This document shows, piece by piece, positions 1-64,000 of a stretch of 64,000 bases of DNA. The DNA is taken from assembly GCA_902777385.1 (NCBI GenBank), contig CACYTP010000002.1, positions 124,001 to 188,000 on the forward strand, read 5' to 3'. A program made the position numbers and the translations under genes. Position 1 is the first letter of the stretch. Every line of letters starts with the position of its first letter. The notes under the pieces were generated by a model, which was given only the letters and a program-made list of their open reading frames with translations, was not told the DNA's origin and did no database searches. This DNA comes from an uncultured bacterium (GTDB lineage: Bacteria > Cyanobacteriota > Vampirovibrionia > Gastranaerophilales > Gastranaerophilaceae).

Positions 1-401
1 TCAATAGCAGCTGCGTCTTCCGCTGCCTGCTTTTCGGTAGCTGCTTTCAGTTTATTAATGCCTTTGACAAGTAAAAATACTGCAAAAGCTACCATCAAGA
101 AGCTTATTAATGTATTGATAAATGCACCGTAATTGATAGTTACTACACCCGCATCCGTTGCGGCTTTTAACGAAGTATAAGTCGTATCCGGGTTTGGGTT
201 ATATATTGTTAAGTATAAATTTGAAAAATCAACTTTACCCATTAATGCACCAAGTGGCGGCATAATTACATCATTAACCACAGAATTTACAACATTTCCA
301 AAAGCGGCACCGATAATGATACCAACAGCCATGTCAATTACGTTACCTTTTACTGCAAATTCTTTGAATTCGCCAAGGTTTCTTTTTAGTCTTTCCAACA
401 T
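1..401 (-). CDS. mscL: Large-conductance mechanosensitive channel MscL (3' end cut by window)
   Basis: Reading leftward from an ATG at 401 gives [15 protein letters not shown], the amphipathic N-terminal helix of MscL. It is followed by a first membrane helix containing [16 protein letters not shown], a periplasmic loop, and a second helix near the left edge ([18 protein letters not shown]). The family forms a homopentameric inner-membrane pore that opens under high membrane tension after hypo-osmotic shock. A clear AAGGAG ribosome-binding site lies just before the start. About 133 residues are visible, close to the usual family length, so only the last few cytoplasmic residues should be missing. 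Identification is firm from the N-terminal signature and two-helix layout. Confidence 0.95.
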
Positions 402-477
402 ATTTTTTCTCCTTTTTCTACATCCAACCTGAATGTAATTTAATTATATTCGTTGATAATTATTCTGCTATATAAAA

Positions 478-515
478 GTTACAGATGTTTACAAAATATC
501 AAAAAAGTGTATAAT
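478..515 (+). promoter_or_regulatory. Promoter of the 75-aa gene with overlapping HLR1-like repeat
   Basis: TTTACA at 488-493 and TATAAT at 510-515 are 16 bp apart, a good sigma-70 type promoter. The ATG of the next gene is only 9 bp after the -10, so the mRNA would have almost no leader. The -35 is also the second half of a two-unit repeat, GTTACAGA-TG-TTTACAAA (478-495), which has one mismatch to the cyanobacterial HLR1 element bound by RpaB. Binding there would compete with RNA polymerase. The regulatory reading is inference. Confidence 0.5.
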
Positions 516-524
516 GTGTTTGTT

Positions 525-752
525 ATGTATAGTGACGGTGACAAAGTATTTATAGAAGATGATGATTTATGTATCACTTGTGAGAATTATGTCAAAGAAT
601 TTGATTGCCCTCTCTTGAGTGCATTGGTTCTTGGAGATGTTTTTCTTGAAGATAGCTTGATTGTCAGCCGTTGCGGATTTTACAAGGAATTTAAAAGAGT
701 ATTGCACATAGTAGGGAATAATAAGAAAAATGAGAACAATAACGCTGATTAA
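525..752 (+). CDS. Small conserved-looking cysteine-containing protein, function unknown
   Basis: The 75-residue frame starts MYSDGDKVFIEDDD and contains CITCENYVKEFDC, so three cysteines lie in a CxxC-x(8)-C pattern, plus one more near the C-terminus (SRCGFYKEF). That spacing could bind a metal, but I do not recognise the family. A longer TTG start at 453 exists but would place translation upstream of the promoter, so the ATG at 525 is preferred even though it has no Shine-Dalgarno sequence; the transcript may be leaderless. The end overlaps the start of the isocitrate dehydrogenase gene by 23 bp, which suggests translational coupling. Confidence 0.6.
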   Translation: MYSDGDKVFIEDDDLCITCENYVKEFDCPLLSALVLGDVFLEDSLIVSRCGFYKEFKRVLHIVGNNKKNENNNAD

Positions 753-1722
753 TGGGGACGGAATCGGACCTGAAATTTCTGATGCTGTTGTGAGAATTAT
801 TGATGCAGCCGGTCTGAAAATTGACTGGGATGTTCAAACTGCAGGTGCGGAAGTTATTGAGGCTGAAGGTACTCCGTTACCATCAAGAGTATTAGAGTCA
901 ATTCGTAGAAATAAGGTTGCTCTGAAAGCTCCTGTTACTACTCCTATAGGTAAAGGTTTCCGTTCCGTTAATGTGCAGCTTCGAAAGGAGCTTGATTTAT
1001 ATGCAAATTTAAGACCTTGTAAAAATCTGCCAAATGTTAAAACAGTATTCAATGATGTTGATTTGATTGTTGTCAGAGAAAATACAGAAGATTTATATGC
1101 AGGTATTGAGCGGCAAGTCGATGACGATACGGCAGAAAGCATTAAAATAATTACAAGAAAAGCCAGTGAAAGAATTTGCAAATTTGCATTTGACTATGCA
1201 GTGAACAATAACAGAAGTGAAGTTTGCGTTGTTACAAAAGCCAATATTATGAAGCTCTCTGACGGATTATTTCTGGATACATATCGTAACGTATCCTTAA
1301 ATTATCCAAATATAAAAACAAGAGAAATCCTTGTTGATAATTTGTGTATGCAGCTTGTGCAAAAACCGTCACAGTTTGATGTATTAGTTCTTCCTAACTT
1401 GTATGGTGATATTGTATCCGATTTATGTGCAGGATTAATCGGTGGTTTAGGTGTTGCTCAGGGTGCAAATATTGGGCATGATTGTGCTGTATTTGAACCC
1501 GTACATGGCTCTGCACCTGATATTAAAGGTCAGAATAAGGCTAATCCTACGGCATTACTCTTGTCTGCTATTGAAATGCTCAGATATATTAAAGAGTTTG
1601 AATATGCTGATAAGATTGAAAAAGCTTTGTTTAAAACTTTAGAACAAAATATCTGCACGTCAGATTTAGGTGGAAGTGCAGATACTATTACCTTTACAAA
1701 TGCTGTTATTTCAAATTTATAA
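730..1722 (+). CDS. NAD-dependent isocitrate dehydrogenase (isocitrate/isopropylmalate dehydrogenase family)
   Basis: A 330-residue single-domain beta-decarboxylating dehydrogenase. Substrate-binding residues sit in [19 protein letters not shown] (78-96), where the Ser and Asn of the S-x-N-x-x-LR pattern are typical of isocitrate rather than isopropylmalate enzymes. The metal-binding aspartates are in YGDIVSD (225-231). HGSAPDI (259-265) has Asp-Ile where NADP enzymes carry Lys-Tyr, which predicts NAD use. The reaction is isocitrate to 2-oxoglutarate plus CO2, supplying glutamate. Length matches the short NAD-IDH and LeuB types. No leu genes are adjacent, which also favours isocitrate. The start overlaps the upstream small gene. 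Homoisocitrate or tartrate-like substrates cannot be excluded. Confidence 0.85.
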
Positions 1723-1739
1723 ATGTTTTTCTGAAATAT

Positions 1740-3131
1740 TTATGTTAAGTCGCTGTGTACATGCCGTGCATTATTAAGTATTTCTCGCTGCAGTTCATTC
1801 ATAGAGATAACACCATCTTTGTTTTTGTCCAGTCCTTTATTGCTTCGGTAGGCTGAGCCGTTTGCGGATGTTATAACAGCACTTCTTTTAGCACCTGCAG
1901 GGTACAAATTTAAGGCAAATAGTTCTCCTGCATTTACCTGTCTGTCTTTACCAAATTTTTCTTCTTTACTCAGCATAAGCGAGGCTTCCGCTATATCGAG
2001 CTGTTGCATAACATCCATTCTTCGGATATCTCTTTTTGAAAAATTTGTCCCATATTTTCTGTTTAAGCCGGCGAGTCCGTCATTTGTCATCTGATTTAGC
2101 CCTGCAGCGGTGCTTTTGCCGTTTATTTCAAATCGGGATTCTTTAAACAGCAAGCCTTTTAAGTCATCCGGTGTGCATTTTAAGTTCTGAGCCATTTCTT
2201 GTATTCTTTTGTCAACTCGGTTACTGATTGTAACTGAGCCGTCATTATGGTATACAATATCTCCTTGGGCTTTATTATTTCTATTCGTTCTTTTTGTGTC
2301 TATCCCGCCGTGTTGGTCTTTTAAATCATCTTGTTTCTTTTTGCTAATTGTATTATCGTTGTCTGTTCCTTTTGACGATGGTTGTTCGGTAGGTAATTCC
2401 GGTGTTGTCTTACCTTGTGGTGATTTTGCAGGCTCGGCAGGTGAAGTTTTAGGCTTTGCCGTAGCAGTATCGGCTTTTGCTTCTTTACTTGCAGCTCTGC
2501 CGATTGCTGCACCCAGCATAGCAGCATCTCTCATACCGATGAAAGTTTCACTCGGTTTCTGACTCGTGGATATGCTATCCTTTGGTGTGTTTTTGACTCC
2601 GGTTGTGTCTGATTTTTCAGTCTGTCCAGCGGCTTGTTTTGCAGGCTGTGTCTTAGGTTCGTTTGAGGGCTTCCCTATTGCGGCACCAAGCATAGCACCT
2701 GCATGTAAACCTGTATTGTCCGGATTCGGTTTTGGAGTTTGAACACTTTGTGCCGGTTGTTGTGCTGTCGGTTTGGGTTTATTTCCGCCATTTTTGAAGT
2801 TTATCCAACCTGCTTCGGCTTCTTCTTTACTCTTAGCTCTGTTTTTTAATCGTTCGTCATTGCTGTCTATTTCTGTCGGCAAAGTGAGTTCTTGACCGAC
2901 TTTAAACCATTTTCCGTTCCACTTGTCTTTATTTTGGCTTATAATCTGTTCCTTGCTTACTCCAAACTCTTTTGCAAGTGATTCAGGTGTCTCTCCATTT
3001 TGGACGTAAATCTTTTGCGTAAATACAGAGTTTGTTTTTTTAGCACTTTTTTGTGTTGTGCTTGTTAGCTGTTGTCCGGCTGTGTCGCCGGATAATTTAT
3101 TTAATCCATTTTGCTTGTCAATTGAAGTCAT
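1740..3131 (-). CDS. LysM protein with C-terminal lytic-transglycosylase-like domain and EF-hand
   Basis: This 463-residue protein has a LysM peptidoglycan-binding domain at about residues 40-85 (YVQNGETPESLAKEFGV ... VGQELTLP) and a long Pro/Thr/Lys-rich linker. The linker holds two copies of a short A-x-MLGAAIG(K/R) unit. The C-terminal domain contains LLFKESRFE, where Glu331 fits the catalytic Glu of lysozyme-like transglycosylases, followed by AAGLNQMT in place of the usual GLMQ. A canonical calcium-binding EF-hand loop DKNKDGVISMNE follows at 435-446. It probably cleaves or binds cell-wall glycan. There is no signal peptide or membrane helix. It lies 32 bp downstream of a paralogue and is probably co-transcribed with it. 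Confidence 0.75.
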   Translation of the reverse strand: MTSIDKQNGLNKLSGDTAGQQLTSTTQKSAKKTNSVFTQKIYVQNGETPESLAKEFGVSKEQIISQNKDKWNGKWFKVGQELTLPTEIDSNDERLKNRAKSKEEAEAGWINFKNGGNKPKPTAQQPAQSVQTPKPNPDNTGLHAGAMLGAAIGKPSNEPKTQPAKQAAGQTEKSDTTGVKNTPKDSISTSQKPSETFIGMRDAAMLGAAIGRAASKEAKADTATAKPKTSPAEPAKSPQGKTTPELPTEQPSSKGTDNDNTISKKKQDDLKDQHGGIDTKRTNRNNKAQGDIVYHNDGSVTISNRVDKRIQEMAQNLKCTPDDLKGLLFKESRFEINGKSTAAGLNQMTNDGLAGLNRKYGTNFSKRDIRRMDVMQQLDIAEASLMLSKEEKFGKDRQVNAGELFALNLYPAGAKRSAVITSANGSAYRSNKGLDKNKDGVISMNELQREILNNARHVHSDLT

Positions 3132-3163
3132 AATTATTTATCCTTATGTTTTGTAATATTGCT

Positions 3164-4534
3164 TTATGCTTTATATTGAGGTATCGGGTAAATTTTCCTT
3201 GGTATAGGGTGATTTGATGTGTTAAGTGAATCAGCGGGAAATTTATACTGATTGCCGCAGTATTGTGCAAGTGCTGCTGTTGTTGAGCCTCTGTTCATGG
3301 ATAAACTCGCTTTGTATGCCATGATGCCTACTTCAACCCCTAGTGCAACATCTTTTTGTATTGCTTCGTATAATTTTTCCGGAGTTGGATATTTTGTTTT
3401 TAATTCTGAAATTCTTGCATCATCATGTGCATAGTGTACATGCGAACCGGCTTCTTTTCTTTGTTTTAATGTTAGTTTTTTGTTATTTGCATCTTTAGGA
3501 TTTGCGTACATGCATCTTATAATTTCCGGGTTTACCTGCATAACACCTTTGTATTGACTGCCTTTGTGAACCATGACTCTTGGGGTGAAGTTAAACTGAC
3601 TTTCTCTTTCAAGAATGCTTACGGTTATTTCAGGATCAAGTCCATATCGGTCAGATAGTGTACATACCATGTTGGCAATGTATTTTGCATCACCTTTATT
3701 GCTTAAGTTTTTATTTTTCTTAATTCTGTTTAGTACTCGGTTGTATTTTACTTGATTTGTCGGCTGATATTCCTGAAATTCACCTTTCCAACCTGTAAGT
3801 CGAGCTTCTGTTTTTATTTCGGGTTTTGCAGATGATATAAATGGTGATTCTATTTTTTCTTTTCTTTCAATCTCTCCTCTTAAATCAGGTATAGCGTCGT
3901 TCCTTGCAACTTCAGTTTCAGGTGAAGATTGTAGAGGTGCTGAGGTCATAGTTTGTCCGGTATGCGAAAGTGCTGTTGTTTGCGGAGAACTAAATACCCC
4001 GTAGTTGCCGGTAAACCCTATATTTGTAGCTTTTAAAGTGTTTTCTTGTTTTTCATCTATTTGCGTTATTGTTCCTTTTTCTGTATTGTTGTCAGATTTT
4101 ACGGGTTCTTGTTTTCCTGCTTTTTTGCCTTTTGATGGGTTATTTAATTTATCGATGTATTCATTAATAGCTTCTTCTTTTGTTTTTCTGTTTTGTAGTT
4201 CTTCGTTATCTTCATTGATATGTTTTGGAATAACGATTGTTTGCCCTACTTTAAAGAATTTTCCGTTCCATGCTTTTTTGTTTGCATCTATAATAGCTTG
4301 TGCAGAGCAACCAAATTTTTTGGCTAATATTTTGGGTGTTTCTCCGCTTTGTACTACAATTTTTGGGTATCCGTTTTTGTCATACTCTATTTTCTTTTTT
4401 TCTTTATTTTGTTGCTTAGTTGCTGTAAATACCGAATTCCCTGCCCTTGAATTTTGAGCTGACCATTCGTGAATATATTTATTATTATAATTTGAAATGG
4501 TGAAACTGCCTTCTACACCGTCGGTTGATGTCAT
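3164..4534 (-). CDS. LysM protein with transglycosylase SLT-like domain
   Basis: This 456-residue paralogue of its downstream neighbour begins MTSTDG, while the neighbour begins MTSIDK. LysM occupies about residues 57-105 (IVVQSGETPKILAKKFGC ... FKVGQTIVIP). A disordered Ser/Thr/Lys-rich linker follows, then a lysozyme-fold domain with ILERESQFNFTP near residue 309 (a Glu fits the catalytic acid) and KGVMQVNPE matching the glycan-contact strand of family 1 transglycosylases. It probably acts on peptidoglycan, yet no signal peptide is visible, so the export route is unclear. An AAGGAG site precedes the ATG. A perfect HLR1-type repeat lies about 80 bp upstream of the start. Confidence 0.75.
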   Translation of the reverse strand: MTSTDGVEGSFTISNYNNKYIHEWSAQNSRAGNSVFTATKQQNKEKKKIEYDKNGYPKIVVQSGETPKILAKKFGCSAQAIIDANKKAWNGKFFKVGQTIVIPKHINEDNEELQNRKTKEEAINEYIDKLNNPSKGKKAGKQEPVKSDNNTEKGTITQIDEKQENTLKATNIGFTGNYGVFSSPQTTALSHTGQTMTSAPLQSSPETEVARNDAIPDLRGEIERKEKIESPFISSAKPEIKTEARLTGWKGEFQEYQPTNQVKYNRVLNRIKKNKNLSNKGDAKYIANMVCTLSDRYGLDPEITVSILERESQFNFTPRVMVHKGSQYKGVMQVNPEIIRCMYANPKDANNKKLTLKQRKEAGSHVHYAHDDARISELKTKYPTPEKLYEAIQKDVALGVEVGIMAYKASLSMNRGSTTAALAQYCGNQYKFPADSLNTSNHPIPRKIYPIPQYKA

Positions 4535-4612
4535 AAATTCTCCTTAATTAATACTTACTTAGTATTGATATCGGATTTATCGCTACTATCTTTAGTAATT
4601 TCGATAGCAGCT

Positions 4613-4630
4613 TTTACAAATGTTTACAAA
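4613..4630. promoter_or_regulatory. Perfect HLR1-type direct repeat (candidate RpaB site)
   Basis: TTTACAAA-TG-TTTACAAA matches the published HLR1 consensus (G/T)TTACA(A/T)(A/T)-NN-(G/T)TTACA(A/T)(A/T) at every position. HLR1 is the direct repeat bound by RpaB in cyanobacteria. It lies between the 107-aa gene and the start of the LysM gene at 4534, in a plausible promoter-proximal position. A clear RpaB homologue is encoded at 23033-23785. The match is seen directly; RpaB control is inference. Confidence 0.55.
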
Positions 4631-4647
4631 TTTTATTAGGATTACAA

Positions 4648-4971
4648 TTATAGACCTAAGTCCTTCATTAGATCTTTATTACTTGCCAACTCCTCAATAA
4701 CTTTATCGCTAAGAGGATCTATAACATTTTCGTTAAGTAATTTCTCGACAAGTTCGTTATGGGATTTGTTTTCAGGATCAGAAAGCACAAGTTTCGTAAA
4801 ATTCTTTATATCACATTGCTTTTCATACAAGTTAAGAGCGTGTTTTGACATTCTGGCAAGAAATTCATTTTCAACATCCCTTGACTTGTTATCAATAGGA
4901 TTTGTTACTGCTGATTGAACAGGTGTATTTTTTATGTTAAATTTTTTCGCAAGTTTATCTAATATATTCAT
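4648..4971 (-). CDS. Hypothetical helical protein, 107 aa
   Basis: Starts MNILDKLAKKFNIKN, an amphipathic helix, and is charged and almost entirely helical afterwards (HNELVEKLLNENVIDPLSDKVIEELASNKD). There is no signal peptide, membrane segment or recognised motif. Two short acidic helices ending in ASNKDLMKDLGL look like a protein-interaction module. On the same strand TTGACA at 5008-5003 is followed 17 bp later by TATAGG, which would place the transcription start at the ATG, and there is no Shine-Dalgarno sequence. It lies upstream of the LysM pair on the same strand, but 113 bp and an HLR1-like repeat separate them. Function unknown. Confidence 0.6.
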   Translation of the reverse strand: MNILDKLAKKFNIKNTPVQSAVTNPIDNKSRDVENEFLARMSKHALNLYEKQCDIKNFTKLVLSDPENKSHNELVEKLLNENVIDPLSDKVIEELASNKDLMKDLGL

Positions 4972-5101
4972 GCCTTATACCTATAATACATTATATACAC
5001 TGTGTCAAATATTTACAAATATCTTAATATTTCTTGCCTTGATTATGGTATATATTTATTTTATAATTTTTTTACTTGTTATATGAGAAAGAGGTTTTAA
5101 G

Positions 5102-6367
5102 ATGCTTGATATTAAACTAATCAGAGAAAATCCGGAAAAAATAAACGAATTGTTAAAAAGAAGAAATCCTGAGTTATCAATTGATGAAGTAATTAAAATT
5201 GATGAAGAAAGAAGAAAAATTCAGGTGCAGGTTGATGAATTAAGAGCAAAGAGAAAAAAAGAATCGCAGTCTATCGGCGAATTGAAGAAAAAAGGCGAAA
5301 ATACAGATGCAGTTCAGGCTGAGGTTAAAAAAATCGGCGATGATATTAAGGTATTGGAAGACAAGCAAAGTGAGTTGGATGAAAAACAGAGAAATTTCCT
5401 CCTTCATGTCCCGAATATTCCGGATGAAACTACTCCTGTTGGTACTTCTGAAGATGATAATATTGAGGTTTATAAATGGGGTGAGCCAAGAAAATTCGAT
5501 TTTGAGTTTAAGCCTCATTGGGATTTATGTGAAGAAAAGGGTATTGTTGATTTTGAACGAGGAGTAAAGCTTTCTCAGAGCAGATTTACAATGTACAGAG
5601 GTAAAGGCTCAAGACTTGAAAGAGCTATAATCAATTTCTTCCTTGATTACCATACTGAAAATCAAGGTTATGAAGAAATTTTACCTCCGTTTATGGCTAA
5701 TGCCGCTACCATGACCGGTACAGGTCAGTTGCCGAAGTTTAAAGAAGATATGTACAAGTGCGTTGATGAAGATTTGTACCTGATTCCTACTGCAGAAGTG
5801 CCTGTTACAAATATTTATTCAGGTGAAATTTTATCGGAAGACGATTTGCCAAAATATATGACGGCATATACACCATGCTTTAGAAGAGAATCGGGTTCTG
5901 CAGGTCGTGATACGAGAGGTTTAATCAGGGTTCACCAGTTCAATAAGGTTGAGTTGGTAAAACTTTGTACTCCTCAGTCAAGTAAGGAAGAACATGAAAA
6001 ATTAACAGAAGACGCTGAAAAAATGCTTCAGCTTCTTGAACTTCCATACCGCCGTGTTGCCTTATGTACAGCTGATATCGGCTTTTCGGCAAATAAATGT
6101 TGGGATTTGGAAGTATGGATGCCTTCTTACGGTACTTATAAAGAAATATCAAGTTGTTCTAATTATGGAGATTATCAGGCACGTCGTGCTAATATTAAAT
6201 ATCGTGATAAGGAAACCGGTAAACCTCAGTTTGTCCATACAATAAACGGTTCCGGTTTGGCTGTTGGAAGAACTTTTGCAGCTATTGTTGAAAACTTCCA
6301 ACAAGCTGACGGTACTGTAATTATTCCTGAAATACTTAGAAAATATACCGGTTTTGATAAAATTTAA
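5102..6367 (+). CDS. serS: Seryl-tRNA synthetase
   Basis: The 421-residue protein has the normal length. An N-terminal antiparallel coiled coil (about 30-105, rich in Lys/Glu) grips the tRNA-Ser variable arm. It is followed by the class II catalytic core with motif 2 [14 protein letters not shown] and motif 3 [17 protein letters not shown]. The serine and tRNA reading elements TAEVPVTN and [15 protein letters not shown] are also present. It charges tRNA-Ser in the cytoplasm. The ATG follows GAGAAAGAGG. A strong hairpin terminator begins 15 bp after the stop, so the gene is probably a single transcription unit. Confidence 0.97.
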
Positions 6368-6381
6368 TTATTTATGTAATA

Positions 6382-6412
6382 AAAAATACCGGCTAAATCT
6401 GCCGGTATTTTT
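6382..6412. terminator. Bidirectional terminator between serS and the convergent gene
   Basis: A 12-bp perfect stem (6382-6393 with 6401-6412) with a 7-nt loop. The A-run on one side and T-run on the other give a U-tract in both directions. It lies between the stop of serS and the stop of the leftward 115-aa gene. Confidence 0.9.
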
Positions 6413-6459
6413 GTTTGTAGATATATATTAGGTAATTTATACAAAGTTACGCAAGAATA

Positions 6460-6807
6460 TTACAATGTAGGTCGGCTAATCTTATCTGCTCCGGTTTCTG
6501 CCAAGAAATTTTGTTCTGTAGCAAGTCTTCTGGCATATTTAACTGCACGTTTTATAACTGTTACAGGTCCCTGAAAAATATTTTCGGTAAATCTCTTGCC
6601 TCCGACTTCTGCTGAAAATTTCGGATTACAATATTCCATAAGCATAGAAAGATACACAGGAATTTTATTTGTTATTTCTTCTTTAGCGATTTGTTCAATT
6701 TTTTTTGCTTTATCCATTGGCAGATGGTTTAAGTATGTACGAACTGCCGGTGTCGCAGGATTTTGTACTAAATGCCCAAAACTCGGTTCTATTCTTCTTA
6801 CTTTCAT
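6460..6807 (-). CDS. Hypothetical protein, 115 aa, with N-terminal PSFG tag
   Basis: Starts MKVRRIEPSFGHLVQ. The EPSFGH segment resembles the short N-x-F-T-G type tag seen at the start of several other proteins in this window. The rest is a soluble, basic and helical protein (LPMDKAKKIEQIAKEEI ... VTVIKRAVKYARRLATEQN) without signal peptide or membrane helix. GGAGTATATAAATG gives a good start. It sits 15 bp downstream of the YqeG gene and is likely in one operon with YqeG and the U32 peptidase. I do not recognise the family. Confidence 0.65.
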   Translation of the reverse strand: MKVRRIEPSFGHLVQNPATPAVRTYLNHLPMDKAKKIEQIAKEEITNKIPVYLSMLMEYCNPKFSAEVGGKRFTENIFQGPVTVIKRAVKYARRLATEQNFLAETGADKISRPTL

Positions 6808-6822
6808 TTATATACTCCTTTA

Positions 6823-7302
6823 TTATTGCTTAACTGTTAATCTTTCAAGCTTTCTCACAAACCTGACAATAGGTTTTTCTTTTTCTGCCGAAATTGAGTC
6901 AACCAGAATTGTGATACACCCCAGCCTTTTGCCGCATAAAGTATCTGTTAGCGGTCTGTCTCCAACAAAAGCCGTCGTTTCCCCTTTAAGATTATGATTA
7001 TCCATAAATGTTTTTGCAACTTTTATTCTCGGTTTACCTGCTTTAAATACAATTGGACAATTTGTTACTGCTTTAACTCTTTCGATATATGTTTTATCAC
7101 TGTTATTTGATACAATGCCTACAAAAAAGTCTTGTTTTACTTTTCCTAACCAGTTTAGAGTTTCTTCACTGTAGTATGCTGTTTTTGACTCCATTAATGT
7201 GCTGTCCAAATCAAAAAGAAGTGCATTTATTCCCTTCGCCTTTAATTCTTCAAGATTTATCTCATAAATACTTTTTATATTGTAGTCCGGTTTAAGAAAC
7301 AT
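6823..7302 (-). CDS. YqeG family HAD-IIIA phosphatase
   Basis: A 159-residue HAD-fold enzyme. Motif I is FDLDSTLM, with Asp nucleophile and general acid. Motif II is VSNNS, the lysine of motif III is in FKAGKPRIKVA, and the acidic motif IV is VGDRPLTD. This compact capless layout matches the YqeG group (family IIIA), which includes phosphatidylglycerophosphatases of some bacteria and organelles; the true substrate here is not known. The gene starts with GGAGTAAAAGCTCATG and overlaps the end of the upstream U32 peptidase gene by 11 bp, implying translational coupling. Confidence 0.88.
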   Translation of the reverse strand: MFLKPDYNIKSIYEINLEELKAKGINALLFDLDSTLMESKTAYYSEETLNWLGKVKQDFFVGIVSNNSDKTYIERVKAVTNCPIVFKAGKPRIKVAKTFMDNHNLKGETTAFVGDRPLTDTLCGKRLGCITILVDSISAEKEKPIVRFVRKLERLTVKQ

Positions 7303-8533
7303 GAGCTTTTACTCCGATAGTTCTTGCCATTGCATACTTGTAGTCCTTAGGATTTTGTGAAAATTTAATCCATACATCCGCATTTGTATTTGCGACTTGT
7401 ATTTCATCAAACTCTTCATCATATATTTTTTCTACAATTGTTCTGAATTGTTCCTCAGGCGTGATAATTTCTACTTCATCCCCTGCAAGCATTTTGTTCT
7501 TTACTTTGACAAAATAAGTTCCATCTTTTTCTTCACCTTTAAATTCGCAGAGAAAATCTGCACCTGCAAGCCCTTTTGATATGTCATAACTGTAGCTGTC
7601 AGGTTTGTTTTCGCCAAGAGCAAATCCTGTAGTGTAGCCTCTGTTCCCGACCTTTTGCAATTCAATAAAATACTTGCTTAAATCTGCATTCTTATCTCTG
7701 TAGTAGTCATCTATAGCATTTCTGTACGCTTTTGCTACTGCTGAAACGTAATACAGACTCTTTGTTCTGCCTTCAACTTTTAATGAATCAACTCCTGCTT
7801 CTATTAATTGCGGGATATATTCAACAAGACACAAATCTTTTGGACTAAGAATATGAGTTCCTCTCTCGTCCTGATTTATTTCATAATATTGTCCCGGTCT
7901 TGTTTCTTCAACCAACTTGTAACTCCAACGGCAAGGCTGTGAACAGTTGCCGTGATTGGCTTTTCTTTCTCCGCCGGTAAAATAGTCACTTAATAAACAC
8001 CGACCTGAAAAAGATACGCATTGTGAACCGTGTACGAAGCTTTCAAGCTCAATATCCGGTACATGTTTTCTTATCTCAGCAATATCTTTTATTGCAAGTT
8101 CTCTTGCCAAAATCACTCTGCTTGCTCCTAAATCACGCCAGAATTTTACACTCTCATAGTTCAGAGTATTTGTTTGAGTACTGACATGTATATCTGTGTT
8201 TGGCATTTTATTTTTGACCATGTTAAATATGCCAAAATCACTTAATATAACTGCATCAGGCTTTGCATCAGCAAATTTTTCAATGTTTTCTTCCAATAAT
8301 CTAATGTCATTGTTAAATGCAAATATATTTAGTGTTAAGTATGCTTTTGCCCCAAACTCATGTGCTAATTCAATCGCATGGTTTAGATTATCAAGTGTAA
8401 TAATACTGCCCTTTCTCATAGCACGAAGACTAAAGTCTACAACGCCCAAATATACGGCATTTGCACCGTATCTTACAGCATATTCCAATTTTTCCATATT
8501 GCCCGCAGGCATTAATAATTCAACGTTTTTCAT
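7292..8533 (-). CDS. U32 family peptidase / RlhA-TrhP-type RNA hydroxylation protein
   Basis: The N-terminus (ELLMPAGNMEKLEYAVRYGANAVYLG) is the TIM-barrel start of family U32. The family signature is present as ESFVHGSQCVSFSGRCLLS, followed by NHGNCSQPCRWSY, so four conserved cysteines are available for an iron-sulphur cluster or zinc. Relatives include collagenase-like PrtC and the tRNA/rRNA hydroxylation factors TrhP and RlhA; the C-terminal region here is closest in outline to TrhP. I chose the ATG at 8533 (413 aa) because it precedes the conserved start; a TTG at 8572 would add 13 unrelated residues. Likely the first gene of an operon with YqeG. Confidence 0.88.
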   Translation of the reverse strand: MKNVELLMPAGNMEKLEYAVRYGANAVYLGVVDFSLRAMRKGSIITLDNLNHAIELAHEFGAKAYLTLNIFAFNNDIRLLEENIEKFADAKPDAVILSDFGIFNMVKNKMPNTDIHVSTQTNTLNYESVKFWRDLGASRVILARELAIKDIAEIRKHVPDIELESFVHGSQCVSFSGRCLLSDYFTGGERKANHGNCSQPCRWSYKLVEETRPGQYYEINQDERGTHILSPKDLCLVEYIPQLIEAGVDSLKVEGRTKSLYYVSAVAKAYRNAIDDYYRDKNADLSKYFIELQKVGNRGYTTGFALGENKPDSYSYDISKGLAGADFLCEFKGEEKDGTYFVKVKNKMLAGDEVEIITPEEQFRTIVEKIYDEEFDEIQVANTNADVWIKFSQNPKDYKYAMARTIGVKAHVS

Positions 8534-8643
8534 ATCCAAATGTATATTACCCGAAAGATTATAAATAATCAACTAATTGGGTGATGTTAATTTTTGAATT
8601 TTGACGAAAATAGATAATGTAGAGAGTTTGTTTAGGAGAAATA

Positions 8644-8778
8644 ATGCAAACATTATCTAATGCAACCGTTGCAATAAAAGAGATTTGGGAGCTTCAACAT
8701 CCGATTATTCATAAGTGGTTTTTGTTTAGCTCAATTTCAATGGGTATTTTGTTTGCTGTTTTGTTTTTAGCTGTTTAA
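8644..8778 (+). CDS. Small single-pass membrane protein, 44 aa
   Basis: ATG at 8644 follows a strong TTTAGGAGAAATA site. The 44 residues (MQTLSNATVAIKEIWELQHP ... ending AVLFLAV) have a polar N-terminus with an IWELQHPIIHKW segment and one C-terminal membrane helix of about 18 residues. The gene sits alone on the plus strand between two leftward genes. The good ribosome-binding site and clean membrane segment argue for a real gene, but I do not know the family. The HPIIHKWF stretch gives two histidines near the membrane surface. Confidence 0.55.
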   Translation: MQTLSNATVAIKEIWELQHPIIHKWFLFSSISMGILFAVLFLAV

Positions 8779-8817
8779 CTAGTTAAGCTTTCCTGATTTA
8801 TTTTTATTAAAAGACTG

Positions 8818-9357
8818 TTAATATTGTTCAGTTATATTTACTGGTTCTAAGTCTACATAAGCATTATAATCTACTGAACCGAAAACGAGTTTGTATTTGC
8901 CATCTTCGTATATAAAATCTGCGAAATTTATTTCCGGTTCATTAAAATCATCAAGTGTTTCAATCGCTTCCAGTTTAGTCATTAGGAAGTATCCCTGATA
9001 GAGTTTTAGATATATTTTATTGTCTTTTTTTTCACTAATTACCTGATAGTGTCCTGTTGGTAATATCGCGTCATCCGGAAGCTTTACGTCTGTCGTAATA
9101 CTTACTACAGGTAATTCTGCAGCTTTTTTATTTATAATTTCAGTTTCATTCCCCTGATGAAAAGTCTCTCCTTTAGGCTTTTTAACTTTTTGTTTGCCTT
9201 TTTTTGCTTCAATTGCTTTGTCAAAGTCTTTTTCTGATACTGCTTTATTCCCGTAAAAATTTTGATCCCCAAAGTTATCCCATAAGTCACCCTCAGCAAA
9301 TACTACGTTGCTGCAGGAAATCAGAAATATAAAAATAGCGGATAATATCTTTTTCAT
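8818..9357 (-). CDS. Exported protein of unknown function
   Basis: The 179-residue product begins MKKILSAIFIFLISCSNVVFAEG, a clear Sec signal peptide with likely cleavage after VFA. The mature part has a short charged linker (KKGKQKVKKPKGE) and a beta-rich C-terminal half (LPTGHYQVISEKKDNKIYLKLYQGYF). It probably lies in the periplasm. No enzymatic motif is visible. No Shine-Dalgarno sequence precedes the ATG. It stands alone: the neighbour on one side is divergent, and on the other side the sigma-factor gene ends in a terminator before it. Confidence 0.7.
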   Translation of the reverse strand: MKKILSAIFIFLISCSNVVFAEGDLWDNFGDQNFYGNKAVSEKDFDKAIEAKKGKQKVKKPKGETFHQGNETEIINKKAAELPVVSITTDVKLPDDAILPTGHYQVISEKKDNKIYLKLYQGYFLMTKLEAIETLDDFNEPEINFADFIYEDGKYKLVFGSVDYNAYVDLEPVNITEQY

Positions 9358-9412
9358 ATTAATATATTTAATTATATATTTTAATTTGTAAACCTACGGA
9401 TGGAGTATGAGC

Positions 9413-9443
9413 AAAAAAAGAGCAGATTTTATGCTCTGCTCTT
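9413..9443 (-). terminator. Terminator of the sigma factor gene
   Basis: An 8-bp stem (9418-9425 with 9436-9443) is followed on the minus strand by seven T residues. It begins about 40 bp after the sigma-factor stop codon. Confidence 0.85.
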
Positions 9444-9483
9444 CTTACTTCCTAAATAATATCACGAGGAATCTTCACCGTAT

Positions 9484-10398
9484 TTATCCGATGTAGCTGG
9501 CAAGAACTTCTTGCCCGATTGCTGATGTTCTCATTTTATTTAGTGCTCTTAGTTCTGTTTGTCTTATACATTCTTTTGTAACTCCGTAAATGTTGCCGAT
9601 TTCTTCTAAAGTCATTTTGGTAGTGTTACCTAAACCGTATCTCATTTTTACTACTTCCTGCTCTCTTTCTTTGAGTGTGGATATTACCATTTCGATGTCG
9701 TTTTGCAGGCTTCTTTCTTCAATATTTTTATATACACAAGCTTTTTCATCTTCTAATATATCCGCTACGTTCAAATCTTTTCCGTCTTCTCTTTCAAGTC
9801 CGCTTTCAATTGAAATTGTCTTTGTATATGCCGACAAGAATGTTTCAATTTTCTCAGCAGATATATTCATCTTTTTTGCAACATCTTGAGTTTTTACCTG
9901 ACAATTATTTTCTTTTTCCATCTGAGATTTTAGTTTAGAAAATTTTGACAGAGTTTCTTGGATATATACAGGTATTTTCATGCAGTGTGACTGTTCTGAA
10001 ATAGCTTTGAACATTGATTGCTTAATCCACCAGCTTGCGTAAGTTGCAAATTTGTATCCGAGTTTGTAGTTGAATTTCTCTGCTGCAATCATAAGTCCGA
10101 GGTTGCCTTCTTGTATTAAGTCTAGCATTGGAATACCTGATACATGAATAGCTTTTTTCGCTATACAAACTACCAATTTCAAATTTGACTGTATTAATTT
10201 TTTCTTTGCCTCAATATCCCCTTCATGCGACTTTTTTGCTAACTCTCTTTCTTCTTCCGAATTAAGTGACGGATATTCTGCAAGTTCTCTTATGTATTCA
10301 TTCAATACGTTGTCACTTGCACATTCAAGAACTTCAAAACTTGCTGGATTTGATTTTGATGTAGTTTTTTTAAACTTGATTGGGGTATTTTTGCTCAT
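9484..10398 (-). CDS. RpoD-like (group 2 type) RNA polymerase sigma factor
   Basis: From the ATG at 10398, which has AAGGAG at ideal spacing, the protein is 304 residues. It has a short region 1.2 (NVLNEYIRELAEYPSLNSEEERELA) and region 2 with DLIQEGNLGLMIAAEKF and FATYASWWIKQSM for -10 recognition and melting. Regions 3 and 4 follow, ending in a helix-turn-helix (TLEEIGNIYGVTKECIRQTELRALNKM). It lacks the long region 1.1 of primary sigma factors. SEQSHCMKIPVYI replaces the more usual ADQSRTIRIPVH, and region 4 has RQTELRAL for RQIEAKAL. It therefore looks like an alternative member of the RpoD family, as is common in cyanobacteria. A longer TTG start at 10461 is unlikely. Confidence 0.9.
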   Translation of the reverse strand: MSKNTPIKFKKTTSKSNPASFEVLECASDNVLNEYIRELAEYPSLNSEEERELAKKSHEGDIEAKKKLIQSNLKLVVCIAKKAIHVSGIPMLDLIQEGNLGLMIAAEKFNYKLGYKFATYASWWIKQSMFKAISEQSHCMKIPVYIQETLSKFSKLKSQMEKENNCQVKTQDVAKKMNISAEKIETFLSAYTKTISIESGLEREDGKDLNVADILEDEKACVYKNIEERSLQNDIEMVISTLKEREQEVVKMRYGLGNTTKMTLEEIGNIYGVTKECIRQTELRALNKMRTSAIGQEVLASYIG

Positions 10399-10582
10399 AA
10401 CAATAAACTCCTTCTCACCAAACGGTAAGTTTTTTGATGTAACACGATGGAAATAAAACACTATATATAAATAGTATATACTACAGTATATATTTTTACA
10501 AGTGTAAGTTAAGAAATATTAAGATGAAATTTTTTATGCGGATATATTGTGTTATTATAGCGTTAACGAGGGGAGTATAATC

Positions 10583-11065
10583 ATGAAAAAGAAATTAATT
10601 ATCGGGTTAGTATTAATACTTGTTATAGCATTGTCTTCAGCTGTTACTTATGCTGTTACGTCAGGTGTATTTAACCAAAAGCATAAACCGTCTGATTATA
10701 AAGTTGGCGTTTCTTATGAAGAAGCAATGAATGGTGATAAACCTGTTTTGGCAGTATTTTATGTTGATTGGTGCGGATATTGCTTAAAATTTATGCCAAA
10801 ATTTAAGACATTAGAATCAGCTTATAAGTCTAAGTTTAATTTTTTAATGATTGATGCTGAAAATCCTGCAAGGGAAGACTTGATTAAAGATGTAAGATTA
10901 TCAGGATATCCTACTGTTTATATATTTGATCCGAAGTATGATAACAGAGTTCATATCAGCAGTTCATTTTATGGAGACTTAAAGGCTTTCAGATCTGAGG
11001 TAGACAGATATCTTAGAATTAGAAGTATTCTGGACAAGTCTTCTTCATGTGAGTGTTCAAAGTAA
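10583..11065 (+). CDS. Membrane-anchored thioredoxin-like protein
   Basis: The 160-residue protein starts MKKKLIIGLVLILVIALSSAVTYAV, a signal anchor that should place the rest outside the inner membrane. The thioredoxin fold carries VDWCGYCLKFMPKF, a CxxC redox centre, and the cis-proline region is LSGYPTVYIF. The tail ends SSSCECSK, adding two more cysteines. The likely role is disulphide exchange or reduction in the periplasm; CGYC is unlike the CPHC of DsbA. ATG at 10583 has GAGGGGAG at good spacing, so the upstream TTG at 10547 is rejected. The partner protein is not evident nearby. Confidence 0.82.
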   Translation: MKKKLIIGLVLILVIALSSAVTYAVTSGVFNQKHKPSDYKVGVSYEEAMNGDKPVLAVFYVDWCGYCLKFMPKFKTLESAYKSKFNFLMIDAENPAREDLIKDVRLSGYPTVYIFDPKYDNRVHISSSFYGDLKAFRSEVDRYLRIRSILDKSSSCECSK

Positions 11066-11075
11066 TTCGGCATAA

Positions 11076-11103
11076 AAAAAAGACCTTGAATTTTTCAAGG
11101 CCT
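11076..11103. terminator. Hairpin after the thioredoxin-like gene
   Basis: A 7-bp stem (11084-11090 with 11094-11100) with a 3-nt loop lies just after the stop codon at 11065. The poly-T tract is on the minus-strand side (from the A-run at 11074-11081), so on the plus strand it is a hairpin without a good U-run. Its function as a terminator for the plus-strand gene is therefore uncertain. Confidence 0.4.
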
Positions 11104-11215
11104 ATCCGTTTAAATAAGAAGAGAGAGCTTTATATTTATATTAAGTGTTCTAATTCGTAAAAATTGCTATTTTTTTATAGTATTTGTAATAATTCTTAAC
11201 AAATTGGGATATTAA

Positions 11216-11995
11216 ATGAAAGACGTTCAAAATTTTAAAGACTGTAGAAATATTGACATACAAAAAGTTGGGATTAATCATCTTGATTTGCCTTTGAATA
11301 TTCAGCGTAAAAACAGTTCAAATCAGGTAGTAAATGCTCAGGCTCGTGTTAGTGTATCTTTACCGAGAGATTTTAAAGGTACACACATGTCCAGATTTGT
11401 TGAGGTGTTATCTGAATGGCAAAATAGGAATTTGCTTGGAATAGATATAAAAGGTTGCCTTGAAAATATTATAGAGGTTTTGGATGCCGAAAGCGGTGAA
11501 TTAAAATTCAAGTTTAACTATTTTATTGAAAAAACCGCACCCGTTACGGGATTAAAGGCTCAAATGTGTTATAAATGTTCGTTTGAAGGCAGAATATATG
11601 ACGGAGTTTATAAGTTTATTTTAGGCGTTGAAGTGCCGGTTACGACTTTGTGTCCTTGTTCTAAAGAAATATCCGATAATGGGGCTCACAATCAGCGTGC
11701 TTATGTAAAAGTCAGAGTTTCTTACGACGAGGACAAGCATATTTGGTTAGAGGATTTGATTGAATTGATTGAAAAATGTTCTTCTTGTCCTGTTTATCCG
11801 CTTTTAAAGCGTGAAGATGAAAAATTTGTGACAGAAAAGGCTTGGGATAACCCTAAATTTGTTGAGGATGTGATAAGAGATGTTGTTTTGGCGTTGAGAG
11901 AGCATCCTGTCGTTAATGAATTCGAAGTTGAGTGTAATGCTTATGAGAGTATTCATAATCATTGTGCTTGGGCTTATCAAAAAGAAGTGTGTTAG
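11216..11995 (+). CDS. folE2: GTP cyclohydrolase FolE2 (type IB)
   Basis: The 259-residue product has the FolE2 layout: an N-terminal beta-rich segment (QARVSVSLPRDFKGTHMSRF), the active-site stretch VTTLCPCSKEISDNGAHNQRA with conserved cysteines and glutamate, and the C-terminal VECNAYESIHNHCAWA. The family opens GTP to dihydroneopterin triphosphate, the first step of folate and queuosine precursor synthesis, and can use metals other than zinc. The ATG at 11216 is preceded by TTGGGATATTAA. It is followed 16 bp later by the ABC exporter gene, so the two may share a transcript. Confidence 0.94.
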   Translation: MKDVQNFKDCRNIDIQKVGINHLDLPLNIQRKNSSNQVVNAQARVSVSLPRDFKGTHMSRFVEVLSEWQNRNLLGIDIKGCLENIIEVLDAESGELKFKFNYFIEKTAPVTGLKAQMCYKCSFEGRIYDGVYKFILGVEVPVTTLCPCSKEISDNGAHNQRAYVKVRVSYDEDKHIWLEDLIELIEKCSSCPVYPLLKREDEKFVTEKAWDNPKFVEDVIRDVVLALREHPVVNEFEVECNAYESIHNHCAWAYQKEVC

Positions 11996-12011
11996 TTTTT
12001 GAGAGGTTATT

Positions 12012-13832
12012 ATGGAATATAAACTGAAAGATACCGGTTCAAGTACTGCATTTAAGTATGGGTACCTGTTAAAGAAAATTTTTCCATATATAAGACCTGT
12101 AATGGGCAGGGCGTTATTAAATCTATTTATTGCTATTCCTTTGGGTTTACTGGACGGGGTTGTAGCTTTATCATTAAAACCATATTTAGATTACGTTGTA
12201 AATGGTTCTCCTGAACAAACTTGGTCATTTATGGGACATTCCGTATATATTCAGTCCTGGCTTGCTTTTATTATTCCTTTTGGCATAGTTGCATTTGCAT
12301 TGCTTCAGGGTATTTTAAAATATTTATGTAATTATTTGACTGACTGGACCGGTAATAAAATATCAAATTCATTAAAAGTTGATTTGTTTAAAAAGCTTAC
12401 ATCTCTCGATTCAAGATTTTATGATATAAATACGTCAGGTTTAGTTTTATCAAGATTTTTGACTGATCCAGAAACAGCTTCTAAGAATGTCATTAATACG
12501 TTAAAATCCTTTATCGTAAGCTTATTCGGATTAATGGGATTGGTTGCGGTTCTTTTGTACAACTCCGCAATACTTGCCGTTATTGGCGTTGTGGTTATGG
12601 GTATTGCTATTACTCCTGTGGCATTGATAAGAAAACGTATTAAGAAGGTATCCAATGCAACCATGGTTGTTGTAGGTAATATGACAACCATATTCAATGA
12701 AACATTTTCCGGTAACAAGATTATGACTGCATATAATTTGCAGAAAGTCCAGAATTCCAAATTTGATAATCAAATTAATGAGCAGTTTAATTTAACAATG
12801 TCCTTAACTAAGCGTGTCGGTTGGATGTCTCCTATAATGTACTTTGTTTGTTCTATCGGTATTGCTCTTGTTATGGCATTCGGTAATCACCTTATACTTT
12901 CAGGACAGCTTTCCGCAGGTAGTTTTGCGTCATTTGTAACATCGTTATTGTTATTGTATAAGCCTGCAAAAAATCTTGGCGGTGATTTAGCAAATCTTCA
13001 GACAACGTTTGTAGCTATGAGCCGTGTTTTTGAATTGTTTGATTTACAACCGGAAATTACCTCAGGGACTAAGATGATTGATGATTTAAAGGATGAAATA
13101 ACCTTTAACAACGTTAATTTTGAGTATGAAAAAAATGTTCCTGTATTAAAGAATTTTAACTTGAGAGTAAAGAAAAATGAAACAATTGCTCTTGTCGGGA
13201 ATTCAGGTGGCGGCAAGTCGACTGTTGTGAGTTTGCTCCCGAGATTTTATGATGTGACTTCCGGTTCAATTTTGCTTGATGGTGTTGATATAAGAGAATT
13301 TAATCTTAATGCTTTAAGAAATAAAATTTCATTTGTATTTCAGGATAATTTTATGTTTTCGGGTACAATTAGAGAAAATATAATGTTAGGTAATCCTGAT
13401 GCAAGTGAAGACGACCTAAAGCAGGTTTTAAAACTTGCACATCTTGATGAATTTATATCTACTCTTGCAAATGGTATTGATACAGAGTTGGGAGAAAGGG
13501 GAACAACTCTTTCAGGCGGTCAGCGACAACGTGTAGCAATAGCAAGAGCAATGATTAAGAATTCCCCTATTGTAATTCTTGATGAGGCTACTTCAGCATT
13601 AGATAACGAATCTGAAGCAATTGTTCAAAAAGCACTGGATAATCTGATGCAAAATAAAACAGTTTTTGTGATTGCTCACAGGTTGTCAACTATAAGCAAT
13701 GCGGATAGAATTGCTGTAATACATGACGGGGAACTTGCAGAGTTGGGCAGACATGATGAATTAATAAAAAATGAAGATGGTTTTTATAAAAAACTGTATG
13801 ATATGCAGTTTAAAATGCAGGAGGAAGTTTAG
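12012..13832 (+). CDS. ABC exporter, MsbA-like lipid A/multidrug half-transporter
   Basis: The 606-residue protein has six membrane helices in the first 320 residues, followed by an ATPase domain. The domain has Walker A GNSGGGKST, Q-loop FVFQDN, signature LSGGQRQRVAIARA, Walker B VILDEATSALD and H-loop IAHRLST. It would work as a homodimer in the inner membrane. Length, layout and order match MsbA, which flips lipid A across the membrane. kdsB further along supports an LPS-making cell, but a drug or peptide exporter of the same family is possible. GAGAGGTT precedes the ATG. Confidence 0.88.
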   Translation: MEYKLKDTGSSTAFKYGYLLKKIFPYIRPVMGRALLNLFIAIPLGLLDGVVALSLKPYLDYVVNGSPEQTWSFMGHSVYIQSWLAFIIPFGIVAFALLQGILKYLCNYLTDWTGNKISNSLKVDLFKKLTSLDSRFYDINTSGLVLSRFLTDPETASKNVINTLKSFIVSLFGLMGLVAVLLYNSAILAVIGVVVMGIAITPVALIRKRIKKVSNATMVVVGNMTTIFNETFSGNKIMTAYNLQKVQNSKFDNQINEQFNLTMSLTKRVGWMSPIMYFVCSIGIALVMAFGNHLILSGQLSAGSFASFVTSLLLLYKPAKNLGGDLANLQTTFVAMSRVFELFDLQPEITSGTKMIDDLKDEITFNNVNFEYEKNVPVLKNFNLRVKKNETIALVGNSGGGKSTVVSLLPRFYDVTSGSILLDGVDIREFNLNALRNKISFVFQDNFMFSGTIRENIMLGNPDASEDDLKQVLKLAHLDEFISTLANGIDTELGERGTTLSGGQRQRVAIARAMIKNSPIVILDEATSALDNESEAIVQKALDNLMQNKTVFVIAHRLSTISNADRIAVIHDGELAELGRHDELIKNEDGFYKKLYDMQFKMQEEV

Positions 13833-13840
13833 TTCGGATT

Positions 13841-14191
13841 ATGCAAAATATAATTATAAAAAAATGGATTGAGCCTTATGTTTTATTGGAAACTTATAAA
13901 ACTTTGTATAAAATGCGTGATTTGACGTTTGACGGTTTTTCAAAAAATAATGCAAAGTCCCAAATGCTAAAGCTTATATCAGAGAATAATGGTAAGTCTT
14001 TTGGACTTTATATGAAAAATGTAAATAAATTCTATGTTTTTACCTCGGAAACAGTTTTGGATGTAAAAAATTTAATGGAATCGATAAATATGACTGATGA
14101 TGATTATATTTTGTGTAATACGGTATCAGAACCTATTGAAGATGTGGATTTAGCAAAGGCTGAGGCTGCTGTTATACTTTCATCATTATAA
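13841..14191 (+). CDS. Hypothetical protein, 116 aa
   Basis: It starts 8 bp after the ABC exporter stop. The product (MQNIIIKKWIEPYVLLETYKTLY ...) is soluble, alternates helix and strand, and has no recognised motif, signal peptide or membrane segment. The last part, VSEPIEDVDLAKAEAAVILSSL, is acidic. Tight spacing suggests co-transcription with the exporter. Function unknown. Confidence 0.65.
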   Translation: MQNIIIKKWIEPYVLLETYKTLYKMRDLTFDGFSKNNAKSQMLKLISENNGKSFGLYMKNVNKFYVFTSETVLDVKNLMESINMTDDDYILCNTVSEPIEDVDLAKAEAAVILSSL

Positions 14192-14238
14192 TTTTTATGA
14201 TAATCTTAGTGCATATATTATTTGATTAGGAGTTAGTC

Positions 14239-16530
14239 ATGCTTAATTTTTTGTTTGGTAAAAAAAATAAAAATCTTGTATCTAAAAAAGATGCTTTAAA
14301 TGAAGTCTATTCAAAACTTCGTCAGGCATATAATCCTGATGAAATTCCGGAAGAACGAAAGAACTTTTTGAAAGATAAAATTAACTTGTACGGATATTTA
14401 AATTATCCCTATGTTATGGCGTTAGATGAACTTACAAATGCTGAAATTCTTTATGGGTTAGAGATAAAGTGGCGTCATAACGGAGTATTTAAATCAAATT
14501 CTTTTGATTTTGAAGATAATAAGGTGAGTGTACTTGCAAGACATAATATAAAAAATTCCGAATGGTTTAAAAAGGAAGGACATGATATAAAACTTATAAA
14601 TCTTGCAGGCTTAGGTGATGGTAATAAAACAAAAGAAACCGGCAAATTTATGGACTGGCTTCGTCAGTTATTAATTCTTCCAACAGGTAATGTCGATAAT
14701 GGTATTTTTAATACTACAATATATTTAATACCTTTTCACCCAAGAGAATTTGGTTGTGCGTACCTGCCAAAGAGTTCCGAAGTAAGTGAAAAGCTTTTTG
14801 ACCGTAATATTTTTGACTTAACGGGGATGGATGCAAAGGCTCAGGTAAGTACTTTTATTGAACTTGCTCAATTGGCAGGTCATCCTGTTATATATGATAT
14901 TCTTCCTCAGACGGGACGTTTTTCAAAAGCTGTGTTGGCTAATCCGTCTATTGCAAGATGGTTTGATATTCCGGCTTTAGATAAGGCAATTTTGACTAAG
15001 ATTGATGAGGTTGCTGAAAGTCTTAAAGGTGCTTATGATGCGGAAGATGTTGACGTAATTAAAGATATATACAAACAAGCCCAGACAGGTAGTGCTGGCA
15101 ATTTGTCAGAACATTATCAGGCTCTGTTTGAGGCTATGGATAACGAAATGATTGCCTGTAGAAGACAGTTGTGTGAAGCAATGTGTGAAAAAGCTTCGCA
15201 AGAGCAAATACATAAGCGGGCAAAAACGATTGTCGCAAAAATTGGAGAATTTTCGCCTAATCAAAAATTAGCTGAATCTGATATAACAAAACAAATAGAT
15301 ACAATAAAGGCTTTAATTGACGAAGGCTTGTGGCCTGCTCCGGGGGGAGCATGGTGTTCCGCAGGCGTTCCTGTGTATGATAAAATGAGCGAATGCGGCG
15401 GATATCCTACATTCAGACACTATGATTATAAAGGTGAAGATGTTACTCATTTTGCTAATTTAGATTGTCAGACCCCGTATTATTTTGTTTACTTGGAAAA
15501 CGGAACTTTTAATAAACCTGTAATAGACTACTTTATTGAAGCAATGGAAAAGTTACAGTCTGATTACAATTTTGACGGTTTTAGAGTTGATCATATTGAT
15601 CACGTTGTTGATGCTGTTTCTGAAGCTGCTGGTGTTCCTATCAGTTACAGGGCACCTCGAGAAGTTCTAAGGCAGCTTAATACTGCTATGAAAAATAAAA
15701 TTCCGTATTTTGCGACTTTAGCGGAATATATGCTGTGGGATAATTTCTTTAAAGAATACCATATCGGTATGAATTTTGATTTGTTGTGGGGAAATGATAT
15801 TGTTTCTCAGCAGGATAAAAATCCGGAGCGTATTACTGAAGATAATCAGGCATTGTCAAATTATAACCTTGATTATAAGGAGGCTGACAGATTATCAATT
15901 TTAAAGGCATATAACAATCAGGATGGTGAATTTAGAGAAATCGACCAATATCCCGGGCAGCTCACAGCTGATGGGGCTTTGTTCAAATGGGCTAAATATA
16001 AACTTTTACCGGGCGGAAAATTCGCACAGAGACCGATGTTATATTTAGACGGAGATGAAAGCTTTACAAAACGTGGTATTGAAGCTGTTATTGGTGATGA
16101 AATCTCAATGCAAAGAGAAAAGAACTTTGAATTTTTCGATAAATTTGACGCTATTGACAGATTTGTAAAAGGACAGCCTATTATTACGGGTGGTGAAGCA
16201 CAAATAATGCTTCAGGAGGATGATGGATTTGTAGTATGGCTAATTTCTTGTGAACCAAGCAAAAAAGCATTTCTTGTAGCCGCTAACTATAAGTATCCGA
16301 CAGAGTTCGTTACTACACATCATGAGGATGGTTCTTCTGAACAAAATTGGGTCAAAGGTTCGCCAATTTACGACAAGGAAATTAAATTGCCGACTGATTT
16401 TACAATAAAATCAGAGTATGTATTTAAAAATCATAAATATACTGCTCAACTTTGGGAAGGTTCTGCGTCAGAAATTAAATTTGACGAATTAAAACCTGCC
16501 GAGTTTAGGATTTTTGCTCTTGAAAAATAG
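14239..16530 (+). CDS. GH13-like (alpha-amylase fold) glycoside hydrolase or transferase, divergent
   Basis: The 763-residue protein has a long N-terminal region without signal peptide. In the middle YNFDGFRVDHIDHVVDAV matches GH13 region II, with the Arg and nucleophile Asp of the GxRxDxxxH pattern. PYFATLAEYMLWD matches region III with the acid/base Glu. NFDLLWGNDI and DGDESFTKRG follow. A typical region IV His-Asp pair is not obvious, and the C-terminal part looks like a beta-sandwich (VWLISCEPSKKAFLVAANY). The likely substrate is an alpha-glucan such as glycogen, handled in the cytoplasm. An AGGAGTTAGTC site precedes the ATG. Which transferase or hydrolase subfamily it belongs to cannot be decided here. 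Confidence 0.72.
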   Translation: MLNFLFGKKNKNLVSKKDALNEVYSKLRQAYNPDEIPEERKNFLKDKINLYGYLNYPYVMALDELTNAEILYGLEIKWRHNGVFKSNSFDFEDNKVSVLARHNIKNSEWFKKEGHDIKLINLAGLGDGNKTKETGKFMDWLRQLLILPTGNVDNGIFNTTIYLIPFHPREFGCAYLPKSSEVSEKLFDRNIFDLTGMDAKAQVSTFIELAQLAGHPVIYDILPQTGRFSKAVLANPSIARWFDIPALDKAILTKIDEVAESLKGAYDAEDVDVIKDIYKQAQTGSAGNLSEHYQALFEAMDNEMIACRRQLCEAMCEKASQEQIHKRAKTIVAKIGEFSPNQKLAESDITKQIDTIKALIDEGLWPAPGGAWCSAGVPVYDKMSECGGYPTFRHYDYKGEDVTHFANLDCQTPYYFVYLENGTFNKPVIDYFIEAMEKLQSDYNFDGFRVDHIDHVVDAVSEAAGVPISYRAPREVLRQLNTAMKNKIPYFATLAEYMLWDNFFKEYHIGMNFDLLWGNDIVSQQDKNPERITEDNQALSNYNLDYKEADRLSILKAYNNQDGEFREIDQYPGQLTADGALFKWAKYKLLPGGKFAQRPMLYLDGDESFTKRGIEAVIGDEISMQREKNFEFFDKFDAIDRFVKGQPIITGGEAQIMLQEDDGFVVWLISCEPSKKAFLVAANYKYPTEFVTTHHEDGSSEQNWVKGSPIYDKEIKLPTDFTIKSEYVFKNHKYTAQLWEGSASEIKFDELKPAEFRIFALEK

Positions 16531-16549
16531 CGTTTCTGTGTGGTAATAT
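16520..16549 (+). promoter_or_regulatory. Candidate promoter for leaderless smpB
   Basis: TTGAAA at 16520-16525 and TAATAT at 16544-16549 are 18 bp apart. The ATG of smpB lies 6 bp after the -10, so transcription would start at the initiation codon. No Shine-Dalgarno sequence is present, which fits a leaderless mRNA. The -35 lies inside the end of the GH13-like gene. Confidence 0.4.
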
Positions 16550-16555
16550 CCTCTT

Positions 16556-17011
16556 ATGGATAAAAAAGTTATTACAACAAACAGAAAAGCATTTCATGAC
16601 TTTAATATATTTGATAAGTTCGATGCAGGCATTGTGCTTACGGGTACTGAAATAAAGTCTATAAGAAAAGCTGCAATAAATCTAAAAGATAGTTTTTGTA
16701 AAATCGAGGATAATGAAATATTCTTGTACAACTGTCATATTTCCCCTTATGAGCAAGGAAACAGATTTAATCATGAGGCGGAAAGAACCAGAAAGTTACT
16801 TTTGACTAAAAAAGAAATATTAAAAATGCAGAATAAGGTTAAGCAGGAAGGTTATACTATTGTTCCTCTTGAAGTTTATATAGTAAAAGGTTTTGCAAAA
16901 GTTGAGATAGGCTTGGCAAAGGGTAAAAAACTTCACGATAAACGAGATAGTCTTGCAAAGAAAGATCAGCAGCGTGAAATTGACAGAGCTGTTAAAATTT
17001 CAAGATATTAA
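16556..17011 (+). CDS. smpB: SsrA-binding protein SmpB
   Basis: A 151-residue basic OB-fold protein. VLTGTEIKSIRKAAINLKDSF is the conserved SmpB core that holds tmRNA. PYEQGNRFNHEAERTRKLLL is the second conserved block, and the basic C-terminal tail (KGKKLHDKRDSLAKKDQQREIDRA) enters the ribosomal mRNA channel. It works with tmRNA in trans-translation to rescue stalled ribosomes. It overlaps the convergent 229-aa gene by 4 bp. The tmRNA gene itself is not seen in this window. Confidence 0.97.
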   Translation: MDKKVITTNRKAFHDFNIFDKFDAGIVLTGTEIKSIRKAAINLKDSFCKIEDNEIFLYNCHISPYEQGNRFNHEAERTRKLLLTKKEILKMQNKVKQEGYTIVPLEVYIVKGFAKVEIGLAKGKKLHDKRDSLAKKDQQREIDRAVKISRY

Positions 17012-17697
17012 TGTTGTTGTATTGCTGAGTTTACTGCAGCTATGTAATCTCTTTTAAAAAGTCTTAGTTTGTCTATGTTTGTTCTTCTGTAGTGAATATT
17101 CCCCTCAAAGTCAGCTTTTATCATTTCCATATTTTCACTTGTTGTGTATCTTGGAAATACCTGTATAAAATTGAAACCTCTTGGATTGTTTGGTGATGCT
17201 TTTGCAACAAGTTTCCCGTTTCTGTCTACAAAAATTGTTTCACCTTTTATCGTAAACCAGTGAAGTGAGTCTACAGGTATATATTCAACTGAATTAAGAG
17301 CTTTTAATGTTTGTGCAATATGATCTCCGGCTTTTCTTGTATAATTCTGCGGTATATGCTTATTCTCAGCTTCTTTTGCTTGTTTTAATATCTCTTTCGT
17401 ATCGGATATTGCTTTTTCTCCTTTTATTTTTGCTTCAAGCATTTTTACAGGCATATTTTGTATTCCTGATTTGAGATTAATGTTTGGGTAATAGTTAAAA
17501 ACATAATTGGAATTTGTCAGATATGTTGCAACTTCATTGTCATACCTGTCGTTGTTTGCAATAAACATATTGCCTTTTCCTAAAAAGTTTCCTTTAATGA
17601 ATGCAGATTCCGGTACCATATCTCTCATAATTGCTTTCCAACCTGTTTTTCCAGGGGATTTTATTACAAAACTGCCGGTGAAATTTATATTATCCAT
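17008..17697 (-). CDS. Hypothetical protein with N-terminal NINFTG tag, 229 aa
   Basis: It starts MDNINFTGSFVIKSPGKTGW after an AAAGGAGTAACT site. The NxNFTG opening recurs in other genes of this window (21912, 56199). The rest is soluble, with a central helix rich in Lys/Glu and a C-terminal part containing SLHWFTIKGETIFVDRNGKLV. No signal peptide or membrane helix is seen. It stands alone, tail to tail with smpB. The family is not recognised; the tag suggests it belongs to a lineage-specific protein set. Confidence 0.7.
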   Translation of the reverse strand: MDNINFTGSFVIKSPGKTGWKAIMRDMVPESAFIKGNFLGKGNMFIANNDRYDNEVATYLTNSNYVFNYYPNINLKSGIQNMPVKMLEAKIKGEKAISDTKEILKQAKEAENKHIPQNYTRKAGDHIAQTLKALNSVEYIPVDSLHWFTIKGETIFVDRNGKLVAKASPNNPRGFNFIQVFPRYTTSENMEMIKADFEGNIHYRRTNIDKLRLFKRDYIAAVNSAIQQH

Positions 17698-17822
17698 AGT
17701 TACTCCTTTTTCATTTTAAATCCGTAAATATAATTTTTTGCTACTTTTTTAAAAATTTGCATTAGATATTTGTTTGATATAATATGTGAGTGTAATAAAA
17801 TGATTATTAGGGATTAGTATAA

Positions 17823-18686
17823 ATGACAATACAAGATTGGTTTGAAAAACGTAAAGTAGCACAAGAACAGAGAAGAGCTTTGGAAGCCAGAGTTGAAACA
17901 GATGGTGATCCGACACTTTGGACTAAATGTGTTCACTGTGATGCTCAGATTTTAAAAGAAGATTTAGATAATAACGATATGGTTTGTCCTTTGTGTGATT
18001 ATCATTACAGGATAAATGCAAGACGCAGAATAAGTCAATTGTTTGATGAAAATTCTTTTGAAGAGTTGTTTGCCGATATAAAACCTACAGATCCTCTTGA
18101 ATTTGTTGATACGGAATCTTATAAAGACAGATTGCAGCGTGCAAAAGAAAAAACGAATCTTGATGATGCCGTAATTACAGGTCTTGCAAAAATCGAAGGT
18201 CATAAGGTTGCTACAGCAATTATGGATTTTGATTTTATGGGCGGTTCTATGGGAAGTGTTGTTGGAGAAAAAGTTACCAGACTTATCGAAAAAGCTATAG
18301 AGTTGCGTTTGCCTGTTTTAGCAATTACTTCATCAGGCGGTGCAAGAATGCAGGAGAGTGCATTAAGTCTTATGCAGATGGCGAAAACATCTTGTGCAGT
18401 ATCCAGATTGGATGATGAAGGTTTGTTATATGTAAATCTAATAACGGAACCTACTTTTGGCGGAGTTACAGCCAGTTTTGGAACGCTTGGAGATATCATT
18501 GTTGCAGAGCAGGGAGCAAGAGTAGGATTTGCAGGACGCCGTGTAATTGAACAGACTATCAGACAAAAATTACCTTCCGATTTTCAAACGGCCGAATATT
18601 TGTTGAAATACGGTCAGGTTGATGTTGTTTCAAGTCGAAAAGATTTGAAAAGTACGCTTGCAAATATTTTTGCAATGCATGAATAA
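17823..18686 (+). CDS. accD: Acetyl-CoA carboxylase carboxyltransferase subunit beta
   Basis: A 287-residue carboxyltransferase. The N-terminal C4 zinc finger is WTKCVHCDAQI ... MVCPLCDYHYR, and the crotonase-like core includes GSMGSVVGEKVTRL and ITSSGGARMQES, the acyl-CoA oxyanion region. It forms an alpha2-beta2 complex with AccA, encoded 24 bp downstream, and transfers the carboxyl group from biotin to acetyl-CoA to make malonyl-CoA for fatty acids. accB and accC are not in the window. bioB at 54464 would supply the biotin. Confidence 0.97.
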   Translation: MTIQDWFEKRKVAQEQRRALEARVETDGDPTLWTKCVHCDAQILKEDLDNNDMVCPLCDYHYRINARRRISQLFDENSFEELFADIKPTDPLEFVDTESYKDRLQRAKEKTNLDDAVITGLAKIEGHKVATAIMDFDFMGGSMGSVVGEKVTRLIEKAIELRLPVLAITSSGGARMQESALSLMQMAKTSCAVSRLDDEGLLYVNLITEPTFGGVTASFGTLGDIIVAEQGARVGFAGRRVIEQTIRQKLPSDFQTAEYLLKYGQVDVVSSRKDLKSTLANIFAMHE

Positions 18687-18710
18687 GGCGGAGATTAAAG
18701 GATTAATAAA

Positions 18711-19667
18711 ATGACAACAATATTAGATTTTGAAAAACCAATAGTAGAAATAGAAAAAAAAATTGAGGAATTAAAACAAATGAGTGCAGAATCAGGTATT
18801 GATTATTCGAAACAGATAGAAAGTTTCATGGATATGGCTGAAACGCATAAAAAAGAGTTGTATGAAAATCTTGCACCTGCTCAAAAGTTGCAGATTGCCA
18901 GACATCCGGAAAGACCAAACTTTTTGGATTATGTAAATGGCCTATTTACAGATTTTATAGAGTTGCACGGTGACAGACAAGGAATGGATGACCGAGCTAT
19001 TATTGGCGGTATTGCAAAACTTGATGGTAAACCTGTTATGGTTATAGGCACTATGAAAGGTAAATCTACCAAAGAAAATCTTGAATATAATTTTGGTATG
19101 CCTCAACCTCAGGGTTATCGTAAAGCTTTAAGATTAATGAAACATGCTAATAAGTTTAATATGCCTATCGTTACTATAATTGATACCCCGGGGGCTTATC
19201 CTGGTATAAGTGCAGAAGAAACCGGACAGGGTATAGCAATTGCTACTAATCTTAGAGATATGGCAAAGCTTACTGTTCCTGTTGTCGCAATTATTTCAGG
19301 CGAGGGTTGCTCCGGCGGTGCCTTAGGGCTTGCTGTTGCAGACAGAGTTTACCTGTTAGAACATGCTTATTATACTGTTATTTCACCTGAAGGATGTGCT
19401 TCTATTTTGTGGCGTGATGCAGCAAAATCTGCTGAAGCTGCTGAGGCTTTAAAAATAACTGCACCTCACTTGCTTAAATTTGGAATAATCGACGGTTCAA
19501 TTAAGGAGCCTATTGGTGGTGCTCATCATAATTATGAATTAATGTGTGATGAGATGAAGTCTACCATTAAGTCAGCTTTGAGTGAACTTTCATTGTTGTC
19601 AAAAGAAGAATTGAAAACCTACAGATACAATAAGTTCCGCAAAATGGGCGAGTTCTTAGAAGGTTAG
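18711..19667 (+). CDS. accA: Acetyl-CoA carboxylase carboxyltransferase subunit alpha
   Basis: A 318-residue AccA of normal length. The N-terminal helix pair (EKPIVEIEKKIEELKQM) is followed by RHPERPNFLDYV, HGDRQGMDDRAIIGG, and the carboxybiotin-binding elements GCSGGALGLAV and SPEGCASILW. It is the partner of AccD and is co-transcribed with it (24-bp gap). The next gene, prmA, starts 1 bp after its stop, so the operon is at least accD-accA-prmA. Confidence 0.97.
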   Translation: MTTILDFEKPIVEIEKKIEELKQMSAESGIDYSKQIESFMDMAETHKKELYENLAPAQKLQIARHPERPNFLDYVNGLFTDFIELHGDRQGMDDRAIIGGIAKLDGKPVMVIGTMKGKSTKENLEYNFGMPQPQGYRKALRLMKHANKFNMPIVTIIDTPGAYPGISAEETGQGIAIATNLRDMAKLTVPVVAIISGEGCSGGALGLAVADRVYLLEHAYYTVISPEGCASILWRDAAKSAEAAEALKITAPHLLKFGIIDGSIKEPIGGAHHNYELMCDEMKSTIKSALSELSLLSKEELKTYRYNKFRKMGEFLEG

Positions 19668-19668
19668 T

Positions 19669-20562
19669 ATGCAGGATAAATACTATGAACTTCAGCTAAA
19701 AATTAATCCTGATATGGAAGATATCATATCAGAGATTTGTTTTGAGGTTTTCCCATGTGAGGGGGTTGTGCTTGCAGAAGAAGCCTATAAGGATTTGGAA
19801 ATGGTTTCTACAACGGAGGGTACTCTCAGAATTTTCCTTACAGAAAAGGTTGATGTAGAAGCAATATTAAAAGCCCAGCGTTCCCTTTTGCTCTCAAGAG
19901 GATTGTCTGAGACAGAACTGGGTAGTTGGGAATATTCTTTTTTTGAAAAAGATAACGAAGACTGGTCAAAAAAGTGGAAAGAAAAATGGGATATAACTCA
20001 TGTGTCAGATAGAATTACGATTGTTCCTGACTGGCTGGACTATAGCCCAAAGCGAGATGATGAAATCGTTATTAGATTAGAACCCGGTTGTGCTTTTGGA
20101 ACAGGAACTCATCAGACAACACAGCTTTGTATGAAAGCGTTGGAAAAGTATTTTAAATCAGGTATGAAAGTTGCTGATATCGGGATGGGTTCCGGCATAC
20201 TTTCTGTTTGTGCAATGAAAATGGGTGCTAAATCTGCTTATGGGTGTGATATTGATGAAGATGTAATTGATGTCGCAAAAGAAAATGCCGCTAAAAACAA
20301 TGTGGTTTGTTACTTTGAGCTTGGTACGGCTGACAAGATAAATCAAAAATTTGATTTTGTTATGGCGAATATTTTACATAATGTGCTGTTTGACATTATG
20401 GGGGATTTAAAAAATTTACTTAATGATGAAGGTTATTTGTCGTTGAGCGGTATTTTAGACGAGAAAAAATCAGTTGTACTAGAGGCAATTAAGAGGGAAA
20501 ATCTTAAAATAATTGATGAAATGCACCAAGACCAGTGGGTTGGGTTTGTTGTCAAAAAATAA
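19669..20562 (+). CDS. prmA: Ribosomal protein L11 methyltransferase
   Basis: The 297-residue product has the PrmA substrate-binding N-terminal domain, then WKEKWDITHVSDRITIVPDW and PGCAFGTGTHQTTQLC. A class I SAM domain follows with ADIGMGSGILSVCAMKMGA and the NPPF-like catalytic turn replaced by MANILHNVL, as is usual for PrmA (ANIL). It trimethylates L11 on the large ribosomal subunit. The start directly abuts accA. The downstream small membrane gene begins 16 bp later. Confidence 0.93.
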   Translation: MQDKYYELQLKINPDMEDIISEICFEVFPCEGVVLAEEAYKDLEMVSTTEGTLRIFLTEKVDVEAILKAQRSLLLSRGLSETELGSWEYSFFEKDNEDWSKKWKEKWDITHVSDRITIVPDWLDYSPKRDDEIVIRLEPGCAFGTGTHQTTQLCMKALEKYFKSGMKVADIGMGSGILSVCAMKMGAKSAYGCDIDEDVIDVAKENAAKNNVVCYFELGTADKINQKFDFVMANILHNVLFDIMGDLKNLLNDEGYLSLSGILDEKKSVVLEAIKRENLKIIDEMHQDQWVGFVVKK

Positions 20563-20578
20563 TAAGGAGATTCGGCTT

Positions 20579-21100
20579 ATGCCAGATATAAAACTTACAA
20601 AATTTGAAGCTTTATTAATATTCTTATTTGTAGTTTGTTTTATTGGTATGTTGTTTATTTCAATAAAAAATGGTACGAAGCCTGATTCAAGATTATTTGT
20701 GGTTGTTTGGTGTTTTGGTATGGCTTTTATGATTATGTTTTTTAAACGCTTGTTAGGTGATTTATACGACGTAAATTTCCCGTATTCTTATAAGGATATA
20801 ATAGGTAATTACGGCAGACCTGCATATTCGTTCAATGCAAGGTTATATAACGTAAACAAAGTTCATTTCAGAGGTTTTTCCGTAAAGTTTGATATTTATG
20901 ACAGTGCAATTGTTGTAAGTTGTTTTGGAAGATGTCAGATTATAACTGATTTTAATAATATAAAATTTTCTAAGAATTTTCTGTCTTATACTGCAAATAT
21001 AGATGTAGGAAATTCACATTTGGTTTGTGGTATAAGCGAAAAGCAGAAAATATTACTAGATAGTAAAGGAATAGTACAAAATACGAGTGAGGGCAATTAA
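20579..21100 (+). CDS. Two-helix membrane protein, 173 aa, function unknown
   Basis: ATG at 20579 has AAGGAG at ideal spacing, so the longer frame from 20513 is rejected. It starts MPDIKLTKFEALLIFLF with membrane helices at about 11-30 and 40-60. A beta-rich cytoplasmic domain follows (VKFDIYDSAIVVSCFGRCQIITDFNNIKF) that resembles small pleckstrin-like or bPH folds in layout. It lies between prmA and kdsB with a 1-bp gap to kdsB, so it is in the same operon. Family not recognised. Confidence 0.72.
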   Translation: MPDIKLTKFEALLIFLFVVCFIGMLFISIKNGTKPDSRLFVVVWCFGMAFMIMFFKRLLGDLYDVNFPYSYKDIIGNYGRPAYSFNARLYNVNKVHFRGFSVKFDIYDSAIVVSCFGRCQIITDFNNIKFSKNFLSYTANIDVGNSHLVCGISEKQKILLDSKGIVQNTSEGN

Positions 21101-21101
21101 T

Positions 21102-21824
21102 ATGACAAAGACAGCAATAATTATACCGGCGAGATACGGATCAAGCAGATTAGAAGGCAAACCGTTAATTGAAGTTAAAGGCAAACCTATTATTCAATGG
21201 GTTTATGAAAAAGCTCAACAGGCAAAATTGGCTGATATGATTATCGTTGCGACTGACGATAAGCGTATTTATGATGCAGTAAAGGCTTTTGGCGGTGAGG
21301 TCGAAATGACTTCGGAAAATCATAAGTCAGGAAGTGACAGAATTAGAGAAGTTGTTGACAGACATCCCGAAATTTCATTTATAGTAAATCTTCAGGGTGA
21401 TGAACCGATGATTAAGCCTGAGGCTGTTGATAGCGTTATAGAAAATGTAAAATCTGACGATAATGCTGATATTTCAACTTTGATAAGAGTTTTAACGGAT
21501 GAAGAGGAAATCAATAATCCAAATTTAGTAAAGTGTGTAACTGACGTAAACGGATATGCATTGTATTTTTCACGTTCAAAAATACCTTATGAACGTAATT
21601 TCGGTGTTGCAACATTTTATGGACATCTTGGTATATATGGTTATAAAAGAGAAGCCTTAATTAAAATGACAGAATTACCTCAGACACCTTTAGAAAAAAC
21701 TGAAAGCCTTGAACAGCTGAGGGCTTTGGAAAACGGGATGAGAATTAAAACTTCTGTAGTAGATTTCAAACCTGTAGGTATTGACACTTTGCAAGATCTT
21801 GAAGAATTTAAAAATCTGGTATAG
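21102..21824 (+). CDS. kdsB: 3-deoxy-manno-octulosonate cytidylyltransferase
   Basis: The 240-residue nucleotidyltransferase starts with TAIIIPARYGSSRLEGKPL, the CTP-binding signature. LQGDEPMI carries the metal-binding Asp, and SRSKIPYERN, FYGHLGIYGY and PLEKTESLEQLRAL are KdsB hallmarks. It makes CMP-Kdo for the inner core of lipopolysaccharide, so the cell should have an LPS outer membrane. I prefer ATG at 21102 over the GTG at 21087 because GAGGG lies at the right distance and the conserved start is close. Confidence 0.95.
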   Translation: MTKTAIIIPARYGSSRLEGKPLIEVKGKPIIQWVYEKAQQAKLADMIIVATDDKRIYDAVKAFGGEVEMTSENHKSGSDRIREVVDRHPEISFIVNLQGDEPMIKPEAVDSVIENVKSDDNADISTLIRVLTDEEEINNPNLVKCVTDVNGYALYFSRSKIPYERNFGVATFYGHLGIYGYKREALIKMTELPQTPLEKTESLEQLRALENGMRIKTSVVDFKPVGIDTLQDLEEFKNLV

Positions 21825-21911
21825 TTTGTAAAATTTCTTTACAAATTAGCAATTTATTTTGTCTTTAAAAGTTTAAATATATAGTGTAGAAAAATAAAGG
21901 TAGTATATATT

Positions 21912-22841
21912 ATGCCATGTGTATCAAATGTAAATTTTACGGCTGATGTTCAAAATAAGCCTCAGAAAAAAGAAGTAGTTTATGTATCTAAAAATCCTGA
22001 TGCAATGGTTAATGCAACCGGTGTTGTTGCTGGAACTGCAGGTATGGTAGGCGGTGCAATTGTCGGTGGCGGTGTCGGTTTGGCAAAACTTCCGGGACAT
22101 CTTGTAAAAGACGTGTTTCAGGCACCTGAATTAACTGCACTGGCAGATATCTTAAAAACTGCAAAATCTCCTGAAGTAGCAGAGGAATTGTTGGAAATTA
22201 CAAAGACAATGGGTACACGTCTTGATGAAGCATTCAGAAATGATCCGCAGGCGAAGGCTGTTGTAAATAAAGTGTTTGATCCGATATTGCACTCAATATC
22301 TTTCAGAAAAAATACATTGAATATACGTTATCTTATTCAAAAACATTTGAGTAGTCTTGTAAATCCTACAAAGCCTGTAATGTTGACTGAAGATGAAAAA
22401 TGGGCTGCAAAAATGATAAAACCTTTGAGAAACTTCGCAAATATCTTGTTGGGTACTCCTAATTCTCATACAAGCAAAGCTATTGGCGGCTTGACAGGTA
22501 ATATCGCTGAAGCAATTTCACAAACAGTTGAAAATATTAAAAACTTTACTCCTGAAGAGCGTGAGGCTTGGGGCAGAGTTACAAATCAAATAAAATTGGA
22601 GTTGCAGAATAATCCTAAACTCCGAGTAACAGGTGGAATCGCAAAATCCTTAAAAGATGTAGTAAATGGCTTTAAGGGTGCTAACAGACGCCTCAGCTTT
22701 TCACCTCTTAAAACTATAGGGATATGGTCTGCAATAGGTGCTGCCGGATTTGGTGCATTATCAACACTTGGCTGGTTCGGACTTAAAAAAGGTCTTATGT
22801 CCAAAGAAAATGAAAAAGCTGTAAAAGCTGGTCAAGTATAG
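21912..22841 (+). CDS. Hypothetical protein with N-terminal NVNFTA tag and glycine-rich segment
   Basis: The 309-residue protein begins MPCVSNVNFTADVQN, another member of the NxNFT-tagged set. A glycine-rich hydrophobic stretch (TAGMVGGAIVGGGVGLA, about 42-58) and a C-terminal one (IGIWSAIGAAGFGALSTLGWFGL) could span or lie on a membrane. The middle is helical. Very similar overall organisation (tag, long helical region, hydrophobic C-terminal segment) appears in the 504-residue protein at 56199. The gene is followed by a strong terminator. Function unknown. Confidence 0.7.
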   Translation: MPCVSNVNFTADVQNKPQKKEVVYVSKNPDAMVNATGVVAGTAGMVGGAIVGGGVGLAKLPGHLVKDVFQAPELTALADILKTAKSPEVAEELLEITKTMGTRLDEAFRNDPQAKAVVNKVFDPILHSISFRKNTLNIRYLIQKHLSSLVNPTKPVMLTEDEKWAAKMIKPLRNFANILLGTPNSHTSKAIGGLTGNIAEAISQTVENIKNFTPEEREAWGRVTNQIKLELQNNPKLRVTGGIAKSLKDVVNGFKGANRRLSFSPLKTIGIWSAIGAAGFGALSTLGWFGLKKGLMSKENEKAVKAGQV

Positions 22842-22867
22842 ATGTTAGATTAATTTATAATTTAAAA

Positions 22868-22896
22868 AATACCGAATAAAAATTCGGTATTTTTTT
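22868..22896 (+). terminator. Rho-independent terminator
   Basis: A 9-bp perfect stem (22869-22877 with 22882-22890) with a 4-nt loop is followed by six T residues, 27 bp after the stop of the 309-aa gene. Confidence 0.9.
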
Positions 22897-23032
22897 ATAA
22901 AAAGTGCTTGCTTTTTTCGTTAACTTATATTAATATGATGAAGTAAATATTACGAAATCGAAAAAAAACTAAAAATTTTGTAATAATTTTAATATGTTAG
23001 TGTGATTATTAAATGAAGGAATAGAAAAGATT

Positions 23033-23785
23033 ATGACAGAGAATATGGAATTTCAGGGGGAACCGGAAGATCGTCAAAGAATACTTTTGGCTGATGATGA
23101 AGCCAGTATCAGACGTATCTTAGAAACCAGATTAAAAATGGCTGGTTACGATGTTTACACTGCTGCAGATGGCGAAGAAGCTGTCAATGCTTTTAATAAA
23201 TATAATCCTGATTTGGTAGTGCTTGATGTAATGATGCCAAAAATGGACGGATATGGTGTAACAAGAGAAATTAGACGTACTGCTGATGTTCCGATTATTA
23301 TCTTAACTGCATTAGGTGATGTTTCAGAAAGAATTACCGGTTTAGAGTTAGGTGCTGATGATTATGTAATTAAACCATTCTCACCAAAAGAGTTGGAAGC
23401 TCGTGTAAAGGCTGTTTTAAGACGTACTAATAACAGAGAAAGCGTTGCTCCAAACGGCGGTAAAGTAACTAAAAATGTCATTACTACCGGTAATATAAAG
23501 ATTGATACAGCAAGACGTCAGGTATTCAGAAAGAACGAAAGAATTCGTTTGACTGGTATGGAATTTAGTTTGTTAGAATTGTTAGTAAATAATTCCGGTC
23601 AAGCATTTTCAAGAAACGAAATTCTGCAACACGTTTGGGCTTATCCGCCTGATCACAGAATTGATACTCGTGTAGTTGATGTTCATATTTCAAGATTACG
23701 TTCAAAACTTGAATCTGATCCTGCAAATCCTGAACTTATACTTACTGCTCGCGGTATCGGATATATGTTCCAAAGAATTAGTTAA
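23033..23785 (+). CDS. rpaB: RpaB-like OmpR family response regulator
   Basis: The 250-residue regulator has a receiver domain with acidic pair DDE, phospho-acceptor Asp in VVLDVMMPKMDGYG, Thr in IILTALGD and Lys in VIKPFSP. A winged-helix output domain follows (LTGMEFSLLELLVNN ... RVVDVHISRLRSKLE ... LTARGIGYMFQ). Stretches such as ASIRRILETRL, ITGLELGADDYVIKPFSPKELEARVKAVLRR and RIRLTGMEFSLLELLV are close to the cyanobacterial and plastid RpaB/Ycf27 family from memory. RpaB controls high-light and redox genes through HLR1 repeats. No cognate kinase is adjacent, as is usual for RpaB. A terminator follows directly. Confidence 0.88.
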   Translation: MTENMEFQGEPEDRQRILLADDEASIRRILETRLKMAGYDVYTAADGEEAVNAFNKYNPDLVVLDVMMPKMDGYGVTREIRRTADVPIIILTALGDVSERITGLELGADDYVIKPFSPKELEARVKAVLRRTNNRESVAPNGGKVTKNVITTGNIKIDTARRQVFRKNERIRLTGMEFSLLELLVNNSGQAFSRNEILQHVWAYPPDHRIDTRVVDVHISRLRSKLESDPANPELILTARGIGYMFQRIS

Positions 23786-23786
23786 G

Positions 23787-23810
23787 AAAAAGCCCTTAAA
23801 GGGCTTTTTT
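23787..23810 (+). terminator. Rho-independent terminator after rpaB
   Basis: Stem AGCCC (23791-23795) with GGGCT (23801-23805), extended by A/T pairs, is followed by a T-run. It starts 2 bp after the rpaB stop. Confidence 0.9.
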
Positions 23811-23822
23811 TATGAGGTTTAT

Positions 23823-24242
23823 ATGTATATTAATAAACGTTCAATTTTTGGGCTTACGTTTGTAGTATTTGTGGTAATCTTGGGATTCTTGAATAGTGCA
23901 AAAGAGTATGTATTGACTTGTGATGTGAAGGCTAATACATGCAATACTTTTCGAAAAAATTATTCAAGCCGTGAAGTTTTTGAAACCCATACTGCTCCTT
24001 ATGATGTAAAAAATCTTAAAATTATATCCAGAGTAGAGCATCATAGTTCAAGACATGGTAGGCGTACAACATATTATTATGATGTCTGTTTTGTTGATAA
24101 ATCAGATAGGGTAGATTGTTTCTATACTGCCGGTTCAGGGAGTGCTGCGGAAACTATTTCTGCTGATTTAAAAAGAATATTTAGTGAATGTAAAGGATGC
24201 AGTCAGATAAAGTATGATTTAAAAAATAAGGTTCAGCGTTAA
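23823..24242 (+). CDS. Membrane-anchored protein of unknown function, 139 aa
   Basis: ATG at 23823 follows ATGAGGTTTAT just after the rpaB terminator. The protein has an N-terminal anchor (SIFGLTFVVFVVILGFLNSA) and an extracytoplasmic domain with cysteines (LTCDVKANTC, VCFVD, VDCFY, FSECKGCSQ). This domain could form disulphides. The thioredoxin-like protein at 10583 would be a candidate partner, but that is only a guess. A longer frame from 23676 overlaps rpaB and is rejected. Confidence 0.65.
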   Translation: MYINKRSIFGLTFVVFVVILGFLNSAKEYVLTCDVKANTCNTFRKNYSSREVFETHTAPYDVKNLKIISRVEHHSSRHGRRTTYYYDVCFVDKSDRVDCFYTAGSGSAAETISADLKRIFSECKGCSQIKYDLKNKVQR

Positions 24243-24314
24243 ACGGCATTTATTTCCTGTAAGATAAATATAATATTCTTTGTATAATTTTATAGAATAT
24301 GTTATTATAATTTT

Positions 24315-24944
24315 ATGAACAAGGAAGTAAAATATACGCCGCAGGAAGAATTTGCAAATGCTTTTACGCACTCATTAGGAGCATTATTTTCTATATATGC
24401 AATAGTAATGCTTGCCGTATATTCTCACAGTCCGATTGAGGTCGCATCAACGTCAATTTTTGGGGCAACGTTGTTTATATTATTTCAGTCTTCTGCTTTG
24501 TATCATGCAATGGTTAATCCTACGGCAAAAAAAGTGTTCCGGAAAATTGACCATAGTGCAATATTTATGTTGATTGCCGGTACTTATACGCCTATATTGC
24601 TGTTGGTTGTTGATTTCCCATTGTCTGTGGCATTGTTAGCTATGACATGGTATTTAGCAATTACTGGTATTGTATATTCTTGTCTGACGTTGAAATTTAA
24701 GTATTTGTCAACGGGTTTGTACTTAGTAATGGGTTGGTTATCACTGTTTTTAGCTTATGCAATATGGACTAAGGCAAGTCATACTGCATTTTGGCTGTTA
24801 TTGTCAGGTGGATTGTTGTATTCTATAGGTTGTATATTTTATTTGTTAAAAAAGAAATTTATGCACTCGATATGGCATATATTTGTAATAGCAGGAGCAA
24901 TGACACATTATTATGCAATAGTAGAAATTTTAAAATCAGTATAA
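24315..24944 (+). CDS. Hemolysin III family membrane protein (TrhA/PAQR-like)
   Basis: The 209-residue protein has seven predicted membrane helices. Family signatures are EEFANAFTHSLGA near the N-terminus, SSALYHAM, KIDHSAIFMLIAGTYTPI, and SIWHIFVIAGAMTHYYAI near the end. The conserved Asp and the histidines of these motifs form a zinc site in PAQR relatives. Members affect membrane fluidity and were first named after a pore-forming activity. The ATG lies only 3 bp after a TATAAT sequence and lacks a Shine-Dalgarno site, so the transcription start is uncertain. It is the last core gene before tRNA-His. Confidence 0.92.
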   Translation: MNKEVKYTPQEEFANAFTHSLGALFSIYAIVMLAVYSHSPIEVASTSIFGATLFILFQSSALYHAMVNPTAKKVFRKIDHSAIFMLIAGTYTPILLLVVDFPLSVALLAMTWYLAITGIVYSCLTLKFKYLSTGLYLVMGWLSLFLAYAIWTKASHTAFWLLLSGGLLYSIGCIFYLLKKKFMHSIWHIFVIAGAMTHYYAIVEILKSV

Positions 24945-24996
24945 AAAATACTTGATTTTGGCTGTTTATTTGATATGATTATTGTACGCAATATAT

Positions 24997-25073
24997 GGCG
25001 GGTTTCGTCAAGTGGTTAAGACCACGGATTGTGGTTCCGTTATGCGTGGGTTCGAATCCCACAACCCGCCCCA
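24997..25073 (+). tRNA. tRNA-His (GTG)
   Basis: A full cloverleaf. G-1 at 24997 pairs with the C73 discriminator at 25070; this extra G is diagnostic for tRNA-His. The acceptor is 24998-25004 with 25063-25069, the anticodon stem 25024-25028 with 25036-25040, anticodon GTG at 25031-25033, and the T-arm 25046-25050 with 25058-25062. CCA is encoded at 25071-25073. The 3' end is the insertion site of the 14-kb element, and part of the encoded CCA comes from the element side. Confidence 0.97.
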
Positions 25074-26656
25074 TTTATAAATGACGTTTCTAAAACGTCA
25101 TTTTTTGTTGATATACTTGAACTTGACGGGGTTCTAACCTGACTGTTTTCTAACTCATTTTTGTAGGTTCTCTTAATGTTTTGTAATGCTTTGAATGTGT
25201 CTTTTAGCTCTACAATAAGATTATTTCCGTCAAATTTTATAGATTTTACCATGGTTGTTATGATAAGTTTCTTTTCTTCTGCTGTAGCTTTTAAAAACAA
25301 TTCTGGTAACATTTCAGAAAATTTTAGTAATAAATTCATTCTTTCATATATAAATTTTGTACTAACATTTGTATTACCTAATTTTACAAGTAATCTGTCC
25401 TTTTCTTCTTGCCATTCTTTATGCAGTGCATTAACTTCTTCTTCTGACATTCCTGTCGGTAAATTCCCCTCTAATTTTGCTATATAACTCTTTTTAATTC
25501 TGTTAGTAAGCACTTCTATTTGTTTTGTTATTTCGTTTCTTGCATTCTTTTCATACTCGCTAAATTCCTTTATATAGTCTTTAGCCAGTATTTTAAGTCT
25601 TTCCACTTCTTTATGTCCTAAACAAATTGTGTCTAATATATTAGCAAAAGTATTATTAAAATATTCTTCTCTGTAATTTTTTAATTTTGTGTGTATTCCT
25701 TTTGCATTAGAACAATGGTAGTAAATATAATGTCCTTTTTTGCTTTTTCCACGTTTAAATTCTGCTGTATAATAACAGTCGCATTCAGCACATTTAATTA
25801 AGCCTGTATAAGCGAATTGAACATTGTGTTTCTTTACTCTGTCAATGTTTTTGAACATATCTTGAACTTTATAAAATAATTCTTTACTTATTATTGGCTG
25901 ATGATTTCCCTCATATTCCTGTCCGTTCCAGTCAAATTTTCCTATATAAAACTTATTTTTGAGTATATGTTCAAATTTTCTTGCAGGATATTTTTTCCCT
26001 GTTTTAGGATGTATAAAACCCTCTTGTGCTAAAGTTGTTCCAAGTGTTTTATATGAATACATACCGGTTGAATACAACTTAAATGCTCTTTTTATATATG
26101 GTGCAGTTGTTTCATCAACAATAATACTTTTTTTAATTACTTTATCATCAATTTTTTCGTGAAAATTTTTGTAACCGATAGGTGCTTTACATGGCATTAA
26201 TCCTTTTTCTGCGATTGTTTTCATATTTTCTTTTGTTCTAAATCTAATTAGGCTTAATTCATATTCGGCATTACACATCATCATATTACGCATATAATCG
26301 CCCTCAATGGTGTTTACATTGAGTTCTGTAGCAGATAATAAAGTAATACCATGTCTTAATAGCATTGGTCTAATTGTGCCATGGTAATCGACATTAAATC
26401 TTGAAAGCCTGTCAATTCTCCATACAATAATTGCATTTATTTTATTTTTAGGGTTATCACAAAATTTTATTAATTTTTGTACTTGTTCTCTGTTTAAGTC
26501 CTTAGCACTTTTACCTTCTTCTATAAAAGTTTGAACAATACAATATCCCTCTCTTTCAGCAAATTCAGCACATGTATTTAATTGTGTTTCAATACTGAAA
26601 CCATGTTTTACTTGTTCTTCTGTTGATACACGTGAATATATTACTGCTCGTTTCAT
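25040..26656 (-). CDS. Large serine recombinase (site-specific integrase)
   Basis: The resolvase catalytic domain starts RAVIYSRVSTEEQ, where Ser in YSRVS is the nucleophile. IIVWRIDRLSRF carries the conserved arginines. A recombinase domain follows (APIGYKNFHEK ...), then a zinc ribbon (IKCAECDCYY ... YYHCS), a coiled coil and a tail. The ATG at 26656 (538 aa) is preferred over the TTG at 26674. It should integrate and excise the surrounding element. The reading frame crosses the attL core and stops inside tRNA-His, so the last residues (GAGCGIRTHA) are antisense tRNA sequence. In the circular form the frame would instead end GAGCGIVLDFLR. Confidence 0.93.
   Translation of the reverse strand: MKRAVIYSRVSTEEQVKHGFSIETQLNTCAEFAEREGYCIVQTFIEEGKSAKDLNREQVQKLIKFCDNPKNKINAIIVWRIDRLSRFNVDYHGTIRPMLLRHGITLLSATELNVNTIEGDYMRNMMMCNAEYELSLIRFRTKENMKTIAEKGLMPCKAPIGYKNFHEKIDDKVIKKSIIVDETTAPYIKRAFKLYSTGMYSYKTLGTTLAQEGFIHPKTGKKYPARKFEHILKNKFYIGKFDWNGQEYEGNHQPIISKELFYKVQDMFKNIDRVKKHNVQFAYTGLIKCAECDCYYTAEFKRGKSKKGHYIYYHCSNAKGIHTKLKNYREEYFNNTFANILDTICLGHKEVERLKILAKDYIKEFSEYEKNARNEITKQIEVLTNRIKKSYIAKLEGNLPTGMSEEEVNALHKEWQEEKDRLLVKLGNTNVSTKFIYERMNLLLKFSEMLPELFLKATAEEKKLIITTMVKSIKFDGNNLIVELKDTFKALQNIKRTYKNELENSQVRTPSSSSISTKNDVLETSFINGAGCGIRTHA
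25055..25071. repeat. attL core: 17-bp direct repeat in tRNA-His
   Basis: AATCCCACAACCCGCCC spans the end of the T-arm and the acceptor stem. The same 17 bases occur at 39241-39257. Flanking bases differ on both sides, as expected for the two ends of an integrated element. Confidence 0.88.
25080..25106 (+). terminator. Terminator downstream of tRNA-His, supplied by the element
   Basis: A 10-bp stem (25080-25089 with 25093-25102) with a 3-nt loop and a T-run. It belongs to the element and replaces the original tRNA terminator, now found at 39263-39293 beyond attR. It lies inside the C-terminal coding part of the leftward integrase. Confidence 0.85.
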
Positions 26657-26697
26657 ATTTACATTATCCCCCAAATTATTTTGTTTTTCACGCCGTA

Positions 26698-26874
26698 TTA
26701 GTTGATTTTATTGAGCTCTCTTGCTCTGATACTCATAAAAATCATACCAAAATTAAGTAATTCCGTATCATCAATTTCTGGAATAATATTAGTATCATTT
26801 TCATAAATTACATTAAAGCAATTTTTTAAATTTTTTCTTACTTTATTCTTTTTACAGTCGTCTGATTTTCTCAT
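26698..26874 (-). CDS. Small hypothetical protein upstream of the integrase
   Basis: The 58-residue frame from ATG 26874 (MRKSDDCKKNKVRKNLKN ...) has GTGGGAGTATTAAC ahead of it, which supports this start over the ATG at 26895. The N-terminal third is strongly basic and could bind nucleic acid; the rest is acidic and hydrophobic. It lies just upstream of the integrase on the same strand (41-bp gap), a position often held by an excision or directionality factor, but there is no sequence motif to prove that. Confidence 0.5.
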   Translation of the reverse strand: MRKSDDCKKNKVRKNLKNCFNVIYENDTNIIPEIDDTELLNFGMIFMSIRARELNKIN

Positions 26875-27002
26875 GTTAATACTCCCACTATTCATTTATG
26901 GGAGAGGTTTAAGCCCCCAACATGTTATACTGTAAAATTTTTAATTTATTCAAAATAATATACTATAAAAAATTTTTGGTATAATAATTTTATGGAGAAA
27001 AT

Positions 27003-27899
27003 ATGAACAAAATTGAACAATTTTTATTTGATATTATTGGTTTATTAATACCAGGATTTGTGGCAATGGTATTACCTATGTTAATTTTATTTTTCGTTTG
27101 TAAACTAAACAGTTTTATATTATTTAATAATTTCTTTAATGAATTTAGCCAAAGCTCAATTAAGGAATATACTTGGTTAATATTAATTGCTATTTTTACT
27201 ATTTGGTATTTATTAGGTCATGTTATAAAAGTTTTTTCCATACGATACTATAATTTTATGAGAATTATTTTTGATAAAAATATTAATGTACAATTCATTA
27301 AGATTAAAAATTTTTTGTGGAAATATTTAAGTAAAGAAATAAATAAAAGTTCAAACTTATTTATAGATATTATTTTTATGACATCAAAAATTACAATAGG
27401 TATATTAGAGGAACTATCTCGAAGTATTGGTGGGATATTCGTTTTTCAGACACAAGGATATGATAGTTCAAATGAACAGTTTTATGACAAAGTTTTGCAC
27501 CAATTAAAAATAAAATATGGCATTAATATTAAAAAGAGAACTGATATACGTAAACTAAATTATGCTATATATAAATTATCACAAATTATACAAGATACTA
27601 ACACTATAAAAACATTAACTAATACATTTTTAGCAAAATATAATTTTTATAGGTCATTATCTTTTATATTTTTTATAAATATAATGTTTCTTGTATATAT
27701 TCATATAACAGATGAAGTAAAAGATATTACTAATTTTTATATAAGTTTATTTTGTTTAATAATCTTCTGGTATACATTTCATGAAAAATTCAAGCGTTAC
27801 TGGGAATTATCAGGTAATGAATCATTAATGGGTATTTATTTTTATCTATTTTACAAAGATAAAATAGAAAATAACATTATAACTAAATCATATAGCTAA
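27003..27899 (+). CDS. Multi-pass membrane protein of unknown function, 298 aa
   Basis: Starts MNKIEQFLFDIIGLLIPGFVAMVLPMLILFF after a TGGAGAAAATATG site, with TATAAT about 20 bp upstream. About four or five membrane helices occur: residues 10-35, 55-78 and a C-terminal pair near 220-260. A cytoplasmic helical region sits between them. No enzymatic motif. It is the only large plus-strand gene in the left part of the island and has its own terminator, so it is probably an independent cargo gene. Membrane proteins in this position can be anti-phage effectors, but nothing in the sequence proves it. Confidence 0.65.
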   Translation: MNKIEQFLFDIIGLLIPGFVAMVLPMLILFFVCKLNSFILFNNFFNEFSQSSIKEYTWLILIAIFTIWYLLGHVIKVFSIRYYNFMRIIFDKNINVQFIKIKNFLWKYLSKEINKSSNLFIDIIFMTSKITIGILEELSRSIGGIFVFQTQGYDSSNEQFYDKVLHQLKIKYGINIKKRTDIRKLNYAIYKLSQIIQDTNTIKTLTNTFLAKYNFYRSLSFIFFINIMFLVYIHITDEVKDITNFYISLFCLIIFWYTFHEKFKRYWELSGNESLMGIYFYLFYKDKIENNIITKSYS

Positions 27900-27904
27900 T
27901 AACA

Positions 27905-27950
27905 AAAAAGTCTGAGTATAAAATACTCAGACTCTTATATTTTTTATGAA
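27905..27950. terminator. Bidirectional terminator between convergent genes
   Basis: A 10-bp perfect stem (27910-27919 with 27923-27932) with a 3-nt loop. T-rich sequence follows on the plus side and six T residues on the minus side. It sits between the membrane gene and the resolvase. Confidence 0.88.
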
Positions 27951-27955
27951 TTTTA

Positions 27956-28549
27956 TTATTTAGCAGATTTCATAAATCTGTGTAAATTTGCAACCGAAGT
28001 ATTATACTGTCTTGCAATAATTGTTTTTGGGACTTGTAAATCTACCAATTTTAAGATTTCTTCTGCGTGTTCATCAAGTTTAGATTTACCACGTCCTTTT
28101 GGTCTGCCTAACTTTTGTCCGTCTGCTTTCTTTGCTTGCAGGGCTTCAATTGTTCTTAAACTGATTAAATCTCTTTCAATTTGTGCAACAAGAGCAAATA
28201 CAGTTGTTGTTACAGTTGAAGTTATGCTTTTGTCGGTATTTGTAAAACCCTCTTTTATTGAATATAATTCAATCCCTTTTTGTTTTGTAATGTCGATTAC
28301 TTCAAAAATTTGTGTAATTGAACGTGCTATTCTTGAAAGTTCGGGAACAATTAAAATGTCGCCTTTTTCCATTTTTTCTAATAATGTACCTAACTGTCTG
28401 TTTTTAAAATTTGATTTACCGCTAATTTGTTCTTCAACAAATTCTACATTTCCAAGTTTCTTTTCATTCGCAAACTTTAAAACTTCAAGTTTGTTTTTCT
28501 CTGTGTTTTGGTCAATTGTGCTGACTCTCAAATAACTGTAAGTTGTCAT
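27956..28549 (-). CDS. Small serine recombinase (resolvase/invertase family)
   Basis: The 197-residue protein starts TYSYLRVSTIDQNTEKN, with the nucleophilic Ser in LRVST. It has GDILIVPELSRIARS, EGFTNTDKSITSTVTTTVFALVAQIERDLIS, the linker and helix-turn-helix LGRPKGRGKSKLDEHAEEI ... TIIARQYNTSVANLHRFMK. Length and layout match resolvase/DNA invertase enzymes (Tn3 resolvase, Hin, Pin). A res or hix site is not identified. It may resolve multimers of the element or invert a segment elsewhere. ATG with AGG at suitable spacing. Confidence 0.93.
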   Translation of the reverse strand: MTTYSYLRVSTIDQNTEKNKLEVLKFANEKKLGNVEFVEEQISGKSNFKNRQLGTLLEKMEKGDILIVPELSRIARSITQIFEVIDITKQKGIELYSIKEGFTNTDKSITSTVTTTVFALVAQIERDLISLRTIEALQAKKADGQKLGRPKGRGKSKLDEHAEEILKLVDLQVPKTIIARQYNTSVANLHRFMKSAK

Positions 28550-28742
28550 TTTTTACCTGCCTTTCTTTGTTAAATTTTGTGCTTTCTCGTGAAAACCTAT
28601 CTTTTATATTTTTATTTTCCTATCCCTTAAACTAAAAATCACCCGTTTTTGCGTTCTTGATGACGAAAGTTTAAACGGTCGTTTTTTCGTTCCTATCTGA
28701 ATTACAGCTACAACTGTTTTTATTAAAACAAAGGTGGTAAAA

Positions 28743-28985
28743 ATGGATATAGAAAACATAAATAAACAAATACAGGCAGAAAATGATAACTACAACAGAG
28801 ATTTAAACCAATTACAGCAAGAAATTTTAGACCTGAAACAAAGACATCAACGCACTATTGAGAATTTAAAAAGGCAAAAAGAACAAGCTAAAAGCCAAAA
28901 TAAACAGCAAAATCCCAATGTTCAATATGAACCATCAGAAAATATTTTTAAATCTGTTAATGAAGAATTAAACAAGTTTATATAA
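28743..28985 (+). CDS. Small coiled-coil protein, 80 aa
   Basis: ATG at 28743 has AAGGTGGTAAAA before it. The product (MDIENINKQIQAENDNYNRD ...) is a nearly continuous coiled coil rich in Gln, Glu, Lys and Asn up to about residue 55, followed by a polar tail. No domain is recognised. It ends 3 bp before the convergent TonB_C-like gene. It stands as a single-gene unit divergent from the resolvase, with about 190 bp between them in which I see no clear signal. Confidence 0.6.
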   Translation: MDIENINKQIQAENDNYNRDLNQLQQEILDLKQRHQRTIENLKRQKEQAKSQNKQQNPNVQYEPSENIFKSVNEELNKFI

Positions 28986-28988
28986 TAT

Positions 28989-29795
28989 TTATTTTATTGC
29001 AGTATTATTAACATTAGGTGTAATAATAGTAGCTTTAATTTGTTTTGTCTCATAGTTAAATATCACTTTTAAATCTATACTATTACCAGTAAAGCCTGTT
29101 GGTAGTGGCTCAAATTTAAAGCTATATGCCGACATTTGTGTTTGAGCAGCTTTTACAATAGTTACTATTTTCTCATCTAAATACTTATCTTTAGAAAATT
29201 TGCTTATATCACATTTTAATAATCTTCCGTCATAAGCTATTTTTAATGTTAATTCAACTTGCCCATTTCCTGTATTATAAACATCTGAATAATACCCCGA
29301 ATTTTGCCAACTCTTTTTTAATGATTTTTGTAGTCTGTTTATATATCCTGTAAAATCTGCTTGACCCAACTTTAAATCTCCGTTATATCCAACTAGCCTC
29401 ATAGCACCTATGTTTGCTCTATACAATAACGAATTTGGAGTTAATTCGTTAAATTGTTTTGCTACTAGTGGTGTTAAAGCAGGATAACTTATTTCTTTTG
29501 CTAAATGTTCATTGTAATCGTATTCTGAATAAGATTTAACTATTCCTGCTTTTGTACCTTTACTTTGTACTATTGCAACTAGTCCACCACCCTCGTTTTT
29601 ATAATATCGTACGGTATAATATAAACTGTCATTATGTTCATTTACACTTGCTAAGTCTAATGACAATTTTTTTATATCATTATTTTCTATCGGTACATCA
29701 ACCCAATTTGAGCTATAAAATGCCATGGCATTATTACAGAATAAAAAACATATAGATACTATTAATATCTTAAAATAATGTATTTTCAGTTTCAT
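28989..29795 (-). CDS. Exported protein with TonB/TolA C-terminal-like domain
   Basis: The signal peptide MKLKIHYFKILIVSICFLFCNNAMAF is clear. The middle part is beta-rich. The C-terminal half (YINRLQKSLKKSWQNSGYYSD ... QVELTLKIAYDGRLLKCDI ... LDEKIVTIVKAAQ) follows the TonB_C/TolA_III pattern of helix, strand, strand, helix, strand. Such domains bind outer-membrane or periplasmic partners. Here the domain is on a freely exported protein instead of a membrane anchor. Last gene of the six-gene operon; its start overlaps the upstream gene by 26 bp. Confidence 0.68.
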   Translation of the reverse strand: MKLKIHYFKILIVSICFLFCNNAMAFYSSNWVDVPIENNDIKKLSLDLASVNEHNDSLYYTVRYYKNEGGGLVAIVQSKGTKAGIVKSYSEYDYNEHLAKEISYPALTPLVAKQFNELTPNSLLYRANIGAMRLVGYNGDLKLGQADFTGYINRLQKSLKKSWQNSGYYSDVYNTGNGQVELTLKIAYDGRLLKCDISKFSKDKYLDEKIVTIVKAAQTQMSAYSFKFEPLPTGFTGNSIDLKVIFNYETKQIKATIITPNVNNTAIK

Positions 29796-31056
29796 TATCC
29801 ATTTGCTCCTGTTTTTGTCTCTGCTCTTCCTTTTTACGCTGTTCTTCTTGTTGTTTTAGTTGTAATTCTTTTTCTTTTGTCGTTTTCAAAAGGGATTTAT
29901 GAGGTTTGCCATTTGGGTCATATACACAAATGGCTCTTTCTTTATAATAAATATTTTTGTAACCGAATTTATCCGCTATATATTGATGTGTTTCATCACT
30001 ATTCCATAAATCTCCCTTACTTCTCACTAAAGCTCTATCTTCGTCAAATGTTTCATTTTCCCATAAATAGATATTGTCGTGTTCCTGTTTTGGTGCAATT
30101 TTCCTTAATATTTCAAAATTAGTTGGAATATTAGAGTCTGAATATTTTTCGCTTTTTACATCAATTCCGCTATAGATTTCTATTCCTAAAATATCAGAAA
30201 ATAACGACCTTAATTCTTTGTCATTTGGTAATCTATAACCTTTACTTTCGCATGCGTCTTTTGCACCAAGCCAATAATTATACTTGTCTATTTTATTGAA
30301 ATCTTTAATTGGTTCTGCTTTAAATATTTTTGTTGTAAAGCAAGTTCCGTCAGATGTTTTATATACACAATTAGACAATATTTGTTCTCTGCGTATTCTT
30401 TCTTGTTCTTCTTTTGCTTTTAATTCATCATATTTTTCTTTTGTTTTTATTCTGTCTTCTGGGCGAAAGGATATACACATTGGAACAATTACATTTAACT
30501 GATTATGCTGAAATAATTTTTTGTTATTAACATAATCTTCAAAGTTTTGATTTTGTATTTTAAATTTAGTAATTGCAGGTTTACCTTTAACTAATTTATA
30601 ACTGTCAAATTCAATGGACGGTGCTTTTAAATTATCTTTATCTGCAATTTTAAAGGTCGGTATGTCGTCAATTTCTTTTATAATATCTATTTGCCAATCA
30701 TCAACAATTACATCTTCTTCTATAACTTCAATATCTGTAGTTTTATTTTTTGGATTATATTTAAAAGCAAATTTTATTGTTTCTTTATTTCCAACTGATG
30801 AAACACTAAAAGGTTTAATTTTATTATGATAATCTATTGCTTTAACTGTTCCAAAAGCAATAAGCGGTAAACCGATTACACAAGCAGAAATAATAACAAC
30901 TAAATTCTTTTTGAAAAATTGTTTAATATCCATGTTGCTTTTTTCTTCTGTAAAATTTTCTGTTGTATTTTCTTCCAAATTTTCTAAATTTGCTCCGCAA
31001 TTAGAACAGAATTTTTGATTTTCGCTTATTTCACTACCGCATTTAGGACAGTTCAT
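29770..31056 (-). CDS. Zinc-ribbon membrane protein with DUF1566-like lectin-fold domain
   Basis: The N-terminus MNCPKCGSEISENQKFCSNCGAN is a complete C4 zinc ribbon (CPKC ... CSNC). It is followed by an acidic linker and one membrane helix (LVVIISACVIGLPLIAFGTV, about 52-71). The long external part ends in a domain with NYWLGAKDACESKGYRLPNDKELRSLF and YKERAICV, which resembles the DUF1566/FGE-like fold seen in adhesins and pilin-like proteins. The final 45 residues are a charged Gln/Lys/Glu coil. Fifth gene of the operon. Confidence 0.65.
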   Translation of the reverse strand: MNCPKCGSEISENQKFCSNCGANLENLEENTTENFTEEKSNMDIKQFFKKNLVVIISACVIGLPLIAFGTVKAIDYHNKIKPFSVSSVGNKETIKFAFKYNPKNKTTDIEVIEEDVIVDDWQIDIIKEIDDIPTFKIADKDNLKAPSIEFDSYKLVKGKPAITKFKIQNQNFEDYVNNKKLFQHNQLNVIVPMCISFRPEDRIKTKEKYDELKAKEEQERIRREQILSNCVYKTSDGTCFTTKIFKAEPIKDFNKIDKYNYWLGAKDACESKGYRLPNDKELRSLFSDILGIEIYSGIDVKSEKYSDSNIPTNFEILRKIAPKQEHDNIYLWENETFDEDRALVRSKGDLWNSDETHQYIADKFGYKNIYYKERAICVYDPNGKPHKSLLKTTKEKELQLKQQEEQRKKEEQRQKQEQMDNETENTLF

Positions 31057-31071
31057 TTTTATTACTCCTTA

Positions 31072-32325
31072 TTAATTTTTATATAGTGCATTGTAATAAA
31101 TTTGTCCGTTTTTATATTCTGAATATTTTTCATCACCAAAAGCTTTTGGATATTCAGCAAATATAGAATTACCATTTTTATCAAAATATTCATATTCAGG
31201 GAATATAATGTCACCGGAGTTATCAATGTAAATTTTATAAATAGCATAAAAAGCATTGTCATATAAATCAAATAAAAAATTATTGTCTTCTGCTCCTTTG
31301 TATATCTTAAAATATCCCTCTCTGTAATTATCAGTTATTTTTAAAGACTTTGTATCAAAATAAATATGGTCTTTAAGTTTTTTCCATGTTTCATTTTGTT
31401 CTAATTGCAAAGAAGCGTACCATTGTTTAATGTTTTTGTATTCCTGTATGTTATTGTCTTTTATTGATAAAAATTTTTGATATAAAGCTTTATCATTATC
31501 GCTATCACAATAATAATTTTTATATTCGCTAAATCTTGACATATAATTTTTTAAATCACTATTTATAATATCCTGCATACAAAAGTTCGGATAAATGCTT
31601 AAAAATTTTATCTCATCATAAAATGAATCTAACCACCAATTATTATCGCTAAAAATTTTTAAATACTCTTTCCACTCTTTGCTTAAGTTTTTTGAATATT
31701 TTTTTATCATATATTCATCGTTTATTTCTGCCCCCCAAATACCTTCTTCTATTGGTACTATTCTAATTATATCGGTTTGCGGATTGGTAATTTTATATGC
31801 ATCCTCGTTGGTATAATTGATGGTAATATTTTTAACAATAAAAGATTTCTGTTCATTTTCTGCGTAATCATAAATATCAAAAGATAATTTACTATCCATA
31901 TCAGACTTTTTGCCTGTAAACAAAAGCACATTTCGGTAAAAAGTTTCAAACAACTTATCAATATTTGCATTTGGATGTTTGCTAATATATTTATCTAAAT
32001 CAGTTTCTTGTTGTACCAATATATCAAGAGCCTGTCGTTCCGTCATATTTTTTATTTCAGTCTGTTCTATCGGCACTACAGACATGTATGTTGAAATATC
32101 TGCCTTTGGTAGTGTAAATGCAAAAATTCCGATAATACAAAATGCAAATATTATAGCAAAAGTTATAAGTATTGGTTTCTTTTTTAAAATATTATTTGTT
32201 TGTTTCTCGCTTGGTATTTCCGATGAATTTTGAAGCTTTTCTTCAATTCCGTTTATTTCTGCACCACAATTTGTACAGAATTTTTGATTTTCATTTATTT
32301 CATTACCGCAGTTTGGACAGTTCAT
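31072..32325 (-). CDS. Zinc-ribbon single-pass membrane protein, 417 aa
   Basis: Starts MNCPNCGNEINENQKFCTNCGAE, nearly the same zinc ribbon as the downstream gene. A linker and one membrane helix follow (ILITFAIIFAFCIIGIFAFTLP, about 53-74), then a large extracytoplasmic domain (SVVPIEQTEIKNMTERQALDIL ...) rich in Lys, Asp, Asn and aromatic residues. The ribbon stays in the cytoplasm and the bulk is outside. The external domain is not recognised and differs from its neighbour, so the shared N-terminus is probably a common assembly or sensing tag. AAGGAGCAATAATG start. Confidence 0.65.
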   Translation of the reverse strand: MNCPNCGNEINENQKFCTNCGAEINGIEEKLQNSSEIPSEKQTNNILKKKPILITFAIIFAFCIIGIFAFTLPKADISTYMSVVPIEQTEIKNMTERQALDILVQQETDLDKYISKHPNANIDKLFETFYRNVLLFTGKKSDMDSKLSFDIYDYAENEQKSFIVKNITINYTNEDAYKITNPQTDIIRIVPIEEGIWGAEINDEYMIKKYSKNLSKEWKEYLKIFSDNNWWLDSFYDEIKFLSIYPNFCMQDIINSDLKNYMSRFSEYKNYYCDSDNDKALYQKFLSIKDNNIQEYKNIKQWYASLQLEQNETWKKLKDHIYFDTKSLKITDNYREGYFKIYKGAEDNNFLFDLYDNAFYAIYKIYIDNSGDIIFPEYEYFDKNGNSIFAEYPKAFGDEKYSEYKNGQIYYNALYKN

Positions 32326-32334
32326 TATTGCTCC

Positions 32335-32988
32335 TTATTTACATAAATCTATAACAGTACTAATCAGTTTATCTGCCGATTTTATCTCATCCTCTGAACA
32401 ATATGTCCTAATATCGTTCATTGCGTTTCCCATTTGTAATATTGCGGTTTTACTATTTCCGATAGCATATTCATATAAAGCACAATATAATTGAACAAAA
32501 GCCTTACCTTCTTTTGTTTCTGCTATTTCAGAACTTAATGCAGAATAATACATATTTTTGTAATCATTCAAAATATCTTGTTTGCTTGTATCTGCCTTTA
32601 ATAATGTTCTTAATTCCTCATCGCTTGCATTTGCATATATATTTATTTTTTTAAAAGGCACAGCCTTTAATATGTTTTTTAAATTTTTATCTGTTATTTT
32701 CGGTTCTATGTTATTTTGCAAAGTACGACACAAAATTAAACGAACAGAGGCAGAAATTTCATCATTTTTTATAAGTTCTATATATCCACGTATTACATAT
32801 TCATAATCTTGTTGAGTTTTTGCATTTTGATATATCAAGTTAAATGTTTTATAAGCGTTTTGAACATCTTTTTGGTTTATGTAAGTCCAAGCTTGTTTAT
32901 TTAATTGTGCTGTATTGAGAGATGTTGCAGAAAAACTCGGTAAAATTAATAAAAAACAAAATACTAAAGATAATATTACTCTTTTCAT
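32335..32988 (-). CDS. Exported helical-repeat protein, 217 aa
   Basis: MKRVILSLVFCFLLILPSFSATS is a Sec signal peptide, probably cleaved after SFS or FSA. The mature protein is helical with a TPR-like look (NKQAWTYINQKDVQNAYKTFNLIYQNAK and KTAILQMGNAMNDI). It contains one CRTLQNN and a YCSEDE cysteine. It probably mediates protein contacts in the periplasm. Third gene of the operon, with gaps of 5 and 9 bp on either side and its own AAGGAG site. Confidence 0.65.
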   Translation of the reverse strand: MKRVILSLVFCFLLILPSFSATSLNTAQLNKQAWTYINQKDVQNAYKTFNLIYQNAKTQQDYEYVIRGYIELIKNDEISASVRLILCRTLQNNIEPKITDKNLKNILKAVPFKKINIYANASDEELRTLLKADTSKQDILNDYKNMYYSALSSEIAETKEGKAFVQLYCALYEYAIGNSKTAILQMGNAMNDIRTYCSEDEIKSADKLISTVIDLCK

Positions 32989-32993
32989 ATATG

Positions 32994-33395
32994 TTACTCC
33001 TTATTGTTATTTTGTTTTAACAACTGCATGGATATATCATTTAACTTTTTATTAATTCTTATATAAGCAATAATTGAAAAGGATGTAACAATACCTATAC
33101 AAATACTTACACCAAAACCAACAACCTCAATAGCATTGTATATTTGTTTAAATACATTTTCGTCATTATAATCATTTAATGTAATACCGAATTTTAAACA
33201 TACTAAAAAGCCTATTACAAAGGCAAATATAGAAAAACATATAAGGTAAGATAACGATTCTAACGCAGAAGAAGGCTTTTTATCTTTTTTTATTTTTTCC
33301 TTTTTTGTTAAATCTTTACCGCATTCTTTGCAGTAAATATCATTATTATTGTTTTCTGTTCCACACTTCGGACATTTAATTTTTTCTTCTGTCAT
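32994..33395 (-). CDS. Zinc-ribbon protein with two membrane helices, 133 aa
   Basis: The ribbon is IKCPKCGTENNNNDIYCKECGKD (two CxxC pairs). A Lys-rich linker is followed by two membrane helices (about 45-68 and 88-110) and a short C-terminal cytoplasmic tail ending KKLNDISMQLLKQNNNKE. The ribbon and tail face the cytoplasm, unlike the one-helix relatives downstream. Second gene of the operon. AAGGAGTAAAAATTATG gives a solid start. Confidence 0.68.
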   Translation of the reverse strand: MTEEKIKCPKCGTENNNNDIYCKECGKDLTKKEKIKKDKKPSSALESLSYLICFSIFAFVIGFLVCLKFGITLNDYNDENVFKQIYNAIEVVGFGVSICIGIVTSFSIIAYIRINKKLNDISMQLLKQNNNKE

Positions 33396-33413
33396 AATTT
33401 TTACTCCTTATTT

Positions 33414-34058
33414 TTATTTAGTATCAATTGCTTTATGTTTTTTGGCACTGTGTTTTTGATGTGCCTTTTTACCACCTCCTATCCACCAAAAATATGCGTC
33501 AATTAAACGCATTGGTGGATAATTGTTAGGAAAATTCTTTTTATATATTTTGTCTGATAAATTTTGTAATTTTTTATAACTACTTTTATTAAATCTTTGA
33601 GTTATTTTATGTTTAGATAAACCTTTTTTAAAAAAGTTATCATAAGCAGGAACACAGCCAAATATACCCATTAAAACTTTTGTAATTAGTGTGTCTGTCG
33701 GAGTTATATTATGTTCTCCATAATATTTTTTTATTTCATCATACGCAGGTTTTATATCATCAAATTGTACATTTGTTTTATACAAATTATCACATTTTTC
33801 TAATAGATTTTTTATTAAAGTCTTATGTATCTTGTAATCGTTCCATAATAAATTAGATGAACCTCTATACATACCCCAACTTGCTAAATAAAAAGCTAAA
33901 TTAAGACTTGCCAAATCAAGTAAATTTTCATCTTTTAAGATTTTAATTTTATTACTTTTAAAGAATTTATAACAATGTTCCCACGATAAATACCTACTAT
34001 TTGTATCATCTTTCCAAGTATTAAAAAATTCATCAAGTATTTTGTTAATATCTTCCAA
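33414..34058 (-). CDS. Hypothetical soluble protein heading the six-gene operon
   Basis: The 214-residue protein starts with TTG at 34058; AAAGGG precedes it at normal distance and no earlier ATG is available. It is rich in Lys, Asn and aromatic residues (ILDEFFNTWKDDTNSRYLSWEHCYKFF) with a GIFGCVPAYDNFFKKGLSKHKITQRFN segment and a basic tail (GGGKKAHQKHSAKKHKA). No signal peptide or membrane helix. Its start lies 46 bp from the left inverted repeat of the proposed invertible segment, so its transcription may depend on the orientation of that segment. Family not recognised. Confidence 0.65.
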   Translation of the reverse strand: MEDINKILDEFFNTWKDDTNSRYLSWEHCYKFFKSNKIKILKDENLLDLASLNLAFYLASWGMYRGSSNLLWNDYKIHKTLIKNLLEKCDNLYKTNVQFDDIKPAYDEIKKYYGEHNITPTDTLITKVLMGIFGCVPAYDNFFKKGLSKHKITQRFNKSSYKKLQNLSDKIYKKNFPNNYPPMRLIDAYFWWIGGGKKAHQKHSAKKHKAIDTK

Positions 34059-34104
34059 TTTATTACCCTTTAGCCATTCCTTTGATAATTTGTCAGGTAA
34101 TCGA

Positions 34105-34128
34105 TTAACAATATATCTAATTTGTTAA
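34105..34128. repeat. Left 24-bp inverted repeat of putative invertible segment
   Basis: A perfect 24-bp inverted match to 34270-34293. The repeat itself has inverted 7-bp ends (TTAACAA ... TTGTTAA) around a 10-bp centre, the form of a tyrosine-recombinase crossover site. Confidence 0.85.
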
Positions 34129-34269
34129 GGGTTTTTAGGAACATTGATATTATTGAATTAGAAACAATTATTTTTTATAAAAATTAAAATCGTTTAACAT
34201 TTTTTGATACATTTTGCATACCTTTTTTATTTGTGATACTGTGATTTTAGTAGGTCTTTTGAAAATCGT
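34129..34269. other. Putative 141-bp invertible DNA segment
   Basis: The segment lies between the two 24-bp repeats, 70 bp from a FimB-like recombinase gene, and contains a promoter that now points rightward. This is the arrangement of the fimS switch of enterobacteria. Inversion would aim the promoter at the six-gene operon that begins at 34058. An extra half-site AATCGTTTAACA lies inside at about 34188-34199. Inversion is inferred; only one orientation is visible here. Confidence 0.6.
34153..34181 (+). promoter_or_regulatory. Promoter inside the invertible segment (currently pointing away from the operon)
   Basis: TTGAAT at 34153-34158 and TATAAA at 34176-34181 are exactly 17 bp apart. In this orientation transcription runs toward the recombinase gene in antisense; after inversion it would run into the gene at 34058. 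Confidence 0.55.
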
Positions 34270-34293
34270 TTAACAAATTAGATATATTGTTAA
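34270..34293. repeat. Right 24-bp inverted repeat of putative invertible segment
   Basis: The inverted partner of 34105-34128. The bases outside the 24 bp (AATCG on the left and GGGTT on the right of each copy) run in the same direction at both sites, while the 10-bp centre is inverted. This is what one exchange within the centre would leave if the sites had been symmetric before. Confidence 0.85.
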
Positions 34294-34338
34294 GGGTTCA
34301 AAATGTAACGCATTTACTGTTAATAAAGAGTTTAAAGG

Positions 34339-34881
34339 CTATAAAACAAAATTATTGTAGGAATAATCTATTTCATCCTGCTCTATTCCTATGTATCTTA
34401 ATGTTATTTGCGGACTTGAATGGTTAAAAATTTTTTGCAGTAAAACTACATCTTTAAACTGCTGATAATGGTGATACCCGAAAGATTTTCTCATTGAGTG
34501 CGTTCCGATTTTCTCCTGTAATTTTGCCTGTTTGCAAGCATTTTTAATAATAAAATATGCTGTAACTCTGTCTAACCTATGCCCCCAACGAGATAAAAAT
34601 AACGGCTCATCATTTTTTCTTCCTTTGATAAATTCCTCTAATAATGGCTTTAATTTTGTATTTATTGGGAATTTTTTAAATTTTCCTGTTTTCTTTTCTG
34701 TTATTTGTATATGTGTTTTGTTCCGAACATCGCCCACATTTAGATTTAAAATGTCGGATATTCTAAGTCCGCAATTTGTCCCTATAACAAAAAGCAATAA
34801 TTCCCTTTGCCCTTGTTTTGCCAGTATCTTTTCAACTTTCTGTATGTCTTTTTTGTTTCTAATCGGCTCAACTGTAGTCAT
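34339..34881 (-). CDS. FimB-like tyrosine recombinase
   Basis: The 180-residue protein consists only of the catalytic domain, like FimB/FimE (about 200 aa). All catalytic residues are in place: Arg40 in NCGLRISD, Lys64 or 65 in the beta hairpin, His128-x-x-Arg131 in THSMRKSFG, His154 in FNHSS and Tyr163 in LRYIG. The ATG at 34881 has GGGGGA at good spacing; the ATG at 34887 is too close to it. The inverted repeats next to its 3' end are the obvious substrate. It may also act elsewhere in the genome. Confidence 0.9.
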   Translation of the reverse strand: MTTVEPIRNKKDIQKVEKILAKQGQRELLLFVIGTNCGLRISDILNLNVGDVRNKTHIQITEKKTGKFKKFPINTKLKPLLEEFIKGRKNDEPLFLSRWGHRLDRVTAYFIIKNACKQAKLQEKIGTHSMRKSFGYHHYQQFKDVVLLQKIFNHSSPQITLRYIGIEQDEIDYSYNNFVL

Positions 34882-35143
34882 AATCATTCCCCCTTTTGTT
34901 TTAATTTAAAATTACAAAATGGTTGATTTTAAATAAAATGGTAAGTGATAACCCTTGTAAAATTCTCTGTGTCGGCTGATGTTGATAAAATTTTGTTTAT
35001 AGTATTTTTACACTTTTGTTTTTAAATCTGTTATATTAACTTTCCCATGGCGAATGCAGATTTTTTAATTTTGCTTATATTATGAATTTTGGGAGTCCGT
35101 TTTTTATAGTGTTACTTATTCGGTTTTCTTTTATAATTAAGGT

Positions 35144-35338
35144 ATGGCAAACAAATTTTTAAAAAATGTTTTAGATACATTAGTCTATAATGCAACAGAC
35201 GGAAAAATTGAAAATGTTACCAGTTTCCAATGTTACAAAATGAATAAAAACATACAAAAATACTGTAACAATACTAAAATATCAGCCATTTTAATTGTTG
35301 TAATATTGTCTGTTGCTTTGTTATATTATTTTAGCTAA
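35144..35338 (+). CDS. Small membrane protein, 64 aa
   Basis: ATG at 35144 lies 8 bp after a TATAAT (35130-35135). The product has a polar N-terminal half (MANKFLKNVLDTLVYNATDGK) and a C-terminal membrane helix (ISAILIVVILSVALLYYFS). No Shine-Dalgarno sequence. Short tail-anchored proteins occur as toxins or leader proteins, but I see no antitoxin partner. The upstream 260 bp to the recombinase show no feature I can name. Moderate confidence that it is real. Confidence 0.5.
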   Translation: MANKFLKNVLDTLVYNATDGKIENVTSFQCYKMNKNIQKYCNNTKISAILIVVILSVALLYYFS

Positions 35339-35339
35339 A

Positions 35340-35568
35340 CCCCTCAAAACAAAAAGCCAAGCATAAATACAGCAAAAACATGCGTTTTTGCTTCAATACA
35401 CAGATTTATATTTAAATGCCTTGTACCGCATGTTAAAACCGCTGTAAATAGCCAATATGTGCGAATTTAAGCAAAAGAAAAGATGTCAGTATGCGTGCAG
35501 CAATTTTTGAGAGAGACTGACACCTTTTCCCTGCCACTCTTTCTGGCAGTATTTAAATTTTACATTTG
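35340..35568. other. Structured noncoding region next to the retron-type genes
   Basis: No gene fits here, but three inverted repeats are stacked: 35377-35384 with 35427-35434 (8 bp), 35484-35490 with 35516-35522 (7 bp), and a tight hairpin 35531-35536 with 35544-35549. Possible roles are an RNA downstream of the 98-aa gene, a terminator region, or an origin of transfer. None can be proved from sequence alone. Confidence 0.45.
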
Positions 35569-35865
35569 TTAAAAAATATCTTTTCCGCTTTTTTCAGCAA
35601 TTTCTGTTTTGTCTTTGCTTTCAACGAATTTATCAAAATGATATTTTACACATTTATTCAATAATTTACGGTCTGTAATCCCTAAATAATCTAAAATTGC
35701 TTTTTGTTTTGCTTTTATTTCTTTTTTTGTTTGTGAAAATGCTTTTAACATATTAGCTATAAAAGTTTCATTGTGAGAATCTTTAAAAGCTATTGTTTTT
35801 TGTCCGTCCCACATAGTAATAATTTTTCTGCCGACTCTAAATTTAATATATCTGCCATTATGCAT
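35569..35865 (-). CDS. Hypothetical basic protein, 98 aa, downstream of the reverse transcriptase
   Basis: Starts MHNGRYIKFRVGRKIITMWDGQKT after AAAGGGAAATAAAATG. It has a beta-rich N-terminal third, then a long basic helix (SQTKKEIKAKQKAILDYLGI) and a Lys-rich tail. It lies 21 bp downstream of the reverse transcriptase and is probably in the same transcript. In retrons the gene next to the reverse transcriptase is often the effector or an accessory DNA-binding subunit. I do not recognise a toxin fold, so the role is open. Confidence 0.6.
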   Translation of the reverse strand: MHNGRYIKFRVGRKIITMWDGQKTIAFKDSHNETFIANMLKAFSQTKKEIKAKQKAILDYLGITDRKLLNKCVKYHFDKFVESKDKTEIAEKSGKDIF

Positions 35866-35886
35866 TTTATTTCCCTTTCTGTTAAT

Positions 35887-36801
35887 TTAAATATTTTTAT
35901 TTTTCTGTAATTTCTTTAATTGCTTAATTGCGTTATTTTTTGTTTTTACCATGGTTAGTGGTTTAAATTGTTGAATATAGCTGATTTTTGCAATAATTTC
36001 CTGTAATTTTGTTATAGACATTGCCGTTAATTCTTTTTCTTTTAATGCTTTTATTACAGAATGTCCAATACAAAATGGTGCTAACAATTTCCCGCTTTGA
36101 GATATATGTACACCTGTAACAACTGCATATTTATAGCCGTATCTTTTAGTTTTTGATTTCTTAATATGCAAACCATGTCGTTTTAATGAGTTTTTAATGT
36201 ACTGTATGACCCAGTTGCCAACATGCCCATGGGTTGAAATTGTTATATCATCAACATAAACAGTCATCAGAACATCTAATTCCTGCATTTTCTTGTATAT
36301 ATTGTCAAATATTTCTTTGTGAGCAAAACAAACTAATAATGTACTTGTGGGTGCTCCTGTTGGTAAATATCCGTTATATGTTGTTAATGCCACTAAAAAA
36401 TCTAATACTTCGCCTGTTGCTCCTAATTCTTCTGCAAAGAATTTTCTAATATATTTTTCTTGTGTATTTGGAAAACAATGTGAAATATCTGTTGTAATTA
36501 CTTCACGCATAAAACGGTGTACCATGGCATTTTTTATATTGTTCTGTCCTTTAAACCCAGCCATACAGTATTGCGGACATTTTAAGCATTTTTGCAAATA
36601 TTTCAATAATTTTTGCTGTAATATTTTTAAATCATCATTAGGTGCTTCTATCCATCTGAATTTACCATTTTTAAATTTTTTATATCTTTTATAACCTTTT
36701 TCTATTGCTTGTATTATTTCTGATATTTCTTTACATTCAAGCATATTTAATATATCCTCAACAGTATTCAAACTGTTAGGAACAATTTTTTTAGTTTCCA
36801 T
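35887..36801 (-). CDS. Retron-type reverse transcriptase
   Basis: A 304-residue reverse transcriptase without maturase or endonuclease domains. Landmarks are KFRWIEAPNDDLKILQQKLL (RT motif 1 area), AGFKGQNNIKNAMVH with the retron region X signature NAxxH at 91-95, TTDISHCFP (first catalytic Asp), LPTGAPTS at 147-153, YVDD at 182-185, and VTG at 228-230, the region Y signature that recognises the msr RNA. NAxxH and VTG together set retron enzymes apart from group II intron and DGR enzymes. It would make msDNA from a nearby ncRNA, and retrons act as anti-phage systems with an effector. AAAGGA precedes the ATG. Confidence 0.88.
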   Translation of the reverse strand: METKKIVPNSLNTVEDILNMLECKEISEIIQAIEKGYKRYKKFKNGKFRWIEAPNDDLKILQQKLLKYLQKCLKCPQYCMAGFKGQNNIKNAMVHRFMREVITTDISHCFPNTQEKYIRKFFAEELGATGEVLDFLVALTTYNGYLPTGAPTSTLLVCFAHKEIFDNIYKKMQELDVLMTVYVDDITISTHGHVGNWVIQYIKNSLKRHGLHIKKSKTKRYGYKYAVVTGVHISQSGKLLAPFCIGHSVIKALKEKELTAMSITKLQEIIAKISYIQQFKPLTMVKTKNNAIKQLKKLQKNKNI

Positions 36802-36839
36802 AATTATTATTCCTTTTTGACTAATGTAATTTTTTTTAA

Positions 36840-36950
36840 AGATGAGAGAAGTTTTACAGCAAAGACAGATGTCTAAGGTGGTTCTGTATTAGCAAATATC
36901 CCTATTCTCTCGGTTTGGGCGGAGCGACCGCAGGGAGCGAACGCTTAAAA
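36840..36950 (-). ncRNA. Candidate retron msr-msd RNA
   Basis: This lies just upstream of the reverse transcriptase on the same strand, the usual place for msr-msd. On the minus strand a nested structure is possible: GAGAGAA (36911-36905) with TTCTCTC (36850-36844), inside it TACAG (36888-36884) with CTGTA (36859-36855), and an inner AGAC/GTCT hairpin. A GC-rich stretch (36918-36943) next to it stands out from the AT-rich surroundings. The boundaries and the branching G are not determined. Confidence 0.4.
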
Positions 36951-37103
36951 AAAAAAATAAAAATTGATTGTTTTAATATTATTGTTAATATATATAAATA
37001 CATTAATTATTTTTTATGTTTAAATAAACTTAATCAATCATTATTGGCAAACGATTAATTTTTACCACTTTTTTAAGATATTGCTTTATTTTTTGACCGG
37101 TTT

Positions 37104-37703
37104 TTAATTTTCACAGTATTTATTAAATTCATCCAAAATCTTATACATGTCCGAATTTCTGTTTAACAACTTTACTAATTTTTCTAACTCTTTTACGCTT
37201 TTTTTCTTTTCTGAAATAAAATTTTCCAGTTTTTCTTGCTTTTCCTTATCTTCAAGTGTAGAGATTAAATACAGCTTCTCAATACCAAGATTTAGCATGT
37301 TTTCAGTCGTCTGAGTTTTTTGGTATTTTTTATAACAGTAATCATATACTGCAATATATTTATCAGCTTGTGTTTTTTTAATTTTTACATTTTCTGAATT
37401 TAATAAATGTTTATACATGTCTTCCCAATTATCAAGCTTATATTTCTCACGATAAGTAATTATAACTTTTGCAATTTTTAGTACATTTTTATCATTTGAT
37501 AGTTTAAGTCGTGCAATTTCATTTGCAAAATCAGGTTCTTCTTTTAGATTATTATCTTTAAGATAATCGATAAAAATATTTTCTTCTGATTTTATTTCCT
37601 CTGATTTTCCAACTTTTTCTTTTTGTTTGGGAACTGTTACAGAATTTATTGTAATTTTATTTTCAGTACAGTTTGATTTAATAATTTTTGGTACTTCTGC
37701 CAT
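37104..37703 (-). CDS. Hypothetical helical protein, possibly DNA-binding (DUF3102-like)
   Basis: The 199-residue product begins with a polar, disordered stretch. An acidic-basic helical region follows (EENIFIDYLKDNNLKEEPDFANEIARLKLS) and a C-terminal block, NMLNLGIEKLYLISTLEDKEKQEKLENFISEKKKSVKELEKLVKLL. This last block resembles the helical module of phage and plasmid DUF3102 or ParB-adjacent proteins (index on leaf, then TVRELE-type helix). AAAAAGGAGAAAAATTATG gives a strong start. It sits 302 bp upstream of the reverse transcriptase; the gap holds the candidate RNA. Assignment tentative. Confidence 0.6.
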   Translation of the reverse strand: MAEVPKIIKSNCTENKITINSVTVPKQKEKVGKSEEIKSEENIFIDYLKDNNLKEEPDFANEIARLKLSNDKNVLKIAKVIITYREKYKLDNWEDMYKHLLNSENVKIKKTQADKYIAVYDYCYKKYQKTQTTENMLNLGIEKLYLISTLEDKEKQEKLENFISEKKKSVKELEKLVKLLNRNSDMYKILDEFNKYCEN

Positions 37704-37912
37704 AATTTTTCTCCTTTTTCTTCATATTGTTTTAGAAAAATATTTTTCTTATTTGCTACACTTATATAAAACCACAAATCTTATTATATTTGACATAACA
37801 GCATTTTGTATTTTTAGTAATATAATTCAAATTTAAGCATAATTAAAATACAAATAAGAATATATTCTTATTTGTATTGATTTGGTATAAAAATTTTAAA
37901 ATCTAAATCAAA

Positions 37913-38881
37913 TTAAGAAAAACAAAAAGCCCTGAACTCGTCAAATACCTTAGATATTAGATTTTCTATTTCTTTCTTATTTTTAATCTTATTTTGATTA
38001 TTAAGTTTTATTAAGTAATTTATTAAGTTATTGTATCTTAAATGTCTAATTTCATTGATATTCATACTAGATTTTAAGTCTTCATCTTTTTTCTTAATTG
38101 CATAAACTATTGCTTGCTTATTTAAAAGTTCTTTGTCATTTTTGTATATTGCTTCAATTAAATTTTTACAATTTTCACACATGTGTTTTTTATCTTTTGC
38201 AGTACTTTTTCTTGTTGGATTACAAATATGGCAACATTTTTCTTTTTCAACTTTTTTATATAGTTCTTTTATTTTTTTCTCTATTGCATTAACTGATTTT
38301 TTGTAACCAATAATGTTTCTATCTGCACTATATATTTTTTCAAAGTTATTAAATGAAACTTTACAATGTCCTCTGTTATCAGTAATATATAATTTATTAT
38401 TAAGTTTTTCTATATAAAACTCTTTTACGACAGTATAATGCCTACCCGAAATTGGACTTAAAATTGTTTTTTGAATTTGATATAATGGATTTTTATCTTT
38501 TTGGTTATATTTATAAATTCCATAACAACATCTTTCATCAATATTTTTCTTAACAACGTAATTAAGAAATTTTTTAAATTTTTTATTATCAGGATAATTT
38601 TCCAAAAAGAAAGATTTTATTGCAAACATTATTGCATCTATATGCTGAAAAATAATTGTATTGCTCTGACTTGAAATTGATTTACATTTTGGATTTAAAT
38701 CAACTGATATTTTATTATCTTTAAATATAAGATATAAGAAAAATTCTTTATAATTTTTAAAAGGAGTAACTTTAAAATATTTTTTTTCATATATAAACTC
38801 TAAAAAGCTTTTTATGACATTATCATCTAATAACTCAAAAATACAGGTCAAAAATTCAATTGTATATTTATCAAAATCCAT
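37913..38881 (-). CDS. Hypothetical protein with two CxxC zinc-binding pairs, 322 aa
   Basis: ATG at 38881 is chosen because TATAAT lies at 38931-38926, about 45 bp upstream; the TTG at 38932 would lie inside the promoter. The protein is very rich in Lys, Asn, Ile and Tyr. A central region (SNTIIFQHIDAIMFAIKSFFLEN) is followed by EKCCHICNPTRKS ... HMCENCKNL, two CxxC pairs about 17 residues apart that could hold a zinc ion. No membrane helix. It is the last gene before the right att site. A treble-clef or HNH-like nuclease is possible, but the catalytic histidines are not clear. Confidence 0.6.
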   Translation of the reverse strand: MDFDKYTIEFLTCIFELLDDNVIKSFLEFIYEKKYFKVTPFKNYKEFFLYLIFKDNKISVDLNPKCKSISSQSNTIIFQHIDAIMFAIKSFFLENYPDNKKFKKFLNYVVKKNIDERCCYGIYKYNQKDKNPLYQIQKTILSPISGRHYTVVKEFYIEKLNNKLYITDNRGHCKVSFNNFEKIYSADRNIIGYKKSVNAIEKKIKELYKKVEKEKCCHICNPTRKSTAKDKKHMCENCKNLIEAIYKNDKELLNKQAIVYAIKKKDEDLKSSMNINEIRHLRYNNLINYLIKLNNQNKIKNKKEIENLISKVFDEFRAFCFS

Positions 38882-39067
38882 AAAATTAAAAAACTCGCAC
38901 AATTTATATTTTACTATACTCAAATTATACAATAAACAAGCCTTATTAAGCAGCTATTTTAGATAAATTATACAAACAATATTCACATTCAACTGTAGAT
39001 ACAGCATTTTTTAATTGTAAAATTATGGGGTCTATAAGTAGTCCATTGGGAGCCCCATAATAAAAAT

Positions 39068-39095
39068 AAGCACCCTTTATGGGTGCGTTTTTTAT
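39068..39095. terminator. Hairpin terminator near the right end of the element
   Basis: GCACCC (39070-39075) pairs with GGGTGC (39081-39086) around a 5-nt loop, followed by GTTTTTT. T-rich sequence on the other side would also support leftward termination. No gene ends right here on the plus strand. The surrounding 38933-39240 region has another hairpin (39121-39126 with 39130-39135) but no credible gene. Confidence 0.65.
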
Positions 39096-39240
39096 ATGTG
39101 AGGTTGGGATGAGAACCCTACCAAGCGTAGCTTGGTCTGGGTTCGAGCGGATTTTTTGCAGAGTGCGGAGTGCTTTTGCCAAGTGATGTAAATCACGCAG
39201 GCAAAACACGAAGACACGTTTAACGCAAAAAATCCAAGAC

Positions 39241-39257
39241 AATCCCACAACCCGCCC
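39241..39257. repeat. attR core: 17-bp direct repeat of tRNA-His 3' end
   Basis: Identical to 25055-25071. To the right lies what must be the original tRNA downstream sequence, including its terminator. The original sequence after the core reads ACT, so before integration the tRNA gene lacked a full encoded CCA. Confidence 0.88.
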
Positions 39258-39262
39258 ACTAA

Positions 39263-39293
39263 AAAGCAGATAACAAAAGTTGTCTGCTTTTTT
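39263..39293 (+). terminator. Original terminator of tRNA-His, displaced by the element
   Basis: AAAGCAGA (39263-39270) pairs with TCTGCTTT (39283-39290), with further AAC/GTT pairing in the loop and a T-run after it. It starts 6 bp after attR, the expected distance from a tRNA 3' end. Confidence 0.8.
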
Positions 39294-39885
39294 GTTATTG
39301 TGATTTGAATGAGAACCAAATGTACTTTGTGTCCGCTCAGGTTTGTACTTGTAGTGTTACTTTTTGGCATTGTCTACTTTTGTATTTCATCAATTTATGT
39401 ACATCTATACTTTTTCAGGACAGTTGATTATTCGGTTGAAATGGTTATTTTTGCCTCAATCCGCTGTGTGTAAAGGGTTTGGCGATAGGAAATAACCAAC
39501 AAACAGTAACATAACTCAGTCCTGAAAGTCCAAATTTTTTCTGATTTTGTCTAATTTGTTCCTATTTCTGTCACTGTGCCGGTTTTAGAGATTTTTTGTT
39601 TGTTTCACCCGAGATGATTTTTGTGGGTGTAAAGAAACAGGACAATACAGAAAAGGGGAACTTGGCTCAAAGCCCCTAAACTCAAAGGTTCTTTATAGTA
39701 AATTAGGGTTCCAGAAAAGTCCGGTATGTCCGATTTCCGCCTAAATTAAGTCCGGGAAAAGTAAAGATTTTCATATTGATATGCCGCAAAGTCTTATTTC
39801 CGTAAGGCAATAGCCAATGACAAACACCGGACTATTTATATGAAATAGTAACACAGGTTCCGGAAAGAATTATTTTTCTGTTACA
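39294..39885. other. Gene-free stretch between the two islands
   Basis: About 590 bp with no credible reading frame. It holds repeated TACTTTT units (39354-39420), an inverted pair AGTCCGGT/ACCGGACT around 39718 and 39832 with a further AGTCCGG copy near 39751, and the approach to the CGGAAC array. It is probably the left border zone of the Mu-like module. I could not find matching terminal inverted repeats. Confidence 0.4.
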
Positions 39886-39929
39886 AAACGGAACTTTAAC
39901 GGAACTTTTTGCGGAACCTAAACGGAACC
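39886..39929. repeat. Array of four CGGAAC direct repeats
   Basis: AAACGGAAC (39886-39894), AACGGAAC (39898-39905), GCGGAACC (39911-39918) and AAACGGAACC (39920-39929) lie in the same direction at 9-13 bp spacing. The last touches the stop codon of the GmrSD gene. The same unit, in both orientations, is clustered at 42373-42419. These look like multiple binding sites for one protein, such as the transposase or a repressor. Confidence 0.7.
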
Positions 39930-42031
39930 TATTTATTTTTGCAAAAAGGAATATGTAGTAAATCTAATTTTGCATCTTCATTTTCAAATTTAATATTCCA
40001 ACGTTTTTCCATAAAATCTAGCAATTTTATCCCTCTGTCTTTTATATTATTAGGGTTCCAATCTGTATAGTCCTGACTAACCTCAATTGAACTATATGAA
40101 GATTTACTAAAACGTTCTTTTTTATCACTGTATTTCTTGTTTTGTATTTCAGAATTTATAGATTGAGATAGTGGTAATAAATTACCCAAAGAATTAGTTA
40201 AGTATTTTATTTCATCATCATTATAATCCTTAAACATCCTATGCCAATATTCATCATCAGGCGTTTGAGGATATATATGTTCTATTGAGAAATGGTCTTT
40301 TTTGTTTTTTTGGATAAATACATTCCAATCTATCTTTGGATTGCCATTGTTTTCAACTTTTTCACATTCGTACTCATATAAGAAATACTTTAAATCACTC
40401 CAACCATAGAAACCCTTGTTATCATTATATAATCTCGTAATGTAATCTTTAAAAGGTTGGTAATTAAATATTCCATTTTTCATTAACCATTCATCTGTAA
40501 TTTTATTTAAATCGTTGCAAAATTCATCAATTGATTTTTTATTATCACATAGCAATTTTGCTTCGCTTTGAAATTTACTACTTTTGTAATTTGATAAAGC
40601 CTTTCCTGTTCTAAATACTAAAAATATAAAACGCTCAATGCTTTTTAGCAGCTTTATTCTAGCAGTATCATCAATTTGGTTATTCATAAATGATGCTAAA
40701 ATAAGTGGTCTAAAATATGCAATACCGACTCTGTTCAGTTTACTAAGCCATTTTGCTTCATCCTCTGTAATTATTTTGTTATCTTCTTTTTCCCCTAAAT
40801 CTGGGCATTTAATTGCAAACCAATATTTTGAAGCATTACCAATACTTTTTACAAAATTTTGAATATCAGCAAGTGATAATTTTGTTGATTCATCCAAAGA
40901 ATCATCTTCCATATTTTCAAATTCTTGAGATTCATCTACATCTTCATTCTCTATAAGCTCTTCTCTGATATCTATATTGTTATTTTTCGCTTGGATATAA
41001 TTTTCAGTTATATTTTTTGGTATAAACTTCTTTTTAAGAAGATAATCAATGTAATCATCACCTTTATTCCTAGAAAATTTAAAATATGTTATCCAATGAG
41101 CTTTTAAAAATTCATCGGCATCAAGTAATTTATCTTTATTTTTACCTAAATTTGAATAAATGTTTTGCCATTCTTTATTTATAGTTTCTCTTAATGAATT
41201 TTTTGTTTCATCATCACAACTATACAAATTAACTAAGTATATTAACCTGTTTTTTAATAATTCTAATTTTGAAAGAGCTTTGCCTCTATTATTCATTGTT
41301 TCAAATGCGACAAAAACATCAAAATCATTATTTAATTCATAATAATTAAACTTTAGACGATTGACTATTTTATTAAACAACGCAAATAAATCTTCTTCGC
41401 TATGATGTTCTGAATAATCTAATAAATTTGAATTAAAAAAGTCTAATGCGTTTTGTAAATTTTTAGTATAGTAATCTTCCTTTGTATTCTTATTGTCATC
41501 TTGTGATAGAATATTAGTTTTTAAATATTCAAAACTAGGATTATTTTTGTCATATCCAAATTTAAATGTTGTTATTACCTTGTTTTCGGGTTCTTTTTCG
41601 CAAATATATTGTTCTATTATAGATTTTAATGAATTTGAATTGATATAAATATCTTCATGATTTTTATTTGAATATTTATCTTGTTTAATTATTAAATCTA
41701 TAAACGACTTTATAAAAATTATACAGGTTGTTAATCTTTGTTGACCGTCAACAATATAATATGGAACATACTTTTTATTCTTTATTAACCATTGCTCATC
41801 ATTCCACTTTCCAATTTCTTTTTTGGTAGATAAATCGACTTTTGTTACAGTTATCATTCCCGTATAATGATAGATTTCTTTATTACTATCATTTTGTTTG
41901 TTTTCAGGTATATTTACTAAATCTTCCCAAAATTCATCTAATTCTTTGTTCGTCCACGCATACCCTCTTTGGTAATCAGGGATTCTAAATAAACGTTTTG
42001 TAAATAAATCATCAAGTGTTAATAAATCCAT
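39929..42031 (-). CDS. GmrSD-type restriction endonuclease (DUF262 + DUF1524)
   Basis: A 700-residue protein. The N-terminal DUF262 domain has FRIPDYQRGYAW (about 16-27) and YYIVDGQQRLTT with the DGQQR nucleotide-binding motif. The C-terminal DUF1524 domain has the His-Me finger motif FSIEHIYPQTP and SLGNLLPLSQSINSEIQNK. The family includes type IV enzymes that cut phage DNA with modified bases, using NTP hydrolysis in the DUF262 part, here in one chain as in GmrSD fusions. It lies 8 bp downstream of a Mor-like regulator on the same strand and is bracketed by CGGAAC arrays. Confidence 0.88.
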   Translation of the reverse strand: MDLLTLDDLFTKRLFRIPDYQRGYAWTNKELDEFWEDLVNIPENKQNDSNKEIYHYTGMITVTKVDLSTKKEIGKWNDEQWLIKNKKYVPYYIVDGQQRLTTCIIFIKSFIDLIIKQDKYSNKNHEDIYINSNSLKSIIEQYICEKEPENKVITTFKFGYDKNNPSFEYLKTNILSQDDNKNTKEDYYTKNLQNALDFFNSNLLDYSEHHSEEDLFALFNKIVNRLKFNYYELNNDFDVFVAFETMNNRGKALSKLELLKNRLIYLVNLYSCDDETKNSLRETINKEWQNIYSNLGKNKDKLLDADEFLKAHWITYFKFSRNKGDDYIDYLLKKKFIPKNITENYIQAKNNNIDIREELIENEDVDESQEFENMEDDSLDESTKLSLADIQNFVKSIGNASKYWFAIKCPDLGEKEDNKIITEDEAKWLSKLNRVGIAYFRPLILASFMNNQIDDTARIKLLKSIERFIFLVFRTGKALSNYKSSKFQSEAKLLCDNKKSIDEFCNDLNKITDEWLMKNGIFNYQPFKDYITRLYNDNKGFYGWSDLKYFLYEYECEKVENNGNPKIDWNVFIQKNKKDHFSIEHIYPQTPDDEYWHRMFKDYNDDEIKYLTNSLGNLLPLSQSINSEIQNKKYSDKKERFSKSSYSSIEVSQDYTDWNPNNIKDRGIKLLDFMEKRWNIKFENEDAKLDLLHIPFCKNK

Positions 42032-42039
42032 AAATTCCT

Positions 42040-42345
42040 CTATTTCTTTCCCTCAACATGTTCTTTAATTACCTTATAAACATACCTTTGAGTCGTATCA
42101 CAAGCTTTAACAAGCTCGATTATATTTCTTCTGGTTGCAGTGTAGTTGTCTATAATGTATTGTCTTTTGTATGGTTGATTACAGTGAGCATGGATTGAAA
42201 ACTTGTCTCCTGCGGCATTAAACATCAATTTCTTAGTTGCTTCTAATCCAATAATTTCGCAAAGCAATTTTAAATCTTTTGTTGGAAGATTATCCTCTGT
42301 TATATATTTTGCCCATACAGGCTCAGGTTTTAATTTTATAGCCAT
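42040..42345 (-). CDS. Mor-like transcriptional activator
   Basis: The 101-residue protein has an N-terminal half (LPTKDLKLLCEIIGLEATKKLMFNAAGDKFSI) and a C-terminal helix-turn-helix (YTATRRNIIELVKACDTTQRYVYKVIKEH). The order and length match the Mor/C family of Mu-like phages, where Mor dimers activate middle promoters. Here it precedes the GmrSD gene by 8 bp and faces away from the transposase genes, so it may control the restriction gene or the module's promoters. AAAGGGGTAATC precedes the ATG. CGGAAC sites lie 28 bp upstream. Confidence 0.72.
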   Translation of the reverse strand: MAIKLKPEPVWAKYITEDNLPTKDLKLLCEIIGLEATKKLMFNAAGDKFSIHAHCNQPYKRQYIIDNYTATRRNIIELVKACDTTQRYVYKVIKEHVEGKK

Positions 42346-42372
42346 GATTACCCCTTTACCTCATTATATAAC

Positions 42373-42419
42373 AAACGGAACTAATTTCGGTTCCGTTTGG
42401 TTCCGCTTTTGCTCCGTTT
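42373..42419. promoter_or_regulatory. CGGAAC operator cluster between divergent Mor-like and transposase genes
   Basis: AAACGGAAC (42373-42381), GGTTCCGTTT (42389-42398), GGTTCCG (42399-42405) and CTCCGTTT (42412-42419): one forward copy and three inverted copies, the last partial. The position matches the Mu operator/enhancer, which lies between repressor and transposase genes and is bound by both. The same unit forms a direct array at 39886-39929. Confidence 0.65.
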
Positions 42420-42577
42420 GAAAAAGGGCACTATTATATACAAAAATTTTGCCTTTGCAATACAACAAAATCTTTGTTTTTGTAGGTTTGAAATGGCACT
42501 TGTTGATATGTTTCGATATGGATACATTGACTACCAATTTCTGGGGAGCAGAGTTAATGTGTGAAAGGAGAAAAATT

Positions 42578-44548
42578 ATGCAAAATTCAAATGTAGACTG
42601 GATTACAACAAAAGAACTCGCAGAAATTAAAGGTATATCTGAAAGAGCTGTTCGTAAGTCCATCGCTAAAAACAAGTATGTTATAAGGAAAAGTTCAAAA
42701 TCTTATGAAATTTTAGTAACATCTTTGGAAGAAAGTGTTAGAAAAAAAGTAACAGAACGCAGAGAAAAATCAACAGCACTTGTTCCAATTAATTATGTTG
42801 TTCCTGAAGAGCAAAAGAAATTGGCTCTTGCAAAATATGACCTGATTAAAAATTGGGATAAATTCAGGAATGAAAAAACCAACAAAACACAAGCAGGAAA
42901 AGATTTTCTTGATGCATACAATAATAATTGTTTATGCAAAAACTTATTTGTTGCAATAGGAAAAGTTGCTATCGGTACAATTTACGAATGGCATAAAAAA
43001 CTTCGGGAATATAATGACGATTGGCATAGTTTAATCAATAATTACACATTTGGAGCCAAAACAACAAAGACATTATTAACAGAAGCCGAGAAATCAGAAC
43101 TACTAAAAAATCTCTTACATCCAAACCAGTTAAATATTGGGAAAGCTATTAAATATACTAAAATGGCATTAAAAGGCAGGGGATATGAAAATTTATGCTG
43201 TGATTTAACTTACCGAAGATTCGCAAATAATTACAAGGCGGAACATTATGATGTTTGGGTGGAAGCTCGTGAAGGAAATAAAGCTCTGCACGATAAAGTT
43301 CTCCCATATATTACAAGAGACGTTTCAAAACTTGAAGTCGGAGATGTCATCATTGGCGATGGGCATAGATTAGCATTTTTTGTTAGGAACCCATACACAG
43401 GAAATCCTGTCAGACCAACATTAGTTGCGTACCAAGATTGGAAATCAGGCGGCTTTGTAGGATTTGAAATAATGCTTGAAGAAAATACTCAATGTATTGC
43501 CTCGGCTTTAAGAAATTCAATTATAAATCTCGGTAAAGTTCCAAGATTTGTATATCAGGATAACGGTAAAGCTTTTAAAGCGAAATATTTTACAGAGGAT
43601 GGGATATCAGGTTTATTCAAAAATCTTGGTATTCAAGCTATATCCGCAAAACCATATAATGCAAAAGCAAAGCCTATTGAAAGGTTATTCAGGGAATTGC
43701 AAGATAGTTTTGAAGTTATGCTCCCATCATACACCGGAACAAGTATTATTAAAAAGCCGGCTCAATTAAAAAGGAACGAAAAACTCCATAAAGAGTTATT
43801 CAAATTAAATATTCCGACAATAGAGCAAGTTATTTTGGTTTTAAATGCTTGGTTGCAAAAATATCATTATGAACAACCCTGTCCACATGTTGAAGGTAAG
43901 ACCATAGGGGAAGTCATTAGTGCCGGCAGAGGCGAGGAAGTTAATATCAAAACTTTGGATGACCTTATGATGGCTCGCAAAATCAAGAATATTCAGAGAA
44001 ACGGAATAAAATTCTTGAAAAACGATTATTTTGACCAAGCTCTATATGGTTATAAGAAAAATGTAATTATAAAATACAGCCTATTTAATTTAAGTTCAAT
44101 TAAAGTTTATAAATTAAGTGGTGAGTTTATTTGCGAAGCTAAAAGAGTTGATCCGTCAGACCCTTTAGCAAATTATCTTGGAAATGCTAAAGATATTGAA
44201 GATTTAAAACAAAAAACAAAATTGAAGAAGCAATTAGAAAAAAGAACAGAAACAGAATTTGTAAATCACTTAAAAAGAGCACAAGTACATAATCCGTTAT
44301 TAACAATGGATTTACCTGAGAAACAGGAAGAAGATGAGATACAAGAATTTAGTATTGAAGTTAAAAAGCAAGCAAATAAAGAAATTTTTAATGGAATTTT
44401 CAAAAATAAATACGAAAAATATGAATATTTGCTCCAAAAAGATACTCTAACCAAAGACGAACAAGACTGGATTGAAGAATACAGGAAAACTGGTGAATAT
44501 GAATTAATATACTGTGATGAAAGTGATAAGGAGGTAATTGATGCATAA
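42578..44548 (+). CDS. Mu-like DDE transposase (MuA/TnsB type)
   Basis: ATG at 42578 follows GAAAGGAGAAAAATT; the 656-residue protein is close to MuA in length. An N-terminal winged helix (WITTKELAEIKGISERAVRKSI) for end or enhancer binding is followed by further DNA-binding domains. The RNase H-like core has Asp261 (IIGDGHRL), Asp328 (VYQDNGKAF) and Glu368 (AKPIERLFREL). The basic C-terminal part should contact the ATPase. It would perform replicative or cut-and-paste strand transfer. It overlaps the ATPase gene by 8 bp. Confidence 0.93.
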   Translation: MQNSNVDWITTKELAEIKGISERAVRKSIAKNKYVIRKSSKSYEILVTSLEESVRKKVTERREKSTALVPINYVVPEEQKKLALAKYDLIKNWDKFRNEKTNKTQAGKDFLDAYNNNCLCKNLFVAIGKVAIGTIYEWHKKLREYNDDWHSLINNYTFGAKTTKTLLTEAEKSELLKNLLHPNQLNIGKAIKYTKMALKGRGYENLCCDLTYRRFANNYKAEHYDVWVEAREGNKALHDKVLPYITRDVSKLEVGDVIIGDGHRLAFFVRNPYTGNPVRPTLVAYQDWKSGGFVGFEIMLEENTQCIASALRNSIINLGKVPRFVYQDNGKAFKAKYFTEDGISGLFKNLGIQAISAKPYNAKAKPIERLFRELQDSFEVMLPSYTGTSIIKKPAQLKRNEKLHKELFKLNIPTIEQVILVLNAWLQKYHYEQPCPHVEGKTIGEVISAGRGEEVNIKTLDDLMMARKIKNIQRNGIKFLKNDYFDQALYGYKKNVIIKYSLFNLSSIKVYKLSGEFICEAKRVDPSDPLANYLGNAKDIEDLKQKTKLKKQLEKRTETEFVNHLKRAQVHNPLLTMDLPEKQEEDEIQEFSIEVKKQANKEIFNGIFKNKYEKYEYLLQKDTLTKDEQDWIEEYRKTGEYELIYCDESDKEVIDA

Positions 44549-45230
44549 ATTGTTTGTTAAAACTCGTAATGTTAAAAACTTTATCGGATTAATGAATAAT
44601 CTGATAGACAAATCCAATGAAGTTCCAAAAATGGGATTAGTTTATGGCGATCCCGGATTAGGTAAAACACAAACTGCTGTATGGTGGGCAACAAGAAATG
44701 ATGCCGTTTATGTCAGAGCTCAAAACAAAATGACAAGTCGATGGCTAATGGAAAAAATTGTTTTTGAACTCGGAGAATCCCCATCAAGAAAAATGGCTAA
44801 CCTTATGGAACAATGTATTGCTCATTTAAGATTAAAACCTCAAGTAATTATCATTGACGAAATTGACTATCTAATAAGCCGCAATAAAATTATTGAAACG
44901 ATCAGAGATGTACACGATTTAACAGGAACACCTGTTGTATTAATCGGAATGCAGGAAGCTAAAACAAAACTTGGCAAATACAGGCATCTGTACGATAGGT
45001 TATCTGAAATTATAGAATTTAAACCATTTTCAAAAGAGGATATGGAAGTTATTGTTGAAGAATTATCCGAAATTAAAATAACTGATGAGGCAAAAGAAAT
45101 ATTTTTTGAAAAAACTAACCGCTTTCGCCAAATTATCAAAGGAATTTCATTGCTTGAAAATTTAGCGGCGACAAACGGATTAAACAAAATTGATGTAAAG
45201 CAAGTGAAAGGATTGAACATTGAAAAGTAG
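44541..45230 (+). CDS. MuB/TnsC-like AAA+ ATPase
   Basis: ATG at 44541 has AAGGAGGTAATTG before it. The 229-residue protein carries Walker A GDPGLGKT (36-43), Walker B VIIIDEID (102-109), sensor region PVVLIGMQEAK and an arginine-rich C-terminal helical part. It matches the target-selection ATPases of Mu and Tn7-like systems, which form filaments on target DNA and recruit or activate the transposase. It overlaps the preceding and the following genes, so all three are translationally coupled. Confidence 0.9.
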   Translation: MHKLFVKTRNVKNFIGLMNNLIDKSNEVPKMGLVYGDPGLGKTQTAVWWATRNDAVYVRAQNKMTSRWLMEKIVFELGESPSRKMANLMEQCIAHLRLKPQVIIIDEIDYLISRNKIIETIRDVHDLTGTPVVLIGMQEAKTKLGKYRHLYDRLSEIIEFKPFSKEDMEVIVEELSEIKITDEAKEIFFEKTNRFRQIIKGISLLENLAATNGLNKIDVKQVKGLNIEK

Positions 45231-46869
45231 AGATTTAATAATAAAAACAGCAAGAAGATTAGATAAATTTAATCTTGATGAATTAATAGTTGTATCAGAA
45301 CTTGACGAAAAAGAAGTAACGGAAATTTTATCGGATTTAATTAAACAACAAATTATTTTGAAAAATAATAATACTTATTTTTTCAACACTAAAAAGTCCG
45401 CAGAAATTACCAATAATGACGTTGATGAAACAATAAGTGAATTTAAACCGATAGTTATTGAGGAAGAGGAAGGTTATGAGGATTTTCTGAAATTTGGAGA
45501 AGAAACTCAAAATCGTGTAAGAGCATACGTCGGATTATTAAACTTAATTCACCAAGCAGGAACAAAAAATATAAATAAAGTTGTAGAGTTGTTTAATGAA
45601 ACATCAGGTTATCCAAGAATTGCACCTTCGACTTTTACAAGAATCCGCAGGAAATACAGCCAATACGGTTTTAGAGGGATACTTCCAAAATTCAGTAAAC
45701 ATATAACAGTTGCTATTCCTGATGAAATATATACTTGTTTCAAAAAATATTATTTAACTAATGAAAAATTATCCGCTCAAGAAGCAATATACAGAGCTCA
45801 AAAGGAATTACAATCAGAGCAAAAGATTGAGCAACCTTATGCTTATACTTCTACCCCTTTTGTAAGAAAAGTAAGAACGGAATTCACAAAAGAGCAAATT
45901 GAATATTTCAGAAATAATATAGAGGCTCAAAAGCCTAAATTTGAGCCGATTAAAGTAAAAGAACCTCTTGATATGAAGTTTGAAAAAGCCGCATACATAT
46001 ATTTAAAACATCTAAAAATGGAAAACAAACTCGAAAGATTAATGCACGATAAAACTAATTATAAAAACCATTTAAAACCGTATTTTGATAATTTATCAAT
46101 AAGAGAAATAACGACAAAAGTTGTGGCTCAATTTAAACAAAGTATGTTTGATAATGGTTTCCAACTTGTGTCAGTAAATATTTATATTACATTACTGAAA
46201 TTAATTATAAAAACCGTTTGTCCTTTAACAAATAGTCTTGTCGTAAGAAACAACTCTAAACAAAGAGTTTATAGCGTTGATATGAATATTTTATCAGATA
46301 AGAAAATTGCTGAATTACTAAATATTTGTATAAAAAAATATCCTGCGGCATACCCTGTAATTTATTTGAGTTTATCAACGGGAGCAAGTGTTCCTGAAAT
46401 ATTAGCCTTAACTTGGGAAAGGATAAATTTTGAAGATAATATGGTATTTTTGAAATATTTTCTATATGAACAACGTCTTGTTATGAATAGATGCGGCTCA
46501 ACAATAAGAAAATTAAAATTTGATGACAATATTTTCGGCATTCTGAAAAAGAAATTTGAAGGAACAAATCCTGAATTAACAGATTTTGTATTCAAATTTG
46601 ACTCTCCAAAATCTCCTCAACAGTATATAGAAAATGTCGTATTAAGAGGATTATCTGCACATCTTGGAATAGTAAGACTGCACCCAAGCGATTTACAGCA
46701 TAATTTTGTAAATATGTGCTTAAAACAAAATGTTCCGATTACTTTTATTCAAAAATCATTAGGATACTATGGTTTACCCAATTTTATAAGAATATACAAA
46801 GATTTAATCGCAAATTTGGATAAAGGAAATTATAATCCGCTCAATAAAATTTTAGAAAACAAGGAGTAA
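45220..46869 (+). CDS. Transposon third protein: HTH domains fused to a catalytically degenerate tyrosine-recombinase domain
   Basis: The 549-residue protein starts with TTG at 45220; AAAGGA precedes it and the frame has no nearby ATG. A winged-helix segment (LDKFNLDELIVVSELDEKEV) and a MuA-like helix-turn-helix region (GYPRIAPSTFTRIRRKYSQYG, about 130-150) precede a core-binding domain and a C-terminal tyrosine-recombinase fold. In the fold the first Arg is Ser (TGASVPEIL, 390), HxxR is SDLQ (490-493) and the third His is Tyr (SLGYYG, 516), while the Tyr remains (IRIYKDL, 526). It should bind DNA but not recombine, perhaps choosing targets or ends. Confidence 0.78.
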   Translation: MKSRDLIIKTARRLDKFNLDELIVVSELDEKEVTEILSDLIKQQIILKNNNTYFFNTKKSAEITNNDVDETISEFKPIVIEEEEGYEDFLKFGEETQNRVRAYVGLLNLIHQAGTKNINKVVELFNETSGYPRIAPSTFTRIRRKYSQYGFRGILPKFSKHITVAIPDEIYTCFKKYYLTNEKLSAQEAIYRAQKELQSEQKIEQPYAYTSTPFVRKVRTEFTKEQIEYFRNNIEAQKPKFEPIKVKEPLDMKFEKAAYIYLKHLKMENKLERLMHDKTNYKNHLKPYFDNLSIREITTKVVAQFKQSMFDNGFQLVSVNIYITLLKLIIKTVCPLTNSLVVRNNSKQRVYSVDMNILSDKKIAELLNICIKKYPAAYPVIYLSLSTGASVPEILALTWERINFEDNMVFLKYFLYEQRLVMNRCGSTIRKLKFDDNIFGILKKKFEGTNPELTDFVFKFDSPKSPQQYIENVVLRGLSAHLGIVRLHPSDLQHNFVNMCLKQNVPITFIQKSLGYYGLPNFIRIYKDLIANLDKGNYNPLNKILENKE

Positions 46870-46871
46870 TT

Positions 46872-47300
46872 ATGAAAAAGCAATTATTGGCAGAGTCTGC
46901 CGCAAAACTATATATTGAAAAATTAATGACATTAGAAAATATCGCTCAACGGTTAAATGTAAATGAAAGAACTCTCCGCCGTTGGAAATCAGCAGATAAA
47001 TGGGATGAAAAACGCTCGGAATATCTTAAAAACAATACAACTTTTCACGAGGATTTGTATAAATTCGGGAGAAACCTGCTGGATTCTATACAAAATGATA
47101 TGGCAAAAGGCGAAAAGATTGAACCTGCAAGAATGTATGCGGTAACAAAGATTATGACAATGCTTAAAAATGTAAAAATCTATGAGGATAAAGTAACTAG
47201 GGAAAAGCACATGCCGGAAACAACAAAACCTGAAGGACTATCTCCTGAAGTTATAAGAGAAATTGAAGAGAAAATTTTAGGAATAACTTATGGGGATTAA
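46872..47300 (+). CDS. Terminase small-subunit-like / DUF1804-type HTH protein
   Basis: The 142-residue protein has an N-terminal helix-turn-helix (LYIEKLMTLENIAQRLNVNERTLRRWKSADKWDEKR) followed by a helical region with REKHMPETTKPEGLSPEVIREIEEKI at the end. The layout matches DUF1804 and small terminase proteins found in Mu-like prophages, where they bind DNA for packaging. No large terminase or capsid genes follow, so here it is either a remnant of a phage or has been adopted as part of the transposition module. AAGGAGTAATT precedes the ATG; the gap to the previous gene is 2 bp. Confidence 0.68.
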   Translation: MKKQLLAESAAKLYIEKLMTLENIAQRLNVNERTLRRWKSADKWDEKRSEYLKNNTTFHEDLYKFGRNLLDSIQNDMAKGEKIEPARMYAVTKIMTMLKNVKIYEDKVTREKHMPETTKPEGLSPEVIREIEEKILGITYGD

Positions 47301-47428
47301 AATTTTAAAATCGTTTTTTAACGGTTTTAAATATATTCAAATGAGGTTTTATATATAAATTACATTTACCCCACCTTAATTGACCGGTTGAACACTTTTT
47401 GAACAACGTTTGAAATGATAGTGAAGAG

Positions 47429-47650
47429 TTAATTTTTATTTCCCTCGGCATCAATAAAAAATGCATTTAATAAATCCGCATTATTTCTCAAATTTTTAAT
47501 AACCGGAGCAAGGTTGTAGCACTCTTCAATTTCCGGCTGATTACCGACAAAGTAATCAACAATGACGGCAATATTATACACATCTTCTGCCCATTTACTG
47601 ACTTTCTTGAACTCCTCTTCGCTGATATTGTATCCGATAACTTCTTTCAT
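47429..47650 (-). CDS. Small acidic protein of unknown function, 73 aa (intact copy)
   Basis: Starts MKEVIGYNISEEEFKKVSKWAED after GGAGGAAAT. An acidic helical protein with PEIEECYNLAPVIKNLRNNADLLNAFFID in the C-terminal half. A truncated relative lies at 54317-54451 on the same strand, so the two bracket the restriction-modification and STAND genes. No motif is recognised. The fold could be a four-helix regulator or antitoxin-like protein, but there is no evidence beyond size and charge. Confidence 0.65.
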   Translation of the reverse strand: MKEVIGYNISEEEFKKVSKWAEDVYNIAVIVDYFVGNQPEIEECYNLAPVIKNLRNNADLLNAFFIDAEGNKN

Positions 47651-47797
47651 ATTTCCTCCTTATATCAGGAAACACATTAGCGTAAAAGCACGAAGAAAGC
47701 ATTGAAAGGTTTACATAACAACACAAAGATATTTTATGTTAATGTCATTTCCTCGAAACATTTTTTGTGATACCCTAAAGAAAAATGGGGGTATTTC

Positions 47798-48958
47798 ATG
47801 GATTTTAAAGAATTGAACAAACGCTTTGAGAAAGAACTAGATTTATCAATATTGCAAAAAGAAAAAATTTTTTCGAGATACATATTAATACGTTCTTTAG
47901 GAGAAGAACATATCTGTGAAATTCTTAATAATAACAACATAAAACCACTTTCTAAGAGAAAAGATGACCTTTTTGAACAATTGTTTAATACAAAAATCGG
48001 AAATCAAGAAATAATTTCATATATAAAAGATAAATATCCCCAAATAAGACGACAAAGACACGAAGAAGAAGCACATCTTCCAGAAATAATTAAAAATTTT
48101 GGAGTGGTATCATGCGGTATTCGTAATGATAATTTAAATGAGGAAAGCAAAAAATTAGTAAGAAATAAATCGATTGCTTCAATGGAAGAGCTGAATAGTG
48201 CAATTGATGACTTATTGCAAAATAAAGTAAAAGGATACTTGCTTTGGGAATATTATAACCAAGCTACAAATGACTTAATTGAACACTTGTTTAATGATAA
48301 TGAAAATGTTATTCCTACATTAAGAAAAATAAAATACGTTGATTTTATGATAGAAATAAATGGGGAAATTGTTCCATTTGATTTAAAAATCACTCATATT
48401 TCTGACGATTATTTTAATTGTTTGTCATCTGGACTAACCCCTGATGGTAATCATGATTCTTATCATGTTGGTTCAAGTGTAAATGAATTTCAACAAATAA
48501 AGGATTATTACAGATCAATAAAGCGTACTTATAATTTACCTAATTATGGAGATTTAAAAAAATCAGAAATTATTGAAGTCTTAAAAAGCAAACATATTAG
48601 TGCAATAGATGAAAAATTAAACGAATTTTATTTAAAAAGACTAGATATGGTTAATTCTCTTGAACAAAATAAAAAATCTATTGAGTGGTGGAATTACAAA
48701 TTTCAAGGAGAAAGACTATTTAAAAACAATAACAGATTTTACATTTTTTTGGTCTATGATGATAGCTTTGATGATGCAAGACCATTAAAGGGAAAAATTG
48801 AGTTAATTGCTGACAAAGTAAAAACAGAACTTAATAAGCTTAAAAATGGTGAGTATAACATAATCAAATATTATTATGACAAAGAACAGAGTAAAAGTGG
48901 GGCTTATGAAATTATATCGACCTCTGTTTTAATATCAAGCCATTGCGAGTGCTGCTAA
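47798..48958 (+). CDS. Probable restriction endonuclease (PD-(D/E)xK-like)
   Basis: The 386-residue protein has no family I can name, but residues 178-200 (IKYVDFMIEINGEIVPFDLKITH) show the nuclease pattern of an Asp at the end of one strand (Asp182) and D-x-K in the next (Asp195-Leu-Lys197). The gene overlaps the end of the convergent methyltransferase by 24 bp, a typical restriction-modification pairing. The rest is helical with many charged residues. Sequence specificity is unknown. GGGGGTATTTC precedes the ATG. Confidence 0.68.
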   Translation: MDFKELNKRFEKELDLSILQKEKIFSRYILIRSLGEEHICEILNNNNIKPLSKRKDDLFEQLFNTKIGNQEIISYIKDKYPQIRRQRHEEEAHLPEIIKNFGVVSCGIRNDNLNEESKKLVRNKSIASMEELNSAIDDLLQNKVKGYLLWEYYNQATNDLIEHLFNDNENVIPTLRKIKYVDFMIEINGEIVPFDLKITHISDDYFNCLSSGLTPDGNHDSYHVGSSVNEFQQIKDYYRSIKRTYNLPNYGDLKKSEIIEVLKSKHISAIDEKLNEFYLKRLDMVNSLEQNKKSIEWWNYKFQGERLFKNNNRFYIFLVYDDSFDDARPLKGKIELIADKVKTELNKLKNGEYNIIKYYYDKEQSKSGAYEIISTSVLISSHCECC

Positions 48959-50494
48959 TATCGGCTTTTGATTCCACATGCCATAATCATCAATATCAAA
49001 ATTGTTTTTAAGAAGACTAATAATATCAATATTTCCTAGTGAAATTCTATTTTTTAATATATAGTTGATAATATTGAGATAAATATCATTAGTCGAAAGG
49101 CTCTTTTTGTATAGTTCATCTGAAATAAGATCTGTTAATTTCGTAATAAGTTTTTCTTTATCGATGAGTTGTAAATTTTTTATATTTGTCTTTTTAAATG
49201 TAAGTAAAAGATCACCTTCAACAGTTATTTTTCTATTTAGTTGTCTTGGAGCAAGTGTTTTCTGTTTTAGCAGTTCCGCTTGTTCAAATGAAAAACCATT
49301 CATAAAACAGGCATCAATTAGCGATGACCATTCTTCGCCATATAATGAATGAAAACTAATAGTGAAATATTTTTCCGGTTTTAATACTCTTGAAATTTCA
49401 CTAATTGCTTTATTTAGATCAGATTTGTATTGGGTATTATTTTTATTTCTTATTTTACTATCGCTAATTACAATTTCATTTTCATAATCTACTTGCTTGG
49501 ATAACCAAGTATTCCAGATAATACTTTGCTCAAAATAAGGAACAGTATCACCATAAGGAGGATCTGTGAATATGAAATCAATAGAATCGTTTGGAATAGA
49601 TAATTTTTTTGCATCATTATTTATAATCTTATATGACAAATTTATATTTTTAATTTTAGAACAGAAATCTTTTTTCCCTGCAATTATTTTTTCTATTCGA
49701 TTTTTAAAGTAATGAAATACATTATTTTCAATATAATTACTTGCAATATAGAAACCTGTCATCCATGCACCCTGTGACATCTTGCCTCTGGATTTTATCG
49801 GAGGTACAAGTTTAGAACAATTTGCCATATTAGACAAAAATGCCAACATTAAATATTCTTTTAAGGCTTCGTTTTCTATGCTTTGAATTTTGTTATATAA
49901 AAGTGAATGACAATATAGTGTTCTAATTGTAAATAAGTCATCTGTGGTCATATTTTCTTTTGCACTAATGCGAGAATTCTGTATCAAATATGACGATGGA
50001 TGAGATGGAATCACCAAGTTTTTTTCTATATTTAATATTTTTTGAGCCTCATCTTCTGATATATCTTGTTCAAATGCCTGTTTGGAACAAGAACATTTAA
50101 CCTTATGACATAATGGTTTGTCGTTATTCTTATCTCTTAGGGTAGATATAACGTTTGCTTGTTTTCCGCATTTTGAACAAGTAGTAGTATACAACTTTTC
50201 TTCTGTATTTGATAACTCACCAATGATTGTTTTAAAGGTTTCTTTTATATGCTTTTCGTTAAAATCATTTTTCAATAATTGGTTTTGAATAAAACCGGCA
50301 ATAGGATTTAAATCATTGAGAACGACTTTTCTGTTGTTTAATAATGCTTCGCAACCAAAGACTCCGTATCCAGCAAAAGGATCAAACAAAACATCATCAG
50401 GTTTTGAATATGCTTTTATAATTTTATCAAAACCAAAAGCTGGTTTTTTCCCCCAATATTTATGCATTTCATATCTATCGTGCTTTTGCTTCAT
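48935..50494 (-). CDS. DNA methyltransferase with internal zinc finger
   Basis: The 519-residue protein starts RYEMHKYWGKKPAFGFDKII, a motif seen in N6-adenine/N4-cytosine methylases of the DUF1156-like type. The SAM site is FDPFAGYGVFG (37-47) and the catalytic motif TDPPYGDTVPYF lies further on, so the order is SAM motif then DPPY. A zinc finger (TTCSKCGKQ ... CHKVKCSCSK, about 106-136) is inserted between them. It probably protects the host from the adjacent convergent nuclease. AGAGGTATTTA precedes the ATG. Confidence 0.88.
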   Translation of the reverse strand: MKQKHDRYEMHKYWGKKPAFGFDKIIKAYSKPDDVLFDPFAGYGVFGCEALLNNRKVVLNDLNPIAGFIQNQLLKNDFNEKHIKETFKTIIGELSNTEEKLYTTTCSKCGKQANVISTLRDKNNDKPLCHKVKCSCSKQAFEQDISEDEAQKILNIEKNLVIPSHPSSYLIQNSRISAKENMTTDDLFTIRTLYCHSLLYNKIQSIENEALKEYLMLAFLSNMANCSKLVPPIKSRGKMSQGAWMTGFYIASNYIENNVFHYFKNRIEKIIAGKKDFCSKIKNINLSYKIINNDAKKLSIPNDSIDFIFTDPPYGDTVPYFEQSIIWNTWLSKQVDYENEIVISDSKIRNKNNTQYKSDLNKAISEISRVLKPEKYFTISFHSLYGEEWSSLIDACFMNGFSFEQAELLKQKTLAPRQLNRKITVEGDLLLTFKKTNIKNLQLIDKEKLITKLTDLISDELYKKSLSTNDIYLNIINYILKNRISLGNIDIISLLKNNFDIDDYGMWNQKPILAALAMA

Positions 50495-50578
50495 TAAATA
50501 CCTCTAGTAGTTATTATATAATGAATATTCTTAAAATACTTTTTGTAAAGAAAATTCGAAACATTAGAACATATAAAA

Positions 50579-53500
50579 CTATATTAAGCTTTCAGTTTCA
50601 ATCAAATATTTTGCATTAAAAAATATTCTTTTTGCGAGATCTATATCATTTGAGTTTTCAAACATATTAAGTATGTTTTCTATAACATAAAAATTTTTTC
50701 TTTCTCCAATTAATTCTATTACATCGGAACAAATTTTGAAGGCTCTTAAATCTTTATATGCAACAAACCAATCATGCAACACATTTACCAATATCTGTTT
50801 TTCTTTTTCTGTAATGTTTGAATATTTTTTATTATAATCTAGTCCAAAGTCCCAATAATTACTAATGACTTCATTATTGTTATATATTTCATCTAATTTT
50901 TGTTTATAAAAAATATCATCTTTACTATTTAGGTCATATTTATCAATATCTTCTTTATTTACATATTTTAATATCTGATCGTATGCATTACTGTTTGGAA
51001 TTTTGTTTTTAGATGTTCTAATAATTTGTGCAAGGCTTTCTGAAGTAATATATGGTGCTAATTTTGCAATTCTATTTAGTATATCTTCATTGATTTCTTT
51101 TAATTTTTTATCGCTCGAAAATTTTGTATTTAGTAAACATAGATTTATTTCAAATTTTTGACCTTTTTCTTTGAAATAATTATTGAGAAGATTTGTTGTT
51201 CTTTGAGTTCCAATGATAATCAATGCTTCTTGAAAGTATTTTTGATCTTTATATTCTTCAAAACAAGATAATGCAATATCTCCCGCATCATTTTTGTCTA
51301 TCCTTATTAATAATACAGAAAGAGCAATTGAGCCATTCTCTTTATTCTCATAATTGTTGAATAAATCAACAATAAAAGGGGTTAATGACCTATCCCAAAT
51401 ATGTTGTAGTTCAACAATATAAGAATCAATACTCTTTTTTTGCGTTATAAGTTCACATAAGTTTTCTGTAACGGTTTTATCATTTAATCTGGTACGAAGT
51501 ACGCAAGATAGCGTATAAACATTATTTTGAATGTCTTTTAGAGTTTCCAAATTTTTTAAATCATTTAGATCATCATTGGTTATATACGGAGCATACATGT
51601 GCAAAGCTTTATATCTATATTTGCTATCTTCATTTTTCTTAGTCCAAATAGATTTTAATTTTTTTAAAGTATCCTGATTAATTATTTTATTTCTGTCTGT
51701 TATACTTAATAAAAGTCTGTTATTATCAGCATAGTATTTTACTTTATAGTCATATACTTTTGGACTATCTATGTGCTGTAACAAGCCAACAATATATCCT
51801 TCATTTTCTCCTGCTAATTTAGCATAATTAATAAGAAATTCTATTGTATTATCAGAAAGTTCATAGATAGATCTTGATAGTAAACCATATATACTTGAAC
51901 GAAGCGAAAATGAATTACCATCAATATATTCATCACTCATTGATAACCAATAATCCATAAGTATAGTTAATAGTTCACGGCTGTTTGAATTATAGCATTT
52001 TAAAAGAGCAAAAATACAATGTGCAACTATGTCATCTTTATTTAATTTATTCCAAATGTTTTCTACACAATCATTGATATCAGTGGTTTCTAATAATGCT
52101 GAAATTATTAAAGCTGTTTTTATATGTGGCATATTAAGAGCTTTTATTAAACTTCTACAACAATTATTTATGGACTCTTTAGAAAAATTCGTTTTTATTT
52201 CAATTATACATTGGTTAAAATTATAATCATTGATATATAATTCCCCTGTGCTATTTAACCATCTATGATAATAATTTAAGCCTGCTATTAAATCTCCATG
52301 TTTAAATTGTAAAAGTTGCAAACCATCTGAGCTAATTTCTTTTATCTGGTTATTGTATTTTTGTTTTATGCTATCCAAAAAAGTTTTATTGGTTGTATTT
52401 GCTAATACTTGATTTGCATAATATTCTATGTTATTAGAATATGAGCCTATATTTATCATATTATTATTTTTTTTAATACCATTTTTTGTAAAAATATTGA
52501 AATTTTTATCAATGAAAATGTCCTTAAAAGTATCTAAAACAAATCCTGATAGATGATTTGTATTAAAATCAATGTAATTAATTGTATTTAATATTGCAAT
52601 TGGATTACTTTTTTGAATGTATTGAATTTTATCATCAGAAAGACTCGTATAAGCTATATATTCACCCAAGATTTCGTTGTAATAAGGATTTGATAAAATA
52701 TCATTTGAAACCTGTTCTTGCTTTAATAATGACTGTACTTGTAAGAAACGCTTTAATCTGTCGTGTCTGAATACTATATTTTCTTTATCTAATTTGCAAA
52801 TTTTTTCATTTTTTAATATAGGACGAATTTTATCCATTTCAACAATTTCTGATAATTTAGTATTTTGTCTAGCGTTCTTAATCTCGTCATATATTAATGA
52901 ATATAATGCATTCTTATATTCTTCTGCATAAAAATCAGGATTGTTTTTTTCTATTTCACAAAATACATTATCTACAAACAAATTACATATTTGATCAACT
53001 GTTTCATTAGTTAATTGTCGAATTTGGGCAGAAGACAGTTCTTCCATTAAACCGATTAAATAAGGATCATTATTTAATAATTTAATAATTTCTTTTTTCT
53101 TTAAATTTGATAAAACTATGTTTTTTTGAATTAATATTTTTTCTAAAGCATTTTCTGCTTCAATATTTTCATAATTATTGATATAAAATACATTGCATTC
53201 TTCATTGTCACAATCTTCTTTATTTATATTCCAAATAGGGCAAACAATCCGAATATTATGTTTATTTGTACTAATAACTGAAGATATAAATTTAAATTTT
53301 TCTTTTAATGATTTATTCATAATAGGATTTACATTATCAATAATCAGTAATAAACCATCTCTTGTATATAGCTCTTTAAAATAAGGATAATATTCCTCTC
53401 TAAAATTAACATCTGCTTCCTTAAGTGCATCTATAATCCAATGTTCATAATTTTCATGAGCATTTACCATTTCAGATTTAATCCATAATGCAAATTTATT

Positions 53501-54226
53501 ATTTTCAATATATTTTTTTGCGGAAGAATAACACAAATTTGATTTACCATTGCCTGAAGGTGAAACAAGATAAATCAATTTATTTGATTGTTCAATTTCA
53601 CTATAAAAAGCACTTTCTCTGTCTCTACTTATACTTAATTTATCATTATAATAAACAAAGTTTTTATAAAATTCTAAATTCCGCAAGCACCAATTCTTAT
53701 AGTCATCCTTTGTATTATAATACCTTTTTAAATATTCAATATCATTTTTTGAAAAATATGATTCTTTGATTAAATTTGAATATTTCGCTAAATTATAAGA
53801 AATAATTTCTTCAAAATTTTCAAGGGAAAAACATTGTATTTCTATATCGTGTTTCTTTGTTTTTGCATAATTAATTATGTGCTTCTTGGCGTCAGTATTA
53901 TTTGTTGGAATACCTTGATTAGAACATAAAATAATTTTTGAGATATCAGCTATTTCTTCTATACAACGATCAATATCATGCTTCGGTTTTTTCTCATTTT
54001 TAGACCAATAGGTATCTTCAACGCTAATTTGCAAACAAACTTGATTATCTGCGACAAGTAAATAATCCGGAGTTCCAGCTCTAGTATTACCATCAGATGT
54101 TGCACCTCTACGTTCAAAATCAAGACTAAAATGGATCTTAAAAAATTCCTGACAAAAAGATTGAAACCTACCCTGTTCCAAACACCTAATATTTCTAGAA
54201 ATTGTGTCTATTACAACATCATTCAT
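50579..54226 (-). CDS. Avs-like STAND NTPase with N-terminal nuclease-like domain
   Basis: A 1215-residue protein. Residues 1-140 resemble a PD-(D/E)xK domain (RRGATSDGNTRAGTPDYLL ... VCLQISVED), although the E-x-K position reads Q-I-S. The central NTPase has Walker A SPSGNGKS (222-229) and Walker B LLLIIDNVN (292-300), followed by a winged-helix-like region and about 650 residues of alpha-helical repeats. This effector-STAND-repeat order is that of Avs (antiviral STAND) proteins, which recognise a phage protein through the repeats and then fire the N-terminal effector. It has no signal peptide or membrane helix and sits beside a restriction-modification pair. Confidence 0.8.
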   Translation of the reverse strand: MNDVVIDTISRNIRCLEQGRFQSFCQEFFKIHFSLDFERRGATSDGNTRAGTPDYLLVADNQVCLQISVEDTYWSKNEKKPKHDIDRCIEEIADISKIILCSNQGIPTNNTDAKKHIINYAKTKKHDIEIQCFSLENFEEIISYNLAKYSNLIKESYFSKNDIEYLKRYYNTKDDYKNWCLRNLEFYKNFVYYNDKLSISRDRESAFYSEIEQSNKLIYLVSPSGNGKSNLCYSSAKKYIENNKFALWIKSEMVNAHENYEHWIIDALKEADVNFREEYYPYFKELYTRDGLLLIIDNVNPIMNKSLKEKFKFISSVISTNKHNIRIVCPIWNINKEDCDNEECNVFYINNYENIEAENALEKILIQKNIVLSNLKKKEIIKLLNNDPYLIGLMEELSSAQIRQLTNETVDQICNLFVDNVFCEIEKNNPDFYAEEYKNALYSLIYDEIKNARQNTKLSEIVEMDKIRPILKNEKICKLDKENIVFRHDRLKRFLQVQSLLKQEQVSNDILSNPYYNEILGEYIAYTSLSDDKIQYIQKSNPIAILNTINYIDFNTNHLSGFVLDTFKDIFIDKNFNIFTKNGIKKNNNMINIGSYSNNIEYYANQVLANTTNKTFLDSIKQKYNNQIKEISSDGLQLLQFKHGDLIAGLNYYHRWLNSTGELYINDYNFNQCIIEIKTNFSKESINNCCRSLIKALNMPHIKTALIISALLETTDINDCVENIWNKLNKDDIVAHCIFALLKCYNSNSRELLTILMDYWLSMSDEYIDGNSFSLRSSIYGLLSRSIYELSDNTIEFLINYAKLAGENEGYIVGLLQHIDSPKVYDYKVKYYADNNRLLLSITDRNKIINQDTLKKLKSIWTKKNEDSKYRYKALHMYAPYITNDDLNDLKNLETLKDIQNNVYTLSCVLRTRLNDKTVTENLCELITQKKSIDSYIVELQHIWDRSLTPFIVDLFNNYENKENGSIALSVLLIRIDKNDAGDIALSCFEEYKDQKYFQEALIIIGTQRTTNLLNNYFKEKGQKFEINLCLLNTKFSSDKKLKEINEDILNRIAKLAPYITSESLAQIIRTSKNKIPNSNAYDQILKYVNKEDIDKYDLNSKDDIFYKQKLDEIYNNNEVISNYWDFGLDYNKKYSNITEKEKQILVNVLHDWFVAYKDLRAFKICSDVIELIGERKNFYVIENILNMFENSNDIDLAKRIFFNAKYLIETESLI

Positions 54227-54316
54227 ATTTTACTTTATAGCATAAAATTAGATTCTTGTCGTAATTATGTAAATTTTCTGGAAATTTCTGTTACTTTTTC
54301 TGCTTTCTCATGTTAA

Positions 54317-54451
54317 TTAACAGTGGGTTGGCAAATATAAATTTTGGTCGGAAGTTAAAAAATTATTTTCACTATTAAATACATTTAACAAATCTGTGTT
54401 ACACTTTAAACTCTTAATTATCGGTTCAAGGTTACATTGTTCTTCTATTTC
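54317..54451 (-). pseudogene. Truncated copy of the 73-aa gene at 47429
   Basis: Translating from 54451 leftward gives EIEEQCNLEPIIKSLKCN then TDLLNVF, aligning with EIEECYNLAPVIKNLRNN then ADLLNAF of the intact protein. The first half of the gene is missing and the frame is closed upstream by a stop. After the conserved part the sequence diverges and ends at a TAA. It begins 12 bp from the bioB stop codon, so it marks the right border of the foreign DNA. Confidence 0.72.
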
Positions 54452-54463
54452 TATTTAATTAAA

Positions 54464-55381
54464 TTAAGTATTAATGTAATTATCTATCAACTCTTTATCG
54501 TCATTTATGTCTACACCGTCGGTTGTCAAATAATCTCCTGACAACATTCCGTTTATGCCTGCTCTTAAACCAAGTTTTTGTGTTTCGATTGAAAGTCTTG
54601 TTTTTCTTCCGCCTGCGTATCTTAAAATTGCTTTGGGCATTGCAATTCTAAAAATACAAATTGTTCTGATTACTTCTTCTTCTGTTATTTTATTTTCATA
54701 ATCTTCTAAAGGAGTACCTTTTATGGGATTTAAAACATTAATCGGAACTGTTTTAGGGTTTAATTCCGCCAAAGATAAAGCCATATCAATTCTGTCCTCT
54801 TTTGTTTCTCCCATGCCTATGATTACACCTGTACAAGCCTCAAGCCCATGTTTAGTTAACAGTTTAACGGTATTTACTCTATCTTCAAAGTTATGTGTAG
54901 TGCAAATTTCGCTATGATAATTTTTAGACGTATTTATATTATGGTTAAACCTCTCAACACCTGCCTCTTTAATCTTCATAATCTGTTCTTCGTTCAACAA
55001 ACCCAAAGAAGCACAGCAGTGAATACCATCAATAGAAGCAACAGCTTTTATCATTTCTAATATTTTTTTAAAATCTTCACCCGATTCGCTTCTTCCTGAA
55101 GTTACGATACAAAACCTCGTTGCACCATTTTCTTTAGCTTTTAAAGCCGATTGCTTTACCTGTTCGACACTCAAAAGCGGATGACAAAAGATATCCGCAT
55201 GATTATGTATGCTTTGAGAGCAATATTTGCAGTTTTCTGAACATTTACCCGTTTTTGCACTAATTATTGAACATACTTCAATATCTTTAGTTTCAAAATT
55301 TTTTCTTGTAATTTTTTCCGATATCTTTATCAATTCGTCCAAATCTAAATCATACAATTTTAATAGTTCTTGTTTATTCAT
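54464..55381 (-). CDS. bioB: Biotin synthase
   Basis: A 305-residue radical SAM enzyme. The 4Fe-4S cysteines are in TGKCSENCKYCSQS (CxxxCxxC). Further BioB marks are FCIVTSGR, CCASLGLL, RFNHNINTS, INVLNPIKGTPL and ILRYAGGR, whose Arg holds the 2Fe-2S cluster. It inserts sulphur into dethiobiotin to form biotin, the cofactor of acetyl-CoA carboxylase (accA/accD are in this window). I chose the ATG at 55381; the ATG at 55408 would place the start inside a palindromic operator. No other bio genes are adjacent. Confidence 0.95.
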   Translation of the reverse strand: MNKQELLKLYDLDLDELIKISEKITRKNFETKDIEVCSIISAKTGKCSENCKYCSQSIHNHADIFCHPLLSVEQVKQSALKAKENGATRFCIVTSGRSESGEDFKKILEMIKAVASIDGIHCCASLGLLNEEQIMKIKEAGVERFNHNINTSKNYHSEICTTHNFEDRVNTVKLLTKHGLEACTGVIIGMGETKEDRIDMALSLAELNPKTVPINVLNPIKGTPLEDYENKITEEEVIRTICIFRIAMPKAILRYAGGRKTRLSIETQKLGLRAGINGMLSGDYLTTDGVDINDDKELIDNYINT

Positions 55382-55390
55382 AATTTTCCC

Positions 55391-55414
55391 TATGTTATGG
55401 CATGCCATAACATA
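55391..55414. promoter_or_regulatory. 24-bp perfect palindrome (operator) upstream of bioB
   Basis: A perfect inverted repeat of two 12-bp arms (TATGTTATGGCA and its complement) centred at 55402/55403. On the minus strand TTGCGA and TATGTT, 17 bp apart, form a likely bioB promoter whose -10 lies in the palindrome, so binding would repress bioB. The related half TATGCTATG... reappears just outside and ATGTTATGCTATACC after the DtxR-like gene at 55955. The DtxR-like protein encoded 52 bp away is a candidate binder. Confidence 0.7.
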
Positions 55415-55465
55415 GCATAAACAAAAGACTTTCGCAACATTTAATTTTTATGTTATTCTATAATT

Positions 55466-55954
55466 ATGGAAAACAAATTAACAAAAAGTTTGGAAAACTA
55501 TCTTTTGACAATTGATACTTTATTGGAAAAGAAAGAAACTATAATAGTTAAAGATATTGCAGAATACTTGAAAATCGGCGGTGCTTCAACTTCTGAAGCT
55601 ATTAAAAAATTACGACAAAAGGGCTATATAAATTACGAGCCGTACGGAAATATTACTCTTACCCCTCTTGGTAAAAAAACAGTGATAATAATGAAATACC
55701 GCCACAATACGATTACTAAATTTTTAAACAGAGTTTTGGATATTAACATAAAAGATGCAGAATCAAATGCCGAAAAAATGGAATACTCAATGACAGAAGA
55801 TGTTTTGACAAGACTGGTAAATTTTATGGATTTCATGGAACAATGCACCTGCAAAGAGCCTAAATGGCTAAAAAGCTGTAAATCTTCATTGGAAAAAGGA
55901 AAATTAAGCGACAAATGTCAATCCTGTCAGGGCGGATGTTGTTGCAACAAATAA
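55466..55954 (+). CDS. DtxR/MntR-family metal-dependent regulator with cysteine-rich tail
   Basis: The 162-residue protein starts with the family's winged helix (SLENYLLTIDTLLEK ... VKDIAEYLKIGGASTSEAIKKLRQKGYINYEPYGNITLTPLGKK), followed by the dimerisation helix (MKYRHNTITKFLNRVL) and a metal-binding region. The C-terminus is unusual: CTCKEPKWLKSCKSSLEKGK and CQSCQGGCCCNK give nine cysteines in about 38 residues, a probable metal or cluster site. DtxR members repress metal uptake or homeostasis genes when metal is bound. A TATAAT lies 1 bp before the ATG, so the transcription start is unclear. Confidence 0.85.
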   Translation: MENKLTKSLENYLLTIDTLLEKKETIIVKDIAEYLKIGGASTSEAIKKLRQKGYINYEPYGNITLTPLGKKTVIIMKYRHNTITKFLNRVLDINIKDAESNAEKMEYSMTEDVLTRLVNFMDFMEQCTCKEPKWLKSCKSSLEKGKLSDKCQSCQGGCCCNK

Positions 55955-56045
55955 AATGTTATGCTATACCTAAACATGTTGCAAATAATAAATTTTATCC
56001 AAATTTATTATTGACAGATTATTTATTTTGGTGTTTTATAAAAAT

Positions 56046-56102
56046 ATGAGATACATAAATTTGAATAAATTAATTTGTTGTTGCTGTAAGTCTTGTTGTT
56101 AA
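56046..56102 (+). CDS. 18-residue cysteine-rich leader peptide
   Basis: ATG at 56046 reads MRYINLNKLICCCCKSCC then stop: six cysteines in the last eight residues. TTGACA lies at 56011-56016 upstream and no Shine-Dalgarno sequence is seen, so the message may be leaderless. The stop codon overlaps a segment (56100-56108) that can pair with the left arm of the terminator at 56149-56180. The layout is that of an amino-acid attenuation leader sensing cysteine or cysteinyl-tRNA. Whether it is translated is not proved. Confidence 0.5.
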   Translation: MRYINLNKLICCCCKSCC

Positions 56103-56148
56103 GAACTTACTTATAATTTTGCACGCAAATTTTAGTTAGAAATATTAT

Positions 56149-56183
56149 AAACAAGTTCTTATTTTTTTAAGAACTTGTTTTTT
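56149..56183 (+). terminator. Attenuator-type terminator in front of the 504-aa gene
   Basis: A 13-bp perfect stem (56149-56161 with 56168-56180) with a 6-nt loop is followed by T residues and, immediately, the AAGGAG of the next gene. Segment 56100-56108 is complementary to 56153-56161, so an alternative upstream hairpin would block the terminator. Confidence 0.75.
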
Positions 56184-56198
56184 AAGGAGAAATTACAA

Positions 56199-57710
56199 AT
56201 GAAAATAGATAAGATAAATAATGCCCCAAATTTTACCGCTGCCATGGGCGGATTATCAAATGCCCTTTATACATTGAGTAACAATGATATGCTAAACGCA
56301 TCATTTGTTGATATTTTTGCGATGGATACCCCAAGAACCATAGTAGAAACTAAAAACAGAGGCAAACAAGCAGGAATTGAAATGGGTTTTAGGGAATACA
56401 CAGGAACTTTTATTGCAGAGTTTTCTGCCGCACTTTTTGCCGTAATCGCTTCAAAATTTATCTCTAAAAGATTAACCCCAAATGTAAAAGTAAATTCAGG
56501 TTCTTGGATTACAAATAACGGTCTTGATGTATTTTCTGACATTTACAATAAATCAGATAAAACTCCGAAAAGTTATGTTGAAAATCTCCTTAATTCAATA
56601 TCAGGTCAAGTCGGTTCTAAAACCAAAAATTTTGCTGATATTGCTCAAAACAAGAAGCAATCTGTAATTGAGAAGTTAACAAATTTAATTACAGATAAAT
56701 CAATGGACAAAAAGACAAATAAAAAAATATTAACCGAAATTCAAGATGAAATAATAAATATTCTTGGTGCTGATAATTCTATAAAAATTAAATCAGGTAA
56801 AAATGAAGTAACTTCAAACCTTACTCATACACTAAGAGATATTGTTGATTCCGGTAGAAACATTTTCTTCTCCGAAACCAAACAATTGCCAAGAGAAATA
56901 ATATCAAAATTAAAACGAATGAATAATTTGCGTATTGGTATTGCTATACCTTTATCTATGGGGCTTGCAATTACAAACCAATATCTCAACAGATATTTAA
57001 CAAAGAAAAGGACCGGCATTGATAATTTTGTAGGTGAAAACGGTTACGAAAATAATGTGAAAGATAAAAATGAAAAGAAAAAAGAGAAAGGTCTATGGCT
57101 AAAAAAAATAATATCCGCTGGGATTTTTGTATTAATGCTTACCAAAGTTATGGGGGTTAAAAAACCTGTTGACTTAATTAAAAAACTTGAATTTGACGGA
57201 CCAGCAACAAGCGGAAATGCTATTAAAACAATATATGGAACTCTTATTTTAGGCAGAATTTTTGCTTCAAAAGATTCAACAGAATTAAGAGAAACAAATA
57301 TTAGAGATTACCTAGGCTTTTTAAATTGGTTAGTACTAGGCGGTTTTGTTGCAAAAGGTGTAGGGCAAGCATTTGATCCAAAACAAGAAAACTTGTTTAA
57401 TATTTCAAAATCAGGCAAAGGAATAAAACATTGGCTTCAAGATGTATCACTCAAATCTCAAAAGGAAATAATTGCACAAGGTGGTAATGTTGAAAAGAAT
57501 TTAAGAAAATTAAATATTGCACAGATGTCAGGAATTGCATATTCTGCTATAATGCTCGGTGTACTATTACCTAAATTAAATATTTGGATGACAAGGGGCA
57601 AGCATAATAAAAAACAAAACATTACAAACAGTGTAAAACCGAATAATGTAACTTTTAAATCAGGATTCGTTTCTATGGAAGAATTCACTCATAAACAACA
57701 AAATAAATAA
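56199..57710 (+). CDS. Membrane protein with N-terminal APNFTA tag, 503 aa
   Basis: ATG at 56199 has AAGGAG at good spacing; the frame from 56175 would start inside the terminator. It begins MKIDKINNAPNFTAAMGG, a member of the NxFT-tagged group. Hydrophobic segments occur at about 78-95 (FIAEFSAALFAVIASKF), 250-266, 300-318, 375-392 and near the end (MSGIAYSAIMLGVLLPKLNIW), with charged linkers between them. The C-terminus repeats a tag-like NNVTFKSGF. No cysteines are evident, so the cysteine-rich leader is not matched by the product. Function unknown; expressed with the next gene (14-bp gap). Confidence 0.68.
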   Translation: MKIDKINNAPNFTAAMGGLSNALYTLSNNDMLNASFVDIFAMDTPRTIVETKNRGKQAGIEMGFREYTGTFIAEFSAALFAVIASKFISKRLTPNVKVNSGSWITNNGLDVFSDIYNKSDKTPKSYVENLLNSISGQVGSKTKNFADIAQNKKQSVIEKLTNLITDKSMDKKTNKKILTEIQDEIINILGADNSIKIKSGKNEVTSNLTHTLRDIVDSGRNIFFSETKQLPREIISKLKRMNNLRIGIAIPLSMGLAITNQYLNRYLTKKRTGIDNFVGENGYENNVKDKNEKKKEKGLWLKKIISAGIFVLMLTKVMGVKKPVDLIKKLEFDGPATSGNAIKTIYGTLILGRIFASKDSTELRETNIRDYLGFLNWLVLGGFVAKGVGQAFDPKQENLFNISKSGKGIKHWLQDVSLKSQKEIIAQGGNVEKNLRKLNIAQMSGIAYSAIMLGVLLPKLNIWMTRGKHNKKQNITNSVKPNNVTFKSGFVSMEEFTHKQQNK

Positions 57711-57724
57711 TAACAGGAGAAAAA

Positions 57725-58363
57725 ATGAAAAAGATTATATGTTATGGAGATTCAAATACATTCGGATATAACCCGAAAGACGGCTCAAGGTTTGACGAAA
57801 ATATTCGATGGCCTTCTGTCTTACAAAAGAATCTGGGAACGAATTATAAAGTTATAAATGAAGGTGTGTGCGACAGAACAGGATTTGTTTATAACCCAAA
57901 AGGAGTGATATTCTCTGCCCCAAAACATTTCCCTGATTTTATATCGAAATCAGATAATATAGATTTGCTGATTCTCTGGATTGGAACAAATGATTTACAA
58001 TTTCAGTATGATATAAGTTTTAGTGCTATAGAAAATGGTTTAGAAAATTTAATTAAATTAGCTGAAACAAAAGCAAAAAAAATAATTATTATACCGCCTG
58101 TTATGTTAAATGAAAAAGTACTGGAGGGATATTTTAAGTTTCAGTTTGACAAAACAAGTATTATAAAATCCCAAAAAGCCGAAAAGATTTATATAAAATT
58201 AGCAAATGATTATCATTGCGAAATTTTTAACATAAACAAATTCACTAATCCATCTGATTTGGACGGATTACATTATGATGAAAATTCACATAAAATTATC
58301 GCAAACAGATTAAAAGTTTATATTAAAAATAATAATACCATTTGCAGGCAAAATATAATTTAG
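57725..58363 (+). CDS. SGNH/GDSL-type hydrolase
   Basis: The 212-residue protein starts KKIICYGDSNTFGYNP, block I with the nucleophilic Ser (GDSN). Block III Asn is in ILWIGTNDLQF, and the catalytic Asp-x-x-His is DLDGLHYDENSH. It is close in layout to arylesterase/acyl-CoA thioesterase TesA-like and rhamnogalacturonan acetylesterase-like enzymes. No signal peptide, so it acts in the cytoplasm, probably on an acyl or acetyl ester. An AACAGGAG site precedes the ATG. It follows the tagged membrane protein by 14 bp. Confidence 0.88.
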   Translation: MKKIICYGDSNTFGYNPKDGSRFDENIRWPSVLQKNLGTNYKVINEGVCDRTGFVYNPKGVIFSAPKHFPDFISKSDNIDLLILWIGTNDLQFQYDISFSAIENGLENLIKLAETKAKKIIIIPPVMLNEKVLEGYFKFQFDKTSIIKSQKAEKIYIKLANDYHCEIFNINKFTNPSDLDGLHYDENSHKIIANRLKVYIKNNNTICRQNII

Positions 58364-58426
58364 GACACTAAAACAATTGTCACATTCTCTGTACAGAATT
58401 CTTAAACCGACTGTTCTTTTACAACA

Positions 58427-59416
58427 TCATTTGTTAACTACGGAATTGTTACTAATAATATTTTTAACTGGAAATATAGAATTTAAAATTTGTATAAATT
58501 TTTTATATTTAAGATTTATAAATAATTTTATTATTTGGGGGCTATTATTAAAGTTAATAATATAAGCTTTTATAATCTTTAATGCTTCTTTTTTATATTT
58601 TTGAGGAAGTCTTTGATATAATTCATTAGCAGTATTGACGTAGTTATTTGTTAGAGCGTTTTTATATATATTAATTTTTTTATGTTTTAAAATAACTTCA
58701 TATATAATTTGTTGAATATATAAAATGTCTAATATGTGGATTGTGTTATTTATGTTATCCATTATAGAGTTAGACCTTATCAAATAGTTATAAAGTTGAT
58801 TATTCAAGTAATAATATCTTTTGCAATGAATCATGTAAATCCATACAAAAGCCTCATCTTCTTGCATTAATCCTTCAGGAAATTTACAATCATATTTATT
58901 AATAATTTCCATTTTATATAATTTATTCCATGCAACAGACGGAATATCTTTATTAATTTCTAAAATTAAATTATAAATCCCGTCAGGCTTATTTTTGCTG
59001 TCAAACCAATTTTGACACTCTATTGCTTTAGCTTTAAAATTATCTGTTTCCGAGATTGTTTTTACATTATGAATTACACAATCAACATCATTTGACAACA
59101 TTTTACATAGTAGAAGGCTTATGGTATCCGGTTCAATCCAATCGTCACTGTCTAAAAAATAAACATATTTACCAGTTACATACTTCAAGCCTTCATTTCT
59201 TGCAGATGATAATCCCCCATTTTTTTTATTTATAACTTTTATTCGGGAATCTTTTTGTGATAAATCCTTTAATATTTCAAGTGAATTATCAGTTGAGCCG
59301 TCATTAACACAAATTATTTCAATATTTTTATGCGTTTGATTGATTACACTATTTATACATTTAGTCAAATATTTTTCAACATTATATATAGGAATAATTA
59401 TGCTGACTTGTTCCAC
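58427..59416 (-). CDS. Glycosyltransferase family 2
   Basis: The 329-residue enzyme starts QVSIIIPIYNVEKYLTKCINSVINQTHKNIEIICVNDGSTDNS, the GT-A nucleotide-sugar site. LDSDDW is the metal-binding DxD. LMQEDEAFVW is the acceptor/base region (ED). The C-terminal part is helical and basic. Such enzymes add sugars to LPS, capsule or teichoic polymers at the inner membrane. GTG start with GGAG 7 bp upstream. It stands alone, convergent with the SGNH hydrolase. Confidence 0.92.
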   Translation of the reverse strand: MEQVSIIIPIYNVEKYLTKCINSVINQTHKNIEIICVNDGSTDNSLEILKDLSQKDSRIKVINKKNGGLSSARNEGLKYVTGKYVYFLDSDDWIEPDTISLLLCKMLSNDVDCVIHNVKTISETDNFKAKAIECQNWFDSKNKPDGIYNLILEINKDIPSVAWNKLYKMEIINKYDCKFPEGLMQEDEAFVWIYMIHCKRYYYLNNQLYNYLIRSNSIMDNINNTIHILDILYIQQIIYEVILKHKKINIYKNALTNNYVNTANELYQRLPQKYKKEALKIIKAYIINFNNSPQIIKLFINLKYKKFIQILNSIFPVKNIISNNSVVNK

Positions 59417-59585
59417 TTATGTCTCCATTAATGTTCAACTATTCTACATTCCTGTTTAGTCTACTATATTTAATATTATTTTGCAAACTATATTGACTAT
59501 TAATAAGATGTTAAATTGCTAGAGGTTTTTATATAAGGACAAATCGAACTTTTAGTGCTCTAACTTTGCAATATATATGTTGCAG

Positions 59586-62180
59586 TTAGCGGATTTCTTT
59601 AAGTATTATTTTCTTTTTGTTATTGTTAATATCGCCGCTTAATTGAATTCTGTAGTATCTTGAATTTTTTTCATCAGCCTTAATTTTAGGTATTTTTGTC
59701 AATTTAGACTGATATAATGCTCTAGTTTTTTCAGGTCTGAATACAACTTTTAATATCAAGCTAAGAGGAATACAAAATATTCTTATACCTTTTGGTGCTT
59801 CCTTACTGTAGTGCCAGAATAGCTGCAAATCTGCAAGCTGTTTCTCCATTTCATAGCTGCCCTCTAAAAACATCGCTGATAATTCATGCCATGTTGTAAC
59901 ATGTATGTTCTTTATTTCTGTGTTATGAACATCAAATGTACCCTTTATATCGTCTTTCATAAGGTCTTTTTGTGTTAAATCAAAATTAGTTATTTGTGAC
60001 AATTTGTATTTTGAGTTTTTAAACATAAATTCAGCATCGCCAAGTTTTGGTAAAAAGCCTTCCTTTACCTCAAACACACAGTGAGCATCCAAGAATTTAA
60101 ACATTTCTTTTGCATCAATATCAACTTTAGCGTATGCGATACCTTCTATTTGGTCTTTAAGATTAAGAGTCATTTCTGCAACTTTATTTGAATTAATGTT
60201 ATTTGCCTCAAATGTCATTTGTGATGTGTTTTTTACAAAATCATATAACCCTTTTGCGTGGATAGTTCCACCGGCAAAGCCTAAATCATTCATCTTAAAG
60301 TTAAAGATATTATTTTTGAAACTGCCAACGAGTTTTGCATTTTCAAGAACGAAAGCTTCCCTTTTAATCTTATTTACCAATATTTCCAAGTTATTAATGG
60401 TAATATCAGAGCTTTTGACTTGTTGTGTAATATCCATAGGATTTATTTGCTTTGGAGGTGTATTCGTCTCAGGAGCTACATCCAAAATAAGTTTATCCAA
60501 AAACAGCTTCATATCATAAATTAAAGTTTCTCCAAAAATATTGTTTTTGGCATTAAGTTCAGCTGTGTACTTTTCACCTTTAAAGGTACCGTTTGTTGTT
60601 ATATTAAATATTCCATTTTTTGATGTAACGTGTGCATTTTCAATATGGAATGCTTTATGCCTTGCATTTATTACGTCAAAAGTGCCAACTGCCTGATTAT
60701 TTTTTAAATCGTATTTTAAATCGCCTTTAAATTCTCCGCCATTTACTTTTTCTCCAAAGGAACCCAATACCGAAATTGGTGCATATCCTTTTGTATGGAA
60801 TGTTATGTATTGAGGAATAAATTTATCCGGATTATTTTTATCTATATTTTTCTTAAATAAGCCATCGCCATACAAGATAACATTTTCTTTATCAGAATCC
60901 AAATAATAATATTTATATTCTTTTAAAAATATATCATCATTGTCTTTAAATGTATTAGCATGTACTTTTCTTTGATTATTTCTTAATCCCAAATAATAAG
61001 AATTATAAATTAAATCGCTATTTTTTGGAATATCTAAATCATAGTAAACATCAGGCTTTCTGTATTTTATTTTGTAGACTAAATTGAAGTTAACAGAATT
61101 TAAAATTGTGAGATTTGGAACATAATCAAATTTTTTAGTCAAAGTTGTTTTCATTGTTCCAATAGCTTCTCTTTGCGGAGTTAATAAATCCTTCATGTTA
61201 AGTGTATGTATGACTTTTTCTTTACCAAGTATTCCTTCTGCAACCGAGTCGATTGTTTGATCTCTAAAATTAAATACAGCCTCTTTAAAATATACAGGGA
61301 TATCAAACCATACAAATTTTGCACTCAAATTATTACCGATACATTTACCAAATATACCGTTTTTATTAATTTTTAGATCTGCATTAGCTGTACCGCCAAA
61401 ATCTTTAAGATTTTCGATAAATTTTTTGGTAGGATCCAGTGTTTTTTGTAAGTGTAATACAATTGGCATAATTTCCGCAACCGGCAACTTCTGCCCTTTT
61501 AGCGTGAAGTCATAAGATTTATCATTGTTAATTAAGTACCCGTTTATATTTAATCGGGAATTCCCTATTTTTATTTCAAACTGATTTGACTTTAGTTCGT
61601 TTCCAATTATTTGTAAAGAGCCTGCATAACCTAATTTTACGGTTTCTTTAAGTAGTGGAGATGTTATATCTGCATTTAATGTTATAGCCTCTTTTTCAAC
61701 ATCAATATTTTTTGCAACAGCATTAACTTTATCTGATTTAAAAGTTATCTTTTTAATGTGAATTTCAGGACACTTGCTGAGTTCAAATGTACTTTTTCTT
61801 TTTTTCTTTGACTTAATTTTTAGCCGTTTTAATTCATCACCGTTAATAAATATACTGTTAACATTTATTAGTGCCTTGTTATTTTCTAATAATTTATAAT
61901 TCAGAGCTATATTGTCGGCAGCAATAATCGAAACATTTTTACTTCTTGCGTTAATACTGTCAACATATAGTGCAATCGCAAGTTTTGGTGATATTTTTAG
62001 ATTTAAACCTTTAATATTTGTTTCAATTTTACTTTTTTTGTAAATATAGGAAGTAAGTAAATTTTGTGTAGCTTTACTGTTTACTGTTTTAGGCAGTAAA
62101 AATACTATCCCAAAATATAAAATGGTTACGGATATTAATATAATACTAAGTGTTATTGTAAGAAATTTTTTCATGTGCAT
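59586..62180 (-). CDS. AsmA-like outer-membrane biogenesis protein
   Basis: The 864-residue protein has an N-terminal membrane anchor (FLTITLSIILISVTILYFGIVFLLP) and a very long beta-rich periplasmic region. The start, LKISPKLAIALYVDSINARSKNVSIIAADNIALNYK, is the AsmA N-terminal pattern, and the C-terminal part (LADLQLFWHYSKEAPKGIRIFCIPLSLI) resembles AsmA_2. Such proteins bridge inner and outer membranes and may move phospholipids. ATG at 62180 or 62174 (MHM or MKK start) cannot be separated as neither has a ribosome-binding site. Confidence 0.78.
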   Translation of the reverse strand: MHMKKFLTITLSIILISVTILYFGIVFLLPKTVNSKATQNLLTSYIYKKSKIETNIKGLNLKISPKLAIALYVDSINARSKNVSIIAADNIALNYKLLENNKALINVNSIFINGDELKRLKIKSKKKRKSTFELSKCPEIHIKKITFKSDKVNAVAKNIDVEKEAITLNADITSPLLKETVKLGYAGSLQIIGNELKSNQFEIKIGNSRLNINGYLINNDKSYDFTLKGQKLPVAEIMPIVLHLQKTLDPTKKFIENLKDFGGTANADLKINKNGIFGKCIGNNLSAKFVWFDIPVYFKEAVFNFRDQTIDSVAEGILGKEKVIHTLNMKDLLTPQREAIGTMKTTLTKKFDYVPNLTILNSVNFNLVYKIKYRKPDVYYDLDIPKNSDLIYNSYYLGLRNNQRKVHANTFKDNDDIFLKEYKYYYLDSDKENVILYGDGLFKKNIDKNNPDKFIPQYITFHTKGYAPISVLGSFGEKVNGGEFKGDLKYDLKNNQAVGTFDVINARHKAFHIENAHVTSKNGIFNITTNGTFKGEKYTAELNAKNNIFGETLIYDMKLFLDKLILDVAPETNTPPKQINPMDITQQVKSSDITINNLEILVNKIKREAFVLENAKLVGSFKNNIFNFKMNDLGFAGGTIHAKGLYDFVKNTSQMTFEANNINSNKVAEMTLNLKDQIEGIAYAKVDIDAKEMFKFLDAHCVFEVKEGFLPKLGDAEFMFKNSKYKLSQITNFDLTQKDLMKDDIKGTFDVHNTEIKNIHVTTWHELSAMFLEGSYEMEKQLADLQLFWHYSKEAPKGIRIFCIPLSLILKVVFRPEKTRALYQSKLTKIPKIKADEKNSRYYRIQLSGDINNNKKKIILKEIR

Positions 62181-62253
62181 GTTTTATTGTTATATCTAAT
62201 ATTATAATATAATATTGTATATAATGTGTTATGTAAAATTATGTTGCATTATG

Positions 62254-62862
62254 TTAATTGTTTCTGCGAATTTCATAATTCATTCGCCATCCGAAGTCTT
62301 TTTTTAATTCTTCAAACAAAGTTTGTTCTTGTGCAATATATTTATCAGCAAGTCTAAAAAATCTGAATGCAAAAACTAAATTATCTTTATACTTTACTCT
62401 TTTTCCTTCAAAATTTTGATATGTGTCAAATATTGTTGTATCATATTTGTTTATCAGTTCAAATAACTCTTGTGTTGTACCCTCTTGATTATATTCAATT
62501 TGTTTATCGGTAAGTATATTTATAAATATTTCTCTGAGTTCAGTATCCTCATTATAAAACTGCGTAAGTACTTCATAGAAAAGATTGTCATGTTTCAGGT
62601 CTTTTATTTCGTACAATATTCCTGCACTGTTAAGAGTACCTATAAGAGAATTTTTAAGCGTGTATTGATACTTCCCGTTGCTATTTTTTGAGCCTGAAAG
62701 AATAAATCCAACATAATCTCTGTTTTGTCCGCCTAAATATTTAAGCTGAAAGAACTGAAACAATGTAACTTTTGTCCTGTATACCAAGTCAGTACTGTCA
62801 TCATTAGTTTTTTTAGTTGACAATATTGCTTTATCTATCTCTTCAATAATCGGTGCAACCAA
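62254..62862 (-). CDS. Hypothetical protein, 202 aa
   Basis: TTG start at 62862 with AAAGGAGACAGATA at ideal spacing. The protein is soluble, helical and acidic (EEIDKAILSTKKTNDDSTDLVYRTKVTLFQFFQLKYLGGQN) with a basic C-terminus (KKDFGWRMNYEIRRNN). No motif is recognised. It lies between the LysR regulator (65-bp gap) and the AsmA-like gene on the same strand and may be in one operon with either. Function unknown. Confidence 0.65.
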   Translation of the reverse strand: MVAPIIEEIDKAILSTKKTNDDSTDLVYRTKVTLFQFFQLKYLGGQNRDYVGFILSGSKNSNGKYQYTLKNSLIGTLNSAGILYEIKDLKHDNLFYEVLTQFYNEDTELREIFINILTDKQIEYNQEGTTQELFELINKYDTTIFDTYQNFEGKRVKYKDNLVFAFRFFRLADKYIAQEQTLFEELKKDFGWRMNYEIRRNN

Positions 62863-62927
62863 TATCTGTCTCCTTTGGTAAATTTAATTTTAATATTTTA
62901 AGATTATCATAAAAGTGAAAAGAATAT

Positions 62928-63806
62928 CTAAACATTTATATTTTGATATATTTTTTTTAAGATTTTAATAAATTCCATTAGTGTTTCTCGTTTATCGGAG
63001 GTGTGAACACATAAGCAGCATTCAAATTCCTCTTCATAGTCAAATGGTATCCATGCAAATTCATCTGTGTAATCATTAAAAAATCCCGGAGTAAGACAAA
63101 TTCCCTTGTCCGATAATATATTAGTAAGAGTTGTGTCATGGTTTTCTGAATTGAAGTAGTCTATTTGCGTTTCATTAATAATTTTTTCCTGCAAAGCTTT
63201 CAACTTTGGAGGAGAACCACCCCCAACCATTAACGTTCTTCCCTTTAAATCTTGAATTGTTGCTTTTGTTAATTTTGCAAGATTGTCACTCTTTTGTGTA
63301 ATAAGATATATTCCTGTTCTATAAAGAGGTATTAATTTTGTATCAGGTACATGTTTCATCTCATTATCAAAAGTAAAATATATATCCTGATTTCCTTTTA
63401 AAAACTCTTCAGGTGAGTAAAAATCATTAAATATTGGTGTTATTGATATATCAGGATATTTAATATTAAATTCTTTTATTGCTTGAGGTAAATAATATAT
63501 GCATGAACGGGTAGGTAATCCTATTGTTATATTATCGGAATATTTTTTGCTGAAATTTTGTGCCTGTTCAATACCTCGTTTAAGCTGTTGCTTAACTCCT
63601 TTTAATGTTGTTATAAATTGTTTGCCTGCAGGAGTAAGCGTTGCACCTTTGCCTGAACGTTCAAACAGTTCAAACTGAAGCTCCTTTTCAACCTCTTTAA
63701 TTTGATATGTCAGAGTTGACTGAGATATGAATAAATTTTCTGCCGCACGGTTGAAATTCTTTGTTTGGGCAAGTTCTAATATGTAATCTATTTGTTTGGT
63801 ATTCAT
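62928..63806 (-). CDS. LysR-family transcriptional regulator
   Basis: The 292-residue protein has the family winged helix (QIDYILELAQTKNFNRAAENLFISQSTLTYQIKEVEKELQFELFER) and a periplasmic-binding-like effector domain (ITIGLPTRSCIYYLPQAIKEFNIKYPDI ...). It is divergent from the aldo/keto reductase gene with about 115 bp between, the usual regulator-target layout. The ligand is unknown. A CCLCVHTS segment near the C-terminus holds two cysteines. Confidence 0.93.
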   Translation of the reverse strand: MNTKQIDYILELAQTKNFNRAAENLFISQSTLTYQIKEVEKELQFELFERSGKGATLTPAGKQFITTLKGVKQQLKRGIEQAQNFSKKYSDNITIGLPTRSCIYYLPQAIKEFNIKYPDISITPIFNDFYSPEEFLKGNQDIYFTFDNEMKHVPDTKLIPLYRTGIYLITQKSDNLAKLTKATIQDLKGRTLMVGGGSPPKLKALQEKIINETQIDYFNSENHDTTLTNILSDKGICLTPGFFNDYTDEFAWIPFDYEEEFECCLCVHTSDKRETLMEFIKILKKIYQNINV

Positions 63807-63920
63807 ATTATTATTTTATCTTAATCGAATTTTTAAATCAATAATTAAATATTTTAATTTGAAAATTTATAAAAATATATTTAAAATGGTTATATGTTAA
63901 TTATTAAAGGAGATATATTA

Positions 63921-64000
63921 TGAAATACGTTAAATTAGGCAACACAGGTGTAGATGTTTCAAGAATTTGTTTAGGATGTATGAGTTTTGGAAAACCGGGA
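63921..64000 (+). CDS. Aldo/keto reductase (5' end only)
   Basis: The first 27 codons read MKYVKLGNTGVDVSRICLGCMSFGKPG, the typical N-terminus of NADPH-dependent aldo/keto reductases of the YajO/IolS type. AAAGGAGATATATT is an excellent ribosome-binding site. The catalytic Tyr and Lys lie beyond the window. It is divergent from the LysR gene, which probably regulates it. Confidence 0.9.

Follow-up and report, generated by a model that had tools for sequence, protein, structure and literature searches.

The locus lies in what we call the window, i.e. the whole 64-kb stretch of DNA that was analysed, which belongs to contig C2 in a genome of 2.32 Mb. Six minus-strand genes follow one another here in tandem, with 5-18 bp or an overlap between neighbours. 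The operon is headed by a gene with a TTG start that encodes a 214-aa protein (33414-34058). It is followed by genes for a protein with a zinc ribbon and apparent transmembrane segments (32994-33395), a 217-aa protein with a signal-like N-terminus (32335-32988), two proteins of 417 and 428 aa that each combine a zinc ribbon with an apparent transmembrane segment (31072-32325 and 29770-31056, respectively) and a 268-aa protein with a TonB C-terminal-like domain (28989-29795; Pfam TonB_2, 5.5e-07). The initial annotation described a six-gene membrane operon, which agrees with the number of genes, the zinc-ribbon/transmembrane proteins and the TonB_2 match, but the 214-aa product of the first gene is not evidently a membrane protein. 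A predicted structure of this protein was unusable (pLDDT 41). At the far end of the operon, a minus-strand gene (27956-28549) encodes a serine recombinase of the Mpi family, which scores 171.9 bits with the PRK13413 model, below its cut-off of 272. A homologue of this serine recombinase also adjoins a homologous operon in another locus (L152).

On the other side of the operon lies the minus-strand gene of a small tyrosine recombinase (34339-34887; Pfam PF00589, Phage_integrase, 2.7e-24), which we presume to be the inverter as judged by this match, its catalytic residues and its paralogues. The protein has a length of 180-182 aa with a conserved start at 34881 and consists of the catalytic domain only. 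Its R, K, HxxR, H and Y residues align with those of XerA/XerH, and its stop codon is separated by 45 bp from the nearer of two inverted repeats. Thus, the earlier description of a small tyrosine recombinase with an intact catalytic set beside the repeats was borne out. The same description had called the system Fim-like, which is apt for the working principle but not for family membership, as the recombinase remains far below the curated cut-offs of the FimB/FimE models (48.9 bits versus 222 for PRK09871, 37 versus 221 for PRK09870). It also falls below those of the full-length XerD (67.3 bits versus 329.6) and XerC (63 versus 335) models. A second recombinase gene as in the FimB/FimE pair is absent at the switch, which holds one such gene only; paralogues are found at other loci.

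Further features were noted in the window. A reverse transcriptase (35887-36801, minus strand) has its best match among the PADLOC RT_VI retron-type models (4.2e-61) and, together with a small ORF downstream of it (35569-35865, minus strand), possibly forms a retron. A 700-aa protein (39929-42031, minus strand) matches the PADLOC HEC-06/Orf5 defence models. Three plus-strand ORFs (42449-46869) encode a large transposase-like protein, a TnsC-like ATPase and an integrase-like protein and look like a transposon or a Mu-like element.

Recombination sites and the embedded promoter

Between the recombinase gene and the operon, perfect 24-bp inverted repeats (34105-34128 and 34270-34293) enclose an interior of 141 bp (34129-34269), exactly as the initial annotation had reported. 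With gaps of 20-500 bp allowed, this pair is the longest perfect inverted repeat of the 64-kb window; the runner-up measures 14 bp, and the maximum over 30 first-order Markov shuffles was 16. The recombinase-proximal site (34270-34293) obtains a position weight matrix score of 18.7 and contains the asymmetric 6-bp centre TAGATA (34279-34284; TATCTA on the minus strand), while the operon-proximal site (34105-34128) carries the centre TATCTA at 34114-34119, inverted relative to the other site. An exact search of the genome for this site pattern returned nothing beyond the two known copies. Across loci, the aligned sites share palindromic arms that flank an asymmetric 6-bp centre, mostly of the form TA-N-Y-Y-A.

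The outer bases of the window's sites, AATCG..GGGTT, are directly repeated and their centres are inverted. Each site's outer arm resembles the inner arm of the other site (AACCC with AACCC, ATCG with ATCG). Since inversion exchanges the inner arms between the sites, the two arms within each site would match after a flip. The pattern noted earlier is real, and its reading as the product of exchange within the centre, i.e. of a past swap of inner arms, fits but is only suggestive; among other loci the pattern is inconsistent.

The interior contains a candidate promoter on the plus strand (34214-34242), with a -35 element TTGCAT (34214-34219), a 17-bp spacer including a TG dinucleotide (34234-34235) and a -10 element TACTGT (34237-34242). 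It includes the window's copy, TTTGTGATACTGT at 34230-34242, of a motif that recurs among related loci. This motif, TTTGTGDTAWTRT, was found 22-29 nt from the exit end with at least 10/13 matching positions in 29/42 interiors, compared to 10% of shuffles, and with at least 11/13 in 55% of interiors against a null of 1.8%; the excess is partly built in because these loci also served to define the motif. That the motif keeps its position in either orientation, however, does not follow from this definition. The motif points away from the operon (OFF) in 19 rows and toward it (ON) in 10, some of these calls being doubtful, such as the ON call of L032, whose interior aligns forward with that of the window. 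A putative embedded outward promoter whose direction depends on orientation is thus seen by comparison only, through a motif that is fixed in ON and OFF loci alike.

The promoter had originally been placed at TTGAAT/TATAAA (34153-34181). This pair does exist, but conservation of the motif favours the extended -10 element TTGCAT-N17-TACTGT, which is probably the promoter instead. The TATAAA half is not conserved in L018 and L032. Nor do sigma-70-like matches exceed chance in this region, which contains 5 compared to 7.0 in shuffles. Both candidates share their direction, and the earlier assignment of an OFF state stands: TTGCAT-N17-TACTGT points to the recombinase, and the operon is thus OFF in this assembly.

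Natural inversion in related loci

We compared related loci for a flipped segment. Over 1.4 kb comprising the recombinase and a Stealth gene, L063 is nearly identical to L064/L065, and the interior alone is inverted (129/129 nt as reverse complement). Likewise, L022 and L023, in which a second recombinase is associated with a switch before an autotransporter-like gene, are identical over about 1.8 kb except for an inverted interior (247/247 nt as reverse complement). In both cases the near-identical loci come from different metagenome-assembled genomes (MAGs). Two locus pairs that differ by an exact inversion between the repeats show natural inversion for the family, and such flips are hard to explain without inversion. 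Moreover, the degraded paralogue C23 matches the recombinase of the window on one strand and its interior on the other, the interior aligning as reverse complement only (79/93 in reverse versus 64/89 in forward orientation). L018, the closest related locus, belongs to another genus. Its switch has the same layout, precedes a homologue of the first operon gene and is oriented as in the window. Among 13 genomes of the window's own genus, no second copy of this operon switch was found, and with it no flip of the same locus. Both orientations are thus seen in relatives and in the reversed paralogue, whereas the window locus is known in one assembled orientation; where both orientations are mixed, a MAG assembly may retain just one of them.

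Judging from these sequence comparisons, we give a probability of about 0.92 to the reading that the locus is a phase-variation switch, i.e. an invertible promoter, currently OFF, with a dedicated small tyrosine recombinase next to it. The exact inversions in relatives, the reversed paralogue and the constant position of the promoter motif in either orientation all support the invertible promoter proposed at the outset. The recombinase would bind the palindromic arms TTAACAA/TTGTTAA of both sites and exchange strands within the asymmetric centre TATCTA, whereby about 150 bp would be inverted. Depending on the orientation, the embedded promoter would point to the six-gene operon (ON) or, as in this assembly (OFF), to the 3' end of the recombinase gene. 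We infer that natural inversion, shown for the family by the relatives, extends to the window copy, which would still flip through the neighbouring recombinase and no other enzyme, and that the promoter would transcribe.

The same data bear on three other explanations. It is very improbable that the repeats form an operator or a resolution or attachment site that does not invert, with the direct outer bases as the trace of a former direct repeat: the directly repeated AATCG/GGGTT and the direct forward-forward site pairs found in some loci would fit, but the exact inversions in two locus pairs and the dominance of forward-reverse pairs largely refute it. The promoter could also have been invertible once and be stuck OFF in this strain. 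Such decay does occur, as the paralogous recombinases C7 and C23 are broken, and OFF is the only state seen here and in L018. However, both the recombinase ORF and its catalytic residues are intact, and the sites match perfectly over 24 bp though decay would erode them, which makes this explanation unlikely.

Finally, another enzyme might invert the segment, either the serine recombinase of the Mpi family at the operon's far end, given its match to the Mpi master-invertase model and its homologue in L152, or one of the intact paralogous tyrosine recombinases acting in trans from elsewhere in the genome. We regard this as improbable, as at many loci these sites are again found about 45 bp from a member of this tyrosine recombinase family and the arm-6 bp-arm arrangement is the form of a tyrosine recombinase site. 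Furthermore, the arm sequences vary together with those of the recombinases (Mantel r 0.515, 0/5000 permutations; interior control 0.327), which supports the neighbouring enzyme and also reflects descent, specificity and shared descent not being separated by this measure.

Distribution and putative accessory half-sites of the switch family

The proposed phase-variation switch of the window shares its layout with most relatives: the recombinase gene is followed after about 45 bp by a site, then by an interior of about 140 bp, the inverted site and the operon. We scanned 70 distinct downstream regions with a matrix built on the aligned sites (background 0.05 sites per 700 bp). In 35/70, one forward and one reverse site (F-R) were present and no others; in the window, the sites begin 45 and 210 nt after the recombinase. 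With the matrix used, 20/70 regions scored no site, some of them having divergent arms while others may lack a switch. An F-F-R arrangement occurred in five of the 70 regions, including the paralogue C19, at about 48, 196 and 360. Three-site arrays of this kind are found in L011 (C19), L034, which has a fourth weak site, L041, L042, L048 and L072; those of C19, L034 and L048, read by eye, contain a promoter-like motif in each interval. In L153, a locus of another genome with a homologous operon, a divergent helix-turn-helix gene occupies the position of the switch.

This recombinase type is present six times in the genome; two copies (C7 and C23) are broken, and the paralogues are 57-90% identical. 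As read from translations, the neighbours behind the paralogues comprise a polysaccharide operon (C8), glycosyltransferases (C19), a TagF-like transferase and a flippase (C7), DHHW/MBOAT genes (C23) and a radical-SAM/Cys-rich peptide cluster (C4). The 59 proteins downstream of relatives repeatedly include glycosyltransferases, UDP-galactopyranose mutase, nucleotidyl transferases and Stealth proteins. In C23 (L013), the degraded recombinase is fused by deletion into its own switch (around 10987-11120) and a site nearly identical to that of the window is retained, so that recombination between the two loci is conceivable. In L015, a Cys-rich 90-aa protein (7944-8216, minus strand) has a radical-SAM protein (8213-9391, minus strand) and a ClpP-like protease (7433-7990, minus strand) as neighbours; lying downstream of a recombinase of the window's family, this group resembles a RiPP cluster that is possibly controlled by a switch.

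Close relatives of the recombinase stem nearly all from MAGs labelled Candidatus Gastranaerophilales or Melainabacteria, many of them from animal guts. At E<=1e-55, the recombinase was detected in 193/288 genomes of the same family, covering 34/41 genera, and in a sample drawn from across the phylum all genomes matching at E<=1e-50 (66/66) belong to the Gastranaerophilaceae, the family of the window. More distant phage recombinases (39-54% identical, L168 on) are mostly devoid of a downstream repeat pair, and the switch is thus a feature of the closer clade. A phage-borne branch is seen in L154 and L020-L043, Mu-like phage contigs in which the same recombinase and switch follow the head genes and a small helix-turn-helix-like gene comes next.

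Two further elements resemble half-sites. The first, GTTACATTTT (34300-34310, minus strand), lies about 16 bp outside the recombinase-proximal site; here, C.TTACATTTT is conserved in a position-specific manner at -26..-16 over 40 non-redundant loci and resembles the site arms. The second, CGTTTAACATTTTTT (34191-34205, plus strand), is located inside the interior just upstream of the promoter -35, and a AACATTTTT block is conserved at -40..-32 from the -10 hexamer (29 rows). These putative accessory half-sites would help to assemble or bias the synaptic complex. As a tentative extension, which we hold at clearly less than even odds, the family may constitute a switch type in which conserved accessory half-sites, one outside the proximal site and one within the element, the latter moved and reoriented by each flip, allow a single catalytic-domain-only tyrosine recombinase to set the direction bias. 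The three-site F-F-R form might then choose between two promoters or delete one, acting as a small promoter shuffler.

Comparison with known systems and biological meaning

Additional recombinase-binding motifs beside a tyrosine recombinase core site are known from TnpI of Tn4430, which resolves directly repeated sites. The likeness rests on these extra motifs, whereas the main site pair is inverted here. By sequence, XerC/XerD/XerA are closest and also use two palindromic arms around a short asymmetric centre, but the present enzyme has about 180 aa, lacks the N-terminal domain and would act on local paired inverted sites rather than on dif. E. coli fimS with FimB/FimE is alike in its short inverted promoter segment, its adjacent tyrosine recombinase of roughly 200 aa and the ON/OFF control of a surface operon. 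It differs in employing two recombinases instead of one, and the present system has 24-bp repeats with a 6-bp asymmetric centre, a 141-bp interior and conserved extra half-sites, and often stands before glycan and envelope genes in a gut cyanobacterial lineage. Bacteroides genomes (Mpi; Tsr tyrosine recombinases) likewise contain several invertible promoters, many of which precede operons for capsule or surface polysaccharides; however, Mpi belongs to the serine recombinases and acts in trans on many promoters, whereas in the present system a small tyrosine recombinase of its own lies next to each switch.

In gut bacteria, invertible promoters that precede genes for capsules and other surface structures are well known (PMC8375218, PMC11892184, PMC11868660). 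Within the literature searched, which covered papers outside subscription, none joined Gastranaerophilales with phase variation, and no inverton paper dealt with the lineage. Our data indicate that a common gut lineage of non-photosynthetic cyanobacteria varies its surface by DNA inversion, with the recombinase present in about two thirds of the searched genomes and switches of this kind in Gastranaerophilaceae standing before capsule, adhesin and other genes. With the single-recombinase layout and the conserved extra half-sites, the question of how one enzyme biases ON and OFF becomes directly testable, and the sites are ready targets for reading switch states from metagenomes.

Follow-up and report, generated by a model that had tools for sequence, protein, structure and literature searches.

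A predicted cysteine-codon leader-peptide attenuator, with serine codons in one clade, before a protein family of no known relatives in Gastranaerophilales

Why should a short open reading frame ending in a run of cysteine codons, followed by a terminator-like hairpin, stand directly before a gene whose product contains no cysteine? The locus lies in a 64,000-nucleotide stretch of contig CACYTP010000002.1 from an uncultured member of the Gastranaerophilaceae (the window, whose first letter is position 1 in all coordinates given here). A first-pass annotation had proposed a cysteine attenuator, with an open reading frame whose stop codon overlaps a segment complementary to the left arm of a 13-bp hairpin just ahead of a ribosome-binding site, and each of these positions was found again (Table 1). 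We conclude that the element is very probably a ribosome-mediated transcription attenuator sensing charged cysteinyl-tRNA. To the original description we add an upstream hairpin (1:2), a probably leaderless promoter, a serine branch of the family and the lack of cysteine in the product. Segment 1 (GUAAGU) starts inside the fourth cysteine codon of the run, segment 2 is the exact complement of AAGUUCUUA (56153-56161) within the left arm of the hairpin, and the U-tract is followed by the ribosome-binding site and then by the gene start.

Table 1. Coordinates in the window of the attenuator, its promoter and the neighbouring genes.
Feature	Position	Strand	Details
Palindrome TATGTTATGGCATGCCATAACATA	55391-55414	.	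24 nt, 0 mismatches, between bioB-like and DtxR-like genes; candidate operator
DtxR/MntR-family regulator with Cys-rich tail	55466-55954	+	Pfam Fe_dep_repress, Fe_dep_repr_C; MntR-like below curated cut-off
Degenerate palindrome copy	55955-55978	.	7 mismatches, 91 nt upstream of leader ATG
Predicted promoter	56011-56039	+	TTGACA 56011-56016, 17 nt, TTTTAT 56034-56039; start at about leader ATG
Leader ORF	56046-56102	+	ATG at 56046, 18 codons, MRYINLNKLICCCCKSCC, stop 56100-56102; read from sequence, kept in relatives
Putative sensor, four Cys codons	56076-56087	+	UGU UGU UGC UGU
Hairpin 1:2 (anti-antiterminator)	56086-56110	+	GUAAGU 56086-56091 with ACUUAC 56105-56110
Further leader Cys codons	56094-56099	+	read from sequence
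Segment 2	56100-56108	+	UAAGAACUU; antiterminator partner of segment 3
13-bp hairpin 3:4	56149-56180		predicted terminator
Segment 3	56149-56161	+	left terminator arm
Segment 4	56168-56180	+	right terminator arm; U-tract UUUUUU 56178-56183
Ribosome-binding site	56184-56189		AAGGAG
Downstream gene	56199-57710	+	503-aa protein, hydrophobic segments, no cysteine, no known family
GDSL-type hydrolase	57725-58363	+	3' of regulated gene; also after mccB-mccA in G041

The pairings 1:2, 2:3 and 3:4 (predicted at -7.9, -12.3, and -14.7 kcal/mol) make up a full mutually exclusive set in which the antiterminator and terminator pairings overlap. With ample cysteine, the ribosome would pass the CCCC run, reach the stop codon and cover segment 2, and the 3:4 terminator would form. 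With cysteinyl-tRNA in short supply, it would halt on CCCC and cover segment 1, leaving segments 2 and 3 to pair, the terminator blocked and the gene transcribed, while in the absence of translation hairpin 1:2 would sequester segment 2 and make termination the default state. From this arrangement we infer termination, ribosome stalling and induction by starvation. The same exclusive 1:2, 2:3, and 3:4 helices, with an intrinsic terminator before the gene, are found in the classical trp, his, leu, and thr attenuators (PMC1183508), which share the use of particular synonymous codons as well; in contrast to them, the present leader uses cysteine codons, or in one clade serine codons, for control and is probably leaderless, and the regulated gene mostly codes for a cysteine-free protein of no known family. 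Similar in its features is the uORFC-8-2 motif before cysS in Rhodobacterales, for which attenuation has been predicted from cysteine codons and a terminator (PMC8632094): it likewise combines a short open reading frame, tandem cysteine codons, an intrinsic terminator and predicted ribosome-mediated attenuation, but it has two cysteine codons, controls a cysteinyl-tRNA synthetase and belongs to another lineage. No leader or riboswitch family of Rfam reached its curated gathering score in the window, where a tRNA was the only match. A promoter and terminator scan flagged the hairpin at 56149-56180 on the minus strand only, and its plus-strand counterpart was probably missed because the U-tract is shared with the base of the stem. 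If correct, this reading would extend leader-peptide attenuation to uncultured Melainabacteria.

Taken by itself the window locus goes only modestly beyond chance, since about 1% of shuffled versions of the intervening sequence give a 2:3 match as good and the fold of the whole leader has z = -1.67; the strength of the case comes from relatives. From genomes of Candidatus Gastranaerophilales, originating mostly from rumen and gut, we assembled 80 named loci with a gene of the downstream family and read the leaders of 71 (the window and 70 relatives). A usable leader was present in 69 of these, the others being one with a stop ahead of the cysteine run (L124) and one with no leader (L159). By label they comprise 53 Cys leaders (such as CCCCKSCC in the window, CCCCKFLCKRTYL, CCCKFLCLRT, or CCCCKFKGGTY; the label of L087, L113, L123, and L124 was assigned by eye), 17 Ser leaders (such as SSSSSKYSGTC, TTSSSSSKSTLSGLGGFSV, or SSSSSSSSNKFPTG) and L159 with none. 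The leader of L124 reads GTA TAA ATT TGT and is either decayed or affected by a sequence error. A close second copy of the gene in G083 (L067) carries the leader too. A distant paralogue subfamily (about 30% identity) has no convincing leader save for a possible CC-type frame in one locus, so the element belongs to one subfamily; that frame, in L071 of G092, would end in FCCLRFCNKFK and is followed by a terminator-like repeat. A structured covariance model built from the close leaders matches 15 of 240 genomes. CCCC-type runs also occur elsewhere in the genome of the window, where the RNA model matches the window locus alone.

In the 27 close relatives, 95.6% of the cells of helices 1:2 and 3:4 are paired and the compensatory changes in both helices exceed those of shuffles and slid controls. 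Hairpin 1:2 has 100% of its cells paired, and 2 of its 6 pairs show a compensatory change, each in one sequence; helix 3:4 has changes on both sides at 4 of 13 pairs. Helix 2:3 is nearly invariant among the closest relatives and for this reason gives no covariation support there. In the wider family, segments 2, 3, and 4 change together across clades with their complementarity kept (UAAGA/UCUUA, GAGGA/UCCUU, UCGAG/CUCGU, or CGGG/CCCG), and among 18 distinct segment 2/3 types, from loci that had been selected for pairing, 91% of cells are paired versus 64% (maximum 82%) with permuted partners. An unselected test, in which the terminator was picked first and segment 2 was not consulted, gave a 2:3 match better than shuffles at p<0.05 in 48 of 69 loci and at p<0.01 in 30; about a third of loci lack a significant match in this automatic scan, in some of them with the wrong hairpin picked. 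Relatives that keep the terminator and lose the Cys-rich frame or the competing segment, the pattern that would have spoken against an attenuator, were looked for, and they are not what the family shows: frame, codon run and competing pairings are kept. The conservation also bears on another alternative, that the hairpin is an ordinary terminator at the end of the regulator's operon and the neighbouring Cys-rich frame is spurious. Such a terminator would fit the regulator gene lying directly upstream in the window and the symmetry of the hairpin, which could terminate in both directions, but frame, segment 2 and terminator persist where no such regulator was found upstream (G007 and G014), the leader has its own promoter-like site, and run, spacing and competing segments are conserved, which together leave this explanation hardly credible.

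The attenuator reading also makes sense of the codons and of their distance to the pairing segments. Variation in the first three cysteine codons is almost entirely at third positions; therefore, selection there acts on the amino acid and not just on the RNA. The run ends 8–14 nt upstream of segment 2 in each of the 31 Cys loci that were scored, and also in 8 of 9 Ser loci; this is about one ribosome footprint and fits a ribosome stalled in the run with segment 1 covered and segment 2 free. Together with the kept run and the two competing pairings, this spacing supports the stalling at cysteine codons that the first-pass annotation had put forward.

How the leader is translated brings in a second alternative. 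The distance from TTGACA to the ATG is 34–36 nt in most of the close clade and 44–60 nt in most others, the latter often with an AGGA-like site. At 34–36 nt transcription is predicted to start at the ATG, leaving no room for a ribosome-binding site, and the close-clade leaders are probably translated from leaderless transcripts. In mycobacteria, leaderless polycysteine short open reading frames precede a cysteine-responsive operon controlled by translation attenuation (Canestrari et al., 2020, Mol Microbiol 114:93, as relayed in part by PMC9031893 and PMC13236596), and no conserved terminators were found for mycobacterial cysteine leaders (Seliverstov et al., 2005, PMC1262725). By analogy, the hairpin here might act on translation of the gene, or control might run through Rho-dependent polarity, and the probably leaderless poly-Cys frame is what one would expect in that case. 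The likeness to the mycobacterial frames, as far as those accounts describe them, lies in the consecutive cysteine codons, the leaderless start here being predicted from the 34–36 nt spacing only. Here, though, a conserved hairpin with a U-tract and a predicted antiterminator are found, so control would not be terminator-free; moreover, the hairpin ends in its U-tract upstream of the ribosome-binding site, and segments 3 and 4 covary. We regard translational or Rho-dependent control as improbable, and the transcription attenuator would then be a transcription-terminating counterpart to the mycobacterial cysteine leaders.

The Ser leaders would represent a change in the amino acid that is read, the sensor codons having apparently been switched to serine in a single clade. 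One Cys/Ser change is enough to account for the labels on a maximum-likelihood tree of the downstream protein, where L159 and the Ser rows together make an 18-row group (SH-aLRT 99). Cys leaders occur in both other main branches, and cysteine is thus probably the older state (with the root placed at the midpoint only). In the runs of the Ser leaders, which include some threonine beside serine with the architecture kept, 45 of 75 serine codons are TCC and just two are AGY, TCC making up 7.5% of the serine codons in genes around Ser loci. Attenuators are known to favour particular synonymous codons, which has been explained by selective tRNA charging (PMC1183508). In Bacillus subtilis, TCN serine codons sense serine shortage during translation of SinR (PMC3862929); the Ser leaders here are also of the TCN type, but the SinR codons lie inside the repressor gene, with neither leader peptide nor attenuator.

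What the attenuator controls can be approached first through the loci where the target differs. Leaders matched by the covariance model in G036, G041, and G196 precede cystathionine gamma-lyase (mccB) genes and not the 503-aa family. The lyase in G036 and G041 is accompanied by a cysteine-synthase/CBS-type PALP gene (mccA), and we take the two to be the mccB-mccA pair of the reverse-transsulfuration route to cysteine. In G196 (L173/L243), a methylthioadenosine phosphorylase-like gene lies upstream of the Cys leader, which precedes an LCM-type methyltransferase and mccB. The GDSL hydrolase directly follows mccA in G041, a GDSL-type frame follows in G036 too, and the G036 leader sits behind the same DtxR-like gene, so the place of the attenuator was kept and its target exchanged. 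Within the family of the window, the lyase (at E<=1e-60) is found in 3 of 86 genomes, all of them among the 11 with no match to the 503-aa family, an exclusion whose chance, relatedness ignored, is 165/102340 = 0.0016. The original objection that no cysteine enzyme is encoded downstream stands for the window, where the gene also belongs to no known family, and is partly answered by mccB and mccA in these three relatives. Upstream regions of cysK and cysE in the genome of the window contain neither a Cys run nor such a leader. The presence of cysE- and cysK-type genes led us to drop the idea that the system exists because de novo cysteine synthesis was lost. Two kinds of neighbour recur divergently beside the leader: a gene named by sequence as an mnmA-like tRNA 2-thiouridylase, of sulfur transfer (L125, L127, L128, L130, L132, L160, and L177), and bioB-like genes in other relatives.

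The 503-aa protein has no match in Pfam or NCBIfam and no confident relative in a profile search of PDB sequences, and its function is for this reason argued from context. Cysteine is absent from 38 of the 41 proteins in the larger Cys clade that are about 500 aa long (mean 0.02%, versus 1.59% in neighbouring proteins), but from just 3 of 66 neighbours of similar size, all clades taken together. In the Ser clade cysteine is higher (0.48%) and the largest fall of any residue is that of serine, to 4.40% versus 7.31% in the other Cys clade (7.2% for the Cys clades); because there was one switch, this shift counts as one evolutionary comparison and not many. Avoidance of the sensed amino acid fits the known bias of biosynthetic enzymes against their own amino acid (PMC4209129) and supports expression of the product during starvation. 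A cysteine-free product would be an unusually clean example of a protein that the cell can synthesise during shortage of the very amino acid that serves as its signal. On balance, we lean towards the view that a single clade of one attenuator family went over from sensing cysteine to sensing serine, with the composition of the controlled protein shifting in step. This would be an example from nature of an attenuator retuned to a different amino acid and, to our knowledge, the first leader-peptide attenuator for serine; none was found in the literature searched, which is no proof of absence. The attenuator and locus shared with reverse transsulfuration, the serine switch and the hydrophobic segments make acquisition of cysteine or serine our best guess for the product, a tentative one that we rate somewhat below an even chance. 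If true, the family would be a starvation-expressed cysteine/serine acquisition factor replaceable by reverse transsulfuration, and the attenuator would point directly to a function for a protein family that is widespread yet lacks known relatives. An N-terminal FKG/FxG-like tag, possibly a localisation signal, is seen in the downstream family and in its distant paralogues.

The regulator next to the leader has, as had been pointed out, its own Cys-rich tail, which is conserved in relatives. This C-terminal tail (QCxCxEPKW ... KCxxC ... CC) recurs in DtxR/MntR-family members of the order (window and L002-L022) and suggests that, in addition to the usual metal sites, there is a sensor of metal, iron-sulfur or thiol type. 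Many Cys loci have a copy of the palindrome with 4–7 mismatches at -90 to -92, a quality not reached in any Ser locus, and paired sites at the regulator promoter and the leader promoter recur in relatives. All 8 genomes scored that combine a Cys-tailed regulator with a close-type leader have a site with 5–7 mismatches, and the best site in genomes lacking this regulator has at least 9 mismatches, the exceptions to the co-occurrence being the second gene copy in G083 and an other-clade leader in G015. By predicted binding, the DtxR-like regulator is probably a second, separate input at the leader promoter, where a palindromic site upstream of the promoter makes activation as possible as repression. 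With such a neighbour, operator-like sites and a run of adjacent thiols, one might suppose that metal binding by the nascent Cys-rich peptide, or its reaction with an oxidant, alters the progress of the ribosome, the signal being metal or redox state and not tRNA charging, as has been proposed for copper-responsive upstream open reading frames (PMC9426467). We consider this unlikely, given that a whole clade replaced the cysteines by serine and some threonine on the same architecture, that codon identity matters there, that mccB and mccA stand under the same element, and that the product is depleted in the sensed amino acid, all as described above; a sensor of charged tRNA remains our reading of the leader itself. 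Farther upstream, on the minus strand of the window (48935-54226), a 519-aa frame, methyltransferase-like by its sequence, lies beside a 1215-aa frame with an ATPase-like stretch, possibly a defence or mobile cassette.
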